Shown here piece by piece: positions 1 to 64,000 of a stretch of DNA of 64,000 nt; the stretch's first letter is position 1, and every line of letters begins with the position of its first letter. The position numbers were made by a program, and so were the translations under genes. Under the pieces are notes generated by a model. That model searched no databases, was not told the origin of the DNA, and saw only the letters and a program-made list of their open reading frames with translations. The stretch is from Kappaphycus alvarezii (lineage: Eukaryota > Rhodophyta > Florideophyceae > Gigartinales > Solieriaceae). Location: the NCBI GenBank assembly GCA_002205965.3, contig NADL03000635.1, positions 496,001 to 560,000 on the forward strand, written 5' to 3'.

Positions 1-124
1 GAGTAGAATAGATAAAATTATTCCTTGATGATTCACAATAAATATAAATTGTGAGCATCAATAAAAATATTGCTCCACAATTCAGCATCACTGTAGGACA
101 CGGAATAGAGATTAAAATATTTGG

Positions 125-600
125 TCAATTTTCACAGGTATGGGGCAGCTGAGAACGAAAATAAGCGGGTGGAGCGGAAATCAGGAGACAGGTGGGGAAC
201 CTAGAATATAGAAGGCGGACAGATGGGAGGCTGGCGACAACAGAACCGAGGTAGGCCACATTGGCTATCCAGGAGGCAGGAGTAAGTCCTATATCACCCT
301 TGAGGAAGGAAATTGAGCGGAATGCCAGGCGTCTTCTGAGAGTCTCACTGCGTATCTTCGAACACCCTTCGCATGCCAGCATCCTTAACTGATACTACGG
401 CAGAGGTTAAGTGCGGCGGGGTACAACGAAGAAGATATATGAGACGGGATGAGCTGGCAGAGAGTCGGAGAAGGTGAAATATGAGTTGGGGATCTTCAGT
501 CAAGATAAACTTGTTGCATCTTTCCTTGTTCAGCGAGAGAATAAGCTGTATCTCGTGCAGATAGCATCTGACTCCTGTTAGGTGGGATGGCTGCATACAT
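125..600 (-). pseudogene. RLE non-LTR retrotransposon, post-RT (thumb) fragment
   Basis: Two overlapping minus-strand frames together read like the region that follows the reverse-transcriptase palm in RLE-type non-LTR elements. One (345-596) contains DPQLIFHLLRL then IYLLRCTPP; the other (125-382) contains RRRLAFRSIS, GLTPASW and NVAYLGS. The same order (DPQ.A..LLR, YLLR..PP, FD..., GG.GL..., AY.GS) recurs in copies near 26.8, 32.8 and 53.4 kb. A frameshift near position 370 separates the halves, and no RT catalytic motif or endonuclease is attached. I read it as a broken, internally deleted copy; the family assignment comes from comparison with the other copies in this window. Confidence 0.6.
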
Positions 601-654
601 AAACTGTGGAAAGAGCAGAGAGCTGCTTGTTTTATTGGTGCAAGCTGTGAAAAG

Positions 655-1195
655 GGGGAAGGTTTCGGTGTTTTACTCTTGGAAGATATATCCGATCTAT
701 GTCATGGTTTTCCAGACAACCACAATCGACTCGAAGGGTATACCGACACAGTAATGGGGAAGAAACTACGCTCCCAAAGACAAGAATGCCGCAGCCGCGA
801 TGTTCCTCGCAGAGGTGAGCCCGATCCCAAGAGATGGTTTTTCTTGTCCTTGGGTTTGACCGGCAGCTGGAGATCTCAGAATACTTCCGAGTCCAGTACT
901 CCCACTGCGAATTTTCGACCAAAGTCCTCCATCATCCTGTCGAACGCTTCCGCTACTTCTCCGGTGCAAGACGGGGGGACTATGCGCAACAAATATCCTA
1001 CTTTGCAAGCGCCAAAACTGTTACGCAGTAGCTGGAACGCCACTTGCCTATTCTCAAGGTCAACAATGGTCTCGAGGAATGGTATGAGAGATAAGATATG
1101 GTTCATAAAGGACCGTGTGGTGTATTCCTTAGTACCGACGGGGCATTCAGAAAGGAAGTACCCTTGCTGTACGCTTGCTTAATTCCGCCTGGGTA
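655..1195 (-). pseudogene. RLE non-LTR retrotransposon: thumb fragment fused to element 3' end
   Basis: From about 780 to 1180 the minus strand encodes a thumb-like segment (DLENRQVAFQLLR, then VGYLLRIVPPSC, then GVLDSEVF) that parallels the copy at 32704-32952. It then jumps directly to the 3' untranslated end of the family (655-780; ends in the complement of GGTTTcGGTGTTTTACTC). Zinc-finger and endonuclease coding present in longer copies is missing between them, so this is an internally deleted copy. In-frame breaks make it a pseudogene. Confidence 0.65.
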
Positions 1196-1776
1196 GAGAC
1201 TCTGTACTGACCCTGGATGTGTGAAAAGTGATGGGAGCTGGGTTGATTTTGTAAAGTAGTGTCTTTGGTGAGCCCGGTATTTATTTTAGAGGCAGAGTTG
1301 TCGGCTTATAACGCACTACAATTACGTTGGACAAGACAGGAAGTCGGCACAAAGTAATAACTCTGAGAGGATCGCAAATAACGCTTGCGTGTTGTGCAGT
1401 ATGGTCGTATCATTTCTGATACAATGAATGACTGCGTCCCGTTGCTAAGTTGCACGCAAGTTACAAGCAGTTTGACGTTCCCCGCGTAAGCCCATAAGCC
1501 CATATCAACGCTGCAGCAACACGCCTTACATTTTTGCTTGTTAATCTGGACTTGACACTACACACTACGTCGCAACGTTGACCGGTGAACCTCGTTGCCT
1601 TTGCCATCACGCAAAGGACGTGTACATCTCAGCCCCTTTGCTGACAAAAAATGTTCGAGTATTGAACGAGGAAAGAATAAAGAGGAGAATTTAAAGACTC
1701 CGAAGAACAGAAGAACAAGCGGCTGAAAGAGTTTATTATATTAAAGTACACAGAAAATTCTCACTGCAACCTGGAC
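1196..1776. other. Unassigned stretch between element fragments
   Basis: I see no gene here. The part nearest 1200 may be degraded RT sequence continuing from the neighbouring fragment (a minus-strand reading contains FLSECPVGTK upstream of the thumb). The rest gives only short unrelated frames. Confidence 0.3.
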
Positions 1777-1786
1777 AGCTGGAAAA

Positions 1787-1838
1787 AGGAGAAAGGTTTG
1801 GGTGTTTTTACTCTTGGAAGATATATCCGATCTATCCT
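1787..1838 (-). mobile_element. 52 bp 3'-end insertion of RLE family 1, with target duplication
   Basis: This 52 bp piece is the extreme 3' end of RLE family 1, whose full 3' UTR is seen at 27520-27640. It is flanked by a perfect 10 bp direct repeat, AGCTGGAAAA, at 1777-1786 and 1839-1848. The duplication shows it arrived by insertion rather than being a remnant of a longer decayed copy. Confidence 0.8.
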
Positions 1839-2099
1839 AGCTGGAAAATGATTTATGGAGATGCGTTCTGTCGATATAAGGATTGTTTTTGAGATCTAAA
1901 TCTGTGCATCACTAAGTTGAGATCCTCTGGTAATTCAATTAGTACGTACTGCTCTTGACCTTTACTTGAGGGTGTCAGTGTAACGCAAAAGGTCGCGGTA
2001 CTGCTGAGCTAAGGGGGGAATTTTGGGTTGTTTTCATGTATGGAAGCTATGGTCGATTGTATCCACGCCGATGGGAGTGCGTTGTGCGGGACAAGTCGT

Positions 2100-2540
2100 C
2101 ACTGGATAAAACTGAATAAAATTCCTTTCAGGGCTGGCTCAATGCTAGCGAGCAGGCATGCCGCGTTAAACATGACGGCCGCAGCAGCGCGCCTCTGGGT
2201 TAGCACCGCTCTAACCTTTCCATAGGCCTCCATCATTCAGACGGCCACGCTCCGCACGACATCGGTTGGCACCGCGCACGCGACTGGATGCCAGTCTCCG
2301 ACGGTGGATATTGGGATAGACATAATTCTTCCCCTAGCAAAAGTCGCGAGCAGTGGTTCATACCTTCTACGCTTGGCGGATATTGCTGCATTGAGGGAGG
2401 TGAGTGGATTGAAAGTACGCTCTCTCCTATTAGAAGGAGCAAGAGGGTTGACGAACATGACGACAAAGAGGTCCGTTCTTCCGTTGCTACCCATTGCCTG
2501 GATGTCCGGCCTTGTGCGCGGAATACCCTTTCGCTGCTCG
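2100..2540 (-). pseudogene. RLE non-LTR retrotransposon, restriction-like endonuclease domain
   Basis: The minus strand reads RTRPDIQAMG (RPD motif), then TDLFVVMFVNPLAPS, then AKRRRYEPL (K...Y motif), then PISTVGDWHPVA. After a frameshift near 2230 it ends with QRRAAAAVMFNAACLL. This is the order of a restriction-like endonuclease of the R2/CRE/NeSL type, which nicks target DNA during target-primed reverse transcription. Where other copies have FDVTV, this one has FVVMF, so a putative catalytic Asp is lost. RT coding is absent: a 5'-truncated dead copy. Confidence 0.7.
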
Positions 2541-2861
2541 ATGGCAGTGTGACGGGCTGCTTCCTGCAGGTCATAGGCGAGGAGGACGACTTGACGGTCT
2601 TATCGTAGGGTTCGGTATAGGCCATGTAGGCAGTGCACTGAGCTAATGAAATGTGAAGCATTAACTCGAAATGATTGCGTATTGTCTGTAGAGAGGGAGA
2701 CGTACAGCTACAGCAACATCGTAGAAATGCCAAGAGTTAGTTACAAAAAGAGTAGGAGATCTAGGCCAGTTAGCAGAAGTCAGGATAAAAGCACCAACTG
2801 ATCATTTGTGAACTGGAGCCCTTGCTATCCAAGAAAAAGAGCCTTGGTTGAGATTCACGTT

Positions 2862-2945
2862 CCACATAGATGAGTCTACTATCTTAATAAAAATGTTCTT
2901 TTTTATGTTAACGAACATAATATTGGCTCCGGGGATGGGGCTTGT
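2862..2945. repeat. Dispersed repeat, copy 1 of 2
   Basis: Shares a spaced pattern with 7336-7415: ACATAGAyGAGTCTAC, then AATGTTCT, then GAACATA and TATT.GCTCCG. The middle forms a short inverted repeat (ATGTTC...GAACAT). Confidence 0.5.
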
Positions 2946-2984
2946 TTTCTAGGTGGCCTCCTCTCTACTTGCTGGTAAAGAAGC

Positions 2985-3030
2985 AAAAAGGTTTGGGTGG
3001 TTTACTCTTGGAAGTTATATCTGATTTGAT
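2985..3030 (-). mobile_element. Short 3'-end copy of RLE family 1
   Basis: Matches the terminal approximately 40 bp of family 1 (GGTTTGGGTG, TTTACTCTTGGAAG) with several substitutions. It lies just left of a second copy with a clear target duplication. No duplication could be seen for this one. Confidence 0.6.
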
Positions 3031-3045
3031 CTGATTCTGGTAGAG

Positions 3046-3098
3046 GGGGAACGTTTGGGTGTTTTACTCTTGGAAGATATATCCGATCTACTGTTCTG
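3046..3098 (-). mobile_element. 53 bp 3'-end insertion of RLE family 1, with target duplication
   Basis: A 53 bp piece identical in plan to the one at 1787-1838, flanked by CTGGTAGAG at 3037-3045 and 3099-3107 (9 bp). It lies immediately beside another short copy of the same 3' end. Confidence 0.75.
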
Positions 3099-3402
3099 CT
3101 GGTAGAGTGAAGCGCCATTAGCGCCTACCGCAACCTTTCACGTACATGCTTACTACTACCATACAAGGTGCCTGCATATCAGCCAGCTTATCTGTTACAG
3201 TAAATGAACCCCCCGTGTCCCTATTAACAACTTCAAACTCTGTTCGGACATTCGCAAACTAAGGAAAGGAGATAATATAGCTACGATTCTGTTGCAAACC
3301 AAGGAAAAACCCAGGCTCTGATTCTGGTAAGGGCTTTAACTTTCGATTCGAAGGTAAATAGGCTTTACAACTTTTTTTATTGATTATGATGCTGACTTAT
3401 GA

Positions 3403-3446
3403 GGGGGAAGGTTTGGGGTGTTTACTCTTGGAAGATATATCCGATG
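3403..3446 (-). mobile_element. Short 3'-end copy of RLE family 1
   Basis: About 44 bp matching the family 1 terminus (AAGGTTTGGGGTGTTTACTC, then GGAAGATATATCCGAT). Flanking duplication not evident. Confidence 0.65.
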
Positions 3447-4032
3447 CATGGGTGCCAGGCTCCCAACTGAAAGAAGTTATATCTGAATTACTAACAGCTA
3501 AGGAACTGGCACATCCGTACTTTTTGTAGACACGGAGACATACAAAAGGCTCTGTCTTTCGGGAATCCAGAGGACTATCCTGTCCAATATGTGATGTGTC
3601 GGGTACATATGTTCCTCGTCATGTCATCTGCGCCATATATGTACTTGGAGTCTAGTAAGGAACAATGCTTAACTGCATTAGGGAGGTATAATGCAATAGA
3701 AAGATGTGAAAATACTCTGATCATGCCTCTCGCCCGAAGCCCCATGTAGAACCTGTAAAAATTACGTAATGCATTTCCGCTCTTAAGACTCAGCCCGAGA
3801 CCCTTTAGAGGATTTTTTCCACCAACTTCTAGAACAATTGTGACGAGTTCTGAGGTGCCCTAACAGAAAACAGGCTTAGGTACTTGAGGACATACCAACA
3901 TGTATGTGATGAGACTAGCGCATCTGCGTTCTGAGAATTTTTGCGCCATGTCCTTCGAGATGGGGCCCTTGAATTATACGATGACCAGGTACAGAACCAG
4001 GCCAAGAGTTGGGGAACCGCCATGCTTGAGCG

Positions 4033-4088
4033 GGGGAAAGTTTGGGTGTTTTACTCTTGGAAGATATATCCGATCTATCCCATGGTTT
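4033..4088 (-). mobile_element. Short 3'-end copy of RLE family 1
   Basis: About 55 bp matching the family 1 terminus (GGGGGAAAGTTTGGGTG ... CCGATCTATCCCATGGTTT). It extends slightly further into the 3' UTR than the smallest copies. No clear target duplication. Confidence 0.65.
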
Positions 4089-4089
4089 A

Positions 4090-5140
4090 ACTGAATGAAG
4101 CTTATTCCTCTCAGTCAAAGATGCACGTTGTGAACGAACGGCTCCGTTGAAGTTGGAAGAATATCAGAGAAATTGTCGTTCGAAACGGGCAGCATTGAGG
4201 GAACTACCCCTAAGACCAATCACAGACAAGCACCCCACACTGGGACTCGATCTCAGATCAGCGACAAACATAGCATCGGCCGCCAGGCCAAATTCGCATT
4301 TAGTGTTAAAAATGAAAAGCTATTTTAGAAGTGTTGAAAAACTATTTAATTTGTTTCCATATCGAATACATCGATGAAAAATTATGGAACAGTATTTTAA
4401 CAGAGGCAAACAATTTTTATTTATTGTAACACATCCAAAAAAATTATCGGTTTTTCACTGACCCATGGTTTATACAGTATTATTCTTGAAGCATTTTTTT
4501 GGTTGTCACTTGGCTTTTAAATTCTACAGTTATAATTAATGGAATTATGTTACCAGCAAGTAATTATTTGGATTAATGGCCACCTGGAGAATTATTCTAT
4601 AATTATTATTAAGCATGGATTTGGTTCAGAAAAATTATTATAATGCTGGAATCTTCCATGTAGCTTTTCTACTCTGATCTACAGTATAAGTAGTCTTAGG
4701 CTGTTAGGAAAATTTATCAAGCCTCCGTCTAGCCAACTATCCCCATTGATCAGCTGTTAGTAAATATTTATTTTCTTATTATTATTATTCTCAGTCCTAT
4801 TCAGGTAATTTTAGTATTCAATTATTTGGAATTATCTATTTTGGACCTACGCATTTTATTTAATTTATACATTTAGTGCGTGGTCTTCCTCCTGCCGCCC
4901 ACATAACATACTTCCATTCAGCATCTTTTGTCACAACCACTCACCCACTCAAAAGCCGCATAACGATGCAACCAACAGGGAACTCTACGAAAGCTGCCTC
5001 AGGATGACACAAGCAAAAAAGATTTGCTGTCTCTATGAAACTAGCTGGTATTAAAGCCTGGGTCTACTGCGTTCCAAGCTCAGGTCGCAGAACTGCTATT
5101 ATCGAGAAGAACTAAGAATCGCCCGGCACGATATCCAAAT
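4090..5140. other. No supported gene
   Basis: AT-rich DNA with only short unrelated frames. I see no repeats shared with the rest of the window. Confidence 0.4.
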
Positions 5141-6490
5141 TCTTAGGGATAAATGTCCAGAGGATTATATTCTCTGAACAAATTATACAGAGACGGAGGT
5201 ATTGCAAATGGAAAAAAGTGCTGCCGAAGTATCTTTGTGGGAATGAGAAGAGGTAGACAGTGTGGAGGTAAGAGAGGCTACAAAGGAGTACAGAAGGAGA
5301 AGACTCTACCACCTATGCTAAGGGACTAATATTGGAGAAATTTCTCCTAGGGAGGAAATTGACCTTCGTCTTCTGGATTAATTGGGTCTGCACTTAAAAT
5401 TTCCCTCAACTTGGTTGATTTCTTGTAGAGGAAGAAGTTTACCCAGCCTATATGGAGTTTCTGGCTAACCATAAAGCCTTAAACAAACATAATAATTACC
5501 ACAAAATGCATTGAAGGGAACTGTGTGGACGAGAAAGACTAATAATGGATAGTACCGAGATAAATATCTGTATTTAATCATTACATATTTAGTCGTCGAG
5601 ATAAGATACAAACAATTCCTCCAAAATATCCATAAGTCCCTACAGATTCCACCGAGTGGCCCAGAATAGTAGATAAACTCCTCTGACATAACAAGCTACT
5701 CCATCCTCTCCTCACGACCGTCAACCTCCGACCTCCCCAGCAGATGAGTCCGAAATTAAAATTAATCTTTCTCTCTCCTCTCCGTTCTCCGCAGAAGCAC
5801 CCTCACGGTTGTACTCCAGTGGCTTCCATGGGTCCACCCAGTCCCCCCACCTTTCGATCTCTTCATATAAGCCTTTGCTTCCTCCTTCTCGCCTACTTCC
5901 TCCTCTACCTCCCCTACCACATTTCGGCCTCCTCGAAGCAGTGACAGCAAACCCACTCTCGAACGATTTCCAGGTCCATACTTCTATGGTATTCTTCGTA
6001 GTCGGTTGGCTATTGGCCGAAGAGGTCAGGGCGTTGATGTCATTACTGGTTCTGGGTGCCTAAGCATAGGTAAGGGACGGGAGGACATTGGTCCTGTTGA
6101 GGAGAAAGGAAAGACAGCTGATAGGGTGGCTGATGACAGGGTTGTTGCTTCAACGAAGTTTATATCGAACTTGAAATACGGCGATGTCTTCGAAAAGTTT
6201 CACAGCGTTGTGCGAAATACAAAAAGCGAGGCAATTTCGCGGCTTTGAATTTTCATATATCTAGAGCAACAAAAAAAAATGCTTGGTAAAATATCGGAAT
6301 CTACTTTGAGGGACGAAGGGGATCACGAGTCGAATAATTTATTTTCGAAAAAGGAGGACCAAATCTTCAAACGTAACGCAGAAAATGAAGCAGTACAGCG
6401 AATGATGGACTCATAAAGAAAAAAGACTACAGTTTCTTTTTTCGTTGGTAGAAAAGGTTGGAACACATTTTTTGAAAAAGAGAGGTCAAT
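5141..6490 (-). repeat. Decayed copy of the approximately 1.5 kb LTR-like unit (copy E)
   Basis: Collinear, strongly diverged similarity to the intact unit at 22941-24441. Its start has AGGGATAAAT, at 5270-5330 there is GGCTACAA.G..G and TCTACCACCTATGCTAAG, near 5610 CTCCAAAATATCCATAAG, and near 6360 TCTTCAAACGTAACGCAGAAAATG. Between about 5950 and 6040 the minus strand still reads a version of the unit's N-terminal protein module (DLFGQ, stop, PTDYEEY, RSMDLEIVRE) with an in-frame stop. No target duplication is recognisable at this divergence. Confidence 0.55.
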
Positions 6491-9400
6491 AACTGATCTC
6501 GGGATAACGGTAAAAAAATACGCGAAAAGATTTTGTTTTTAATGTCAGGACTTCAAGCTCAAGATGAACTTCCCGGCTCTTCATTGTTCTTCTTGTGTTT
6601 CCGATAGTGGCGGGTGCCGTATTGCTAAATTATACGGACTTTTAAATGAATTTGGATGCAACTGATTGATTCTGTAGTTGAAACTAGTATATTTTGTGGT
6701 TGCGAGTAGTCCGGAGTGAGAAAACTATCCTCAGGTCTTGGATAGTGAATGACAAGACGTCGTGCGTGGATGGCACTTCTCAATATCTTACCTGAGCTTC
6801 AACAGAGGTGGTATTGCGGGTGCTTCTCGTTTGTGATATTGAAAGGGTTAGATTAACAAATTTTGAACACTGGATACCTCTTAGCCTGCCTCCTGGCTTT
6901 TACATGAACGGCAAGGACTTTGGAGCCGACTTAAAAGGTTTGACCTTGATGGCTCGCATTTTTTTTCTACAACGCTTGATGTTGTCTCCATTTTTCTGCG
7001 GCCCATAACTTGAGCTTCTACTTTTTTCATCGACTGTATTTGTTGTTATATTTCTTTCCAGAATTATTGAAGCTTTTCTGTACATGAGATTGAATAAAGA
7101 GCGATAATTTACATCCTTTCCCCGGCGATACCTATATTATTCGTTCGGTAAAGCATTTTTTGACTCCATGTCTTTGCATTTCATAATTTTCGATCCTGCC
7201 TATCTCACTATTACTGCTATTTTTTCAGCTTTCCTGTCGAAACAATGTTAAGCATTGAATCCGAATGGATACTTGCTTTCGGTAATGAGAGAGAGTTAAA
7301 GGGAAGCAATATCGGAGGCATGACAAGTGTCAGTTAAACATAGACGAGTCTACGGCCACAATAATTTGGGAAATGTTCTGTTTAAGAACATAGTATTAGC
7401 TCCGATGAGCAACTCTACCCCAGCAGAAAGTTCAGAGACTATTCGATCAAGTAGAAAATCGCCTCAAGGAGGCTAAGTGTAATAGCTCAAGGGAAACATA
7501 TCTTTTAAAGTCTACGTGAAGATTAGTGCGAGTATAGTAAGGATTTATCATTTATTTAAGTCACTTTCCCTCAAAAACTTGGTTCCAAGTGGCTTATTTT
7601 AATATATTTCGCATTCAATAGTAGTAACATTTTTGGATCAGTGAGATATTTACCTGAGGGATAGCTTTATATACGGCGGGGAGGCAGCGTCCTAATCTAA
7701 CTGGGATAATCTTGAACCCAACGATAATTGGAGCAAGATGTGTGCCATTGTTTTGACATAATTGTCTCATGTTTTCTGCAACACTGTCATGGCAATGAAT
7801 TCCACAAAATGCATCTACTTTTAAATGAAGTATTAAACCTAAAACAAAAAAATCACAGTAAGCGTGTTTTAGACTTCTTCGTTTTCATATTGTCACCAAA
7901 ATAGTCCCTTGGTACTGTTTGTACAAATTAACGCAAACATGTTAAGTAATCCCCCTATAACCAAATCATTTTGTCAGTGGGGCGTCTTTCGCTTAGGTGA
8001 GCGGGCAGAAGAGACGAATAATATTTAACTAAAGCAAGAAACAAAGTAAAAAGAGGCGTTTGAATTTCATTTTAATAATAAAAAAAATTTGAGCAGCCTT
8101 AGACAGAGGAAGAGGTCTCGCAATGCCAGTTTATTGATACAATAGGTAATTTACAAATTTCAGTACTACAAAATGAATCATTGAGCAGTAAAATACTCTA
8201 AGAACTTGAGGAGATAATAATTTAAATTCAAAATATACTCAAAAGAAACCTTTTTCCCAATAAAAAATTAAACAGGGGTAAGTTTCTCGGGAGGAGGCGA
8301 GGTCATATCATTCAATATCCTTCCCATTCTGCGATTTTTAAACAGTTAGTTTCGCTTGATTATTTTATTCCTCTTCGGAAAAAGTTATGTTGAAAATCGA
8401 AATTCATTTTTAGTTTCAACTCTAGTTTAGAGATTATAGCATATGTGTATTGCAAGAGACCGAAGTTTTACGAAAAGTTTTGCTTTTTACATGGAGTAAC
8501 ATTATATTTCCCAATAAAATAATTAAAAAAGCTGTAAAACATGTTTCTATAAAATCTTTGTTTTGGAAATATTCCTGTAACATAGTTCAGGGTCTTTCTG
8601 CAGCAATAGTTTAGCCGAATGGAATAATTTTGGAAATTTGAAATTATTTAAATAGGATAGCGCAATCTGCTAATCCAAGAACAAGGATTGGGATAGTCAC
8701 CCAATCATAAGAGCAATAAGTTTTCACCGACTGTGTAGGGCTTAAGTAATACAGAAGGGATTTTAGGGATGACAAAGAAATGAAAAAGTTTACTTTTCAT
8801 GCTTAACTACTAATTCGTGCTGAAATTATCATGATCTTAGCATTCCGGGCTGATGTTTTTTTCGGAAAGAAGTAAGTGGATTTCATGCTACTTAAAAATT
8901 AACAAATTCTCGCATACAACGTTACTGTATTTTTGATGAAGTTTCACAGTCATTTTCAGAGCTCCGTCAGAATCCGCGGGCTTCAAACAGAATAAAGGAA
9001 TATTTTGCTCAACATTTACATAAATTATAAATTCGTTACTGAAAATCTACGAGCTTTCTTGCATTTTTTGAAATTTTTGTTCTGACAAAAACCTATACAA
9101 AGTCTTCTGTTCTTGTAAAGTTCAAAAATTAAAGCTATTGCCAGGAGATGTTACCTTTTCATAGCCTTTTTTACAAGACAAAAGATTACTTATATTTTCT
9201 AGTATGTTTCCCACTATACCGTAGACGCTTTGTAAATTTGTTACGTTAAAGGAAAAGATTGATCAAAAGGTATAATTGGGACAATTAAAAGTAATTTTCA
9301 GAAAAATTTAAAAATAAGGTCGTAAGTAATAGCTTTAAAAGTAAATCGTGCCCCTTTACTGATGGCTCGACTCTAAAATTGATCATTTTAAAGATGAGTA

Positions 9401-11420
9401 GACTTATAGACTAATCTATAAAGACCCACCAGTAGTGACATTAATGTATGTTTATATATCTTCGAAGAAGTCTCAAGTGAATATTTGGATTACACGGGCA
9501 ATAATTATGTAAAGTACTACACCCAATTTGATGTTACTCAAAAATTTGAATGATAAACGTACGTTCTTGTTTGGTGTTATCCCAAATCTATCTTATCATA
9601 AGGAAAACGTACATTTTTGCAGTAACTGTAAAACATAGTATCTTCTCCTACATTGTTCGCTCAATATCCCTAGCATACAATCATTATGAAATTATATAAT
9701 TATATTCACCGTTGGAGAACATTATCATACGTATAAGATTTTTCTGCATTCTTAAGATTCAATTTTGATATCTAGCTCGTGAGATTCAACTCCAGCAGCA
9801 ATTAAGGACGTATGTCTCCTTTACTTATCCATTGAGCACGATACTTAAATACAAAAAGGGAATTGGGACATTTCAGCTGCTAATTATTGAAGTTAAAAGC
9901 TCAAAATTCTTAATCAAGATTCTTGCGAAGTTTCGAATAGTTAACTTTCGTTAGAAGAAAGTATATTTATCTCATGAATTTTTTCCTACGGATTTTCTAA
10001 GTTCCCAATTATAGACCAGATTAAAAAGAATAAAATACTGAATTTTCGCATTACCTATTGTTCATAGTCGTAATCCTCCTTCTTAATGTTATCTCGATTG
10101 GAACCTAATTGATCGCAATCAGGTTTCAAGTATTTCTGTAAGATGAATTGGGCATTATCAGTGAAAATGGCTACGAGAATTACTCTATATCATATATTTT
10201 GCAAAAATTTGTCCAATTGATGAGATTCTTTGAGAAAAGTCCACCTAAAACTTTATATGAGCACAGTTAAAATATTTTTTAATTTAGTATTGAAGTTCGT
10301 TACCGAAAATGGGGCAATATACTAGGAAATTTGTACTTCCAAGGCATATTTATTACTCTCGCAGATATTTTAGGATCGTCGAATCACAACTTCATAAGAC
10401 TTTTATAAATGAATTTCATCCTATTTCATGCACGGTAGTTTGTTCAAAAATTTCACAAAAGTTTTAAGGAATAGCCAGTAGAACATTTGTCCGTTTATAG
10501 AAATCGAATTCAAATATAATACATCTGTATAAGTCACTACCTGCGATGCGTTAGTTATTTTAGATGTGAAAAATCTAAATTATTCCTCAAATGGAACTAA
10601 ATTGATTAAAAATGGATGAAAAAAAATTGGAAGTAAATTCTGAAAGTTGGCATCAGATTTTACTTGAGAAATACAGCTTTGAAGCATTTTAAATTACTTT
10701 ATTTCCTGAATTTTGACACTAAAATATCACTGGATCAAACGGATTCCCAGAGAAGTACATATTTATGGAGAAATAATTCGAACAACACAGAAATGTATGA
10801 AAAGGAGAATATTTGTCTTTTTAAAATATTTCTACTGAGGAATCAATGAGTAATTTAGGAAATTGCATTCAATTTGGTTGAGACTATCAAAAAAGATTAA
10901 CAGATAGATCCAGAGAATCCTTTTGCAAATTGTTCTATATTCCATCCCCTCGCCTGGATTTCTACCTAATCCCAGCGACCTGTAAAATCGAAAGGGGCGG
11001 CAAAAATTCTGTCCATTGGCGATAAAATAGATGGAGAGAAATTGATTTCAAACAACTATAAAATTCTGGTAAGTATCAAAGCTGATCTCCACTCTTTTAT
11101 GGGATCTAGTGACTTTTTGGCTCGACTTTCAAACTATATACACATTAAGAAACAATTTATAGCTTCCCAATGCCTAATATATCCACGAAAAGTTGGAGAC
11201 CACTTTTTGAATGGGCTAATATGGATTTTTGGTAAAGAAAAATGTACTGATCCGCTTCCCACGACAGAAAGCCTCCTATGTAAGGCTTTTCAGCTAATGA
11301 TACTCTGTGGAAAAATACCGATAGTCTTTCCGAAAATGTGAAGCTGTGAAAACATAAAGTCTCCCAACTAGGTCAAATTACGGGGGAGTAATATTTATTG
11401 CTTGCATTCGGCCAACATTT
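6491..11420. other. AT-rich region without supported genes
   Basis: About 5 kb of AT-rich sequence with no frame I can assign to any family. It contains one short dispersed repeat (7336-7415, shared with 2862-2945). Otherwise I see nothing that stands out from old, decayed DNA. Confidence 0.45.
7336..7415. repeat. Dispersed repeat, copy 2 of 2
   Basis: Partner of 2862-2945. Here the inverted core is tighter: ATGTTCT, five bases, AGAACAT. Confidence 0.5.
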
Positions 11421-11959
11421 TTCTTTATGAAATTTGATACCACCTCTATAAATGCCAAATACCTCCCTTTTCTTTCCTTATGATAGGAATAAGGCGGCTA
11501 CGTTTTTTTTCGGAGCCAATTACCGTAGAACGGCGGTTGGCAGGAGACAGAGAGGCTACAGAATTATAGCTGTGGGAACATGGAAAGGCGATTAAGGATG
11601 GCGCATCAATGGGGCTCATGTGACTACAGACGTGGCAGTGTCTACTACCTATACTCAATTACTAACGAAAAAGAAACGCTTCTGGTGTCAAAAATTGACT
11701 GTCAACTTCTCAAATAATTGGGTCTACACGTATAGTTTGTTCCTCTTTTTCGAAGAGAACCCTTTTCACTTGTTATCTGCTTCATCTTGCGAATTAAGTT
11801 CCAACATTTTGTGAAGCCAATTTCTATTCTGTCCGTATTGCATTCAAATTGAAGGCCCCAGAATCGCCTCGCGTGCTCTTTTTTCTACCAAGGCCTTGAA
11901 AATTATCGAAGACTTGCCCCCAGTAAAGCGCTTTAGAAAAATGGTTTAAGCAAAACCTC

Positions 11960-12200
11960 TACAAACAACCGTTCCATCTCCTCACTCGGACATTTCATTA
12001 CCTTGCTATCAAAATAGGCCACCTCCGCCCGTATCTGACCATCGAGAAAGAAAACAGAGCCCATAGTTCACTCAAAGGGCTGGCTTTGATGACCAATGGG
12101 CCAATAGACCCCGAGGAAGACCGCAAAAGAATGACATACATATGGAATGTGGGCGAGAGGACAGTTTCAGTCCATTACATTGGGTGTCCGTACGAAGAAT
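11960..12200 (+). pseudogene. Possible remnant of the LTR acidic-protein ORF (copy F)
   Basis: The plus strand reads GLALMTNGPIDPEEDRKRM near 12080-12135. This resembles the N-terminal module of the LTR-encoded protein (GL.L...GP.D..-Y.RR). The surrounding bases do not align convincingly with the 1.5 kb unit, so this is only a protein-level suggestion from a short match and may be coincidence. Confidence 0.25.
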
Positions 12201-13601
12201 TTCGTTGGCAGAGAGAGGTTTTTGCCAGAGGAAAGTTTATAACATCATACGACGAAAGATGTTGGTTGGGTGGCCTAGGATAGAAATAGGCTTATCCTAG
12301 ATGGTGTTATGTCCGCGAACATAGCTTTATAGTAGGGAGCAGCTGTTAGCATGCAAAATAGGAGTGTACAGTAGTGGTGGGGTTTCTGATCTTGAATGAA
12401 CGCAGCAAGGGTATAGTTATGTGAGGGCGAAGATAGTATTCTCGAGGAGAGTTTGAGCCATCAAAATTTACAGTTCATATCCTAGCATTTTGCATGATAT
12501 AGAATCCGGAGGTTCGGTGAATAGGAGTTGGTAGAAGTGCCTATGAAAAGTGGGGTTGCGAGCAGGGCGATGGGCATTAGATTCAATCCTGGAGGTAGAG
12601 GGGAGAGACTATTGTAGGCAATACTTGTGGCAGATGGAAGACAGGATAGGTTTGTAACAGAGATAGATCGCAGCCGTTGCAAGGTTGCGAGGACAAGGGG
12701 AAATTGAAGTTGAAGGGGGAGGGGGAGTTTCCAGGAGAGGTATGCATGGGAAGCGGAGAGGGCCGACGGTATCCGGTCTTCGATCGAGGGATGTAAGGAA
12801 GAACGAATAAGGTAGGAAAAGCAGAACACAGCAGGGCTGTAGTTGGAGAGGGATGATATCCTCTTCGTCAAGATCAGGGCGAGGTCTCAAGATAAAACTA
12901 CAAAGAAGCACAGAGCCAGGCATCATCGTAGGAGCCTCTATAAATGGCTCCGAGTTCCCTTTGCAGATTCATATCAAAATGATTTGAACTCCAAAGTTTT
13001 TATTGTGGCTGGGTATTTAGAGGAAAATAGATTATCTGAGACGATCTCAAGATACTTGAGGGCATACCATAGTTCCCGGAATGTAGCAGTCTGGGCCTGA
13101 TGATTGCGCGAAAAGCCCTTTGTTTCCATCTAATGAATCAAGAATTGGAATTGAAGCTATGCTACCGAACGTGTACAGGAGCGTAATTATGTGAATGAGT
13201 GCGACTGCCAGCCTTGAATTTCCCCAGATTAACAAAAAAAACCCGCAATTCAATCTATTTGTATTGGGCGCAGGAAAGAGGCGGCAGATTATTAATTTAT
13301 AAAAATATTTCCGTCGACATCCTACCATATCTGGAGCAGAGCTACCAGGAACGTCTGGTGACGGCGGATGTGGAAAGGGCGGATAGAAGGTGCATAAAGA
13401 TGCATAGAACTTGGGTCACTATGATGCGTGCCGGTACGACAGGAGACAGAATCAGTGCCAAAAAGGTGCAAGCGAGATGTAGGGAATTTTACGGGGTGGT
13501 GGAAGAGGGTTAAGGGGCTTAGATCTCTTGGAGTGTTTTGGGGAAACAAGGAAAAGATGAGTCAGTTTGGAGAAGAGCAGGGAATACCTTAAAAAGATGC
13601 T

Positions 13602-14960
13602 CGATAGGTATAAATATTTAGGGAAAGAGATGCTCAGAACTAATTAACCCAAGAAGTAGGTGTTGCAAACGACAAAAGAGCTACCATGGTATAGTTGAGA
13701 GAACACAAAGAGGTAGCTGAGGACAATAGTTCAAGGGACTACAAGCGAGTATGGAAGGGGCATGGTCCACCACCTTTGCTCTTAGACCAGCGTAATAAGC
13801 ATTTCTTGCGTCTGAAGTTGGCTCTCAGCTTCCTAAATAGTTGGGAATGGACTTTAGGTTTTCTTCCAACTAGATTCAATAATCCAAGAGATTGCTGTTT
13901 AACAATGTTGTATTTAAATTTCAGGTGACCTTAAAGTATCAAATAAGTGTCTTAGCTACCGTATGATGCACCAAAACAAATCATATGGCTGATAAAGACT
14001 AACTATAGGATAATTTCAGAATATATATCTACCAATACATCTCACAACCATTTTATTTGAGTTCAGAACTAAAATAATCCTGCAAAATATACATTATTTC
14101 AATAAAATGTCTAAACGTTCCGTCGCACAACTCAGAATGATAGATGGCCTCATCAGACATGTTAAGATCCTGCAACCCTTCATCACAAACCTCAGCTCCA
14201 TCCCAGCTCGAACAGTCAGAGATAAATATTGTGGCCTCCTTCTCCCCTCCGTGTCCCTCAGCAACTCCCCAACAGTTTTACACCGTCGGTTTCCATGGGG
14301 CTACAAAGTTCTTCTTATCCTGAGATCCCTCCAAATCCACCTCAGTCTCCTCTAAGTCCTCTGTGTCCCCTATGAAGAGCCAACAAGCCCAATACCGAAA
14401 ACACTGACGCTCCATTCTTCTGAAGTACTCATCGAGGTCCATTGGCCCATTATCGACCAAGTCTAGGCCAATAATGGGACGCGGAGTCCTATTTGATTTG
14501 TTGATGGTAAAAGACAGGCGGAAGTGGGTCGTGTTGATTGAAAATTCGGGTGAGCTTATGTGGTTGTTGGTGGTAGGGATGATGCTTCAGCGACGGTTCT
14601 ATAGCACTTTAAATTGGGGCATGTATTCAGTAACTTCCACAGTTCTGTTGAAAGAAAAAAATGGAAGGGATATTGCAGACTTGAATTTGCATGAATTTTG
14701 GGGCAGATAAAAACCTGTTAGATAAGATATAGGAACTTATTTTGGAGACAGAAAAGAGTCACGAGTTGAAACTTTTCCTTTTGAAAAGAAGCCCGAAATA
14801 TTCAAAGATAAATTAGAAAGTGGAGTGGTACAGCGAAATAGGATTCTTCATATGAAAGGACTTTGAAGAATTTGATTTTGGAAAAGAGGATAGTTTTAAA
14901 CAATAAATATTCAAGGAGTTGTGGGAAAGTACCATTTATCCATAAAAAAATGCCCTTCTC
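13602..14960 (-). repeat. Decayed copy of the approximately 1.5 kb LTR-like unit (copy D)
   Basis: Starts CGATAGGTATAAATATTTAG, collinear with GATAGGGATAAAT of the intact unit. It continues through ACCCAAGAAGTAGGTGTTGC, GGCATGGTCCACCACC and GTCTGAAGTTGGCTCTCAG, then TCACGAGTTGAAA and GAGTGGTACAGCGAA near 14750-14840. On the minus strand 14278-14480 encodes IIGLDLVDNGPMDLDEYFRR, a diverged form of the unit's N-terminal module, and the downstream acidic part is partly retained. The right end is estimated from the intact copies' length. Confidence 0.65.
14278..14490 (-). pseudogene. LTR acidic-protein ORF, diverged copy D
   Basis: A minus-strand frame carries the recognisable module (G-L-D-L...NGP.D.DEYFRR) followed by an acidic stretch (DTEDLEETEVDLEGS). 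Function unknown. It is shorter than the intact ORF at 29044-29616 and its C-terminal half is lost. Copies this diverged still matching in the same residues suggests either long coding constraint or a short remaining homologous block; an alignment would decide. Confidence 0.5.
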
Positions 14961-17900
14961 GAAAGATTCTTGGACAGCTTTGAGATGGAGAAAGTGCAGA
15001 GATACAGACCTTTGATGCATGAAAGGAGAGGATTCCTTGTACCACGCATCGAGTACCCAAATCCTCCCGTTTAATAGCCTTAGCAAGTGAAAGCGAAGTA
15101 GTTCAGTGAGGAAGAAAGCCTAGGAAAAGTGGTTAAGGGTTTCTCGTATCGAACTATAGCGAAGATCAACCTTAAGGACCGCGGAAGTCCGTTTAATTGT
15201 TTCAGAATAGTGGGGCTTCATCGGATGGAGGCAAAGTGGTTGACGATGGTCACACATAGGCTGACGATGTCATCGTGGAGGAAGCTCAGAAGGCAACTGA
15301 AGGTTTAGATGCGAGCGGGGAACAGAATGCTTGAAAGGGCACAGCTGATAATCTGTAGCGTAGTTTATGATGAAAGTGGTTTAATTATGGAGTAGGTGAT
15401 CAGGAGAATTTTAAAGATGAGTGAAGCGAACTGTTTGCATTCCTCGGAAATTGAGGGGAGGTAGGAGGTTTTTTTTGAACGCTTGGGGGTACTTGCTGAC
15501 TATGGAGTTGGCCATGTTGCGTAGACTGGGGAGCCGGGTGATGGTCGACCGTCTTGCAACCATTGGTATCAGGCTGGTGATTGGTCGGACGGGAAAAGTT
15601 TGTAAATGTTCGATAGGGGGTGAGGTCAGACGGCCACCAGAAACTCCGACGTCGTTACAAGAAAGGTAATCATATACAGTGCGCTCAGCGACTGATAATG
15701 AGGTAGCAGATAACGGGTGCTTTATCAACAGTGAGTTTCCGACTAGCGACGCGCAATCTCTTTGCGTAACTTCTGGAGCGTTGATGCCGTCTCTTATCTG
15801 TAATTTTGATTTCTTCGAACTATAAAATATCATGGAATCGAATTCACGTCAGAGGGCGGAGATCGTCGTGAACGCATTGTAGGAAAGTTGAATGAAGCGA
15901 AGATGGCGTTAAGGGGCGGAATTGTGTAAGATAAGGGGATCTTCTGTCGAAACCACGTAACAAGAGCCTGGAAATCCTCCACTGCCGAGAGCGAGAGGTT
16001 CCATGAACCGCAAACTTTTTTGAAGATGTAATGTAGTCGAATTTCTTCTCGTTGCTACCAATTAGGCCGAGAGTATCCTAATGAAATGTAGTAGAATCTT
16101 GTTCCAATATGCAAAGGGCAGAACGGTCTTGCCACTAGACCACCGTATGCATTCCTGGGATGGGGAGAAAAGTGGTCAGCTTGACCGAGGGGTTCAGTCT
16201 AGGAGCCTAAAGATAAGAAAAAACGTTGAGAGCTGATGAAACAGGTACAGTGGACGGAGTTTTGACGTTATCCGGGCTATGAAGTATGGCAGAAGCATGA
16301 AAAACATCCTGAGTGACAGAAAAGGGACAAATAAATCTGCTAATGGCAGTACAGGGAGAGAAGAAATCATGGTGATGATTAAGCTAGAGCGAGGGTTTTT
16401 GTTGAGAGAAAAGATCAAATCCTCCGTGGCGCGAAAATAGTAGAATTGAGAGATGCATGGTTTCACTGAGGAATAGTCGTAGAGACCGAATATTGTCCCA
16501 GAAGGGAGCAGGACTAGGCAGAGAAGTCAAGAGAGGCGATGGGGAGAGAAAGAAGCGCGGAATCGCGGGATACAGCATCTTTCACTGACGGCATGGCAGG
16601 AAAGATAAAGGCTTTGCGGAGGCGCGAATGTGAGAATGAAATAAGGGGGTTTGAAAGTGGAGTGTTTGATTGAGTACAACAGACGCTGTGGACCAGATCA
16701 ATAAGGAATAGCAGGCCACAGCCGTGAGCACGGCGAAAATTGGAAACAGCTAGAAAAAGGGTGAATGGGAGTGGGGAGAGAAGAAGGATTTGCCTTTCTG
16801 TGTATATTTCCAAGAGTTGGAGATTGATGCGGGAAGGAGGCGGGGTTGCTACTTGCCTGCAGGAGGAAGCAATCGAGAGCCGAGTGCGTCAGGAGGAAGT
16901 TAAGATTAGATCTCATGCTATTATGGTCTATCATCCCACGTTTTCCAGGTCTCTGACTATTTTATATACAATCATCTCCCTTCAAACTCTTGTAACAGGA
17001 CTTATGAATCGCAACAACTGTATTAAGCTCAAAGAACTGGCAGAATAATCTTTGGTCCTCAATACCACAATTCTAAGCTGAAAAATGCAAGAGTTGAACT
17101 AAAAATACCATGTTATATTCGTAAATAGGATCACTCCAAAACTTGAAGCCAATCTTTCCCTGAGTAATTAAGTATAGAGGATTTAAGCTTACATGTCAAG
17201 ACGAAATTAATGCCCCCAGATCATTTCAGAGAACAGACTGGAGACCATTCATCAGGAATTCAGCTTCTGACAATTATTCGGCTGCAGCATCGAGTAACAC
17301 TGAAATATTTTTGAACATCTCTATTTATCTACACTCTGTTCACTGTCCGACTCTGTGCGAGGCTCTAATAGAGAAATAATTTTGGTGCTTACTACCTGGG
17401 GCACTGACGATGGTTTCCGGAGAGGAGTAGATTAGCGTCGCCCTAGAAATGAGAGGAAGGGTGATTTCTTATCATACTCGGGCATTATACGAATTTATAG
17501 TTCGAAAAATAGGGAATTTGTCTACTTTGAGGGTTCCAAGGGCTAAAAGCAGGAATGTAAATGTGGTAAACCCAGCAATCAAGTAAAGAAGGGGACTTCA
17601 GACGTCTTCCTTCTGTATAGATAAGCAGTTGGCGCTTAATGACAGTTTCTATCGAATTTAAGTACATAAGTTTCCAGAAATAACTGTAAGACCCGTTACG
17701 GTAGCTCTTCCGAACAATTTTAATGCTTTGCTCCGCCGCGCTTCAATTTAGAGTGTCTGAAGAAAGAACAGATGGAGAATTACTAGCATGGCTGATTACA
17801 AAAGTCCGTTGCCAACCCAACTTGTTCAGTCCCGGCTCTTCTCAATAAAGGAAGCTCTACTAATATCTAGCCCCTATCAACCATGGCTCTCGGTCTATTT

Positions 17901-20900
17901 CCCTGATCATGCCCTGATACGGTAGTTGCATAAAAAGAAGTAGAAAAAACGACAATCTGGATTCTTTTTCCTATTTTTTGATTGAATGCCTCTGTCTCAA
18001 CTCCTTAGCTTTTCGTAAGAAAATAAAACGGATAGAAACCGATCAAAATAGCTCTTGTTTTGCGTGTAAAGTTGAGAGTTACTCCTGAAAAGTTTCGAAA
18101 GAGAAAAAAATATCTTTTTTTCACCGATGAGCCTTAAAATTCTATTTTGAATGCTGCGAAGTCTTCGTTGAAATTCTTTTTTCCCGTCTCCAGGAACTTT
18201 TGGACCTAAATATTCTGCTTTTCTTAGTCTGTTGGACCCGCAATACTTTGATTTAAACTTCAAAGAATTTTTGCTGCCGCTGGGCTAGATATTCAGGGGT
18301 TCATGCTTCTCCGAGTCTATGTTTCGCATCCCTATGTTTGCTAAATTCGCAACTCATTATTTCTTTTATTATATATGGACCAACCTTAAGACTCTTGCTG
18401 TCTTAGTAGACCCTAACAAGAAGTATAAAAGATTTAAATATTTTCTTCTTTACCTTCATTCAAGTCAAAACAAATTTGGTGAGAAGCGTTGTGGGCAGTT
18501 TTGAGTGAATTTATGCCTCAACGAACTCTTTCTTGAACCCTAAAATATCCAAAAACCTACCAGATACAGTGAGATCTGAGACTCTGAACATTTCTCTGTC
18601 TCCGTTCACAAATTTTCGCAGGGTCACAGATCGAATCCCGCATAAACGGCCATTCTTACCCTTAGAGGAAATCAGAGGACAAATCGCGCTACTACCTCGA
18701 AATACAGACAGAAAGATATCTTATTTTGGAGCTCTATGTAAAAGCTTCTTAAAAAGCTCAAAAGAGCACAATGAATATTATGGACATTAATACTCGCACA
18801 AAGAGAGCTACGCTCAGAAAAGATGTAAGCACAGCAACTTTTCTGAAGATTAACTCGAAAAATGTCTCTTCATAGCCACATTCTTACGGAACTTTTGCTC
18901 TTGAGTACCAAATTCCGTGTTTTTAAAACTCTTAATGTTTCTTTCCCGAACTGATGGTGCAGAGCGCAAGTTTCACTTCGAGAAGGGCCACAAGTACATG
19001 ATTTACGCAGAATTTTTCTAGTTGTTGATTAGTAAATACGTCTAAAATGTAAGGCGGCTTAAGGTCAGGTGGACTACAGAGAAATTTCGCATGAATTCAC
19101 TAATCGAAGAGAAGAAAAGCTTGGATACAAGTCGTTTTCTCATATCTCTGAGCTTGTGACTCTCAATACCAAGAAATTAGATAAACTTATTAAGGCCTTC
19201 ATTCAGTTCTAAGACAGGCCAAGTATTCCGATTCCGAACGAAACATCACAAGGTAATTCGCACGATAAGTTAGTGATGACTTTCTATGAGTTGGTACAAA
19301 AACTGCGTCAAATTCTCCTTCCCGCCGGAAGGGGAATTGATGCCTGGATAATATACACTATACCAGAAAAATGATAGGAAATTGATTAACATGACACAAT
19401 AAGGACTAAATCCAGCAAAAAGAGCCATCGCAGTAATCTAAAATGTTACGGAAAAAGCAGTTAAGACATTTCTCATGCTTACTAGTTTATAATTTCCCGA
19501 AGTCGCCGAAGATGCCACAAATGTTGAGCCCAGAACTGGAAACCGAGCAACTTTTGCACATCTTCTGCCACAGAGGAGCATTAATGGCGCCGCATCCGAA
19601 ATGGGGAATCTTCTAACCACCTTTTAGCTGGCTTTATCAGGAACTTCGTCATGCAATGCTGAAGAGGGCTGTTGCCGTACCAATCTTGGCAATAAGGTGT
19701 AAATTGAAGCCCTTCTACCCAACCCAGGTTCACCACTTGTAGACATACTAGTGCACTTCATACGTCTGTCTGACATCGAGACGACTAAAACTGGTCGAGA
19801 GTGACACTCTAGCCTGGAACTCAAAGAGAGATACTAGGAACCGATAAAACGCACAAATCGTAAAATGATGGCAGCCAAACTAGAATCAGACAAATAACTA
19901 GCCCTATTATGCTCAGTTATATCAATAAAGGTCCCGCTTGGACCACATGGACTCATCTTCTCTGCTATAGTCTTTAGTGAATTCCCAAAATTGTATGAAA
20001 ACGACAAGAATCGTCCTATAGGATTTATCTTACTCGAAATAGCAAAATAGAAGCTAGCGCACGAAAAGAAATGGAATCGCAAATGTATAGTCTCAAGCGC
20101 TGTGGTGATCTCTAACATTATTTTCAAAATTCAAGTGAAAGATCGTATCAGGTTGAGGACCAAGTACTCTTCTGGAGAGAAAGAGTTTCCTCGAGCTATA
20201 TCGATGAATGGATGTGCTCCTCACAAATTTCTGGTAATGAATCCAAAATGGAACTTGTGTTTTTTCGTAGCTCAGATACAAGCCCACCAATTTCGTTCAA
20301 CGTAGCCCCAGTGAAACCCTACTTCACACCAGAAGCTCTCTCATCTAATTCTCTGACAGAACTTTAGGGAAAATCTTACCAGTTTGTGTCACCGCATGAC
20401 GTCTTACGTTTGGCGACAGCTGTACTTTTTGAACAAAATGAGGTAATAAAACCCCCAAAATGGCCAAAGCAAAGATGAAAGAGATAAAAGCTCTACTCGA
20501 TTGAGGAAACATTAACGCAATACTCCGAGAAAAAAAGCTTGATGGGAAGCTTTTACCGGAAAATTTCCTACTCTCATTAAAACCGTCTGTTGATTGTAAA
20601 ATGAAGTATAATACATCCCATATAACTAGCGGATATTCTGAAAATTACAAATATTTTGTTTCATAACTCCTTGACGTCAAAATCTCAGTCTTTGCGATTA
20701 TTAATTGCGATTTCAGCCATTTTGTGTTCCATTTTTACACCACAGACATCACCCGAGTATATTTTCTGTCTTCCGAGCCTATTTCAAGAAACATGTTCAA
20801 AGAAAATTCTGTGCCATAGTTTGAAGTCGAACCAGGTCAGTTTTTGAAGCTCCTTCAATCACTGTAAAGTTTTAAAACGTATTATATCTTTGGCAAACGA

Positions 20901-21910
20901 TTACCGGCAAACAACACCGATAAGAAATGAGTAAGAAAATTCTTCGCGTAGACCCAGCTCTCTAGTTCCTAATCACAGAAACAGCTCTCAATGTAGTCAG
21001 CGGAACCTACGTTGAGGAACTTCTCCGCAGTGTACAAGAATAATTTTGGAAGCTCTTTAAGCTTAACAACGAGTGGTCCGAAATGAAATAAGAATAGGCG
21101 ATAACCTCTGATTTTATCAGCTTTATACAGGAAAAAAAGGGCAGAATTGTATTTGCAGACCAAATTTTGTACCTGTGAAGATTGCGATGCGTATTAGCTC
21201 GCGCACAGATCATTCAAAAGTTTCCGATTTATGCGAGTGCAATTAACATACCTCAAAAATTCCAGGCGAGACTTTCTCTTCGTGAGTACATAGCTTTCAA
21301 ATATTACCCACTAGATGTTCTACTCAAATCTGTCGCAACTATTGAAACGGGTGAACACAGCAACTAAATAAGCAGTCTATAATCTTATTCAGCAAGAGAT
21401 ACCAAAACTGCACATCAAGACCTTTCGTATAGTTTTATTGCAGGACTCACTACTCGCAAACAACCTATATACTACGTTACAGCTCAGAAATATCGTATTT
21501 ATAACTGATGGTGGAGATAGAGTAGCATCTATTTAGATTAAACCCTGAAATCTATTCGAGTCACTAGATTGGCAATTCATGGTGAAGAAGTCGATTTTTC
21601 TAAAACGTTTAATGTTTTGAATGCACTTTCAGAAGATTTAAGACTATATCAGTCAAGCATATTCCTTTATAACTGCTGAACGACAGAAATTTAATGTTTG
21701 GTTTCATTTCGAAGATATTCCTCACATCCGGGAAGCGAACGATGCTCGACGTTGCCGCTGCCAGATTGTTCCAGCATTCCATAATCTATCCTAGATTTTT
21801 CAATAAAATGTTCCCTTCCCCATCCCTTTTTGTCACTTTGACCTGACTAATTTCTTCAGCGATGGATACATTACCGGCATCCGTCAACTTTTTATCCTTT
21901 CTGTTTTGTA
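14961..21910. other. Featureless region; no supported genes
   Basis: About 7 kb without a frame I recognise. The purine-rich part at 16450-16930 and the AT-rich part at 17700-21400 contain only short frames. The longest open frame (15411-15833) is listed separately. Confidence 0.4.
15411..15833 (-). CDS. Unknown ORF, about 140 codons
   Basis: A 140-codon open frame on the minus strand. I do not recognise the product. It has no obvious signal peptide, membrane segment or metal-binding motif; its middle is basic with repeated Ser/Thr (for example RRSTITRLPS) and it contains SIVSKYPQAFKKN. It lies in a transposon-relic landscape with no supporting neighbour, so it may be a chance frame. Confidence 0.2.
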   Translation of the reverse strand: MIFYSSKKSKLQIRDGINAPEVTQRDCASLVGNSLLIKHPLSATSLSVAERTVYDYLSCNDVGVSGGRLTSPPIEHLQTFPVRPITSLIPMVARRSTITRLPSLRNMANSIVSKYPQAFKKNLLPPLNFRGMQTVRFTHL

Positions 21911-21916
21911 AACTTT

Positions 21917-22843
21917 TCATCTCTTGCCCTTATTCGCTTCCCGCGTCCGATAAAGTTGCAAGTCTGTTATTTTTTTAGACCAGTAGTTGCTCTCGTGGTG
22001 CCCGTAACGGCCGCACTTGCCACAAAGAGTATTTCTGTGTGGATTCTCGGGACACCTATTTGCAAAGTGTCCAGGCTTGTGACAGTAGGAGCAGACTTCT
22101 GCTGCCTTCGGGATCCCAGACTGACCCTTCTTAATGGTAAGAGTAAGGCTCTCCAACTGCGAAGTTATCATGTCAAGTCGATTGTCGAACCGGGTTTCCT
22201 GCCGTTCTTCCGATTTCTTGACATCGCTCCTGACAGATTCCAATGCCGCTGCACTGGTAGCTGGATTGAAAGTTTTGTTCAGGATGAACGGAGAACATTG
22301 ATTTACGGCCCCGTTTCGGTATATTACTCAGAGATTGAAATGTTTCCGAATTTTTAACGAACTCGACTATGGTACCCTTAAGTTCATCAATAGAGTGAAG
22401 GCCCGTGATGAGAAGGAAGTCAGAGAGACGCTAATCCTGCATTGCCGCCTTGCGTAGCGTTCCGTACTTGGCTTGGGCGTTGAAACCAGTCTTTTCGTAG
22501 AGATCACACAAGTATACCAATGAGCTTAATAAATCGTCGAAGTTGAGCCGGGCCTCTATGGCGGCACGAATCATCTCATCTGGTTCCACCTCCTTAGCAT
22601 ATTCTCCCATAAGCCACTCACATACCTCACCGAAGTTGCGCCCACTACCATCAAGGGACCACCCTTCAATAAACTTAGCTTTGTATTTGACTTTTGCGTC
22701 ACCAGAAAGATATGCGAAGATACTTGCGGCCTTCTCCTCATCGCTTTTTTCTAGCATTAAAACATTACCATATGTGTAAAAAAACTCTTCAACGTCTTCA
22801 TTCTTGCTCCCTGTGATCGATATACGAGCAGTATTATGATCCA
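21917..22843 (-). pseudogene. gag: LTR-retrotransposon gag, nucleocapsid with two zinc knuckles
   Basis: The minus-strand ATG at about 22843 starts MDHNTARISITGSKNEDVEE, followed by a helical capsid-like region (EEFFYTYGNVLML, IFAYLSGDAKVKYKAKF). After at least one stop or frameshift (about 22430-22250) it continues into a C-terminal part with zinc knuckles CSYCHKPGHFANRC and CGKCGRYGHHESNYW (CX2CX4HX4C, the second lacking its final Cys). This layout is gag of a Ty3/Gypsy-like element; the product would package element RNA. It begins about 100 bp inside the LTR-like unit at 22941-24441, where a gag gene behind a 5' LTR is expected. No pol is visible downstream (below 21900). Confidence 0.75.
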
Positions 22844-22924
22844 TTGCTGCAAAAAAATAAAAGAAAATCAAACTGCAAGCGGACCTAATACTTCACAACT
22901 CGATTACCTCGGGAGCAACCCCCT

Positions 22925-22939
22925 CCACAAGAGTACCCA
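22925..22939 (-). other. Putative primer-binding site next to LTR copy A
   Basis: On the minus strand the sequence immediately after the LTR end (CTATCT) is T then TGGGTACTCTTGTGG. A TGG-initial segment 0-3 bases past an LTR is the usual tRNA primer-binding site. I did not match it to a specific tRNA. Confidence 0.4.
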
Positions 22940-22940
22940 A

Positions 22941-24441
22941 AGATAGGGATAAATCGGCAGGGGAAGAGATCCTCAGAACCCATTACCCCAAGAAGGAGGT
23001 GTTGCAAGCGACAAAAGTGCTAACGTGGTATAGTTGAACGAACAAAAAGGAGTGGATAGGAAAAACAGTTGAAAGGGCTACAAGCAAGTATGGAAGGGGC
23101 AGGTTCTACCACCTATGCTTAGTGGCTAGCGTAAAATAAACTCTTCTTGGGTCTGAAGTTGACTCTCAACTTCCTAACTATTTGGGACTGGGGTTGAAGT
23201 TGTCTGCCAACTTGCTTGACCTCTCCACGAGGAAGCAGTTTACTGAGCTTATATAGACTTTTGGATACCCCTAAAGTCTGAACAAAACTACAGAAGGTAC
23301 CAGAAAGTGTAGACAAACAATTTGTGTGCATGATATACTCTAAAAAAAGATACCTAAGAAACTAACAATTAATGAGGTCCTCTTATTTCCCATTCTCTAA
23401 ATCAGATCCAAACAGCTCCTCTAAAATATCTATGCTGTCCAAGCAGTCCCAAAAAAATATCTACGAACGGCCCATAGCTCTCTTTTCCCTCCTTGGAGAT
23501 ATCTAAACTACTAAAGATATCTTCATCCGGTTCCAGCGTCGGCACCACTTGTTCCATACTCTCCAGTCCAGGCCCCACCAGTCCAACACTTTCCATGCCC
23601 CCTGTTCCCTCATCCACCTCGTCCTCGTCCCGTCCTCCCCATCCTCCTCCTCCTTCTCTTTCTTCTCCCCATCCTCCTCCCCATCCTTTTCCCCATCCTT
23701 CTCCCCATCCTCCTCTTCCTCCCCATACTTCTCCCGAGTCTCATACATTAGCTGAGGGGCTAACCATTCCTCGAAGGACTCCCCACTCTCCTCCTCGACT
23801 TTCTCAGTCTCGTCCTCACTGACCTCCCCCGCCTCTTCTTCTATGGAGAGGCGGCGAACGAACTCGATGATTTTCTTCTTAGTTTGCCGCCGGATGTAGT
23901 CGTCGGCATCGGTTGGCCCGTAAGCGGCGAGACGGAGGCCATTGATGGGACGGGAAGGGCGGATTTTGGAGATAGGGACAGAGGGGCGATTTGACGTCAT
24001 ATTTCTGGAAAAGGGGTGAGTGGGGTTGCGGATGTTGACAGAAATGTTAATCAGCTTATCGAATTGTTGGCGGTAGGAGTGATGCTTCAGCGATAATGCT
24101 ATAGCACTTTAAATAGAGACATGTCTTTGGTAATCATCATGGTCTTGGTAAAAAAAAGGGGATGCTGTGGCCTTGCATTTGCATGAATTCGGGGGCATCA
24201 TAAAAATCTGCGTGATAAAATATCGTAACTGTATTTGGGAGGCGAAGTGACCACGAATTGAAAGGCGTCTCTTTGGAGGAGGAGAACCAAATATTCAAAC
24301 ATAAAATAGAAAATGGAGTTGTACAGTGAATTTGAATTCATATAGGAAAAAGATATTCAGAATTTGTTTTGGAAAGACAAAGGTAGGACGATTGGTCAAG
24401 GACGGATTTCAAGTTGCGAACAGGACCTTTTCTGTTCCGAC
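22941..24441 (-). repeat. Approximately 1.5 kb LTR encoding an acidic protein (copy A, 5' LTR of gag element)
   Basis: A 1501 bp unit nearly identical to the reverse complement of 28601-30103 and homologous to 33654-35141. Read on the minus strand it starts TGTCGGAACAG and ends CCCTATCT, consistent with LTR ends (TG...CA, the last base changed). It lies directly upstream of a gag gene in the same orientation, with a TGG-initial primer-site candidate between them, so it is the expected 5' LTR. Internally it has a TATA-like box (complement of CTTTAAATAG, about 24108), then the acidic-protein ORF (24000-23402, frameshifted here), then about 450 bp without coding. Flanking target duplication is not clear, as expected if the other LTR is missing. 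Confidence 0.75.
23402..24000 (-). pseudogene. LTR-encoded acidic protein, copy A (frameshifted)
   Basis: Starts MTSNRPSVPISKIRPSRPIN and stays identical in plan to the intact copy at 29044. The conserved N-terminal module has G-L-R-L, YGPTDADDYIRRQ and the basic stretch KKKIIEFVRRL, followed by Glu-rich repeats made of a 12 bp unit (DGEK/DGEE). A frameshift near 23630 throws it into a basic frame; the original frame resumes as a second open segment (23617-23402, with DEGTGGMESVGLVGPGLESM). Function unknown; the acidic low-complexity C-terminal half suggests interaction with basic partners, which is inference only. Confidence 0.6.
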
Positions 24442-24790
24442 AGTCCCATCACCAACAGGTTAGTGTCCTTCTCCGTGGCCGTAAAAACTCCACTCTCGCG
24501 TCATGAAATCTGCCCATCGACGACTTCAGGTGTTTTATTGGAATTCTGCGACAAACACCTAGGTGGAAGATTGGAGCTCCCAGCTACTAGCTGACGGGCG
24601 CGGAGTGTTCGATACCGCAGTCCAGTTTATCATAGGCCTGTTTCTGTGGGGAAAAAGAGCAGCCACGAAAGGCGTTATGGGATTCTCTGGGATGTCCGAG
24701 TCATGCCAATTTCCTTAGTCCTCGCCTTCCTCTCCGTAGCAGTCTATCAAATCGGACATGGGGACGGTGAAACGAACACCGTAAATGGGT
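24442..24790. other. Unassigned flank of LTR copy A
   Basis: About 350 bp with no recognisable gene. It does not resemble the RT gene that flanks the other two LTR copies. Confidence 0.4.
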
Positions 24791-24879
24791 TTGAAATGTT
24801 GGGTAAGATGGGGCGGTTTACTTAATATTCCTGATAAGAGCAATCACAGACGAGGCCAAAGTAGGTAGGTGGAACAGTT

Positions 24880-24919
24880 TTTGGGTGGTTTACTCTTGGA
24901 AGATATATCTGATCTACTA
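24880..24919 (-). mobile_element. Short 3'-end copy of RLE family 1
   Basis: About 40 bp matching the family 1 terminus (TTTTGGGTGGTTTACTCTTG, AGATATATCTGATCTACTA). Its right edge is the target of the next insertion. Confidence 0.65.
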
Positions 24920-25021
24920 TGGGGAAAGTTTGATTGTTTTACTATTGGAAGATATATCCGATCTATCCCACGGTTTTCCAGACAACTACAATCGACTCAA
25001 AAAGGGTATACCGACACAGTA
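24920..25021 (-). mobile_element. 102 bp 3'-end insertion of RLE family 1 into another copy, with target duplication
   Basis: Flanked by ATCTACTA at 24912-24919 and 25022-25029 (8 bp). The left duplication is itself the end of the preceding short copy, so one truncated copy landed at the edge of another. Contains the 3' UTR from the complement of ATTACTGTGTCGG to the terminus. Confidence 0.75.
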
Positions 25022-25375
25022 ATCTACTAGGGTAGCCACTTACGTACCCTGGGAACGGAGGTTCTCTGGAATATATACACTTTCAAGCTGTCGCCGTAAG
25101 TATCGCTCAAAACCCTTTCCCAAAAATCAACTGGCGTTATTCTGAGCGAGTCTGGCCGCGTGACGAGCGAACAATGTCGCTGCGCATCAGCAATCGGAAC
25201 GGCTGCCTGTGCGGCAATATCAGTCGCAACCCGGTTGGCGAAGTCCCGACAGGTCGTGCCAGGCCCGTGGAAAGTGGAAGGTTAATGAAGCGATGCCCAG
25301 GACTCTTTGAACGTAACAACTCGGCAAAGTGTGAATGTCCTTGCCAAGGCGAGCATTGTTAAGGGTGTTTTTGGG

Positions 25376-27184
25376 TTAAATGGGGTGGTTTACTTATTTT
25401 TCCGGATAACCGCAATGTTTGGTGGGTTTACTTAAATGGGTTGGTATAAAGAGGCGTTTATACTGAAACAGATGACCAGTAGATTGGGTGAGACAGAGTG
25501 GAACTAGACATAACAGGGAAGAGGCCTAACTTACGTAAGGACGAAGATACTAGGAGAAAAGAGGTTCTCTGGAACATACTAACTTTCACGTAGCGGCATT
25601 AAAACTCACTCAAAACCCCTTCCAGCAGACAACTGGAGTTAATCTGGACAAGTCTCGCCGCGTGACGAGCGAACAGTGTTTGCGTTGCGTGAGCAATCGG
25701 AACAGCCGCCCGTGCAGCAATGCCGGTCGCAGCCAGTTTCGCAAAGTCCCGAGCAGCCGGATGCCAGCCCCACAATGTGGAAAGTAGAAGGGCAATGAAG
25801 CGATGCCCAGGGCCTTTTGGACGTATCAATTCGGCAAATCGAGTGTCCTTGCGAAGGCGGGCATGGTTAAGGGGCTTTAGTGGGCATCGCGCCATGGAGG
25901 GAAGGCGGGCGGGGGTCAATGGGTGGATGACAGTTACGTCGAAAAAGTCTGTCCCCCCGTCCTCTCCGAGCGCCTTGATGTCCGGGCGAACTGCGTGGCC
26001 GCGTTGTGGCGGCTCGAGGACAGGGTTTCAGGCAGCTTTGGAGAGATCTGCACCAAACGAACGTGTCTGCGAGTCATGCCCCCACCCGCTTGTAGATCCA
26101 TAGGCACAGCACAGCGCGTAGTCACCTTACTGATCCATGAGGGTCGTGCATCCCCCTTTGGAGCATTTCGAATCGAAAGGAAACAGTGGCACCCCGCAAT
26201 AGAACTGCAAGCACGTCTTTTAATTGCCGTCCGTGATGTAGGTACCCAACCCCGGAGCCGGTTGGCATGACAGCCAGTCCTTGCAAACCTCCACTGACAA
26301 CGAGGCTCGGAATGGAACAGTCCTCTCATCTCCCTTCGGCATGGCATCAAAGTCCTTTTCCTCAACTAGGCGGACGAGTTGCCCCTGCCCAAACCTCTGC
26401 ACGGAGTCGATAGCCGTGAAATGGACCACCTTCTCGGGTGCCACTTGTGTCTTCCAGTCGTCGTGCGCTCGAACTGCGGATTTTTACGAATGAAGAGCAG
26501 TGTTCGGTAGCACAGCCAGAAGGATAGAGTAAACGGCACGCGTGAGGGACACGGAGGAAAGGAACGCAGCCGCCGCAGTGAGCTTTGCAGAGCGAAGCCC
26601 AATGCCAAAAGTTGGCTTGAGGGGCCAAAGGGCGCCACAGGGAGCTGCAATTCCCGAAAAGTATTGCTGTCCAGAACCCCGCCAATCAACCCCCGCAGTG
26701 TAGCTTCAACAGCGGAATCGAATTCCACAGCCCCCTTAGCAGTGGAATGAGGGGAAGTACACGTAGGAGGTAGTTAATGCGACATACGCTGAAGCAGGTC
26801 CGTAGTAGATGGAGAGCTACTTGAGTGTCCTCCAAGGTGAACAAATCGCTGAGGAGAGGCTTCAGCGAAGCGCCATGCTTTGAGAATTCGCGCTCCACGA
26901 ATAGGTCCGATCCGATTGGGGCGCGGAGCACTTTTGTCCCTTCACTATTGTCCTGGCGAAGGTCGGCTGGGAAGGACTGCTGAACAGACGGGGGGGGCGG
27001 TTGGCCACCAGACGGCACACTTATCCATGCGGAGGTGCAAACGCAAAGCGCGCACCTCCACGGAAGAGAGGAATTCTAGTGCCGTTCGAATGGCTTCGTG
27101 GATGCCAACTATGTACCCATCGTCCAAGTACCACAGCTGAAGGGGTACAGAAGGCCTGCCTGTGGTGTCGCCCACATTTTCCAG
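25376..27184 (-). pseudogene. RLE non-LTR retrotransposon (element 2): RT motif C, thumb, zinc finger, endonuclease, 3' UTR
   Basis: 3' half of a minus-strand element whose 5' half lies at 27651-31387. In coding order: RT motif C LQLWYLDDGYIVG (about 27130), a thumb with KVLRAPIGSDLF and QVALHLLRTC (26700-26960), a degraded Cys/His finger near 26100-26180 (GDYALCC, H), then RPDIKALGEDGGTDFFDVTV and LRKDTRF (25800-26000), the RPD...D-V-T-V...K pattern of a restriction-like endonuclease. It uses its RT to copy element RNA at a nick made by the endonuclease. Several frameshifts make it nonfunctional. The 3' UTR ends near 25376 with the complement of AAATGGGGTGGTTTACTTA, abutting the next truncated copy. 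Confidence 0.75.
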
Positions 27185-27640
27185 GCAGGTTCTCAGTTCC
27201 CGCGTCATTTTTGGCAGCCTCCAACAGAAGAGTGAGGGCCTTCAACCCGATGTCCTCTCTGAATGCGGCGCGAAATGAAAAGCAGAGAAGGTATCAATCC
27301 TTTATCGCGACCTCCACCAGAGGTAGGCTCGTGCCTGTGCCAATCTCCACTCTGGCACCGGATGCATGTGCAGTGCTAAATGACGTGGCAAGGAACGAGG
27401 CTGTGAGGGCACTGGAGATGTACGGAAAGTTTCGGAGGGATTTGATGCAAGAGCACGCTGCAGCAGCCGTCATGTTCAATACGGCCTGCTTGATGGCTGG
27501 CCTGAAGGTAGCATTTTAGGGAGCGTAGTTCCTTCCCCATTACGGTGTCAGTATACCCTTTTTGAGTCGATTAGGGTTGTCTGGAAAACGATGGGATAGA
27601 TCGGATATATCTTGCAAGAGTAAAACACTCAAACGTTTCC
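27185..27640 (+). mobile_element. 456 bp 5'-truncated RLE family 1 insertion, with target duplication
   Basis: Plus-strand copy containing the end of the endonuclease gene: FNPMSSLNAARNEKQRRYQ (K...Y motif), PVPISTLAPDACAV, and the C-terminus MQEHAAAAVMFNTACLMAGL ending at a stop near 27519. Then comes the complete 3' UTR (GGGAGCGTAGTTCCTTCCCC ... AAGAGTAAAACACTCAAACG). Flanked by CATTTTcCAG (27175-27184) and CATTTTgCAG (27641-27650), a 10 bp duplication with one difference. It sits inside the RT gene of element 2, between RT motifs B and C, and defines the family 1 3' end used to recognise the short copies elsewhere. Confidence 0.8.
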
Positions 27641-27650
27641 CATTTTGCAG

Positions 27651-27789
27651 CACAAGGGAGAATGAAAGTGGACCCAGAGGACCATCTTGCTGCATGCCTA
27701 CTGATAGAGGTTGGATAAGGAAGGTGGAGGGAATGAAAGAAAGTTTGCCAGCTCTGGCCAGAATTTACTTGGAGGTGCTCAAGTCGCAA
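27651..27789 (-). pseudogene. Element 2 RT segment with motif B
   Basis: The minus strand reads SVGMQQDGPLGPLSFSLVLQ, matching RT motif B (GVQQGDPLGPLLF...) of this class. It resumes as motif C just past the plus-strand insertion at 27185-27640. In the coding direction its start follows directly after the unexplained insert at 27790-28496. Confidence 0.75.
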
Positions 27790-28496
27790 CTTATGTAGAA
27801 CTATTTCGCCACACTCGCACTCAACTCTTACTCTAACTAAACCCTATCCATGTGAGCGGGACACTCAATACTACCAATCATCACAAGACATGACATAGTA
27901 ACACTGGCACAGACTCATGCCAGCTTATAACTAACAGTGCACAACAGTGCACAACACTACATCACGTTATCATGTGTATGCACTAACTCAACAACTGCAC
28001 GTAACTACACAATCACTACTCGTCCCCAAATTCACAACACAACTCGTACACATGCAACGACATGTATACAGGCCACTACTGTAACCGCCACCACTGTACT
28101 TGACTCATCACCATAGTGCATCAAAACCCATCAACCTGTACTGCATGTACACGTACATACCTGTCCACTCTGTACTGCACAGCCGTACTGTACGGCATAG
28201 CCATATGTACTAGCTACACACGTGTACGCAAGAACAACTCACTAGAGCCACAATACTTGTACGTACCACGTTGCGTGTGAGCATTTGCAGTAGCCAACCA
28301 GAAGTCCGTTTCACGATGAGTTTGAGATGAGGCGCATATGCGCTTTCCAAACGGCACCCTCCAAAACAGCCCATGCTCCCCTGCACTTTTGGTTTTCAGT
28401 GACAGCACAGGGTTCACAGCCAACACCTACCACGCCTCGGAGCATATCAATCCCACAACACGGATGACCCGGGTTTACCGCATACGTGTAATTGAC
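27790..28496. other. G-poor insert of unknown origin inside the RT gene
   Basis: About 700 bp separating two RT segments that are adjacent in the protein (motif A region ending FPELLP, then motif B). From about 27800 to 28230 the plus strand is rich in A and C, with very little G and many short palindromes (GTAC, CATG, TGCA). The last 260 bp are ordinary. Neither a gene nor a target duplication could be seen. It is probably another insertion, but its class is unknown. Confidence 0.5.
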
Positions 28497-28600
28497 TCAG
28501 GGTAAGAGCTCCGGGAACCTCTGCTCGACCTCCTTCAAAAATGCACTTCGGCTGACCAGGTTGATTGCGTTTTGAAAGTCAACGGTTAACAGTGCATACT
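28497..28600 (-). pseudogene. Element 2 RT segment with motif A
   Basis: The minus strand reads YALLTVDFQNAINLVSRSAF then LKEVEQRFPELLP, the motif A region of RLE-type RTs (VDF.NAFN.VSR..FL..V). The catalytic Asp is kept. It resumes in frame across the LTR insertion at 28601-30103: removing that insert plus one duplication restores an uninterrupted RT. Confidence 0.8.
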
Positions 28601-28925
28601 GCCGGAAGAAAAAAAGGGTCCTGTTCGCAACTTGAAATCCGTCCTTGACCAATCGTCCTACCTTTGTCTTTCCAAAACAAATTCTGAGTATCTTTTTCCT
28701 ATATGAATTCAAATTCACTGTACAACTCCATTTTCTATTTTATGTTTGAATATTTGGTTCTCCTCTCCAAAGAGACGCCTTTCAATTCGTGGTCACTTCG
28801 CCTCCCAAATACAGTTACGATATTTTATCACGCAGATTTTTATGATGCCCCCGAATTCATGCAAATGCAAGGCCACAGCATCCCCTTTTTTTTTACCAAG
28901 ACCATGATGATTACCAAAGACATGT

Positions 28926-28938
28926 CTCTATTTAAAGT
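28926..28938 (+). promoter_or_regulatory. TATA-like box of the LTR
   Basis: CTATTTAAAGTGC lies about 110 bp upstream of the ATG at 29044 and is conserved in copy A. It is the likely LTR core promoter, which would place the ORF in the transcribed part of the LTR. Confidence 0.45.
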
Positions 28939-29043
28939 GCTATAGCATTATCGCTGAAGCATCACTCCTACCGCCAACAATTCGATAAGCTGATTAACAT
29001 TTCTGTCAACATCCGCAACCCCACTCATCCCTTTTCCAGAAAT

Positions 29044-29616
29044 ATGACGTCAAATCGCCCCTCTGTCACTATCTCCAAAATCCGCCCTTCCCGTCCCATC
29101 AATGGCCTCCGTCTCGCCGCTTACGGGCCAACCGATGCCGACGACTACATCCGGCGGCAAACTAAGAAGAAAATCATCGAGTTCGTTCGCCGCCTCTCCA
29201 TAGAAGAAGAGGCGGGGGAGGTCAGTGAGGACGAGACTGAGAAAGTCGAGGAGGAGAGTGGGGAGTCCTTCGAGGAATGGTTAGCCCCTCAGCTAATGTA
29301 TGAGACTCGGGAGAAGTATGGGGAGGAAGAGGAGGATGGGGAGGAGGATGGGGAAAAGGATGGGGAGAAGGATGGGGAGAAGAAAGAGAAGGAGGAGGAG
29401 GACGGGGAGGACGGGGACGAGGACGAGGTGGATGAGGGAACAGGGGGCATGGAAAGTGTTGGACTGGTGGGCCCTGGACTGGAGAGTATGGAACAAGTGG
29501 TGCCGACGCTGGAACCGGATGAAGATATCTTTAGTAGTTTAGGTATCTCCCAGGAGGGAAAAGAGAGCTATGGGCCGTTCGTAAATATTTTTTTTGGGAC
29601 TGCTTGGACAGCATAG
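29044..29616 (+). CDS. LTR-encoded acidic protein of unknown function (best copy)
   Basis: 190 codons from ATG. I do not recognise the family. Residues about 1-55 form the conserved module: RPSRPINGLRLAAYGPTDAD, then YIRRQTKKKIIEFVRRL. Residues 60-100 are Glu-rich with FEEWLAPQLMYETREK, residues 100-135 are DGE/EKE repeats built on a 12 bp unit, and the C-terminal part is more mixed (GGMESVGLVGPGLE, QVVPTLEPDEDIFSSL). Compared with copy C the last approximately 30 residues are lost through a length change in a T-run near 29590. No signal peptide or membrane segment. It lies entirely inside an LTR. Diverged copies keep the N-terminal module, suggesting it was once selected. Role unknown; it could be an accessory protein of the LTR element. 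Confidence 0.65.
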   Translation: MTSNRPSVTISKIRPSRPINGLRLAAYGPTDADDYIRRQTKKKIIEFVRRLSIEEEAGEVSEDETEKVEEESGESFEEWLAPQLMYETREKYGEEEEDGEEDGEKDGEKDGEKKEKEEEDGEDGDEDEVDEGTGGMESVGLVGPGLESMEQVVPTLEPDEDIFSSLGISQEGKESYGPFVNIFFGTAWTA

Positions 29617-30103
29617 ATATTTTAGAGGAGCTGTTTGGATCTGATTTAGAGAATGGGAAATAAGAGGACCTCATTAATTGTTAGTTTCTTAAGTATCTTT
29701 TTTTTAGAGTATATCATGCACACAAATTGTTTGTCTACACTTTCTGGTACCTTCTGTAGTTTTGTTCAGACTTTAGGGGTATCCAAAAGTCTATATAAGC
29801 TCAGTAAACTGCTTCCTCGTGGAGAGGTCAAGCAAGTTGGCAGACAACTTCAACCCCAGTCCCAAATAGTTAGGAAGTTGAGAGTCAACTTCAGACCCAA
29901 GAAGAGTTTATTTTACGCTAGCCACTAAGCATAGGTGGTAGAACCTGCCCCTTCCATACTTGCTTGTAGCCCTTTCAACTGTTTTTCCTATCCACTCCTT
30001 TTTGTTCGTTCAACTATACCACGGTAGCACTTTTGTCGCTTGAAACACCTCCTTGGGGTTATTGCTTCTGAGGATCTCTTCCCCTGCCGATTTATCCCTA
30101 TCA

Positions 30104-31387
30104 CATACTCTACCGATTAGCCATGCTCCTCATAAAGTCGCCGTACAGCGTGGGCAATTGCCTCAGACCCTCCTGACGTTGCTTCTCCCAACTGTAGTGG
30201 CTGAATGTATTGGGAAGCCTTTTCGGAAATGCGAGTCAGCAAACATCTTCCCACCAAGCGACGGAATTTCTCGCCCACGGCGATCGGTCGGATTCCTCCG
30301 GCCGGTTTTAGGAGTTTCGTAAGCGGCGCACCTGCGATCCATGCTGATATAGCTGCAGGGGCCTTCTCGTTGGCTACCAAGTTGACCACACTAGTTAGAG
30401 CAGCTAGCAAGCTTCGAACGCCATTGACAACTGGTGGGACCTGTAAAAGCTCAACTAGGTGTTTTGAGCGGAGTCCAGAACCCCCTGTGGCGCTACCCCT
30501 TGGAAGCTCCGAACGCACCGGAGAACAATTTCTGCAGTGAACTGGGGTCAAGCCAGCAACGAGTCAGGGGAAGCGGGTTGGTACGACTCCGTAGTTGGAG
30601 AGCGCTGTGGGTGTTTCTCCCGAAGAGTGGAAACCACCTCTGTGGAGGGGCATGCGATCCCCGAAGATCCCAGCGCTCGCGCTGCCTTGCCGTGAGCGCC
30701 CTCCTTTGCAAGCCTCAGGGCGCGCCGTTTGTTGATCTCCGCTTGTTCCTCTTCAGTTCCCTTATGCAACGGGCGGGACGTTGCCGAGGCGTTTGCCGTT
30801 CGCATCAAAGTTTCGTACTATCCATCACGCCACAGTTGAATGCGTGTAGCAAAAATACGAGAATTTGATGCTGTGCCCGGAACGAGGGTTGAGAGGGTGG
30901 GGGGCTTGGGATTGGCAAGGATCGCGGACGGGAATGGGAACAAATTAATGAATGCCTCCACAGCTTGAGGATAACCATGTGGTGCGTTCGCGTATTCTCC
31001 AAGGATAGCTAGCTCTCTTGAAATCCGCTGACGTTCACGTCGCGGTATGTGTTGCGCTAGCGGAACGTGAATAGTGAAGATTGTGTGCAAGGGGGGAAGC
31101 GGCTGTCTCCTCGGGCCGTTCAAGGAGGGAGCGGTGGTGGGAAAAGGTGGAGGAGGAGAGGCATTCGGGATGGGCTGTGTTTCGGGTGGATTGATTGAGG
31201 CTGAAGCTACCTCAGGGGGTGTAACCTCGTTCGGTACACGAGATGCAGATGGTGCTCGAGGAGTGGAGCGAAGTTGCGTGGGTAAGAGCGGAGTGTACCG
31301 AGGAGGGGTTGAGAACCTGTCGCCGCACTCTGGGCATGGCCAATATGTGTAGGAATGAAGGCCATTTTGAAGCTTACGCCCAACCGT
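30104..31387 (-). pseudogene. Element 2 5' part: N-terminal zinc finger, linker and RT start
   Basis: In coding order on the minus strand: a Cys-containing finger (HSYTYWPCPECGDRF, about 31350-31310), a Pro/Ser-rich linker, then RRALRLAKEGAHGKAARAL, VVSTLREKHPQ (30550-30760). Then comes the RT start GSATGGSGLRSKHLVELLQ (about 30480), APAAISAWIAGAPLTKL, GGIRPIAVGEKFRRLVGRCL and IAHAVRRLYEEHG at 30120. This is the amino-terminal RT region of RLE-type elements. A stop follows EEHG and there are further frame changes. The 3' end of the next element (31388-36000) abuts it directly. Confidence 0.75.
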
Positions 31388-32640
31388 TGAGCGGGAAATT
31401 GGGTTGGTTTACTGCGAGTAATGGAAAGGTTGGCAGTCCTATTTAATTGTAATCAAACCATTAACAGGACGTGTGACAGCACGTGCAATACAAGTCTTTG
31501 AGCGTGCGTACCAACTAGAAAGTCGCTGGTAGACCGGTTGACAAACAGGCTGCGTTGGAGGTGATCATCAACGCTGCGTGTCGTTGGAGGAAAATTGTCT
31601 TCACCCTGGAGTATGGCAAGGAACGTGGCTGTGAGGGCACTGGAGACGTACGGAAAGGTTCGGGGGTTTTGATGTAAAGGCACGCTGCAGCAGCCGCCAT
31701 GTCCAATGCGGCCTGCTTGATGGCTGGCCTGAAGGTAGCATTTTAGGGAGCGTAGTTCCTTCCCCATTACAGTGTCGTTATACCCTTTTTGAGTCGATTG
31801 TGGTTGTCTGGAAAACGATGGATAGATCGGATATACCTTCCAAGAGTAAAACACCCAAACGGTTCCCCCCTGGAGTATTGGTCCAAGGCTCGGTTGGCGA
31901 CCGCTCGGGCTACCTCCGTGATGTGGCGGAACGCTATTGGATACCACCCCAAGTGTGGAGATAGGAACGGGCACGATTATGTTCCTGCCAGGGAAGCAGG
32001 CTAAGAATCCCTGGTATTTCCGTAGCTTGTCCGCGTGGGCTGCGTTCAAGATGGTAACGAGGTTAAAGGTTCTCATTCTGAGATGAGAAGGAGCCAGCGG
32101 GTTCGCGAAGGCCACATCGAAATAATCGGTGCCGCCAGTGGCGCCCGTTGCCGTCATGTCAGGCCTTATTTTGTGTTCCCGTGCGACCGGGGTTCGACGG
32201 CGGGATGCCTTGCGCCTAGGCTCACGTCGTTACTTAGTAGGGTGACCTGGCCCTCGTGGCTGACGATCCGTTGCGCTCCGTACCTGCAGTGGATCAAGTG
32301 GTCGCCGTGGACGTCCACTGTTTCTGGGCATTCGACTCTTGGGCATGTGGTTACTGGCTCGAAGAGCGGGGCTTGGCAATAATATTTGAGCCACACCGAG
32401 AAATGTCGGGTGCCAATTGCGGTCTTCAAGCCTGTTGTGGGAGGGCAATGGACCCATTCCTTGGCACCTGAAAGAGTCATTGAGGTCCTGAAGGCCTGTG
32501 TACGGCAACTGCCCACTGGAAGCTCTTCATATATTGCAGCATGGACTGCGTCAGTCAGTGTCTTTTGCGGTCGAGGGTTAGAGCAAAAAGACTGAATGGG
32601 AGCCTGTCGACCGGGCGACAAGATGAATTCTACTGAGTGA
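31388..32640 (-). pseudogene. RLE retrotransposon element 3: zinc finger, endonuclease and 3' UTR
   Basis: Minus-strand continuation of element 3. A finger with CPRVECPETVDVHGDHLIHC (about 32270-32330) is preceded by WLKYYCQAPLFEPV. The endonuclease has TDYFDVAFANPLAPS and DKLRKYQGFLA (K...Y), then PVPISTLGVV and, past a nested plus-strand insertion (31615-31867), VKTIFLQRHAALMITSNAAC with the C-terminus near 31515. The 3' UTR ends about 31388 with the complement of GAAATTGGGTTGGTTTACT, directly joined to the 5' region of element 2. Several stops. Confidence 0.75.
31615..31867 (+). mobile_element. 253 bp 5'-truncated RLE family 1 insertion, with 11 bp target duplication
   Basis: A plus-strand copy of the last approximately 130 coding bases of the endonuclease gene (with GCGGCCTGCTTGATGGCTGG) plus the 3' UTR. 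Flanked by a perfect CCCTGGAGTAT at 31604-31614 and 31868-31878. It lies inside the minus-strand endonuclease gene of element 3; without it the host frame joins up. Truncation point and clean duplication are typical of target-primed reverse transcription. Confidence 0.88.
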
Positions 32641-33647
32641 CTGCCATCTTGGCCTCCGCGTAAGTTGCCAAGTCGCTCACTTCAGACGGCGGGCAGCGCT
32701 CGCCTAGCTTGTTTGTATGTGAGCAAGACGAGAGGAAGGCGGCTGCGGCGATGCCTTTGGCTGATTTAAGGCCGATTCCTGGTGTAGGCTTTTTGTCCTC
32801 AATTTTTTGGGCGGGAGTTGTAACTCGCGAAAGACTGTACTGTCGAGGACGCCTCCTGCCAAAGTCCTCATTGACTGTTCCATCAGCTGGTCGAAATAAT
32901 TGGCTCCTTCGATGGTGTACGATGGCGGCACGACCCGAAGGAGATAGCCCAACTTACATACCCCTAAGCAGTTCCTTAAAATCTGGAAGGAGACCTGTGT
33001 ACCCTGAAGTTCCGTGACGGCCTACATAAAGGGTTCCAGAGAGAGCACGTTGTTGGTAAAGTAGTGCCTCTTGAAGTCATTTGAGCCGATAGGCGCATTC
33101 AGGACCGCAGTTCCCTCGCTGTAGACTTGTTGGATCTCTCGGGGGTACGCGGCTGTGACGACCACTTCTGGAGCCGTGGGCTACCATATTTTACACTTGG
33201 GAAGTGCCAGGTGTAGACTGAGGCGCGTTGTCTCGGGAGAGGACAGAATTGCGATAGCTTTCAACAGAGAGACATTTTGGCCACTATGTAGCCGTTATCA
33301 TGATACCACAGCTGTAGGAATATCTCGTGGACCTCTTTGTCGCCCTTCGACAACGTCAGCATGTCTCGTATCTTCAGGGTTAGCCTATGAAGGACCATGT
33401 CGAATAGCAAGCCGCTGAACGGGTCGCCGTGCTGGACACCTATCACACTAGGTAGTGTATCGAAAACCGTCCACAAACGTGCTGGATCGTTGTAACAGTA
33501 CATTAACCAGCGCAGCAATTGTGGAAAATACATTTGAACCGCTTCGAGAAAAGCAGATCGACTGCAAAGATTGAACGCTTTCTTAAGATCTACTGGATGC
33601 AGCGCAAAGTCTGATGAGTTGCCACCTGTATTAAACATTCGTCGTTT
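32641..33647 (-). pseudogene. Element 3 RT: motifs A, B, C and thumb
   Basis: In coding order: FALHPVDLKKAFNLCSRSAF (motif A, about 33560-33620), GVQHGDPFSGLLFDMVLHRL (motif B, near 33400-33450), LQLWYHDNGYIVA (motif C, near 33290; the usual YLDD has become YHDN). After further breaks comes the thumb GYLLRVVPPSYTIEG, GVLDSTVFRELQLPP (32800-32950). The changed motif C would abolish polymerisation. The segment starts directly at the LTR insertion (copy C). Confidence 0.78.
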
Positions 33648-33653
33648 GGCGTG

Positions 33654-35141
33654 TGATAGAGGTAAATCGTCGGGAGAAGAGAAACTCAGAACCAACTACC
33701 CCAAGAAGGAGGTGCTGCGAGCAACAAAAGTGCTACCTTGGTATAGTTTAACGAACAAAAGGAGTGTATATGGAAGAGAGTTGAGAGGTCTCCCAGCAAG
33801 TATGGAAGGGGTAGGGTCTACCACTGATTCTCTGTGACCGGCGTAGGAAAAATATTTCCTGGGTTCCACTTTGACTCTAAACTTCCTACTACTCGGGACT
33901 TGGCTTGAAGTTGTCTGCAACTTGCTTGACTTCTCCATGAGGAAGCAGTTTACTCAGCTTATATAGACTTTTGACTACCCCTAAAGTCCGAACAAAACTA
34001 CAGAAGGTACCAGAAAATGCAGACAAACAATTTTTGTGAATGACATACTCTAAACAAAATATACTTAAGAAACTAACAATTAATGAGGTCCTCTTGTTTC
34101 CTATTCTCTAAATCAGATCCAAGCAACTCCTCTAAAATATCCGTGCTGCCCAAGCAGTCCCAACAAATATCGGCTAACGGCTCATAGCTCTCTATTCCCT
34201 CCTGGAAGATATCTAAACTACTAAAGAATTCTCCATCCGGTTCCAGCGTCGGCACCACTTGTTTCATACTTTCCAGTCCAGGCCCCACCAGTCCAACACT
34301 TTCCATGCCCCCCGTTCCCTCATCCTACTCGTCCTCGTCCTCATCATCCTCCTCTTCATCCTTGTCATCCTTGTCATCCTCCTCTTCCTCATCATCCTCC
34401 CCGTTATTACCCTCGTAGACCAATTCAGGGGCTACCGACTCCTCAAAGGTCTCCCCAGCTCCCTCCTTGATGTCACACTCCCGCCCCTTACCTACTTTCT
34501 CCGCTTGATCCTCAATTAGAAGTCGACGCACGAATTCGATCACCTTCTTTTTTGTTTGCCGGCGCAGGAAGTCCTCGCGGTCAGTAGGTCCGAAAGGGAG
34601 AAGGGGAATAGAGTTTAGGGGGCGGGGATGGAGATTTTTGGAAATGACTTTCGAGGGGCATAGATTGTTCATTTTGGTAGGCTTTGGGGAATGGGAGGTA
34701 ATGGAGTAAATTTTGGGTGTGTGGGGGGAGAGGTGTGAAGATTAAAATGATCGAGGACGTTTGGAACCTGGAATAAAGGGGTTTAAATAGGCTTTCAGCG
34801 CAGGTTCTATATATTAGGAATAGGTAAAATAAATCTGCAAGGGATTTTTCAGTAGTGCATTTGCGCCCTTTTTTTCAAAAAGGCGAATTTGGAGGAGGAG
34901 GTAAGCTAAAAGTTAAAAAAGCTTGATTCGGGATCGATTCAGAGGGGTAGATACAGTGTAAAAAATCTGGATAAAATGGGTGTAAATTTGGAGAGGACCG
35001 AGGTAGTAATGAGCAAGGCCCAGGGAAGACGACGAAGGACCGGAACAATGAGCAAATTTGTACAAGAAGAGCTATTACAGGAACTAAAGGTCTGTAGATG
35101 ACGGCGACAAAAAAATCCGTTCCTATCAGCACGCCCATAAC
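33654..35141 (-). repeat. Solo LTR, 1488 bp, with acidic-protein ORF (copy C)
   Basis: Homologous to copies A and B but clearly diverged. On the plus strand it begins TGATAGAGGTAAATCG and ends CCATAACA; it is flanked by GCGTG at 33649-33653 and 35143-35147 (perfect 5 bp, or 6 bp with one change; the shared end base shifts one boundary by one). It sits in the RT gene of element 3 shortly upstream of RT motif A, the same RT interval as copy B, but in the opposite orientation relative to the RT. Sense orientation is minus, with the ORF at 34672-34073. Confidence 0.82.
34073..34672 (-). pseudogene. LTR-encoded acidic protein, copy C (one in-frame stop)
   Basis: Starts MNNLCPSKVISKNLHPRPLN and keeps the module LLPFGPTDREDFLRRQTKKK then VIEFVRRL. 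The central acidic region has diverged in repeat composition (long E/D runs). A TAG at 34327-34325 replaces a Val codon (GTG) of copy B. Past it the frame continues through GGMESVGLVGPGLESM to a natural C-terminus, SDLENRKQEDLINC, at 34073. Apart from that stop the frame is about 200 codons, giving the best view of full length. Function unknown. Confidence 0.6.
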
Positions 35142-35147
35142 AGCGTG

Positions 35148-36010
35148 CACAGTAGTGTCGGCCCCGGCCCGCGTGGCAATGCCAACTTTGATTGGCTGTG
35201 AGTAGCTCGCCGTCTTTGTAGAGGATTGTGACATGAGGCAACTACTCGCCAAACGTCTCAGTGTCTCGTCTACGGAGATGGGACGGGGCGTCATGTCCGC
35301 CTTATCAAGCGGGGTGAGTGGTGTTCCCGCGATCCACGGAGCAAGAGGGGCTGGTGGTTTTCCAGATGCTAGGGCATTGGCGATTTTGGTAAGCGAATGC
35401 AGCATTCCTTCACGAGAGGAGGAAGACGGAGCACGTAGCAACTCGTTGAGGTGGGAGGGGCGAAGGCCCTTGCCGCCGGGAGCGGAGCCAGGTTTGAACG
35501 AGCGGACTGCACGAAGGACCTCTTCCATGGTTATTTTGGTAAGCGAGAGGATGGAAGCAGGCGGATAGAACTTGGGCCCGTGGGCTGCCGGGGTTGCCTG
35601 TGAGTGTTTTTCACGGAGTGCGTCAGATACAGCTTGTGTTGCCGGTAGGACGCCGAGTTAGTTTAGTGCTTGTGCCGCCTTTCCGTAAGCGCCCTATCTG
35701 GCAAGGCTCAATGCTCTTCTGATGTTCACCTGCTTTTGTTCTCACTGTGACAGCTTTTTCGAGGACCTGCAGGTGCACTGGGTAAGCGCTGCTTGCCAGA
35801 GGGTATCGTATTGGCCCGCGTTCCATAGTTTATCCGTTCCCTGAATATTTCTGCATTAGTGTGAGCGCTTGCGTCGTCATCGCCGTTTGGTAGTTTCCAA
35901 CTCGATGTGTTACAGAGCATCACTGAAGGGAAGAGAAAGACTTCGCTTACTGCATCCTGAATAAATGAAAATATTCTATTACCAGGTAATGTAATTCCGT
36001 CCCAGACCAA
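35148..36010 (-). pseudogene. Element 3 5' part: linker and RT start
   Basis: Minus strand: AEIFRERINYGTRAN (about 35850), RRALSLARYGAYGKAAQAL in a shifted frame near 35690, then VLRAVRSFKPGSAPGGKGLR, PSHLNELL (about 35480), APLAPWIAGTPLTPL, RPISVDETLRRLASSCLM and TTVHAV at 35150. This matches the amino-terminal RT region of element 2 block by block. A stop in the linker and other breaks make it a pseudogene. No N-terminal finger is evident above 36000. Confidence 0.72.
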
Positions 36011-36025
36011 AACAGGAATTATTAC
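35984..36025. repeat. Short inverted repeat
   Basis: GGTAATGTAATTCC and GGAATTATTACC pair (with small gaps) around a 16-base loop. AT-rich surroundings; role unknown. Confidence 0.35.
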
Positions 36026-36454
36026 CTTATAAGTAATTTATGAAGTGATGAATTACTTTTCCACAGACATATGCAGGTGCAACATGCATAGTCTCAAATA
36101 ACCCATTGTAACAAACCTAAAACAATTAGGTTTGGATAGGGTGGCTAGACTCTGCATGGTGTGGGGCGCAACATTATACGGACGCCGCACACGTGGAACA
36201 AATCGCATAACTTATGAAGTTATACTCATAATTATTTCTAGGACTTCAAAATTTTCTGCTTGGTAAAGTCGTCTTCTTCTTCTTCATATTTTAATGACCT
36301 AGCTAGTCATAATTATGACTATTAATTCCCCGAAAAAAATTAATTCCTCTAGTGATGACAAACTGAATACTTCCGCACTGTGCAATACAGCACTGTACAG
36401 TGTATTACATTACAGTGTAAGGGCTGGGACAAAGGTGCAACTTGCAGTGAAGAT

Positions 36455-37448
36455 GAAGAAGTTGTATGCTTTCAGTATCTACTGGGGACTGCGCACGTCC
36501 TAACTATATGGCTACGATCTAACCGGATGTACCTCGTCGTCCATGCGCATAAGGACTGGGACAAGATAGCTTGAGCAATGGATGACCAGAGGGTGCAACT
36601 CAGTCGCTGGTAGATACGGCGGCAGATAACGCCAAGTGTCAAGTGACTTGGACGCGATCCGTTGAACTACGTCTTCGATAAATGAAATTGTACTAGGACA
36701 AAGGGAACTCAGGGAATCAAACGCCAGAGGTCTAACCGTGAAGTTCAGCCTGTAGAGCGCAGAGGATGGGCCAGCTGAGGGTTTTGGGAGTCGTAAGGCT
36801 AGGTTGCGATCCCGAGTTGTAACCTTGTCGCGGGCCGCCACTCACGCAGCTCCACCGCGTACGTGGGTCGCCTTGGTACGAACTGCGGCCTTGAACGGTG
36901 AGACAACAGTTATTTCATACGCAATGGGGCGCAACTCTGTACCCTTCGGAGTGGGAGGGGTTATACAAGGATATTTGCGAGCCAGTGCTCAGTGGCCAGG
37001 ACGAGGAACGGACCCTTTTTCCGAGTATCAGATCCGCGGCGCGGCTAACGTTTTTCGAAAGCGGATAACAGAGCGAGTCATGGCGGTGACGACGACCGAA
37101 ACCAGGGCAGCACAGGTCGGCGGCGTGATCCCGAGGGTGTCAAAGGGGTGGTCACAGTGGTTGCAGTTGAGGGGAATGAAGTCATCATACACTGGTAGTC
37201 CGAGGTGAAGGCGGAGCATGGTCTGCCAGTTTGTGGTGTGCACCCTCGTTGCTGTCGTTGGTTGAGCGAAAAGAAACGCCGCAGTGGGGCTGCAGCGGAA
37301 AACTAAGCCACGGATACGATTTCAAACGTCGGCATCGCTATTGGCGGTCGGGTTTGGGGAAATTGCCAAGGATTCGTCGTGCTAATGTACCCTTGCTCGC
37401 GCCTCTTGCTGTACGTGTTTGAAAAGGGTTAGAGTGTTGGTGAGTGAC
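36455..37448 (-). pseudogene. RLE retrotransposon family 3, C-terminal part (copy 1)
   Basis: Minus-strand similarity to 43875-44735. The zinc-finger region reads LRLHLGLPVYDDFIPLNCNH then CDHPFDTLG, and after frame breaks the endonuclease C-terminus has FTVRPLAFDSL, followed by FIEDVVQRIASK. Compared with the second copy it holds about 130 extra bases (36910-37060) between finger and endonuclease. Frameshifts abound. Its 3' end adjoins AAGAAGTTG-type short purine sequence near 36455. Confidence 0.62.
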
Positions 37449-37449
37449 G

Positions 37450-38040
37450 TGCCTATTTGCATCTATGTTCAAAACTGTGCCATTTTAGGCAATAGTATAG
37501 AATTATGTAAAATCATGACTTACGAGGGATAGCGGGGGTTGTCAAAGCATAAGTAATTAATTAGTCTCAGGTCATGGAATTCTGTGTTTGTGGCAATGTG
37601 AATATTTATTCCAAGAGAATGAAAAAAGTAATACAGTCATTACTATTCAATGTCATAGTGCTTTATTCTACTGTAAGTAGGTAATTAATTAGTAATAGTA
37701 ATAATTCTGCCATGGTTCAGTATATGGCCCTCCGGTAATAATTTGGTAATCAATTCATTAATTATTTAACGACTTTAGTTAATTACCAATTCTCCAATGA
37801 CTTCAGAAAGTCATTCATTCTTTTATGACCTCAGGAAGTCATTAATTCATTTTAGAGTTCATATCCTCAGGGAGAGAATAAAATGACAATTGTTTTGGAA
37901 TAATTCTATTACAGGGAATTGAAAAAAAATTTAATTTTTATGTACTTAAAATTCTATGTCCAATAATTCCCCGCCATCACTATTTGTGTGCCTATCACAG
38001 TCTGAATATGTCCACTGCTGTATTCGAAAACGGTTTTGCC
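37450..38040. other. AT-rich stretch with a short tandem repeat
   Basis: No gene. At 37797-37854 an approximately 29 bp unit (TGACyTCAGrAAGTCATT.ATTC) occurs twice in tandem. Many ATTAATTA-like words. Confidence 0.4.
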
Positions 38041-38049
38041 TAATGATAT

Positions 38050-38330
38050 AATTTCTGTTTGGTGGGCGCGAACAGAGGGTTTTCGATGAACAAGAGGTCA
38101 GCGGCAAACACACAGTCCCGAAATACGGTGACCGAAATGGCTGGGCTTGTTAGTCCGCAGTATAGCGTATCTCTAATCCGGTTGGAGCGGCGCACTGCAT
38201 TCACACCACCTCTGCCGTCGTACAAGCCATGGACACCTTCGGGTGGGTGCGATCTTTCCTTACGAAAAGACACGCTGCGGCGAAGGTTTCGTCCAACACG
38301 GTATGCCTAATGGCTGGCCTCACACGATCA
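38050..38330 (+). pseudogene. RLE retrotransposon C-terminal fragment
   Basis: The plus strand near 38230-38320 reads AMDTFGWVRSFLTKRHAAAK followed by VSSNTVCLMAGL. This parallels MQEHAAAAVMFNTACLMAGL of the family 1 endonuclease C-terminus. The upstream part is degraded. Confidence 0.55.
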
Positions 38331-38651
38331 CTGTGAGGTCTTAACTCATGACTATGCCTCATTTTCACTCTCTAATACACAGATCTGCCCCTGAATGTCT
38401 ATCTGAAAAAGTGTCATCAATTGACTACATATGTAATCATTTGAAGACATTTTATAGCAACGGAAAAAAATTAAAATCAAAATTCTTTTTACCGCCTTTG
38501 TTTAGCTTCATATGTTTCCCTTCGGCCTGTTCTACCCGCACAAGGTTGCCATTTAGAGCGCTCGCACCTTTAATGACTCAGACAATCGTTTCCCTCTCAC
38601 TATCCGATTCAAATTCTCTTCAAATGGTGAAACCAAACGTCGGACGTCTGC

Positions 38652-39169
38652 TGTGGGTTGTTAAGCGCACAAAAGCAGATCAAGGTCGAACTGTGGTTTG
38701 AAATTCGGTTGAGGCTGGCTGGGTGAAGCCGGAAGCTCCAAACCAGGGTTCATATAGAACTGAAGATAGCTACAAACTAAAGGAAAATGTAGTCTAACAG
38801 TAGCGAGTTCAAAGGTATTTCCGTGAAACAGCCCTGTCGGTATTGTAAGTAGCGCGTTCAAAATTGTAGTCGGCAAGAGTGACATACTCTGAGAAGATGT
38901 AAGAAGTACATTGGTCCAGGTGGCATGGGATAGCAAAGAGACTTTTGATTGGTAAAGCAATGATATAATATCCCAGTGTCCAACTCGCCCGTATCTATTC
39001 CAAGTGTACCAATGGTGTCAAATGCTGTGTTCAGAACTGTAAGGAAAGTGTAATGACAGCAAAGTGCCCAGTAGCCCCGGCTGCTAGGTTACCAGTAGTT
39101 TGAATCTACAGTACAGTAGATGCAGTGAATTCTTGTAAAGCTGTAAGGTCTGTGAAGTGAAATACAACA
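38652..39169 (-). repeat. 3' LTR of the Ty3/Gypsy element
   Basis: 518 bp direct repeat partner of 46042-46559. Starts TGTGGGTTG on the plus strand and ends AAATACAACA. Confidence 0.88.
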
Positions 39170-39532
39170 TTACTTCCTATTACAGAGAAGAATCGCCCCG
39201 ATTTTGGAGGTTCTGCTTCTACTTATTCAAAAGTTTTTGCGAATTCTTGAGGTATGATTCGGGAAGCCACGAGTTTTCATGATCTCCGTACCCTTTCTAT
39301 TTGACAAGGAATATATTTTCTCCACGTTCTTTTTTATGAGCGAGTATAGAATAAACTTTGTATTGCTCATGTCCATCTTGAAATTGGAGAGGTGGCGGAG
39401 GTGGAATTTATCGGTTGAATTCATCTTCAAAGAACGATTTCAAGAAGCTAGCGTGAAACGCATTATGTATTCCTATGTCGATCATCGGTTGAAAAAGCTG
39501 CAGACGGTAAGTAACACCGTTAATATTCTCTG

Positions 39533-40180
39533 TTATTCAAAGGGACTACAATAATTTGGGTTCAGTTTGCGTGATCCAGCCGCATCTTCAAGTGATAAGT
39601 TCTTCGCTGATAGCCAAACGTTATCACCAATCTTGAACTTAGACGGCCTTCTATTCTTGTTTACATATTTTGCGGTGGACTCATTGGATTTTCGGATCTG
39701 ATTCTGGGCTTTCCTTAATGCTTCTTGCATATGTTTTAGAAAACCTGTTGCCGCTGGATTGTCGGACGCTAAAGAATCTAAGGTTACTATTCATGGTTGA
39801 ATTCCGTAATTGAGGAAAAATAGTCAGAGAGTTGTGGTGATATTCACAGAGGAGTTGTAAGCAACTTCAAAGTCTACCAGGAAATTACCCCAATCTGATT
39901 TGTCGAAGCTAACGAAAGCACGTATCATTTCCTCTATTTTCCTCTTCATTATCTCCAATTTTCCATCCGTTTGTGGGTGGTATGGAGAGGAGGGGTATAT
40001 CTTTGTTCCTAGTAGAGCAAAACGTTTTTCCAAAACTTGCTCATGAGATGGGATCTCGGTCACGTATGATATTCTCTGGTAATCCATGATTTCGGTATAC
40101 ATGATTCTTGAACAGCAGTGCTGATTAAGGAGCATCTGTATTTGGTTTCGTTGGTATTATTCTGATCATCTTAGAAAGTC
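39533..40180 (-). pseudogene. pol: Ty3/Gypsy integrase, core and C-terminal parts
   Basis: Contains LGTKIYPSSPYHPQTDGKLE with the usual HPQTDG.xE (catalytic Glu), then FLVDFEVAYNSSVN. After a break near 39800 comes the C-terminal module FKIGDNVWLSAKNLSLEDAA, SRKLNPNYCSPFE (a GPY/F-type ending). Where active copies have a D in IVSDRD, this copy reads VTEIP, so a catalytic residue appears lost. It would insert the cDNA into host DNA. Confidence 0.75.
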
Positions 40181-40182
40181 TA

Positions 40183-40998
40183 TTAAAGATTGTTAACACG
40201 CCGTTGTTTCCATTTCTCTACTTTGGGAGAGGTGTGATGAATACCATGGTTATGTGGGTCCATTTGGTTTTCGGTGGTTCTAGTGGTTGTACACGAACTG
40301 CGTGCTTCTGATTGGTTGCTTTGGTTCTCTGGTATTGGCAGGAACGTACGTATCGGATTAAGTATGATCTTAAATTTTTCCAATGAAGCTTTATTGATAC
40401 TTTTGCTTCTTCCTAGGTGTCCCTTGTTATGCGTGCAGTGATATTCATGCAGAAGCTTTACTCTTAAGTTTCCTTCTGATACACAGGTATTCTTGTTTCT
40501 AAGTATTAGCATCCCTTGACGCTCAAAGGGAGCTTTAGGATCTTGATAATGGGTTTTGAGTCTCTCATCCCTACCATAATCTTCTACCAACCCCACTAAC
40601 TCAGTGTTCGTGAATGATATGGTCGAAATGATATTGGATTCTGAGGATTTCTTGGTAATAACTTCTTGGAATAATGAATTGTTTCGGTGATCAGGTGACG
40701 GCACATCTTTTGGTTGCCTCGATAATGCGTCCGCCATTACATTTGATTTTCCTGAGATGGGTATTATCTTGAAGTCGAAATCAACTAATCGTTCCAGCCA
40801 TCTCACTTGTCTCGGAGACAAGTTTTCTTGGGTTTCTAGGTATCTTAGGGGATAGCGGTCCAAGTGAATGGTGAATGAATTACCATAAATATATGATCTA
40901 CACCACTTGAGGGAATCTAAAATGGCCAAAAGTTCCCTTTCATTGGCCGCAGAGTTTTGTTCCGTATAATTAAAAATACTGGAAGGAAACGCGACCAT
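40183..40998 (-). pseudogene. pol: Ty3/Gypsy RNase H and integrase zinc-binding region
   Basis: 271-codon open stretch. The N-terminal part has AANERELLAILDSLKWCRSY, TIHLDRYPLRYL and NVMADALSRQP, typical of the RNase H of Gypsy elements (ELLA.., D, DALSR). Past this, LLHEYHCTHNKGHLGRSKS fits the HHCC integrase zinc region, though the Cys pair is not obvious. The C-terminal end is frameshifted. Confidence 0.75.
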
Positions 40999-40999
40999 C

Positions 41000-42057
41000 C
41001 TTTGAGAACCTAATTATTCCTTTTCCAGCACTGCACCAATTGCATACTGTGATGCATCTGTGGTTACGTAGATAGGCAGTGTGGCGTCGAAATTTCTGAG
41101 AACCGGTGCGCTATAAAGTGTTTGCTTGAGTACTTTGAAGGTATCATCTTGATTGTGGCTCCATTGGAAATTCACATTTTTCGTCAACTCTATGAGAGTT
41201 TTTGCAAGAATTTAACAGCCTTTTATGAAGCTCTAGTAATAATTGACAAAACCAAGTAAAGACTGTACTTGTTGCTTATTCTTTTGTATCGGCCATTTTA
41301 TGACTACCCTTATCTTGTTTGGATCAATTGAAATACCACTTCGAGAAATTATGTGTTCTAGGTACTCCACTTCTGTAACTCCGAAGATACATTTACATAA
41401 TTTGCCAAACAATTTTTCTTTTCTGAGGATTTCGAGTACAGTTCGAATATGATCCAAGTGATCCTTCCATGTCTTACTGTAGATGAGAATATCATCCAGA
41501 TAGACGATCACAAATAAGTCGAGTTGGTCCTTGAAAATATCATTCATTAGGTTCACGAAAGTTGCTGGGGCATTAGTGAGTCCAAGCAGCAGAAAAAGAA
41601 ATTCAAAGTGCCCTTATCATGTACTGAAGGCGGTAAATGGAATCGATTCTTCATTTAGTCTAATCTTGTGATAACCAGATCTAAGATCAATTTGGTTGAA
41701 GAACTTTGGTCGTTTAAGCTGGTCGAAAATGTCGTCAATTCGTGGTAAAGGATAGCTGTTTTTCACAGTAAGACGGTTTGAGGCTCTGTAATCCACACAC
41801 ATCCGTAGACTATCATCCTTCTTGCTCAAGAATAGAATAGTAGCTCCTCAAGGGCTCTCACTAGGTCTTGTAAACTCATCATCTAGTAGTTCGTCCAACT
41901 TTTTTCGGAGTTCTGACATTTTTTTGTCAGAAAGTCTATAGAGAACTTGCTTCTGTGGTTCTGCTCCTGCCTTTAATTCTATTTCAAAGTCTTGTTTCCT
42001 TCTCGGTGGCAAATCCCTTGGGAGCTTCTCTGGAAACACATCATCAAATGTTTCCAA
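41000..42057 (-). pseudogene. pol: Ty3/Gypsy reverse transcriptase
   Basis: Three open segments. 42057-41848 contains VFPEKLPRDLPPRRKQDFEI then ELLDDEFTRPSESP. 41829-41617 has KKDDSLRMCVDYRASNRLTV then FFNQIDLRSGYHKIRLNEES (motif A with Asp). 41556-41233 has FVIVYLDDILIYSKTWKDH (motif C YLDD) and LFGKLCKCIFG. Catalytic residues are kept but stops and small indels separate the segments. Confidence 0.82.
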
Positions 42058-42337
42058 GACCTTCTGTAAGTCTCGAGGTTATACTGGTGCTCTTGGTTCA
42101 CTAGAATGTGGCGGTCTAAGAAAACTGCAAATAACGCTTTTTTCTAATCTAAATCACTAACTATGGTATTAAAAGATACAAAAGGACTCACTACGGCATC
42201 ATTAGCAATAAATGAGAATATGTTTCCCTTATGCTCGAATTTCACCTCATTATTAAGGCAATAATTTTTGCCCCATGCTAGGCGCACCATTCTTTCCCAA
42301 TAATTGCATCATAAGGCTTCAATGGTCTTACCGCAAA

Positions 42338-42655
42338 TTACAGGGGTTCAGTATATGCGTTTATATGTACACTGCAAGCATTTACCAATTCTTGAAGTAT
42401 CTGGTCCGCACCGCTGGCCATTTCAGCAAGCTCTCTCGAATCTCGGGTCTTTATTTGATGTTTCTTGCAAAATGATTCACTCAAGAAGTTGATCTCACCA
42501 TCAGAGTCTATGAGGAATTTTGCTGGCCCATCAGTAATTGTACCCTTGACAATGAGAAGACCATTGTGATTTCTCTCGAATGCAGGGGAGAATGTTTCAA
42601 TGACCGTTGCATTCGATCTGATGGTGGACAAGATGGACCTTTTTGTTTGATTCAA
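42338..42655 (-). pseudogene. pol: Ty3/Gypsy aspartic protease
   Basis: LLIVKGTITDGPAKFLIDSD then GEINFLSESFCKKH: retropepsin-like (LIDSGA..NFIS in relatives). The D-S pair stays but GA is changed to DG. Located between gag zinc knuckle and RT as expected. Processes the element polyprotein. Confidence 0.62.
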
Positions 42656-42699
42656 TGATAAATCTCGACTTTATTTGTCTAATACGAGGGTTTCTAATG

Positions 42700-43675
42700 G
42701 TTCTTCAATGACTGGAACTGACTAGGGACCTTCAATCAGTTCCTCCGGGCTTTTGGGCAGATCTTGGCCATATGGTCTTTCTGTCTGCACCTGAGACAGA
42801 GACCTTCGCGCAGACATCTTTCACGTTCTTCTTTGTCATTCTTCTGTAAATTGGGAGTGTTTCTTTTCAGCCCCGTTATCACTTCTAAGTTCCCAATTTC
42901 CATCGGTACAGGACTGCTGGCTCCAGCAAAAGAGCTTCCATTTCCATTCTTTCCTCAAGAAGACTTTTGCAGGTTACCGGGTCCAGAACGCCGATAGGCC
43001 GACTCCACTCGCTCAGCATCCCTCATTAAATCGGAGAGGTTGACGTATTCTCTGGTGCACAATGCCTGCCAGATATAGGGCTTCAAACCGCGAGAGTAAC
43101 GATCTATCTGGTCTTTAACTCCAATATAGGGGATGTCGAGTATAATTTTGTTGAATTCTTCGTTGGAGGTAGGAACATCTTTGACTTGTTTCCAGCGGGC
43201 GATTTTGTCTCGAGCGATTTCTCTTTGTTCAGTGCTTCAGAACGCTGTGTCAAAGCACCCTTCAGGGTCTGCCAGGAATTTATCCCTTTCCATTCTTCTG
43301 TCTTTGAGTGGACCATCCAATATTGATGGCATTGCCAGCCAAGTATCTGAGTGCTATGCGTAAGGGTCCATTGCCATTATTTGCTCCGAGTTAGTTGTCC
43401 ATCTGAACACACTAGCTGCCAATTGATCCTTTCCCAGTGAATGTAGTTGGCTTGTTTTTCTTTGGGCCAGCCTGACTATCCACTGGGGCATTAGTTGACC
43501 AACTGGCCTTGTTTCGGGCGTTCACGAGTTCAGATTCTAAGAAGGATACCTTTTGCGCTGCAATAGAAAGCTCTGATCTGTGTGCCGCAATGTGGTTATT
43601 GGCTTGCTCAGGATTCTGCTGCAACTGAAGCACCATTTGCGTAAGGGACTCTAGGGTGACTTGCGGCTGATCCAT
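42700..43675 (-). pseudogene. gag: Ty3/Gypsy gag
   Basis: ATG at 43675 gives MDQPQVTLESLTQMVLQLQQ, with a coiled-coil-like SELSIAAQKVSFLESELVNA. Then comes a capsid-like region (43316-43104, frameshifted) and a zinc knuckle CLRCRQKDHMAKIC (CX2CX4HX4C) near 42760-42800. Domain order is complete; frame is interrupted several times. Would coat the element RNA. Confidence 0.7.
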
Positions 43676-43874
43676 AGGGATTAGGTTCACAAAGGCAGTA
43701 ACAGTGTTTGTCCTGGTATCTGAGAGAAGTTTCCGACTTTGTACTTGTACACATTGTGATACGTGTACAGGATTTCTGTAACACTTGAAGTTCCAGAGAG
43801 TCTCCTAAATGGTTCTTGGGCTAACTACACACGGTGTGAAGCCTCCAGCAAGCTGGTTTTTCAAAATGCCAAGA

Positions 43875-44735
43875 AGAAGAAGTTTAATGCGTTCAGTATG
43901 TACTGGGGACTGCGCACGTCCTAACTATACGGTTAAGATCTAACCGGATGTACTTCGTCGTCCATGTGCATTTGGGCTCGCGACAGGATAGCTTCAGCAA
44001 TGGATAACCAGAGGGTGCAACTCAGTCGCTGGTAGATACGGCGGCGGATAACGCCAAGTGTCGAGTGATACTTGGACGCGATCAGTGGAACCAACTCCTC
44101 GATAAATGCAATAGTTCGAGGGGAAGGGGCACCTAGGGAATCAAACGCCAGAGGTCGAAACGTGAAGTTCGGCATGTAAGGTGCAAGAGATGGGGCAGTC
44201 AATGGAATGAGGAGGCGTCGGGCAATGTTGAGTTCCAGGGTTGTAACCTTGTCGCGGGCCGCCAGTTCAGCAGCGCCTCCGGCAACCTGGGTCACCTTGG
44301 TGCGAACTGCGGCTTGAACGGTAACGTGCGTCGCAATCGCATTACATAGCGAGTTGTGGCGGTGACGACGGCCGAAACCAGGGCAGCAGAGGTCGGCGGC
44401 GTGATCTCCGAGGGTGTTCAAGGGTTGGTCACAGTGGTGGCAGTTGAGGGCCATGGAGTCATCATACACTGGCAGTCCAAGGTGATGGCGGAGCATGGTC
44501 TGCCAGTGCGTAGTGTGGACCTTCGTAGCTGCCGTTGTTTGAGCGAAGAAAAACGCCTCAGCGGGGCTGCGGCGGGACGCTAAGCCATGGATGCAATGTC
44601 GAATGCCAGCGTCGCTATGGGCGGTCGGGTTTTGGGCATTCGCCCAGGAGACTTCGTGCCAATGTACCCTTGCCCGCGCCTCTTGCTGCACCCGTTTGAG
44701 AAGGGTTAAAGTGTTGGTGGGTGAAGCAGCTACAA
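43875..44735 (-). pseudogene. RLE retrotransposon family 3, C-terminal part (copy 2), inside the Ty3 element
   Basis: Minus-strand open frame of about 280 codons: TLLKRVQQEARARVHW, MLRHHLGLPVYDDSMALNCH, then HCDQPLNTLGDHAADLCC and RHRHNSLCNAI (Cys/His finger then H..N..R.-type segment). It continues to NFTFRPLAFDSLGAPSPRTI then FIEELVPLIASK. The usual RLE active-site block (RPD...DVTV) is not recognisable between finger and FRPLAFDSLG. Upstream RT coding is missing. It lies between the primer site and gag of the Ty3 element, presumably as an insertion. Confidence 0.65.
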
Positions 44736-44795
44736 TGAATTTTGAAAAAATTGTGATTTTTAACCTGATTCGCTCTCCTTGCACCTTCAAATTTC

Positions 44796-44871
44796 GGTCC
44801 TGGTGACCTAGTGGTTAAGTGTAGGAAGCGCCTAATGAAGTGGTTGCGGGTTCAAATCCGCCAGAAGCACT
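44796..44871 (+). ncRNA. tRNA-like sequence with Pol III A and B boxes
   Basis: TGACCTAGTGGTTAAG (A-box and D-arm-like) and, 36 bases on, GCGGGTTCAAATCCGC (B-box GGTTCAAATCC). The ends TCCTGG and CCAGAA can pair with one mismatch. The T-arm has an 8-base loop and I cannot place an anticodon stem, so this is a tRNA-derived sequence such as a SINE head or a decayed tRNA rather than a functional tRNA gene. Confidence 0.45.
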
Positions 44872-45160
44872 TACAAAAAGTTCTTTCTTTGACGTAATGA
44901 CGTCAGTCACGTCGGGTGCGTTATAGTAGCCCTTCTTCCGATTCTTGCTTTTCGGTGGTTGTCCTGTCTAGGTCCTGATGGCGATACGGACTTATAATTG
45001 CAAGTCCTACTACAAGGATCTGGGGGAAGCAGAGGAAAGCTTAAAATCACAGCGGAAGGGTGAACACAACACACACACGAAGTAGATTGATAAATGAACG
45101 TGTAGCTCTATTTTCCTTTTTTTACTCAAAAACAAGCAATTTTAATGTAAAATAAAGATA

Positions 45161-45844
45161 CTAATTGCGACCCCTGACTATGAGTCGATGCTGAGCCCCG
45201 TTCTGATTGCGGACAAGATCTTTTTCACTGAACATCTCAATTTGGCAGTCCTTGCACTTGTACTTCTTCTTGCTTGTACTGCGGATGTGACGACGGGAAC
45301 TGAGGTGCTCGAAGTACTGAACGCGACCGGAGCAAGTGACTTGACAATGACGACAATGAAACGGAGAGGACCTCGGATTCTTGTTCATTCGCGGCCTTTT
45401 CGAGGGCCTAGCCTTGCGGATTCGATGGTTTACCACCCTTTGGATCGACACTGAGGCGGCGTCCGGCAGCACTTGAAGCCTTCTCGGAGGAGCCCTTGAA
45501 CTTGTTGGTGGCCTTGACGGGTTCGAGGCAATCGGATGCGACGGCTTCCTCGGAACCGGGGGTAAGGATCGAAGACCTGTCGATGAGGGTAGGGTGAACG
45601 AGCGAAAAGGGTTGCGAGGCTCTTCGACCGTAACAAGGAGAGATGCCACTGACAGTGCTCGGGGTAAGACAACATCTTGGCAAGTCGGCGTCAGTGTCTT
45701 GGGCTCCTCGGGCCTGAGTAAGGCGATCGAGGTTCTCGCAGTCGACGGACGAGGCGGGGTCTCAGGATCTTCTTCCTCGCCAATCGGTACTATTGGCGAG
45801 GTGGGTGGGGAACGAAAGTCGGCGAGGTCTTCTGAGTCGTATTC
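45161..45844 (-). CDS. Zinc-finger ORF in the 5' region of the Ty3 element
   Basis: Open frame of about 228 codons on the minus strand from just after a TAA at about 45845. No ATG near the start. The first part is Pro/Glu/Ser-rich (for example PIVPIGEEEDPETPPRPSTA). The C-terminal part is basic (RKARPSKRPRMNKN) with two finger-like motifs, FHCRHCQVTCSGRVQYFEHL with SSRRH and YKCKDCQIEMFSEKDLVRNQ with NGAQH (CX2C...H...H, similar in spacing to U1-like or matrin-type fingers). It lies between the primer site and gag, a position where extra ORFs are unusual. Could be an additional element ORF or captured host sequence. Confidence 0.45.
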   Translation of the reverse strand, partial: EYDSEDLADFRSPPTSPIVPIGEEEDPETPPRPSTARTSIALLRPEEPKTLTPTCQDVVLPRALSVASLLVTVEEPRNPFRSFTLPSSTGLRSLPPVPRKPSHPIASNPSRPPTSSRAPPRRLQVLPDAASVSIQRVVNHRIRKARPSKRPRMNKNPRSSPFHCRHCQVTCSGRVQYFEHLSSRRHIRSTSKKKYKCKDCQIEMFSEKDLVRNQNGAQHRLIVRGRN

Positions 45845-46030
45845 TTACGGCGACGGAGGGCAGACCTTTGACCTCCTATTGTACGACACTGTGGGTTCTC
45901 GCGTAAGGGTCAGAGTGACAAACACTATGTTAGTCTCTGTTTGCAACTGGGCAGCTGAGATAAATCTAGTAGAGATTTTATCCAACTGGCGGATTGGAAA
46001 AACGCAAAATAAAGTACAACTTACTTGCGA

Positions 46031-46038
46031 TGCTACCA
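46031..46038 (-). other. Primer-binding site of the Ty3/Gypsy element
   Basis: Three bases past the 5' LTR the minus strand reads TGGTAGCA, complementary to a tRNA ending TGCTACCA. Many eukaryotic initiator tRNA-Met genes end this way (CTGCTA plus CCA), so initiator Met is the likely primer. Confidence 0.6.
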
Positions 46039-46041
46039 TGA

Positions 46042-46559
46042 TGTGGGGTTCTAAGCTCACACGAGCAGATCAAGGTAGAACTGTGGTTGAAACTTTGGTT
46101 GAGGCTGGCTGGGTGAAGCCGGAAGCTCCAAATCAGGGTTTATATAGAACTGAAGATAGCTACAAACTAAAGGAAAATGTAGTCTAACAGTAGCGAGTTC
46201 AAAGGTATTTCCGTGAAACAGCCCTGACGGTATTGTAAGTAGCGTGTTCAAAATTATATTCTGCAAGAGTGACATACTCTGAGAAGATGTAAGAAGTACA
46301 TTGGTCCAGGTGGCATGGGATAGAAAGGCGACTTTTGATTGGTAAAGCAATGATATAATATCCCAGTGTGCAACTCGCCCGTATCTATTCCAAGTGTACC
46401 AATAGGGTCAGATGCTGTGTTCAGAACTGTAAGGAAAGTGTGATGACAGCAAAGTGCCTAGTAGCCCCGGCTGCAAGGTTACCAGTAGTTTGCATCTACA
46501 GTACAGTAGATGCAGTGAGTTCGTGTAAATCTGTGAGGTCTGTGAAGTGAAATACAACA
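46042..46559 (-). repeat. 5' LTR of the Ty3/Gypsy element
   Basis: 518 bp repeat. Its inner edge is followed on the minus strand by TCA and then the TGG-initial primer site. Confidence 0.88.
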
Positions 46560-46564
46560 TCTGC

Positions 46565-46697
46565 CCCTAGGAATTAGGGTTCACAAAAAAAGCGCGCTTA
46601 CTTACATCTGACGGCAAGTTTAGGAGGCTATATGGATCACTGTGTACGACAAAACTGGTGTCAAGAAAAATTATAGGAATCGAAAAAGTTACTGCGG
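46565..46697. other. Flank between Ty3 element and piggyBac relic
   Basis: No feature seen. Confidence 0.4.
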
Positions 46698-48300
46698 GTG
46701 GAAGATTTCCGAGAATGGTGGTCAGTAAGTGGGAATGTGTTGGATGGTCTTAAACAGTTGGCGATTCGCTTATCGAGAGTCATAGAAGTAGATGCTTCTG
46801 CTGTGGGAGTTACAGCCGGTTCGATGTCCAACTCAATCACACCTGAGACAACAGAAGCAAAAATAGAGATTCAAGTAAGTTATTTAGTGGAAATTGACAC
46901 TCCCGCGGAATCTAATGAGAGTAAGAGCCCAATTTTAAGGCCGCATACTAGCCAAATTCGCAATGAAGAGGCTAGTTTTGAATAAGCTTATTTGTTCAGA
47001 AACTGCCCCCCAGGGTATGAAACCATATCAAAATCCTATGTGGATATTTCCAATGCAATTCTTTCCCTCAATTTTTCCTCTCCAAATCTCGCTTTGGAAA
47101 TTAATGGCTTGAGTTCTTGTATAGGAGATGAAATTTTGAGATTTTTGGGGATTCTCATTCCCATGGCATGTTTCAAGTTTGGTGACCGAAGGACCATTTG
47201 TGGTATTTCTTCTGCTTCAAAGTACATATTTGGTCCTACGTTTGGAAATATCATGCCAAATACAGGGTTTGAGATTCCCCGCTACATTTCTTTTTGAAAA
47301 TCTAAAACTCTTACTGAGGAGGGAGAATCTAGCTCAACATTAAGTCGTCGGAGTTTAGTCAGCGACTTTTTAAAGCTATCAATGAGTATCTCCGCCTCTA
47401 TTTGAAGGCGTCAGATTCATTTTTTGTTGATGAAACTATGTCACTATGGTGTGGAATTGGTGATAAGTGGATTAAAAAAAGGCTTCCACACTACGTCGCT
47501 CTTGACAAGAACTCCTATCATGGGTGTAAGATACGTACTGCTGCATGTGCAAAAAGCGTAATAATTATCAGTATCAAGATTTGTAGGTCGTCAGAAGACA
47601 CTATAGGTTCGAATTCTGTATTTTTACAAGGAAAAGAGCTATGATGGGGCTTGAGGAGCCATGTTTTGGATCGGATAGAATTTTTTTGTGGTGATTCTTT
47701 TTTCCCTCCGTTCTGGTTGCGGAGGCCTTGCTAGAGAATGGCTTACGTTATATCGGAGTTTTCAAGAATTCAATTCGAGATTCCGATAAGAATTCTTTCA
47801 GATCAGGATGTGTTAACCATGGTGAGCACGTAGAGGTAACATATACTAAAGAGGACAAGAAGATATTTGAAGGTGTTCTCTAGGTTGATTGAGAGAGAAA
47901 ATACTTCTTCAGTACGTATTGGACAACCATTGCTAAAATTTCGAGCTACTGCAAACAATGGGATCTATTGCAAGACGAGCATAGATTTTCAAATCTGAAA
48001 TAGATATTCTTAAGGGTTTTGAGAACTATTACCGCACATTTGCTAAGGTTTACCGCCTAAACAGCTCTTGTCATGATGACCTGAATCTGGAAAGGGAATT
48101 TGAGATTAAGGAGTGGTCAATGCAGTTGAGAACAACATTGCTAACAATATTTTTGTGGATGCTTGGAAGCTTTACAAGGGGGTCGAGGAGATCGTACTTC
48201 AATACCTCCTAATGAGTTCAATTGTAGAATTACAATGGGTCTCATTGACAATTACGTAGATGAAATGAGAATCATAGCCCGTCACACTTCTGACAATGAA
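46698..48300 (+). pseudogene. piggyBac-type DDE transposase relic
   Basis: Plus strand in broken frames. ILRFLGILIPMACFKFGDRR and PNTGFEIPRYISF (47100-47300) match the start of the piggyBac transposase domain. SFFVDETMSLWCGIGDKWIK (first catalytic Asp, VDE.M) and LPHYVALDKNSYHGCKIRTA follow at 47410-47560. Near 47680 another frame gives CGDSFFPSVLVAEALLENGL (second Asp, DS.F) and YIGVFKNSIRD. The sequence near 48125 (NNIANNIFVDAWKLY) fits the C-terminal part. The preceding frame at 46698-46985 (FREWWSVSGNVLDGLKQLAI) could be its N-terminus or an unrelated fragment. Stops and frameshifts make it dead. TTAA boundaries were not found. Confidence 0.7.
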
Positions 48301-48329
48301 GGACCGGAAGAATAACATGTTAGCGGTGT

Positions 48330-48746
48330 TTATATTTGTCTGGTTAAACCAAAAACCCCGTTTTGAATGGTAAGAAGACAAATTTTCCGCGCCAAACACG
48401 ATACAAAATTTGTATTCAGATGACCACTAAAAATTTGTGTACTAGATGCCTTTGCATATGTAAGCAGGTAGTATATATATGTCGTGCAGATAGTGGGCGT
48501 GACTACTATCAGTAGCCCTATCTTTTTGTGAATGATATTCAAAATTTTTAGACAAGCTGTCTTACTTGCTGCAGCTATTTTTGGATCTATTTTCAATTTT
48601 CCCTGAACCGCAAACTTTCTATTTGTAATATGTGTCAGTATGCGCCTTACAAAAATAGGGTATAATGAAAAGATTTTCTCCAATTGTCCCCTGCAAATCT
48701 TATCTTCATTATTCGACATGTTGGATCTAGTTGATTCTATGCCCAA
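48330..48746 (-). CDS. Unknown ORF, about 138 codons
   Basis: Minus-strand frame from ATG (MGIESTRSNMSNNEDKICRG). Basic, with a possible hydrophobic stretch KIGLLIVVTPTICTTYIYYL. Not recognised. It could be a remnant of the N-terminal region of a transposase or a chance frame. Confidence 0.25.
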   Translation of the reverse strand: MGIESTRSNMSNNEDKICRGQLEKIFSLYPIFVRRILTHITNRKFAVQGKLKIDPKIAAASKTACLKILNIIHKKIGLLIVVTPTICTTYIYYLLTYAKASSTQIFSGHLNTNFVSCLARKICLLTIQNGVFGLTRQI

Positions 48747-48874
48747 AAATGCCTAATAAGATGTCACCTTGTCCTGTCTCATGTTCAAGATGGCTCCTTA
48801 GCATCCTGAAGACAAAGTACCTGTAGATTTGTCGAGCCCTTAACACTGTTAATGGTTTCCGAGTTCCCAGAGAG

Positions 48875-48956
48875 AACCCAGAGAGGAGTTGAACCTATGG
48901 CCGACGGGTTGCAGCAGCCGAAGAGGAACTCCTGTCAGCCACTACACCACAGAAGT
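48875..48956 (-). ncRNA. tRNA-like sequence on the minus strand
   Basis: The minus strand reads GTGGTGTAGTGGCTGACAGG (A-box-like) and, about 40 bases later, ATAGGTTCAACTCCT (B-box). The T-stem has a mismatch and acceptor ends do not pair well. Length suggests a variable arm. Probably a decayed tRNA or a SINE head. Confidence 0.35.
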
Positions 48957-49131
48957 AGTGTCTAAACGAATGCGACCTAATGTATTTGTAGCAATAGTGG
49001 AGCTGAAAGAAATAAGCAGAGAGCTTGAAAATGCATTATCATTATTAAAAAATTGCACGAATACCCAAGTCATCAATTGAGGACAAAAATGTAATTAATT
49101 GATGACATTGGTCTTGTCGAATAGACAATAG

Positions 49132-49771
49132 CTAGTCTTCGGAAAATAGCCTTGTTGCATCCCTAATCAGTAAAGCACCCCAATTTCCCCCCTTTTTGCA
49201 GGTCGTGTGATGCCCCGTTGTGTCGAGGAGAGGATGAACAGTATAGTTACCTTCCAGGCAGGTAGGGCAGCGCAGGAGGCCGCATAATATTGGAACATAG
49301 GGTGATACTACAATTACCTTGTGCAGTATGGTGGCGGCGGAGAAAACACGACGATGAAAATGAGCGCGCTGTGGAATGGAGACTAGAAAGTAGCTGCCAG
49401 CCCTGTCAGCAGACATGCCGCGTTCGAAGCAACAGTTAACGCAGAATGCCGCTGTAGGAGTGTGTCGCTGACCTTAGGAATTCGTCCTTGGCACGAGTGG
49501 CGACCGAGAGTGCCACCTCGGTCACGAGGGAAAAGGCGTTTGGGTGCCAGATGTCGAGGGTGGAGATTGTGACGGGAAGCAGCCGATTCCTGGCCGCCAG
49601 TCTAGCATTGAACTCCTGGCAGTTTCTCCCGGTCCTCCAACGGTTCTGCTCGCGACAGCGGTCTTGTGATCTAGAACGACAATGTACAGTATTTTCTGCG
49701 CGACTACATCCACCATTTTGATCTGATCTTTTTTCATGCTGATCTGTGTACTTGTCAGTACAGGTCAGCAT
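49132..49771 (-). pseudogene. RLE retrotransposon fragments: endonuclease C-terminus, then a zinc-finger piece
   Basis: Upper part (49640-49380): NARLAARNRLLPVTISTLDI, WHPNAFSLVTEVALSVATRA, then in another frame VASNAACLLTGLAATF, matching the endonuclease C-terminus of family 1. Lower part (49330-49132): CPTCLEGNYTVHPLLDTTGH, HTTCKKGG, the Cys/His finger that should precede the endonuclease. The order is reversed relative to intact elements, so these are two separate pieces. Confidence 0.62.
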
Positions 49772-50208
49772 TCTCGAGGGGGGAAACTATCGAATTATTT
49801 AGTGCTAAAAATGGCGACCTCTTCGTCCCGTATACTTTGAATTTGCTACACATTCCCAAACGGTGAAAAGTGTATGGTAGTCTAATTTTGAAAGATATCG
49901 TGGGTGTTATCCGACGTTGTGATATGCAGGGAAGTACCCCAAACGTGATGTACAGTGATCACCAGACTGAAAAAGCTACATGGTTGGAATTAGAGTCCCG
50001 CAAGTATAACGTCAATTTCTAAGAGAGAAAAAAAGACGTTTATGTGGTAAAGAACGACAGAACGACAGATGATCATAGACGTGCGGCGCAGCTGTTGTGG
50101 ATTGATAGCAATCGAGGTAGGGTGCTGAACAAAGAACCTCCAAACCACTACCAGCCGTTATCATTCGGAAAGAGCGCTAGTCCGTTCCGGGGAGGGGTAA
50201 GCGTAGGG

Positions 50209-50349
50209 GGGAACGTTTGGGTGTTTTACTCTTGGAAGAATTATCCGATCTATCCCATGGTTTTCCAGGCAACCACAATCGACTCAAAAAGGGTATATCG
50301 ACACAGTAATGGGGAAGGAACTACGCTCCCTAAAATGCTACCTTCAGGC
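50209..50349 (-). mobile_element. 141 bp 5'-truncated RLE family 1 insertion, with 11 bp target duplication
   Basis: Contains the complete family 1 3' UTR (complement of TACTGTGTCGATATACCC ... terminus GGGGGAACGTTTGGGTG). Flanked by a perfect TAAGCGTAGGG at 50198-50208 and 50350-50360. Confidence 0.88.
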
Positions 50350-50360
50350 TAAGCGTAGGG

Positions 50361-51449
50361 TGTTTAAAAAATGTGAAAGACATGGTCGCATATTATTCAG
50401 AGATGTGATAAAGGCGGACCTCGCCGGGGCCACCGGCTCGGTATGTCAAACCCCATGAGGTGGATGTTCATTTGAAAGACCAGGAGGAGACCGGGAGGGC
50501 GACCTCTTTAGCCTGCTGAGGTTGAGAAAAGAGGGCGTGAACGTCGTGGCGGATGCACTAGGCGCTCTGAGTACCTACAAGTGAGCTTTCTTCCGCTTGA
50601 ATTGCTGCGCGGGAGGCGGTTTTGAGCTGTGCTGCACAAGAGGAGGAGCGCGAGGGCAGATAGTAAGGGTCCGGCAATTGCCGTGACGACTTTGTGACGT
50701 GCGTTCAGATGAAAGCGGAGGAAGGTGATCGAAACGACTCCACTGTTCGCACGGAGATGACATGTGTAAGAATATGTGTGACAACTTGTGCAAGGGAAAG
50801 ACAACAGGATGCCACCGGGCAGGGTTGAGGTGGGCAGAGTATTTGTGGGAGAAGAATTTGATACGGTAAGTAGTGGATGACGAAAATATTGGCATTGAGG
50901 GCGAATTGCAAGCGGATGGATAGTTTCTTGGTTAAGAAAGATGTGATGTAGAATATTGAGTAATACGGGAGAATAATAATGTTATTGAGAAGAGTATGAA
51001 AGGAGGGAAATGGTGCTCATTGTAGATAGGTAACGAAATAGAAATATATATGGTGTGGTTTTCGGGAGCAAAGTTGCGAAAGCGTTGGGTGTCTTAAGAT
51101 AAAAAGGAGCACGGTGAAGATGTACCAGCAATGCTGAAGACATGTATCTTGAAGTATGAATGGGATTGTACAAGCGGACGAACCAACAGCGGAATGCTAT
51201 GGGCTTGGTGGTGGTGTGATGAACAATTGAGTCCTGACTAGCTAGAAGCGGCACTGAGGGCTAGGTCGAAATGACATATGAGGAAATTATTGTTCAATGC
51301 AATAAAATTTAATATTTTAAATTTAATATGTTGTCAGAGTAATCTGGTGGTGGACAGTAGAAAGGATATTTCGCTGTCGAATTTCTCCGAGCATTTATTT
51401 CTTCCCCTCTCCATGACATCCTCTTTATGATGCACTGTACAGTACAGCA
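50361..51449. other. Unresolved stretch, possibly degraded RLE sequence
   Basis: Short minus-strand frames near 50500-50900 carry Cys/His-rich pieces but no continuous match to the RLE copies. I see no assignable gene. Confidence 0.3.
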
Positions 51450-51826
51450 ATGGTGGTGGTAAATCTTTATGCGTTGTACAAGGTCTCACAGAGACGTGCG
51501 GAGGGTATTCATAAATTAAGTACGGATGCGGGCGGCGGGTAGAAACCTGTCGCGCCTGCATTATTTGGAGACTAAATGCAAAGCGGGTAACGGAATCGCG
51601 GAGCTCCTGTTGAGGGGAGGAACCGCGACGGGAAGCAGCGAAGGAAGCAAGGTAGCGGAAAAACCCCTTGCGGTCGTCACCTAAGGGGGAACGTTTGGGT
51701 GTTTTACTCTTGGAAGATATATATGATCTATCGCCCAAGGCGCCATAGACATCAATCCCGACGGGGGGGGAGGAGGATATCGTTTTGGTTACAGTCAGTG
51801 CCGTAATGACGATGTTTCTCGCGCTC
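51450..51826 (-). pseudogene. RLE family 4: endonuclease C-terminus and 3' UTR (host copy, distal part)
   Basis: Minus strand GFFRYLASFAASRRGSSPQQ, FAFSLQIMQARQVS, RRPHP: the C-terminus of the endonuclease, as at 52230-52393. It is cut by a 45 bp insertion (51687-51731) and continues the host copy whose proximal part is 52460-53690. Confidence 0.72.
51687..51731 (-). mobile_element. 45 bp 3'-end insertion of RLE family 1, with target duplication
   Basis: The smallest insertion seen. Compared with the uninterrupted copy at 52222-52245, it sits exactly between GTCGTC and GCCCAAGG, flanked by CACCTAAGG (51678-51686) and CGCCCAAGG (51732-51740), a 9 bp duplication with two changes. Confidence 0.82.
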
Positions 51827-51828
51827 TT

Positions 51829-52459
51829 AAGTGGTCAACACGCGTTGACCTGCAAATACGAAGACGGAATGACTCGTCGTCATCACATCCTCCGCAACGT
51901 TCTTGCCCGCTACTGCAAGGAAGTTGGGATCGTCGCCCTCGTCGAGCATCCGCTCCTCTACCAGGTTCCCAACTCATCTGGGGATTCGGAGTCCCCCGCG
52001 CTACGAATGGACATTTACATACCCGCTGCACACGGGCTTCACAGTACCGATATCGCCGTCGACGTTACTGTTGCCCACCCCTCCACACGCCGCCACATTT
52101 CGCCAAGTACGGTTACTGCCGGCGCCGCCGCGGCACTCGCAGAGCGCGAGAAACATCGTCATTACGGCACTTACTGCAACCGAAACGATATCCTCCTCGC
52201 CCCCGTCGGGATTGATATCTATGGCGCCTTGGGCGACGACGGTAAGGCTTTTTTCCGCCGCCTTGCTTCCTTCGCTGCTTCCCGTCGCGGTTCCTACCCT
52301 CAACAGGAGCTCCGCGACCTCGTTACCCGCTTTGCATTTAGTCTCCAAATAATGCAGGCGCGACAGGTTTCTAACCGCCGCCCGCATCCGTAGTTAATTT
52401 ATGAATACCCTCCGCACGCCTCTGTGCGACATTGTACAACCCATAAAGGTTTATCACCA
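51829..52459 (+). mobile_element. RLE family 4, 5'-truncated copy inserted in inverted orientation into its own kind
   Basis: The plus strand starts inside the zinc finger (GQHALTCKYEDGMTRRHHIL). It encodes an apparently complete endonuclease: RMDIYIPAAHGLHSTDIAVD, DVTVAHPSTRR, AEREKHRHYGTYC (R.D...D-V-T-V...K..HY pattern), and LLAPVGIDIYGALG, FFRRLASFAASRRG to the stop near 52393, followed by about 65 bp of 3' UTR. This frame is undisrupted from 51829. It lies between two minus-strand parts of a host copy whose codons match its own sequence on either side. Confidence 0.75.
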
Positions 52460-53690
52460 CACTGCGAGTGTTGCGGCAGCGCCTGCTGTAACCGTACTTG
52501 GCGAAATGTGGCGGCGTGCGGAGGGGTGGGCAACAGTAACGTCGACGGCGATATCGGTACTGTGAAGCCCGTGTGCAGCGGGTATGTAAATGTCCATTCG
52601 TAGCGCGGGGACTCCGAATCCCCAGATGAGTTGGGAACCTGGTAGAGGAGCGGATGCTCGACGAGGGCGACGATCCCAACTTCCTTACAGTAGCGGGCAA
52701 GAACGTTGCGGAGGATGTGATGACGACGAGTCATTCCGTCTTCGTATTTGCAGGTCAACGCGTGTTGACCACTTGGATCTAAGACGGGTGCGATGTCGGC
52801 CGAGCGGCGGGAGCAGACCGGACAGCGAGTAGATCCAGGGAATAGCGCGATGCCGAGACGTAGAGCCAGAGCGACTTTCCAGGCGGAAGAGGACATGTAC
52901 GTACCGCGGTGGGGGTGAGGAAGCGAAGAGAAAACAGACGAGGCGGAGGATGTGCGCACGGAGAGGAGCCGTGCTCGGTCGTGGGCTGCCGCGGACGAGA
53001 ACAAGCTATCGGACTTCGATAGCATGAGTTCAGTTGTGATCGCAGACTGGAGCCTTTCGCCGGGGACCGGCGATGAACAACGCTCGAAAAGAGCCGTAGC
53101 TGTAAGCGACGAAGACAGCTGCGGGTGGCGGGAGGATAAGAGCGAGATGGCGGGCCAAGGGATCTCTTCCAAATGGCGGTCCTGGGAAAGAGTGAGCAGG
53201 TCGGAAATAAGTCCGAAAGAATCAATTACAGATGCTGCGTAAGCAACCTCGGTAATGTCTGAATTTTGCAGGAGACCTAGACCGCCCATGTAGAAGGGGA
53301 GAGAGGCTTGGAGCCATGCTTGCTCTGGACAGGGCAGCTGCAATTGGTGGAACGCTTCCCTCTGCTTCTGATCGAAGCTAGCGGCGAGTACCGCAGATTG
53401 AGTGGAGGGAAGCGTACGTAGCAAGTGCATGACCTTGGAGGCGTTCGCGCAGAAGGGTGGTGGAAAGCCAATTGAGCATCATCCAAGTCTCGAGGGGATT
53501 GAAACATGCGGTCAGCTTCGTTTTCGCGGCCTGCGAAAAATTGGGAAACAAAAGGGTCCGAGCCACTCGGGGATCCCAGCACGATGAAACCAGGGGGGTT
53601 GAAAAGGGACAAGGAAGTGCCAAAGGGGAGTGCAAAAAGGGTACTGTAGTATCATTAGGTTGGCAAATGGGGTGCTCACTGCTCAACAGC
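52460..53690 (-). pseudogene. RLE family 4: RT thumb, zinc finger and endonuclease start (host copy, proximal part)
   Basis: Minus strand from 53690: GFIVLGSPSGSDPFVSQFF (past motif C), then a 343-codon open frame at 53430 starting MHLLRTLPSTQSAVLAASFD. It contains QASLPFYMGGLGLL, EVAYAASVIDSFG and the finger CPVCSRRSADIAPVLDPSGQ, HALTCKYEDG, HHILRNVLAR. A frameshift after SSGDSESP disrupts the endonuclease start near 52600. The RT palm is missing, so this copy is itself 5'-truncated. It would be the targeting and cleavage half of the element protein. Confidence 0.75.
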
Positions 53691-54667
53691 TAACATTGGT
53701 CAGATTTGTCAGGCCATTTGTACAGTACAGTAGAAATAATGTTTATAGCGTACTGTATTCGATACAGGCACAGGAAAAAAGGGGGGTGTCTTTATTGAGA
53801 TGTATGGATTGGCTGGAACCCATTTGGAGTTGCAAATCTGCATGTCATGTTATGTACATGTGCTGATGGTCGAGGCATACAGGCACAGTACCGTACGTAC
53901 CGTACAAAGGTAAGGTATGGTATGTACAGTTTTCCGTAAATGATTAATTCAGTGCAGTTTGTCGCGTTGGGTTGTCCAATAGATAGCCGTCATTCGGGCA
54001 GCCATTAATACTGTAACAAAAAGCTCGAATCCGTTTTGGGGTCAATGCTGCAAACCTGGAGACATGGCAATATTTTAAGTCAATTATCAAATGAAAATCC
54101 GACCAATGTCCAGTAAAGCAATTGTTTGGCTACCATCTGCTCACAGGGGGAAATTTGGGGTGCTTTTTAATCCATGAAAAATGTGGTCAGCTGTCCCCAA
54201 TGGGAGCTACACCTCCTAATCACGCGCTTTGTGTTCTGCTTGCATGGGTTGCAAGCGTTTCAAGTTCTTAACAGATGCATTTCCGACTAGTTCCTCTCTC
54301 ATCCCCCTTCGCATGTTAGTTTCTCTGTAATCCCCCTCAGTATGTTCTCCCACATGCTTTTTCCAAATTCCGTAAAGATTACACACACACGATCCCTGAG
54401 GGAACAAGTTTAATGCATTCGATACAGATCTTACGGTTCGAGTAACTTCTGCAATACTTCTGCAATACTTCTGCAATGCCAGTGTAAACAATGCTGTGAG
54501 ACATAATTCACGTGAGAAATAATGGACATTGCTGAAGTCTTTATGTGTACTGTTTACGGTAAAACCTCACGTGGGTATTACCTGACAAGGGCTACCACGC
54601 CTCTTCGAGCCCAAGCTATTCCACAATGTGCATTCCGCGCAAAGGCTCCTAGAAAAGGGAAACAAAA
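53691..54667. other. No supported gene; GTAC-rich tract and a 12 bp tandem repeat
   Basis: 53715-53935 is dense in GTAC/ACAGT words (for example CAGTACCGTACGTACCGTAC). At about 54446-54481 ACTTCTGCAAT is repeated three times. Nothing coding recognised. Confidence 0.4.
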
Positions 54668-54694
54668 GCCATCACCTGCCTTCGACTTAAGTTT

Positions 54695-55541
54695 TTGACT
54701 ACAGCATTGCGGTATATCATCCATCAGCGAGCAACGGGGGACGTAGACAGCATCCTGTTGTCCAAAACATCCGAAAAATACACCATGATGAGACAGAACT
54801 ACAACTGCTACATCTGGCGAGGACGTCTCATATCAGCTACTTCATTCGAACAACTCTTCGCGAAAATGGGTGATGAACAGTGTCTGGTTCACTGTTGGTT
54901 TTTGCGTTCCGATCTACTAAAAATTGTCGATGTTTTAACGAGCGGTGCGGATAGCGACACAGACAGAAGGAACACGTACTAAAGTACAAGGCTACTGGAG
55001 GCGTTCATTTTCTTCAAAAGGCTTTCTAAACGTTAACGATGGAGCAATATCGAATTAATGTTTTACAAGCATGCCTCGCAGCTTTCTGAGATATTTTTTG
55101 GAATGCATGGATCAATTTTTGGACAAGCTAGGGAACCTCTTAACTGGTCCAATTGGAGCAACCTACACAGCATCAAAAGCTGCCTACAGGGCTGTAAAGA
55201 TTAAGGATAGAGTAGGAGCTCTCGATAAATATATTGGCTACATAGATAGCACAGCAGTAGAAATTGCCCGTCCCGATGACGTTGCTCTACAGACCGTTGT
55301 CTACAATAGTCACAAACGGAAGCAAGCGCTGAAATTCCAAACGGTTACAACGGCAAATAGGATGTTCTGCCATGTATACGGTACTGCTGAAGGGCGGCCC
55401 CATAACTGTACCTTGTACTCGCGCTCGGGTCTTGACTCCCAATTGGAGAGCGTCCTGAGAGTCGACGTCGTGCAGTTCTGTATTTTTGGTGAAAGCGGGT
55501 GCAACATGCGAGATTATCTGGAGATTACATTTCAGGGGTAG
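54695..55541 (+). pseudogene. DDE transposase fragment, PIF/Harbinger-type
   Basis: The first part (54695-54982) has CLVHCWFLRSDLLKIVDVL, a helical start common in these transposases. The second (55071-55541, 156 codons) has YIGYIDSTAVEIARP (first Asp), VVYNSHKRKQALKFQTVTTA, CHVYGTAEGRPHNCTLYSRS and CIFGESGCNMRDYLEITFQG. The usual YGD..Y..R carries Glu instead of Asp (GES), so one catalytic position is changed. The two parts are in different frames. The C-terminal Glu region is absent. It is not the same gene as the Harbinger pair downstream. Confidence 0.62.
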
Positions 55542-55756
55542 AGCTTAAACGCGAACCAGGCTACGTTCAATCAAGCAATAGCCAATGCCAGAAAAACGTT
55601 AGAATGGATGTTTACGGCAGTAAAGACTTACTAAACCACTGTAGACTTTCCACGGAAGATGCGCGTGCTACAGCTTTCCGTAGGTACGCTGTACCTCGCT
55701 GTGATGCTTTTCGCTGCGATGCTTTTGTGCAATATTAGTAACTGCTTCTACAAGAT

Positions 55757-56886
55757 CTAGACTTGCATTAACTTCAAGTGCGAGTCTCTAACGCTGGAGG
55801 AGTTTTTGTTCTGGATAGTTTGAAAAGGCCCCCAACGGGAAGGGCTGGAGTTTCGAGCCCAAGTCCGCAGCGGAAGCGCCGGAGCACGAGCTTGCGAGCT
55901 CGTAGGTGCCGCAGCGAAGGACGTAGGAGCGGAGGCCCCACCCTTTGGAGGGCCACCGACACCATCACCCCTTGACCTTGTCGCCGCCAAGCATCCCGCC
56001 ATCGCGTCCAACATTAGATTCACCTTCTTTAGCTCGAGCTCTGCAGAAGCTTCTCTCTCCTCCTTTCTTTCCTCTCGAGCGCGCTTGCGCTCCTCTTGCA
56101 CATCCTCGAACTGCATACGTATAAGCTCCAGTTTCTTGTTCTCAACCTCAATTCGGGCTTTGTTGGATCGCTCCAGTGCCTCAATAAACGGCATTTCTTC
56201 CTGCATCTCAATTCTAAAATCCTTCTTCTTTCGCACACGTTGCTTTGAACCAGACATTGCACCCTCAGTTCTCGAGCTATCACCACCCTCTTCATTGCCA
56301 CTATCCCTGTCCTCTACATCCGTACTGTGCCTTCCAGTCTCTCGCTCACGAATGACCGCACCAAGTTGTTCCTTCTCCCTCCCATGTCTCTCCTCCCTCT
56401 CGTTCCTAACGATCTTCTCTGCCAGAGGATCGTTGCGATCCTCTTTCATGAGAGCAAGCAGCTCGTCAATCTCAGGTATCTCCCCACCGATTCCACTCTT
56501 CACTCGCTGCGCCCAGTCCTTCTCGTCGAATCTCACCTGCAATCGCTTGTACCGATCTTGTAGAGCTTTCCATGTAATCTGTGATGATAACTTCTTCGTT
56601 GCGTTCGTCTTGTTTGCTTCAATTTCGAAGCGCTCACGAGTCTCACCTGTCGGAGCGATGTTCGCTTTGCAAGCAACTACTTCACACAAAAACACCAAGT
56701 CCTCGTCCGCGAAGAACTTGGATTAGTGACTCGGGCCGGTAGCATTCGTAGGACTTGGTACGGATGCGGAGGTTGAAGACGGTGGCGGGAGCTCAGGGGT
56801 GCTGGTAATCAGATTTGTTGATGAAACAGGAGGATCCAATGTGCGAACTCTGAGCACGAGGCTGTCGGTGGTGCAGAAAATCTAGG
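55757..56886 (-). pseudogene. Harbinger-type Myb/trihelix-like DNA-binding protein
   Basis: A minus-strand frame open from about 56886 to 55757 apart from one TAA at 56726-56724. After it comes SKFFADEDLVFLCEVVACKA, KLSSQITWKALQDRYKRLQV, RFDEKDWAQRVKSGIGGEIP: a Myb/SANT-like start then the R..L...F...D..R..SG..EE pattern of Harbinger companion proteins. Then an acidic/basic linker, a long charged coiled coil (EERKRAREERKEEREASAEL) and a low-complexity C-terminus. Upstream of the stop the frame is Pro/Ser/Thr-rich without a clear ATG. In Harbinger elements this protein brings the transposase to DNA; it pairs with the gene at 57360-58464. Confidence 0.65.
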
Positions 56887-57359
56887 GAAACCGTGAGGAT
56901 TATTACTCACGCCGCTTCACTAAATGCTCAAATTTAAGCATTGTATACGAGGCACACGGGTTCTACTTCTGCAAATAATTTGAAATTTGTACACGTACTG
57001 CAGAATTCTGTGGGCAGAATTGCAGAATTGTGCAACCGTAAGATCCCTAATATCTACAGGTATTTCGCGATGTGCGTAAAGGCTTATAATTTAAAAGATT
57101 GGCGGAAGCTCTGTTCACAGTAAACACTTTTCCCAGATGACTTAATATGCTCAACGAATAGGTCTCTCCACCAAAGACTACATAAATACGCAATGACCAA
57201 AAAGTGCAAAACTATCAGGCTTGGACTGTACTCCCCATATGTCTTTTACGAACACCAAAATTTACTGCATTTAGTGCTTAATATTTAAGAAATACAACTT
57301 ATTCTTAAATTGAAACAAACCAATAATAATGACGAAATCATTAAACATTTATTTGCATA

Positions 57360-58464
57360 ACTACTCAAATTCAATCTCACGGTCACTGATTTCGACAGCA
57401 CGGAATTGGAAATCAATACGGCGACGGCGCTTCGTGCGATACCGCTCCAGTATGCGCTTTCTTTTCTTACAAACCTCATCACCTATCCAATAAATCCGTT
57501 TTCTGAAACGTCTGTGGTGACTCGCATCCTCAATTCTGAAAGGATGCATCTGTATATGAACGTTGGTGAGAGCAACAAAAATTTGAAAAACAGGATAATA
57601 TCCCTCCTCTCTCCATCTTCACTTGCTCTCAAATTTGTTCCAAAGCAAACACATGCGACCAAAAAAGTTCTCCCCTATTACGCGATCCGACGAAATCTTC
57701 TTGGTTCCCGTTTCCTCCTTCCTCGATAACACGCCGTTTTTCGGCTTCTCCTTTGGAATAATAGGCCGTACAGTTTTCTCATCCCCTTGGTATCCCTTTT
57801 CCATCAACACTCCCCATTCATCAGGAAACTTGTCACAAAGCACTACAATGTCGGGGATAGAATCATCAATGTAACTCTTACTCAAAGCTTCCTAATGAAA
57901 ATCAAAATTACGCTGAAATATCTCTAGATCCGACACCGACCTAGGGTAGTGACGGGAACAGTTTAGAGCTAGTCCGTTCGGTAAAACACTACCCTCAACC
58001 TTGAAACCATACAACTTGTGCTTGCACTTATAGTAAGCCTTCCCCTTCTGCATGTTCACGCTTGGCCTGTTCGCTTGCTGTAAAGTAACATCTGTGACAT
58101 ATCTTGCGACCGGAAAATGACGGAACCGTGTACCATCTTTTATGAGCGTGTTGTAAGAAAATATCGTAGCGTTTCGTACAACTAGCGCTTCATGCAGCGA
58201 CTTGTCTAAGATTTCCATAAACTTCGTCATTATCCTTTCAAAAGAAGGGCATTTTAAATTGAACACCTTTGCCAACATGTCCCAGATCCCTCCATGTTTC
58301 AGTACGGTTAACACCATGAGCAAAATGCCCTTGCCAGTGTGGTGAGCCTTACGACCTGGACCTACATTGTACACCTCATTAAGAACATCGGACAGGCTGT
58401 TCCAAACGGTCTGAAACTGAGCAGCATCGAAACTCGTTAAGTCATGGATCGCTTTGGACCCCAA
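57360..58464 (-). pseudogene. Harbinger (HARBI1-like) DDE transposase
   Basis: Minus strand: FDAAQFQTVWNSLSDVLNEV, GILLMVLTVLKHGGIWDMLA, RYVTDVTLQQANRPSVNM (first Asp), KHKLYGFKVEGSVLPNGLAL. Then a TAG near 57893, ALSKSYIDDSIPDIVVLCDK, GVLMEKGYQGDEK (DKGYQG in relatives; here the Asp is Glu) and VIGENFFGRM (catalytic Glu). A TGA near 57616 precedes a basic C-terminus (57549-57361). Reading through the stops gives an otherwise continuous frame. A Pro/Ser-rich extension at 58718-58437 in another frame may be its N-terminus. Confidence 0.72.
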
Positions 58465-58699
58465 GATTCGTAAAACACATCAAAGGTAGGACAGGGAGAG
58501 TCTGATTCGTTTTTGGTACTGTCTGCGTCGTCATAGTCGAACTCGTTTAGTTTGTAGTGGCGCTCATGGGCCACATCAGCGAGGATCGGAAGGGCATTTG
58601 TGGCTTGGGTTGGCGAAGGAAGGGAGATCTGGTGGTTGGAGGTGGGATGCTGGGATGGGGTAGGGGCCATGGTACTCTGTGGGTTGGGTATTGGGGCAA

Positions 58700-58738
58700 G
58701 GGACTTGATGCAGGCCACTCAAATCTGCATCAAGTCCC
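58700..58738. repeat. Perfect 14 bp inverted repeat
   Basis: GGGACTTGATGCAG (58700-58713), an 11 base loop, and CTGCATCAAGTCCC (58725-58738). Confidence 0.85.
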
Positions 58739-58750
58739 GAAGATTGGGTT

Positions 58751-58781
58751 TTTTTTGTAATGACTTGGTCATTACAAAAAA
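58751..58781. repeat. Perfect 14 bp inverted repeat with 3-base loop
   Basis: TTTTTTGTAATGAC (58751-58764), TTG, GTCATTACAAAAAA (58768-58781). Lies between the Harbinger genes and the DIRS repeat; could be element ends or a subterminal palindrome. Confidence 0.85.
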
Positions 58782-58802
58782 CGAGCGGCTTTTTGATTCT
58801 AC

Positions 58803-59135
58803 AGTTTAATTGGTACTTTAATTGGAAAATTATGGGTGAATATGATAAGGGGGGTTGAACGTGGCCTTGATCTGCCACTCCGGATAAGTCACGCGGTCAC
58901 GGTTGCATCAATTGACTGTAAGCACCTTTTAGGAAGGCCACGTAGGCAGCTTACCGTTGTACACCCTACACTCGCTGCCGCGGCCGCATATGCTTCCTGG
59001 TTTCTACGTAGCAGCCGTACCGCTTGCGCAAGGGGACTTGGACCACGATCAAGACCGGTTCAACAGGGATATATAACCGCCAACTTGAAAACCTCTAGCG
59101 CAACTTCTGGTTCCTCAAGTCGTCGCTTGTTCTCA
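58803..59135 (+). repeat. Left terminal repeat of the DIRS-like element
   Basis: Near-identical to 63074-63405. Begins GTTTAATTGGTACTTTAATT and ends CGTCGCTTGTTCTC. Confidence 0.88.
59069..59078 (+). promoter_or_regulatory. TATA box in the left repeat
   Basis: GATATATAAC, about 120 bp upstream of the gag-like ATG at 59196; duplicated in the right repeat at 63339. Confidence 0.5.
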
Positions 59136-59195
59136 TCCCGCGAACCAGCTCCAGACGAATCTGTCTAGGTCGACTATCACACTTGCACATCAACC

Positions 59196-60035
59196 ATGTC
59201 CCATGCCACCTCCTCTGAATCCTCGCAGTCCGACGCTTCTCGCCTCCATACCCTCGAGAACAAGGTCACCGGCATCGAAACCCAGCTCTCGCAGATTGTC
59301 AACTTGCTCCAAGCTTCCGCTGGACCGTCGAACCCTCCTGCCGCAGAGCCCGCCGCCGCCGCCGATTCAGATCCACCGGTATCTGCTCCTACCGTCAAGC
59401 CCTCAACTGCCGCTGAGGCTTACAAAACGGGCGTTCTTCAGTTCACACTGCCCACGCCCTCTGCAACCGCAGTTGCCGACACACTCGCTACCCGCCAGGA
59501 ATACGCTGAGGTCGGCAAACTCAACAAGTACCAGCGTCCTAGCTCCGTCGCTCCCTATCCCGCCAAGAGGTTCATTCCGGAACCAGAAGGTCTTTTCGGT
59601 CGCATCAAGGCCGCTGACGTTCGTGACGGGTGGGAAGCGGAAGTACTCTGGAACGTTGGGCACAACTGTGAGACCGCCATCGCCTGCGCTCACCGGGTCA
59701 CCGAGGCCCTCCAGAACAAAGACATCTCAGCCGCTACTGAGTTCTTCTCTGTTCTACACCACTACTTGGAGGCCACTTACAGCCGCGTTCTGGAACGGAA
59801 CGACTTCTTCACTGACTCTGTCGAGTCCGGAAAGTCCGAAGCCATCCTGCTCCAGCGTTACCTTCGTGAAGACGACTACCCGTATTCTTCTGAGCTCTAT
59901 CGCTCAACTAAGGCCAAGTTCGCTGAATTGCGCTCCCAGGCATACGCTAAGGAGTTCAACAAACAGGCCGCTCAAGGCTCTCGACCTCGCAAGAATCAGT
60001 CCGGAAAAGGTTCCAAGGACTCTAAGTCCAACTAA
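59196..60035 (+). CDS. DIRS-like ORF1 (gag-like)
   Basis: 279 codons from ATG in a good context (CAACCATGTC). Residues 14-40 form a short coiled coil (LHTLENKVTGIETQLSQIVN), followed by a Pro/Ala-rich linker, a globular part from about 75 (FTLPTPSATAVADTLATRQE, AEVLWNVGHNCETAIACAHR) and a basic tail (RPRKNQSGKGSKDSKSN). No zinc knuckle, as is common for DIRS gag-like proteins. It is followed after 35 bp by the RT gene. Intact. Likely packages element RNA; assignment rests on position and composition. Confidence 0.7.
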   Translation: MSHATSSESSQSDASRLHTLENKVTGIETQLSQIVNLLQASAGPSNPPAAEPAAAADSDPPVSAPTVKPSTAAEAYKTGVLQFTLPTPSATAVADTLATRQEYAEVGKLNKYQRPSSVAPYPAKRFIPEPEGLFGRIKAADVRDGWEAEVLWNVGHNCETAIACAHRVTEALQNKDISAATEFFSVLHHYLEATYSRVLERNDFFTDSVESGKSEAILLQRYLREDDYPYSSELYRSTKAKFAELRSQAYAKEFNKQAAQGSRPRKNQSGKGSKDSKSN

Positions 60036-60070
60036 AGACGTCGCCTCCGCGACTCTTTCTTTCTGTCCCT

Positions 60071-62025
60071 ATGTCCCACGTCCTCTGGCGCAATACCCAG
60101 TGCGCCGCTCCCTTCTGGGCCGAAACCCTCGGCGCCTCGAAATTCCTCGTCCGCGCTTTGCGGTTTGGGGTCTACGAAAAACCCATCACAACCTCCCTTT
60201 CACGCACAAAATTCCAACTCCCTCAAATCCCCATCGATCCCCAAGACCGGGAATTCTTCGATTCAGCAATATCGGATGCGCTCCACCGTCGCAGTTACGA
60301 AGAAATCTCCGAGTCGACCGCTCTTTCCTTACACCAAGCTGGCTTCCCTATCTCCAACGCCTTTGTGACAACTTCAGCGGAAAAGAAGCGGCTCGTGGTC
60401 AATCTTTCTCGGCAATCTACCCTATTTCGGGATATCCCCGTTCGCATGGAAACATTAGAAGGATTCGCACTGGACCTCCAGAAATCCGACATGATGTTTT
60501 CTTTCGATATCGCCAAAGGTTACCACCATTTCCGTCTACACCCCGATATTCGAAATTGGTTCGTGTTCAAAGTAGACCATCGCTACTTTCGCTGTGTTGC
60601 CCTCCCTTTCGGATGGAAACTCTCTCCCGCCTACTTCATCAAGTTCATGCGACCTTTCGTTCAATATGTCCGGGAAACCTTACGTCTCCGAATCCATCCC
60701 TACATGGACGACTTCTTGGTGGCTCTAAACCGTCCTTCACGCCTCAACAAGGCCCGCCGACAGATCGATTCTCTGCTCCGCTCGTGTGGACTTCAGAGAA
60801 AGGAGGACAAAGGTCACTGGGAAGGAACGAGGCAGATCGAGCATTTGGGATTTCTAATCGATACAGACCGTCTAGTTTTTGGGATTACGGCTCGAAGGAT
60901 GGAAAAGTTGCGAGGTATTGCCCGGCAACTATTACGCCAAGCACGCCGCAATCGCCGACTAGTCGACGTATCACTGCTACGCCACTTCGCAGGCGTCGCT
61001 ATCTCATGCTCGCTCGCTATGCCCCTCGCCCGGTTCTACACTCGATCAATTTACGAGTCTCTCAAGACGAATCTGAGCAAGACGGGGAAACGCGTGAGGC
61101 TTCTACACGCCGCTCTTCGGGACCTGCGCTTCTGGAGGGACCTCACTACCAATCCTCCAGAAAGGCCTATCGCTACCCCACAGCCAACATTGGCCCTACA
61201 CTCAGACGCGTCGACGGGAGTCGGACAGGGAGGAACATTGGGATCGGATCTGAGGCCAGGGGTACAGGGTTGTTGGGAGGCTCGCGGACTCTGGGACCCC
61301 GTACTGCGAGTCAAGCCAATAACTTTCTGGAACTACGGGCCGTCACGGACAATATTCGGGCCTTCGCGTCGTTGCTGAAGAACGGGACTCATCTCAAGAT
61401 TTGGGAGGACAATCAGGCGGTGGTATCGATACTCAATGCGATGACCACCAAGTCTCGGCCCTTAATGACAGAGCTCCGTTCGCTACACCGCTTGCTTCTC
61501 AAACTCGGGATCACCATCGAATCACAGTATCTGCCCTCGGCAGTCAACCGTTTCGCCGACCGACTGTCACGCCTTCAGACACTCGACGATTGGAGGATCA
61601 ATACCAAGCCCCTTCAGCCTCTACTCGAATCTTTCCCGCCAACAATCGACAGATTCGCAGACAACACCAATCGGATCTGCAGGAGGTACAACAGCGAGTT
61701 TGCGTCTCCTGGCTCCCTCGCCGTAGACGCGCTCTCCCAGGATTGGAATTCAGAAGTCAATTTTTGGAACCCGCCCCTCAAGTTGATACCACTCGTCGTA
61801 GCCAAGATCATCAAGGAACAGGCCGCAGGAATCTTGGTCACGCCGTATTGGCCCGCTCAATCATGGTTTCTCAACCTGCGCCAACTGTCACGGCCACACG
61901 TATTCGCCGCCGACAACCTCTACCTACCGCCTCTGTGGGCTCCGCCGTCGATGCCCGTCCCACCGTGGAACATCGCCGTCTGGAAAATCTCGCAGAAGAA
62001 GCACGATCGCTACCGCTCGCAGTGA
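60071..62025 (+). pseudogene. DIRS-like reverse transcriptase / RNase H (one frameshift)
   Basis: From ATG 60071 the frame reads through the RT: FSFDIAKGYHHFRLHPDI (motif A), VALPFGWKLSPAYFIKFM (motif B), IHPYMDDFLVAL (motif C, YMDD) and IEHLGFLIDTDRL. It continues to ALHSDASTGVG (RNase H first Asp) and GLWDPVLRVKPIT at about 61320. Here the frame must shift by -1 to continue as LELRAVTDNIRAFASLL, IWEDNQAVVSILNAM (RNase H DN) and ITIESQYLPSAVNRFADRLS to 62025. The shift occurs within about 15 bases, without a canonical heptamer, so a mutation is more likely than programmed frameshifting. Confidence 0.8.
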
Positions 62026-62142
62026 CTCTCCAGCAATCTGTGCTTACAGCGGCCGGGTTAGGGAATACTTCGGGGGGAATACTATTGCACGGATCATGCC
62101 AAAGGCACGTACCCCAAACACCTGGCGCTCGAATGAGATACT

Positions 62143-63030
62143 ATGGAAGAAATGGTTACTTTTTGCTCCCAGGATGGAATCGACCCACTGGAGGGCTCCG
62201 AAGGTCCTTTACTTCGCTATCTGGGTTGGCTCTTTGATGAATCTCGTGTAAGTGCTGGATCAGTTCGTAACTATCTCTCCGCGGTTACAACTGCTCACAC
62301 CAGGATTGGTCGCCCCCTCACTCTCACCCCTTTGATACAGCTCGCAGTAACTGCATATCAGCAAGCCGATTTGGAACGCAAAATCATAACCGACCCGGAA
62401 GCCTCTAAGGAACGTCGCGCTTTGCCAAGCTCGGTGGCCCGCCAAATCTTCCAAGCCGCCATGACTTCTCCAACGACAGATTTGGAATTTCTACGAAATT
62501 CTTGCGCAATACTCGTGAGCTACGTGTTCTTCGAGCGGGGCGAAGCTGGGATATCCTTGCTACTGGACAACATTGCTGTCAACGCTCAATCTATCGATAT
62601 CGCAATAGCGCTCCGCAAGAACAAGCAACGGGTTTCGCACACGCTCTCCTACCGTCGGAATTCAAACTGTTCGGAAAGTCTGATTGATTTGGTGCTTCGT
62701 TATGATGTTCTACGCCGTGGGAATACTTCTAAATCGCGCTATTATTGGGCTTTACCGGGTACTCGCTTGTCTACTAGCGCACGCACCCTATCTATCTGGA
62801 TTTCTTCTACGCTCTCTCGTCTGAACATAACCCCACCACCGCAGGTTACTTGGTCCTCACACTCTCTACGTATGGGCGCTGCATCTGAAAGCGCAGCGAT
62901 CGGGGTCCAAGAATACCGTATCCTCATCTGGGGTGATTGGTCAGCCGGCAGAACGTTTCGAGAATCGTATTTGGATGGAAGAGTGCAACCGTGTGAAGAT
63001 TCGTATTTCTTCTTCGGCCACTTGTTGTAA
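62143..63030 (+). CDS. DIRS-like tyrosine recombinase
   Basis: 295 codons from ATG 62143. The N-terminal core-binding part has LLRYLGWLFDESRVSAGSVR, NYLSAVTTAHTRIG. Catalytic residues: Arg in FFERGEAGISLL, His and Arg in SSHSLRMGAASESA (HXXR), Trp in ILIWGDWSAGRTFR and Tyr in RESYLDGR. Upstream the same frame is open back to a TGA (about 62131) that breaks a plausible longer N-terminus (AKGTYPKHLALE), so the listed start may not be original. It joins the circular cDNA to host DNA. No other domain seen. Confidence 0.78.
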   Translation: MEEMVTFCSQDGIDPLEGSEGPLLRYLGWLFDESRVSAGSVRNYLSAVTTAHTRIGRPLTLTPLIQLAVTAYQQADLERKIITDPEASKERRALPSSVARQIFQAAMTSPTTDLEFLRNSCAILVSYVFFERGEAGISLLLDNIAVNAQSIDIAIALRKNKQRVSHTLSYRRNSNCSESLIDLVLRYDVLRRGNTSKSRYYWALPGTRLSTSARTLSIWISSTLSRLNITPPPQVTWSSHSLRMGAASESAAIGVQEYRILIWGDWSAGRTFRESYLDGRVQPCEDSYFFFGHLL

Positions 63031-63073
63031 CCGCAGTCTCGAAGCAAATCCTTTGAATTTGGTTTTTCTCTAT

Positions 63074-63405
63074 GTTTAATTCGGTACTTTAATTGGAAAA
63101 TTATGGGTGAATATGATAAGGGGGGTTGAACGTGGCCTTGATCTGCCACTCCGGATAAGTCACGCGGTCACGGTTGCATCAATTGACTGTAAGCACCTTT
63201 TAGGAAGGCCACGTAGGCAGCTTACCGTTGTACACCCTACACTCGCTGCCGCGGCCGCATATGCTTCCTGGTTTCTACGTAGCAGCCGTACCGCTTGCGC
63301 AAGGGGACTTGGACCACGATCAAGACCGGTTCAACAGGGATATATAACCGCCAACTTGAAAACCTCTAGCGCAACTTCTGGTTCCTCAAGTCGTCGCTTG
63401 TTCTC
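63074..63405 (+). repeat. Right terminal repeat of the DIRS-like element
   Basis: Partner of 58803-59135, starting 43 bp after the recombinase stop codon. Confidence 0.88.
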
Positions 63406-63579
63406 CCGCCTCCCGCCCTCCATTCATCCTTCATGGCCCATTCACAAGTCATCGTTGTTCTTTGTTTCATTTGTTTGAATCCTTTGAGTATTGTTTTCTT
63501 TACACGTGTCGAATCAAAATTGTGCGTCCTTCGGTCGCTCAGTGCATTGTGATTTGAAATATCGTGTCATTTGGATATT

Positions 63580-63777
63580 ATGGTTTCTTTCATTTTCGAT
63601 ATCATACCTCGCATCATTAATCGCTCTCAAGTTCGCTTGCAGGAGTATCGCTTTCGCAACACGTCAACCGGACAAGTCGTAAGCTTCCGCAAGACAGAAA
63701 TCTTCTATGAGGGTGCTAAATTAGTGGTCAACCGATTTCTCGGTTCTCTGAACGAAGATCGCCACGAGAAGGCTTGA
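63580..63777 (+). CDS. Small unknown ORF beside the DIRS-like element
   Basis: 65 codons from ATG (MVSFIFDIIPRIINRSQVRL). Charged C-terminus. Not recognised. It follows the right repeat by 175 bp and might be chance. Confidence 0.25.
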   Translation: MVSFIFDIIPRIINRSQVRLQEYRFRNTSTGQVVSFRKTEIFYEGAKLVVNRFLGSLNEDRHEKA

Positions 63778-64000
63778 GCGTGAAATTCATGTTACAGAGA
63801 CGGGCCGATCGGCCCGCGACAGATGAAGGCACTTGCGTACCTCCGATCCACCCTCGTGAGAGAATGGACACCTCAAGATGACTGTCACATCTCGTGAAAT
63901 CTGGGACTGACGATACCTCAATTTTTAGCGTGATTTGGGATGGGACGCTAGCACCCTAACCATCTCATGGAAATCGTCTTTTCCAAAATTTGACTCACCT

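Follow-up and report, generated by a model that had tools for sequence, protein, structure and literature searches.

The window, a stretch of 64,000 nucleotides from Kappaphycus alvarezii (contig NADL03000635.1, positions 496,001 to 560,000), contains several related copies of a long terminal repeat (LTR). One copy, of subfamily A, lies on the forward strand at 28600–30103, has TG...CA ends, and is flanked by the target duplication CATAC (28595–28599 and 30104–30108). A subfamily B copy on the reverse strand (33654–35142) also has TG...CA ends and is flanked by GCGTG (33649–33653 and 35143–35147); a preliminary description of this DNA had recognized this LTR and both 5-bp duplications but placed the end of the unit at 35141, one base short. 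Judged by their sequences, these two copies are separate solo LTRs and not pieces of one element. An ORF at 34875–35528, which crosses the edge of the subfamily B copy, appeared LINE-like by eye.

The unit at 22941–24442 (reverse strand) is a 5' LTR of subfamily A with 98% identity to the 28600 copy. All three units had been said to end TG...CA; this holds for the two solo LTRs but not for the 22941 copy, whose inner end is CT. As described, it lies upstream of a gag gene in the same orientation. The primer-site sequence TTGGGTACTCTTGTGGAGGG adjoins it (22921–22940, reverse strand) within an interior remnant (21765–22940, reverse strand) made up of the leader and of gag, the latter broken into three pieces (between 22874 and 21798). 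The interior match covers only about 1.2 kb, with 83% identity in the DNA, and the gag pieces share 77–83% identity with gag from a complete element. Two further copies on the reverse strand, of subfamily C type (13603–14960) and the most diverged of all (5141–6490), proved to be related by comparison, as had been proposed, and contain remnants of the same LTR protein; the ends given earlier (5141–6490 and 13602–14960) showed no target duplication.

The 28600 copy illustrates the arrangement of the LTR. A TATA-like box, TATTTAA (P1, 28929–28935), starts 115 bases 5' of an ORF at 29044–29616, and a second box, TATATAA (P2, 29792–29798), lies about 0.86 kb 3' of P1, just before the presumed R-U5. 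Boxes similar to P2 were found in subfamilies B and C, with weaker ones in the 5141 and 13603 copies. The ORF is thus wholly inside the LTR and upstream of P2, which would place it within U3, with a U3/R boundary whose position we infer. It encodes a conserved basic N-terminal module of 89 codons (29044–29310), a variable acidic repeat (29311–29440, variability mostly 0.09–0.15), and a C-terminal module (29441–29662) that is in a single open frame only in copies elsewhere. The ORF of roughly 200 codons noted earlier is present as listed, but its C-terminal third is frameshifted relative to full-length frames, and no copy in the window has a full frame: the ORF of the 22941 copy is frameshifted in the acidic repeat, and in the subfamily B copy a stop codon separates the N-terminal (34412–34672) and C-terminal (34097–34306) modules, both on the reverse strand. 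In the 13603 copy the N-terminal module aligned at 14281–14505 (reverse strand), and in the 5141 copy a protein remnant lies at 5917–6009.

A genome search with the 1503-bp LTR as query gave at least 41 matches, of which 35 were near full length (40 of 6023 first-look candidates were scored), which is more than expected by chance. The search for full-length elements found one that is complete, L009, in which LTRs of 99.3% identity enclose gag, RT/RNase H and integrase, with GGGAC on both sides by eye. Pfam matches within it were RVT_1 (1.9e-29), RT_RNaseH (2.5e-27), rve (7.9e-9) and Integrase_H2C2 (1.3e-8); the gag zinc knuckles and the protease were called by eye, zf-CCHC being below cut-off (E 0.056). 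No env was recognized in the element. The gene order gag, protease, RT, RNase H, integrase is that of Ty3/gypsy elements, and L009 together with the TG...CA LTRs, 5-bp target duplications and a putative primer site forms the basis of the Ty3/gypsy assignment. Among the 38 LTR copies at loci L009–L045, 17 have 5-bp duplications and 10 have a primer site directly after the LTR. Duplication-bearing copies with no gag/pol nearby and lacking TG...CA had been named as evidence against the LTR interpretation; 17 of the 38 copies bear duplications and are classed as having no adjoining primer site, but these keep TG...CA and so look like solo LTRs. The expected T-loop joined to the primer-site complement had 17 exact matches in the genome and 36 with at most one mismatch, compared with none for the reversed control. 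On these sequence features the units are genuine LTRs of an abundant, recently active Ty3/gypsy family. By eye, an elongation factor of the EFL type is also present in the genome, one copy of it (L105) having frame breaks. Some early-diverging fungi have such a factor. EFL is reported for Basidiobolus, along with a genome of 350 Mb (PMC3281927).

Several lines of evidence indicate that the protein gene is inside the LTR, as had been claimed. In 40 aligned LTR copies, variability falls at the ATG of the ORF. For changes shared among copies (Nei-Gojobori counts, as for all selection ratios; 39 of 41 copies, two being left out), the N-terminal module had a dN/dS-like ratio of 0.18 in the coding frame; the other two frames gave 1.51 and 1.08. 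Four LTR subfamilies, A through D, which are near or at synonymous saturation, code for the same protein of approximately 170–208 amino acids (approximately 168 in subfamily C). Between subfamilies the N-terminal module gave, where computable, ratios of 0.19–0.21 for A–B, 0.19 for B–C, 0.14 for C–D and 0.32 for A–C, one A–B comparison drawing on 60 uninterrupted modules (32 distinct) and averaging 189 of 192 pairs; in the other frames pN/pS was 1.01–1.67 (A–B, B–C and C–D). Proteins encoded in the other sense frames of the module were considered and rejected, no constraint being found there. The suggested dN/dS check of this module thus came out clearly under 1 in the coding frame, both for shared and for deep changes, and at roughly 1 or higher in the other frames. 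Among the closest A copies (dS < 0.05) the ratio was 1.22, as expected of copies once inserted. From these comparisons we conclude that the LTR ORF is coding and that purifying selection acts on its N-terminal module.

Evidence of selection on the C-terminal module alone within subfamily A is weak: its shared-change ratio was 0.63 (other frames, 1.40 and 1.50), and two of the nine nonsynonymous changes were stops. A full frame of 192–208 amino acids ending in (L/I)ENGK was present in 11 of 41 LTR copies and missing from the other 30; all 11 are A copies outside the window. Two of six B ORFs run in frame into the C-terminal module.

Protein features were compared in 26 ORFs: 10 from A, 6 from B (8 tried of 10 loci) and 10 from the 12 C/D loci. 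The TATA-like box lies upstream of 22 of them. The protein is basic at its N-terminus and acidic in the middle; its C-terminal segment is conserved and acidic/hydrophobic, is by pattern SMDILEELFGSDLE-like in 20 of the 26, and is taken by us to resemble an acidic/hydrophobic activation domain. The computed pI was 10.2–11.6 for the first 52 amino acids and was printed as 4.05 for the whole protein (four of four computed), presumably the lower limit of the program. Nine of the 12 C/D loci retrieved have EGVIVISDSSD exactly, and the remaining three have EGVTVISDSSD, EGVIIISDSSD and EGVIDISDSSG; a D stands inside the core in one C copy. By the criterion used (V/I-x-V/I-V/I or V/I-V/I-x-V/I/L, often with an acidic flank), this C/D sequence matches the SUMO-interacting consensus core with its acidic flank. 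A typical C copy and a D copy differ in 8 of the 11 motif codons, and every change is synonymous. The motif was absent from the aligned A and B ORFs, which have a long Glu/Asp run in its place; it therefore could not be a universal mechanism. The SUMO-interacting core is described as V/I-x-V/I-V/I with acidic neighbors, and short motifs of this type as often arising by chance (PMC2808386).

Homology searches did not place the protein in a known family. No Pfam family exceeded its curated cut-off for the window ORF at E ≤ 10, for 13 aligned members at E ≤ 1 (best 25 of 31 families, with cut-offs for one member), or for seven members at E ≤ 0.05. BUD22 was the best match (E 2.2e-5; 24.4 bits vs. 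a cut-off of 37) and covered the acidic stretch in one of the B proteins; the matches below cut-off sit on the acidic run. Sag, for which Pfam presumably has a model, was absent from the matches for the window ORF at E ≤ 10 and for the 13 members (25 of 31 families) at E ≤ 1. A PDB sequence search gave one match (E 0.35), and a PDB profile search at E ≤ 1 gave nothing. Origin from ORFs of the element interior was also considered; the single match (35 residues, E 0.066) was not accepted as homology.

The nearest precedent, as the preliminary description proposed, is the sag gene of mouse mammary tumor virus (MMTV), which like the LTR ORF lies mostly within U3; no sequence relationship to the LTR protein was found. 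Sag is a surface glycoprotein, whereas the LTR protein gave no such sign and its host element is Ty3/gypsy. Foamy virus Tas/Bel1 is an LTR-element regulator with a second promoter and an acidic activation domain, and by description it resembles the small accessory regulator proposed here, for which activation is a prediction; its gene, however, is outside the LTR, between env and the LTR. Bdelloid ORF3 and rice Retrosat2 ORF0, also compared by description, are likewise extra proteins of LTR retrotransposons.

Among the papers listed by literature searches for LTR-internal ORFs, none was recognized as a precedent outside MMTV-type viruses. In one report, LTRs are ordinarily non-coding, a U3-internal promoter is described for sag, and sag relatives, which show a signal of purifying selection, occur mostly as solo LTRs (490 of 527 contigs) (PMC4667437). 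Bdelloid LTRs of 159–551 bp (PMC5408684) are too short for a gene of this kind. Retrosat2 also has long LTRs, but its ORF0 differs in being described 5' of the gag-pol ORF, with no LTR placement given in the passages considered (PMC3485330).

We propose that P1 is a core promoter that would drive the LTR ORF, and that P2 would drive the genomic RNA for gag-pol. The U3-encoded protein would enter the nucleus, bind element DNA or chromatin, and either raise element transcription or counter SUMO-linked silencing, its C-terminal acidic/hydrophobic segment acting like an activation domain. We infer expression, the assignment of boxes to RNAs, nuclear location, SUMO binding and activation from sequence, and we give this specific model a probability of about 0.45. 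More generally, the protein is most likely an element-encoded nuclear regulator.

Other roles for the protein, and a role for the DNA itself, were weighed against this model. Its charge polarity is strong, and A and B have a long Asp/Glu run, as might be expected of a chromatin or integration co-factor whose basic end would contact DNA and whose acidic stretch would contact histones, in the integration complex or on target chromatin; however, few parts of the LTR are less conserved than the acidic repeat (40 copies aligned) and even BUD22 fell short of its cut-off, and we consider such a role unlikely. The protein could instead be a self-limiting repressor or dominant-negative, so that more LTRs would give more protein and hold transposition down, much as Ty1 p22 restrains its own element. 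The gene is self-contained within the LTR and 4 of the 11 full frames are in solo-classed copies with duplications (L013, L014, L016 and L038), but with 6023–6163 first-look candidates (40 and 150 scored) and many N-terminal modules scoring alike, any such brake would be weak, and the C-terminal segment is more activator-like; this seems slightly less likely than a co-factor.

A Rev-like RNA-binding or export factor, its basic N-terminal end on element RNA, would accord with the basic module and with the small size and accessory character of this LTR-element protein, but no RNA-binding family was over cut-off among the proteins shown, and we regard it as improbable. Least credible is the view that a cis-acting DNA or RNA element accounts for the conserved block, with the ORF being incidental. 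A copies are conserved at all three codon positions, and conservation extends approximately 50 bases 3' of the stop (40 aligned copies); nevertheless, selection is specific to the coding frame, both within A and from one subfamily to another, which rules out a cis-element alone for the N-terminal module, and the eight synonymous changes in the SUMO-type motif left its amino acids the same.

The nuclear-regulator model has a broader form, in which the LTR would be a self-contained gene (P1, ORF and 3' end) for a SUMO-aware transcription regulator, and thousands of solo LTRs would form a dispersed family whose total output would report element copy number and feed back on all LTRs of several element families; we consider this version rather doubtful. 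The findings place a conserved protein, common to four diverged subfamilies in one genome, within Ty3/gypsy LTRs, and leftover single LTRs may still make an element protein. If so, LTR-LTR recombination, usually viewed as the death of an element, would leave a regulator gene behind, and trans action of solo LTRs on full elements becomes directly testable. If the SUMO-type motif is functional, it would offer a route for a retrotransposon to meet SUMO-based silencing.

The unit at 28600–30103 (plus strand) starts with TG, ends with CA and has CATAC on both sides, and the unit at 33654–35142 (minus strand) has GCGTG on both sides; both target duplications were already in the preliminary description. 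A third unit at 22941–24442 (minus strand) was 98% identical to the first and was followed by the primer-site sequence and then by a matching interior of about 1.2 kb in which gag is broken into three pieces, confirming that this unit lies directly before a gag in the same orientation, with the primer-site sequence between them. Elsewhere in the window, a unit of about 500 nt was present in two copies at 25053–25838 (families D17–D19; matching stretches 74–85% identical). Four inverted repeat pairs at 51453–52774, 91–99% complementary and a few hundred bases apart, surround coding sequence that is LINE-like by eye. A DIRS-like element (by eye) at 58798–63368 has RT-like and recombinase-like stretches in ORFs (59196–63030) bracketed by 300-nt direct repeats that are 98% identical.

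The 336 Mb assembly (884 contigs, including the window) was searched with the 28600 unit. At least 41 matches were found, at least 35 of them near full length; these counts are lower bounds, because the best 40 of 6023 first-look candidates were scored. Among the matches listed, excluding the query itself and one short 75% piece, identity was 86–98%. A complete element with this LTR plus gag and pol is present at locus L009 on contig C614, where an interior of about 5.9 kb lies between two LTRs 99.3% identical, with GGGAC on both outer flanks (read by eye). In the interior, a gag bearing two zinc knuckles and a region for the protease were recognized by eye, and Pfam matched RVT_1 (1.9e-29), RT_RNaseH (2.5e-27) and integrase rve (7.9e-9); the arrangement of gag, protease, reverse transcriptase, RNase H and integrase is that of Ty3/gypsy elements. 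We conclude that the 1.5-kb unit is an LTR. When 38 copies (L009–L045) were classified by script, 17 had exact 5-bp duplications, 10 were followed by the primer site, 1 was a 3′ LTR and 10 were "other", a class that includes some 3′ LTRs such as the second LTR of L009. A tRNA 3′ end can be predicted from the primer site, TGGTACTCTTGTGGAG; the expected T-loop pattern occurred 17 times exactly and 36 times with at most one mismatch in the genome (0 for the reversed control), and no tRNA could be excised and folded. Past the integrase core, L009 has an extra coding stretch (6500–7600) made up of two units that resemble each other (35% identity across 106 residues, E 2.6e-18); the same region adjoins the LTR in L101, a locus of subfamily C, by eye.

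The LTR very probably encodes a protein under selection (probability about 0.93). Among 40 LTR copies, variability per 20 bases was 0.03–0.12 upstream and 0.05–0.07 over the 40 bases immediately ahead of the ATG (29044); it was 0.02–0.04 in the basic N-terminal module (89 codons, 29044–29310), reached as much as 0.15 in the acidic repeat and lay at 0.02–0.05 beyond it, as far as approximately 29710. The preliminary description had proposed dN/dS over the N-terminal module as a check. When changes shared by at least 3 of 39 copies were counted in the ORF frame, 11 were synonymous and 7 nonsynonymous, a ratio of 0.18; the other two frames gave 1.51 and 1.08. For single-copy changes the ratio was 0.64, as expected from decay of copies after insertion, and for the most alike copies of subfamily A (dS under 0.05) it was 1.22. 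The C-terminal module was less clear: of its shared changes, 4 were synonymous and 9 nonsynonymous (two of the nine stops), a ratio of 0.63, and the other frames gave 1.40 and 1.50. The full frame of 192–208 amino acids was present in 11 of 41 copies and in none of the three window copies within that set. An EFL-type elongation factor gene (by eye) was also found in more than one copy, with frame breaks at L105 (contig C7) and an open segment at L106 (C462). The breaks are either decay or assembly errors, and the latter, if true, would also bear on how many LTR ORFs appear broken.

The comparison was extended to four diverged subfamilies by searching with the N-terminal module of each of the 28600, 33654 and 13603 copies (subfamilies A, B and C; best 150 scored of 6163, 6128 and 3365 candidates, respectively) and by aligning 26 ORFs codon by codon (10 from A, 6 from B, 8 from C and 2 from D). 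Module ratios were 0.27–0.58 inside subfamilies and, with synonymous sites near saturation (A–D and B–D beyond computation), 0.19–0.21 for A–B, 0.32 for A–C, 0.19 for B–C and 0.14 for C–D between them. The A–B value of 0.19 came from 60 uninterrupted modules, 32 of them distinct; exclusion of interrupted copies lowers the ratios somewhat. For A–B, C–D and B–C, pN/pS was 0.32–0.50 in frame versus 1.01–1.67 in the other two frames. Many A modules were grouped in twos or threes on one strand at a spacing of about 7.55 kb, as expected for the LTRs of an element, and C modules included a run of four on contig C782 at a spacing of about 10.36 kb. The two members of a subfamily C pair (L101/L102) shared 98.8% identity across about 1.39 kb, and TTTGGTATTCTTGTGG followed one of them. 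Three or four evenly spaced modules on one strand of C679, C729 and C782 (about 7.55 kb; 10.36 kb on C782) are perhaps tandem elements with common LTRs. LTR parts seem to have been mixed between subfamilies: locus L041 has an A-type ORF and a B/C-like upstream region (by eye).

The TATA-like box described ahead of the ORF was recovered as TATTTAA, 75–130 bases upstream of the ATG, in 22 of the 26 ORFs (A 9/10, B 5/6, C 6/8, D 2/2), versus a mean of 0.17 and a maximum of 2 in base-shuffled upstream regions; since the upstream sequences are related, the 22 cases are not independent of one another. The A, B and C copies inspected have a second box, TATATAAG, ahead of the presumed R-U5, with weaker T/A-rich boxes in the diverged 5141 and 13603 copies, the patterns having been picked after inspection of those same copies. 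As putative promoters, the first box would serve the protein and the second the genomic RNA.

The basic module has RPS..I.K, RP.N, L and GPTD.....Y.R at near-constant places, plus VRR. Acidic stretches follow, and A, B and D next have a segment resembling GLVG...E.M.QVVP.LEPDGD. A further segment, at the C-terminal end, resembles SMDILEELFGSDLE; a pattern for it matched in 20 of 26 ORFs, and the frame stays open that far in only 2 of 6 B and one of two D ORFs. For all four proteins computed, pI was 10.2–11.6 for the first 52 residues and printed as 4.05 for the whole, which we take to be the lower limit of the program. Among the Pfam matches listed none reached its cut-off, and a search of the PDB found no relative.

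The protein may be a small nuclear product of the LTR itself, its basic end presumably binding DNA or chromatin and its acidic end activator-like; most simply, it would enhance transcription of the element family to which it belongs, or counteract silencing. We hold this reading tentatively, at somewhat short of even odds; its rivals are a repressor, a chromatin or integration role, and an RNA role. The motif EGVIVISDSSD, found in 9 of 12 fetched C and D loci and as a variant in the other 3, fits the SUMO-interacting consensus of PMC2808386, which also cautions that such short motifs often arise by chance. A typical C copy and D differ at 8 of the 11 motif codons and at no residue; such retention across subfamilies at saturation speaks against a chance match. 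The motif was absent from the aligned A and B proteins. In the two subfamilies that carry it, it may serve to oppose silencing.

The cited precedent, MMTV sag, was the single LTR-encoded protein recognized in our literature searches (PMC4667437); it shares the address of the present protein and, as far as tested, not its sequence. According to PMC3485330, the LTRs of rice Retrosat2 are long, and an additional ORF0 lies upstream of its gag-pol ORF. Here, too, the LTR is coding, but the host element is a Ty3/gypsy retrotransposon and the protein an unrelated one.
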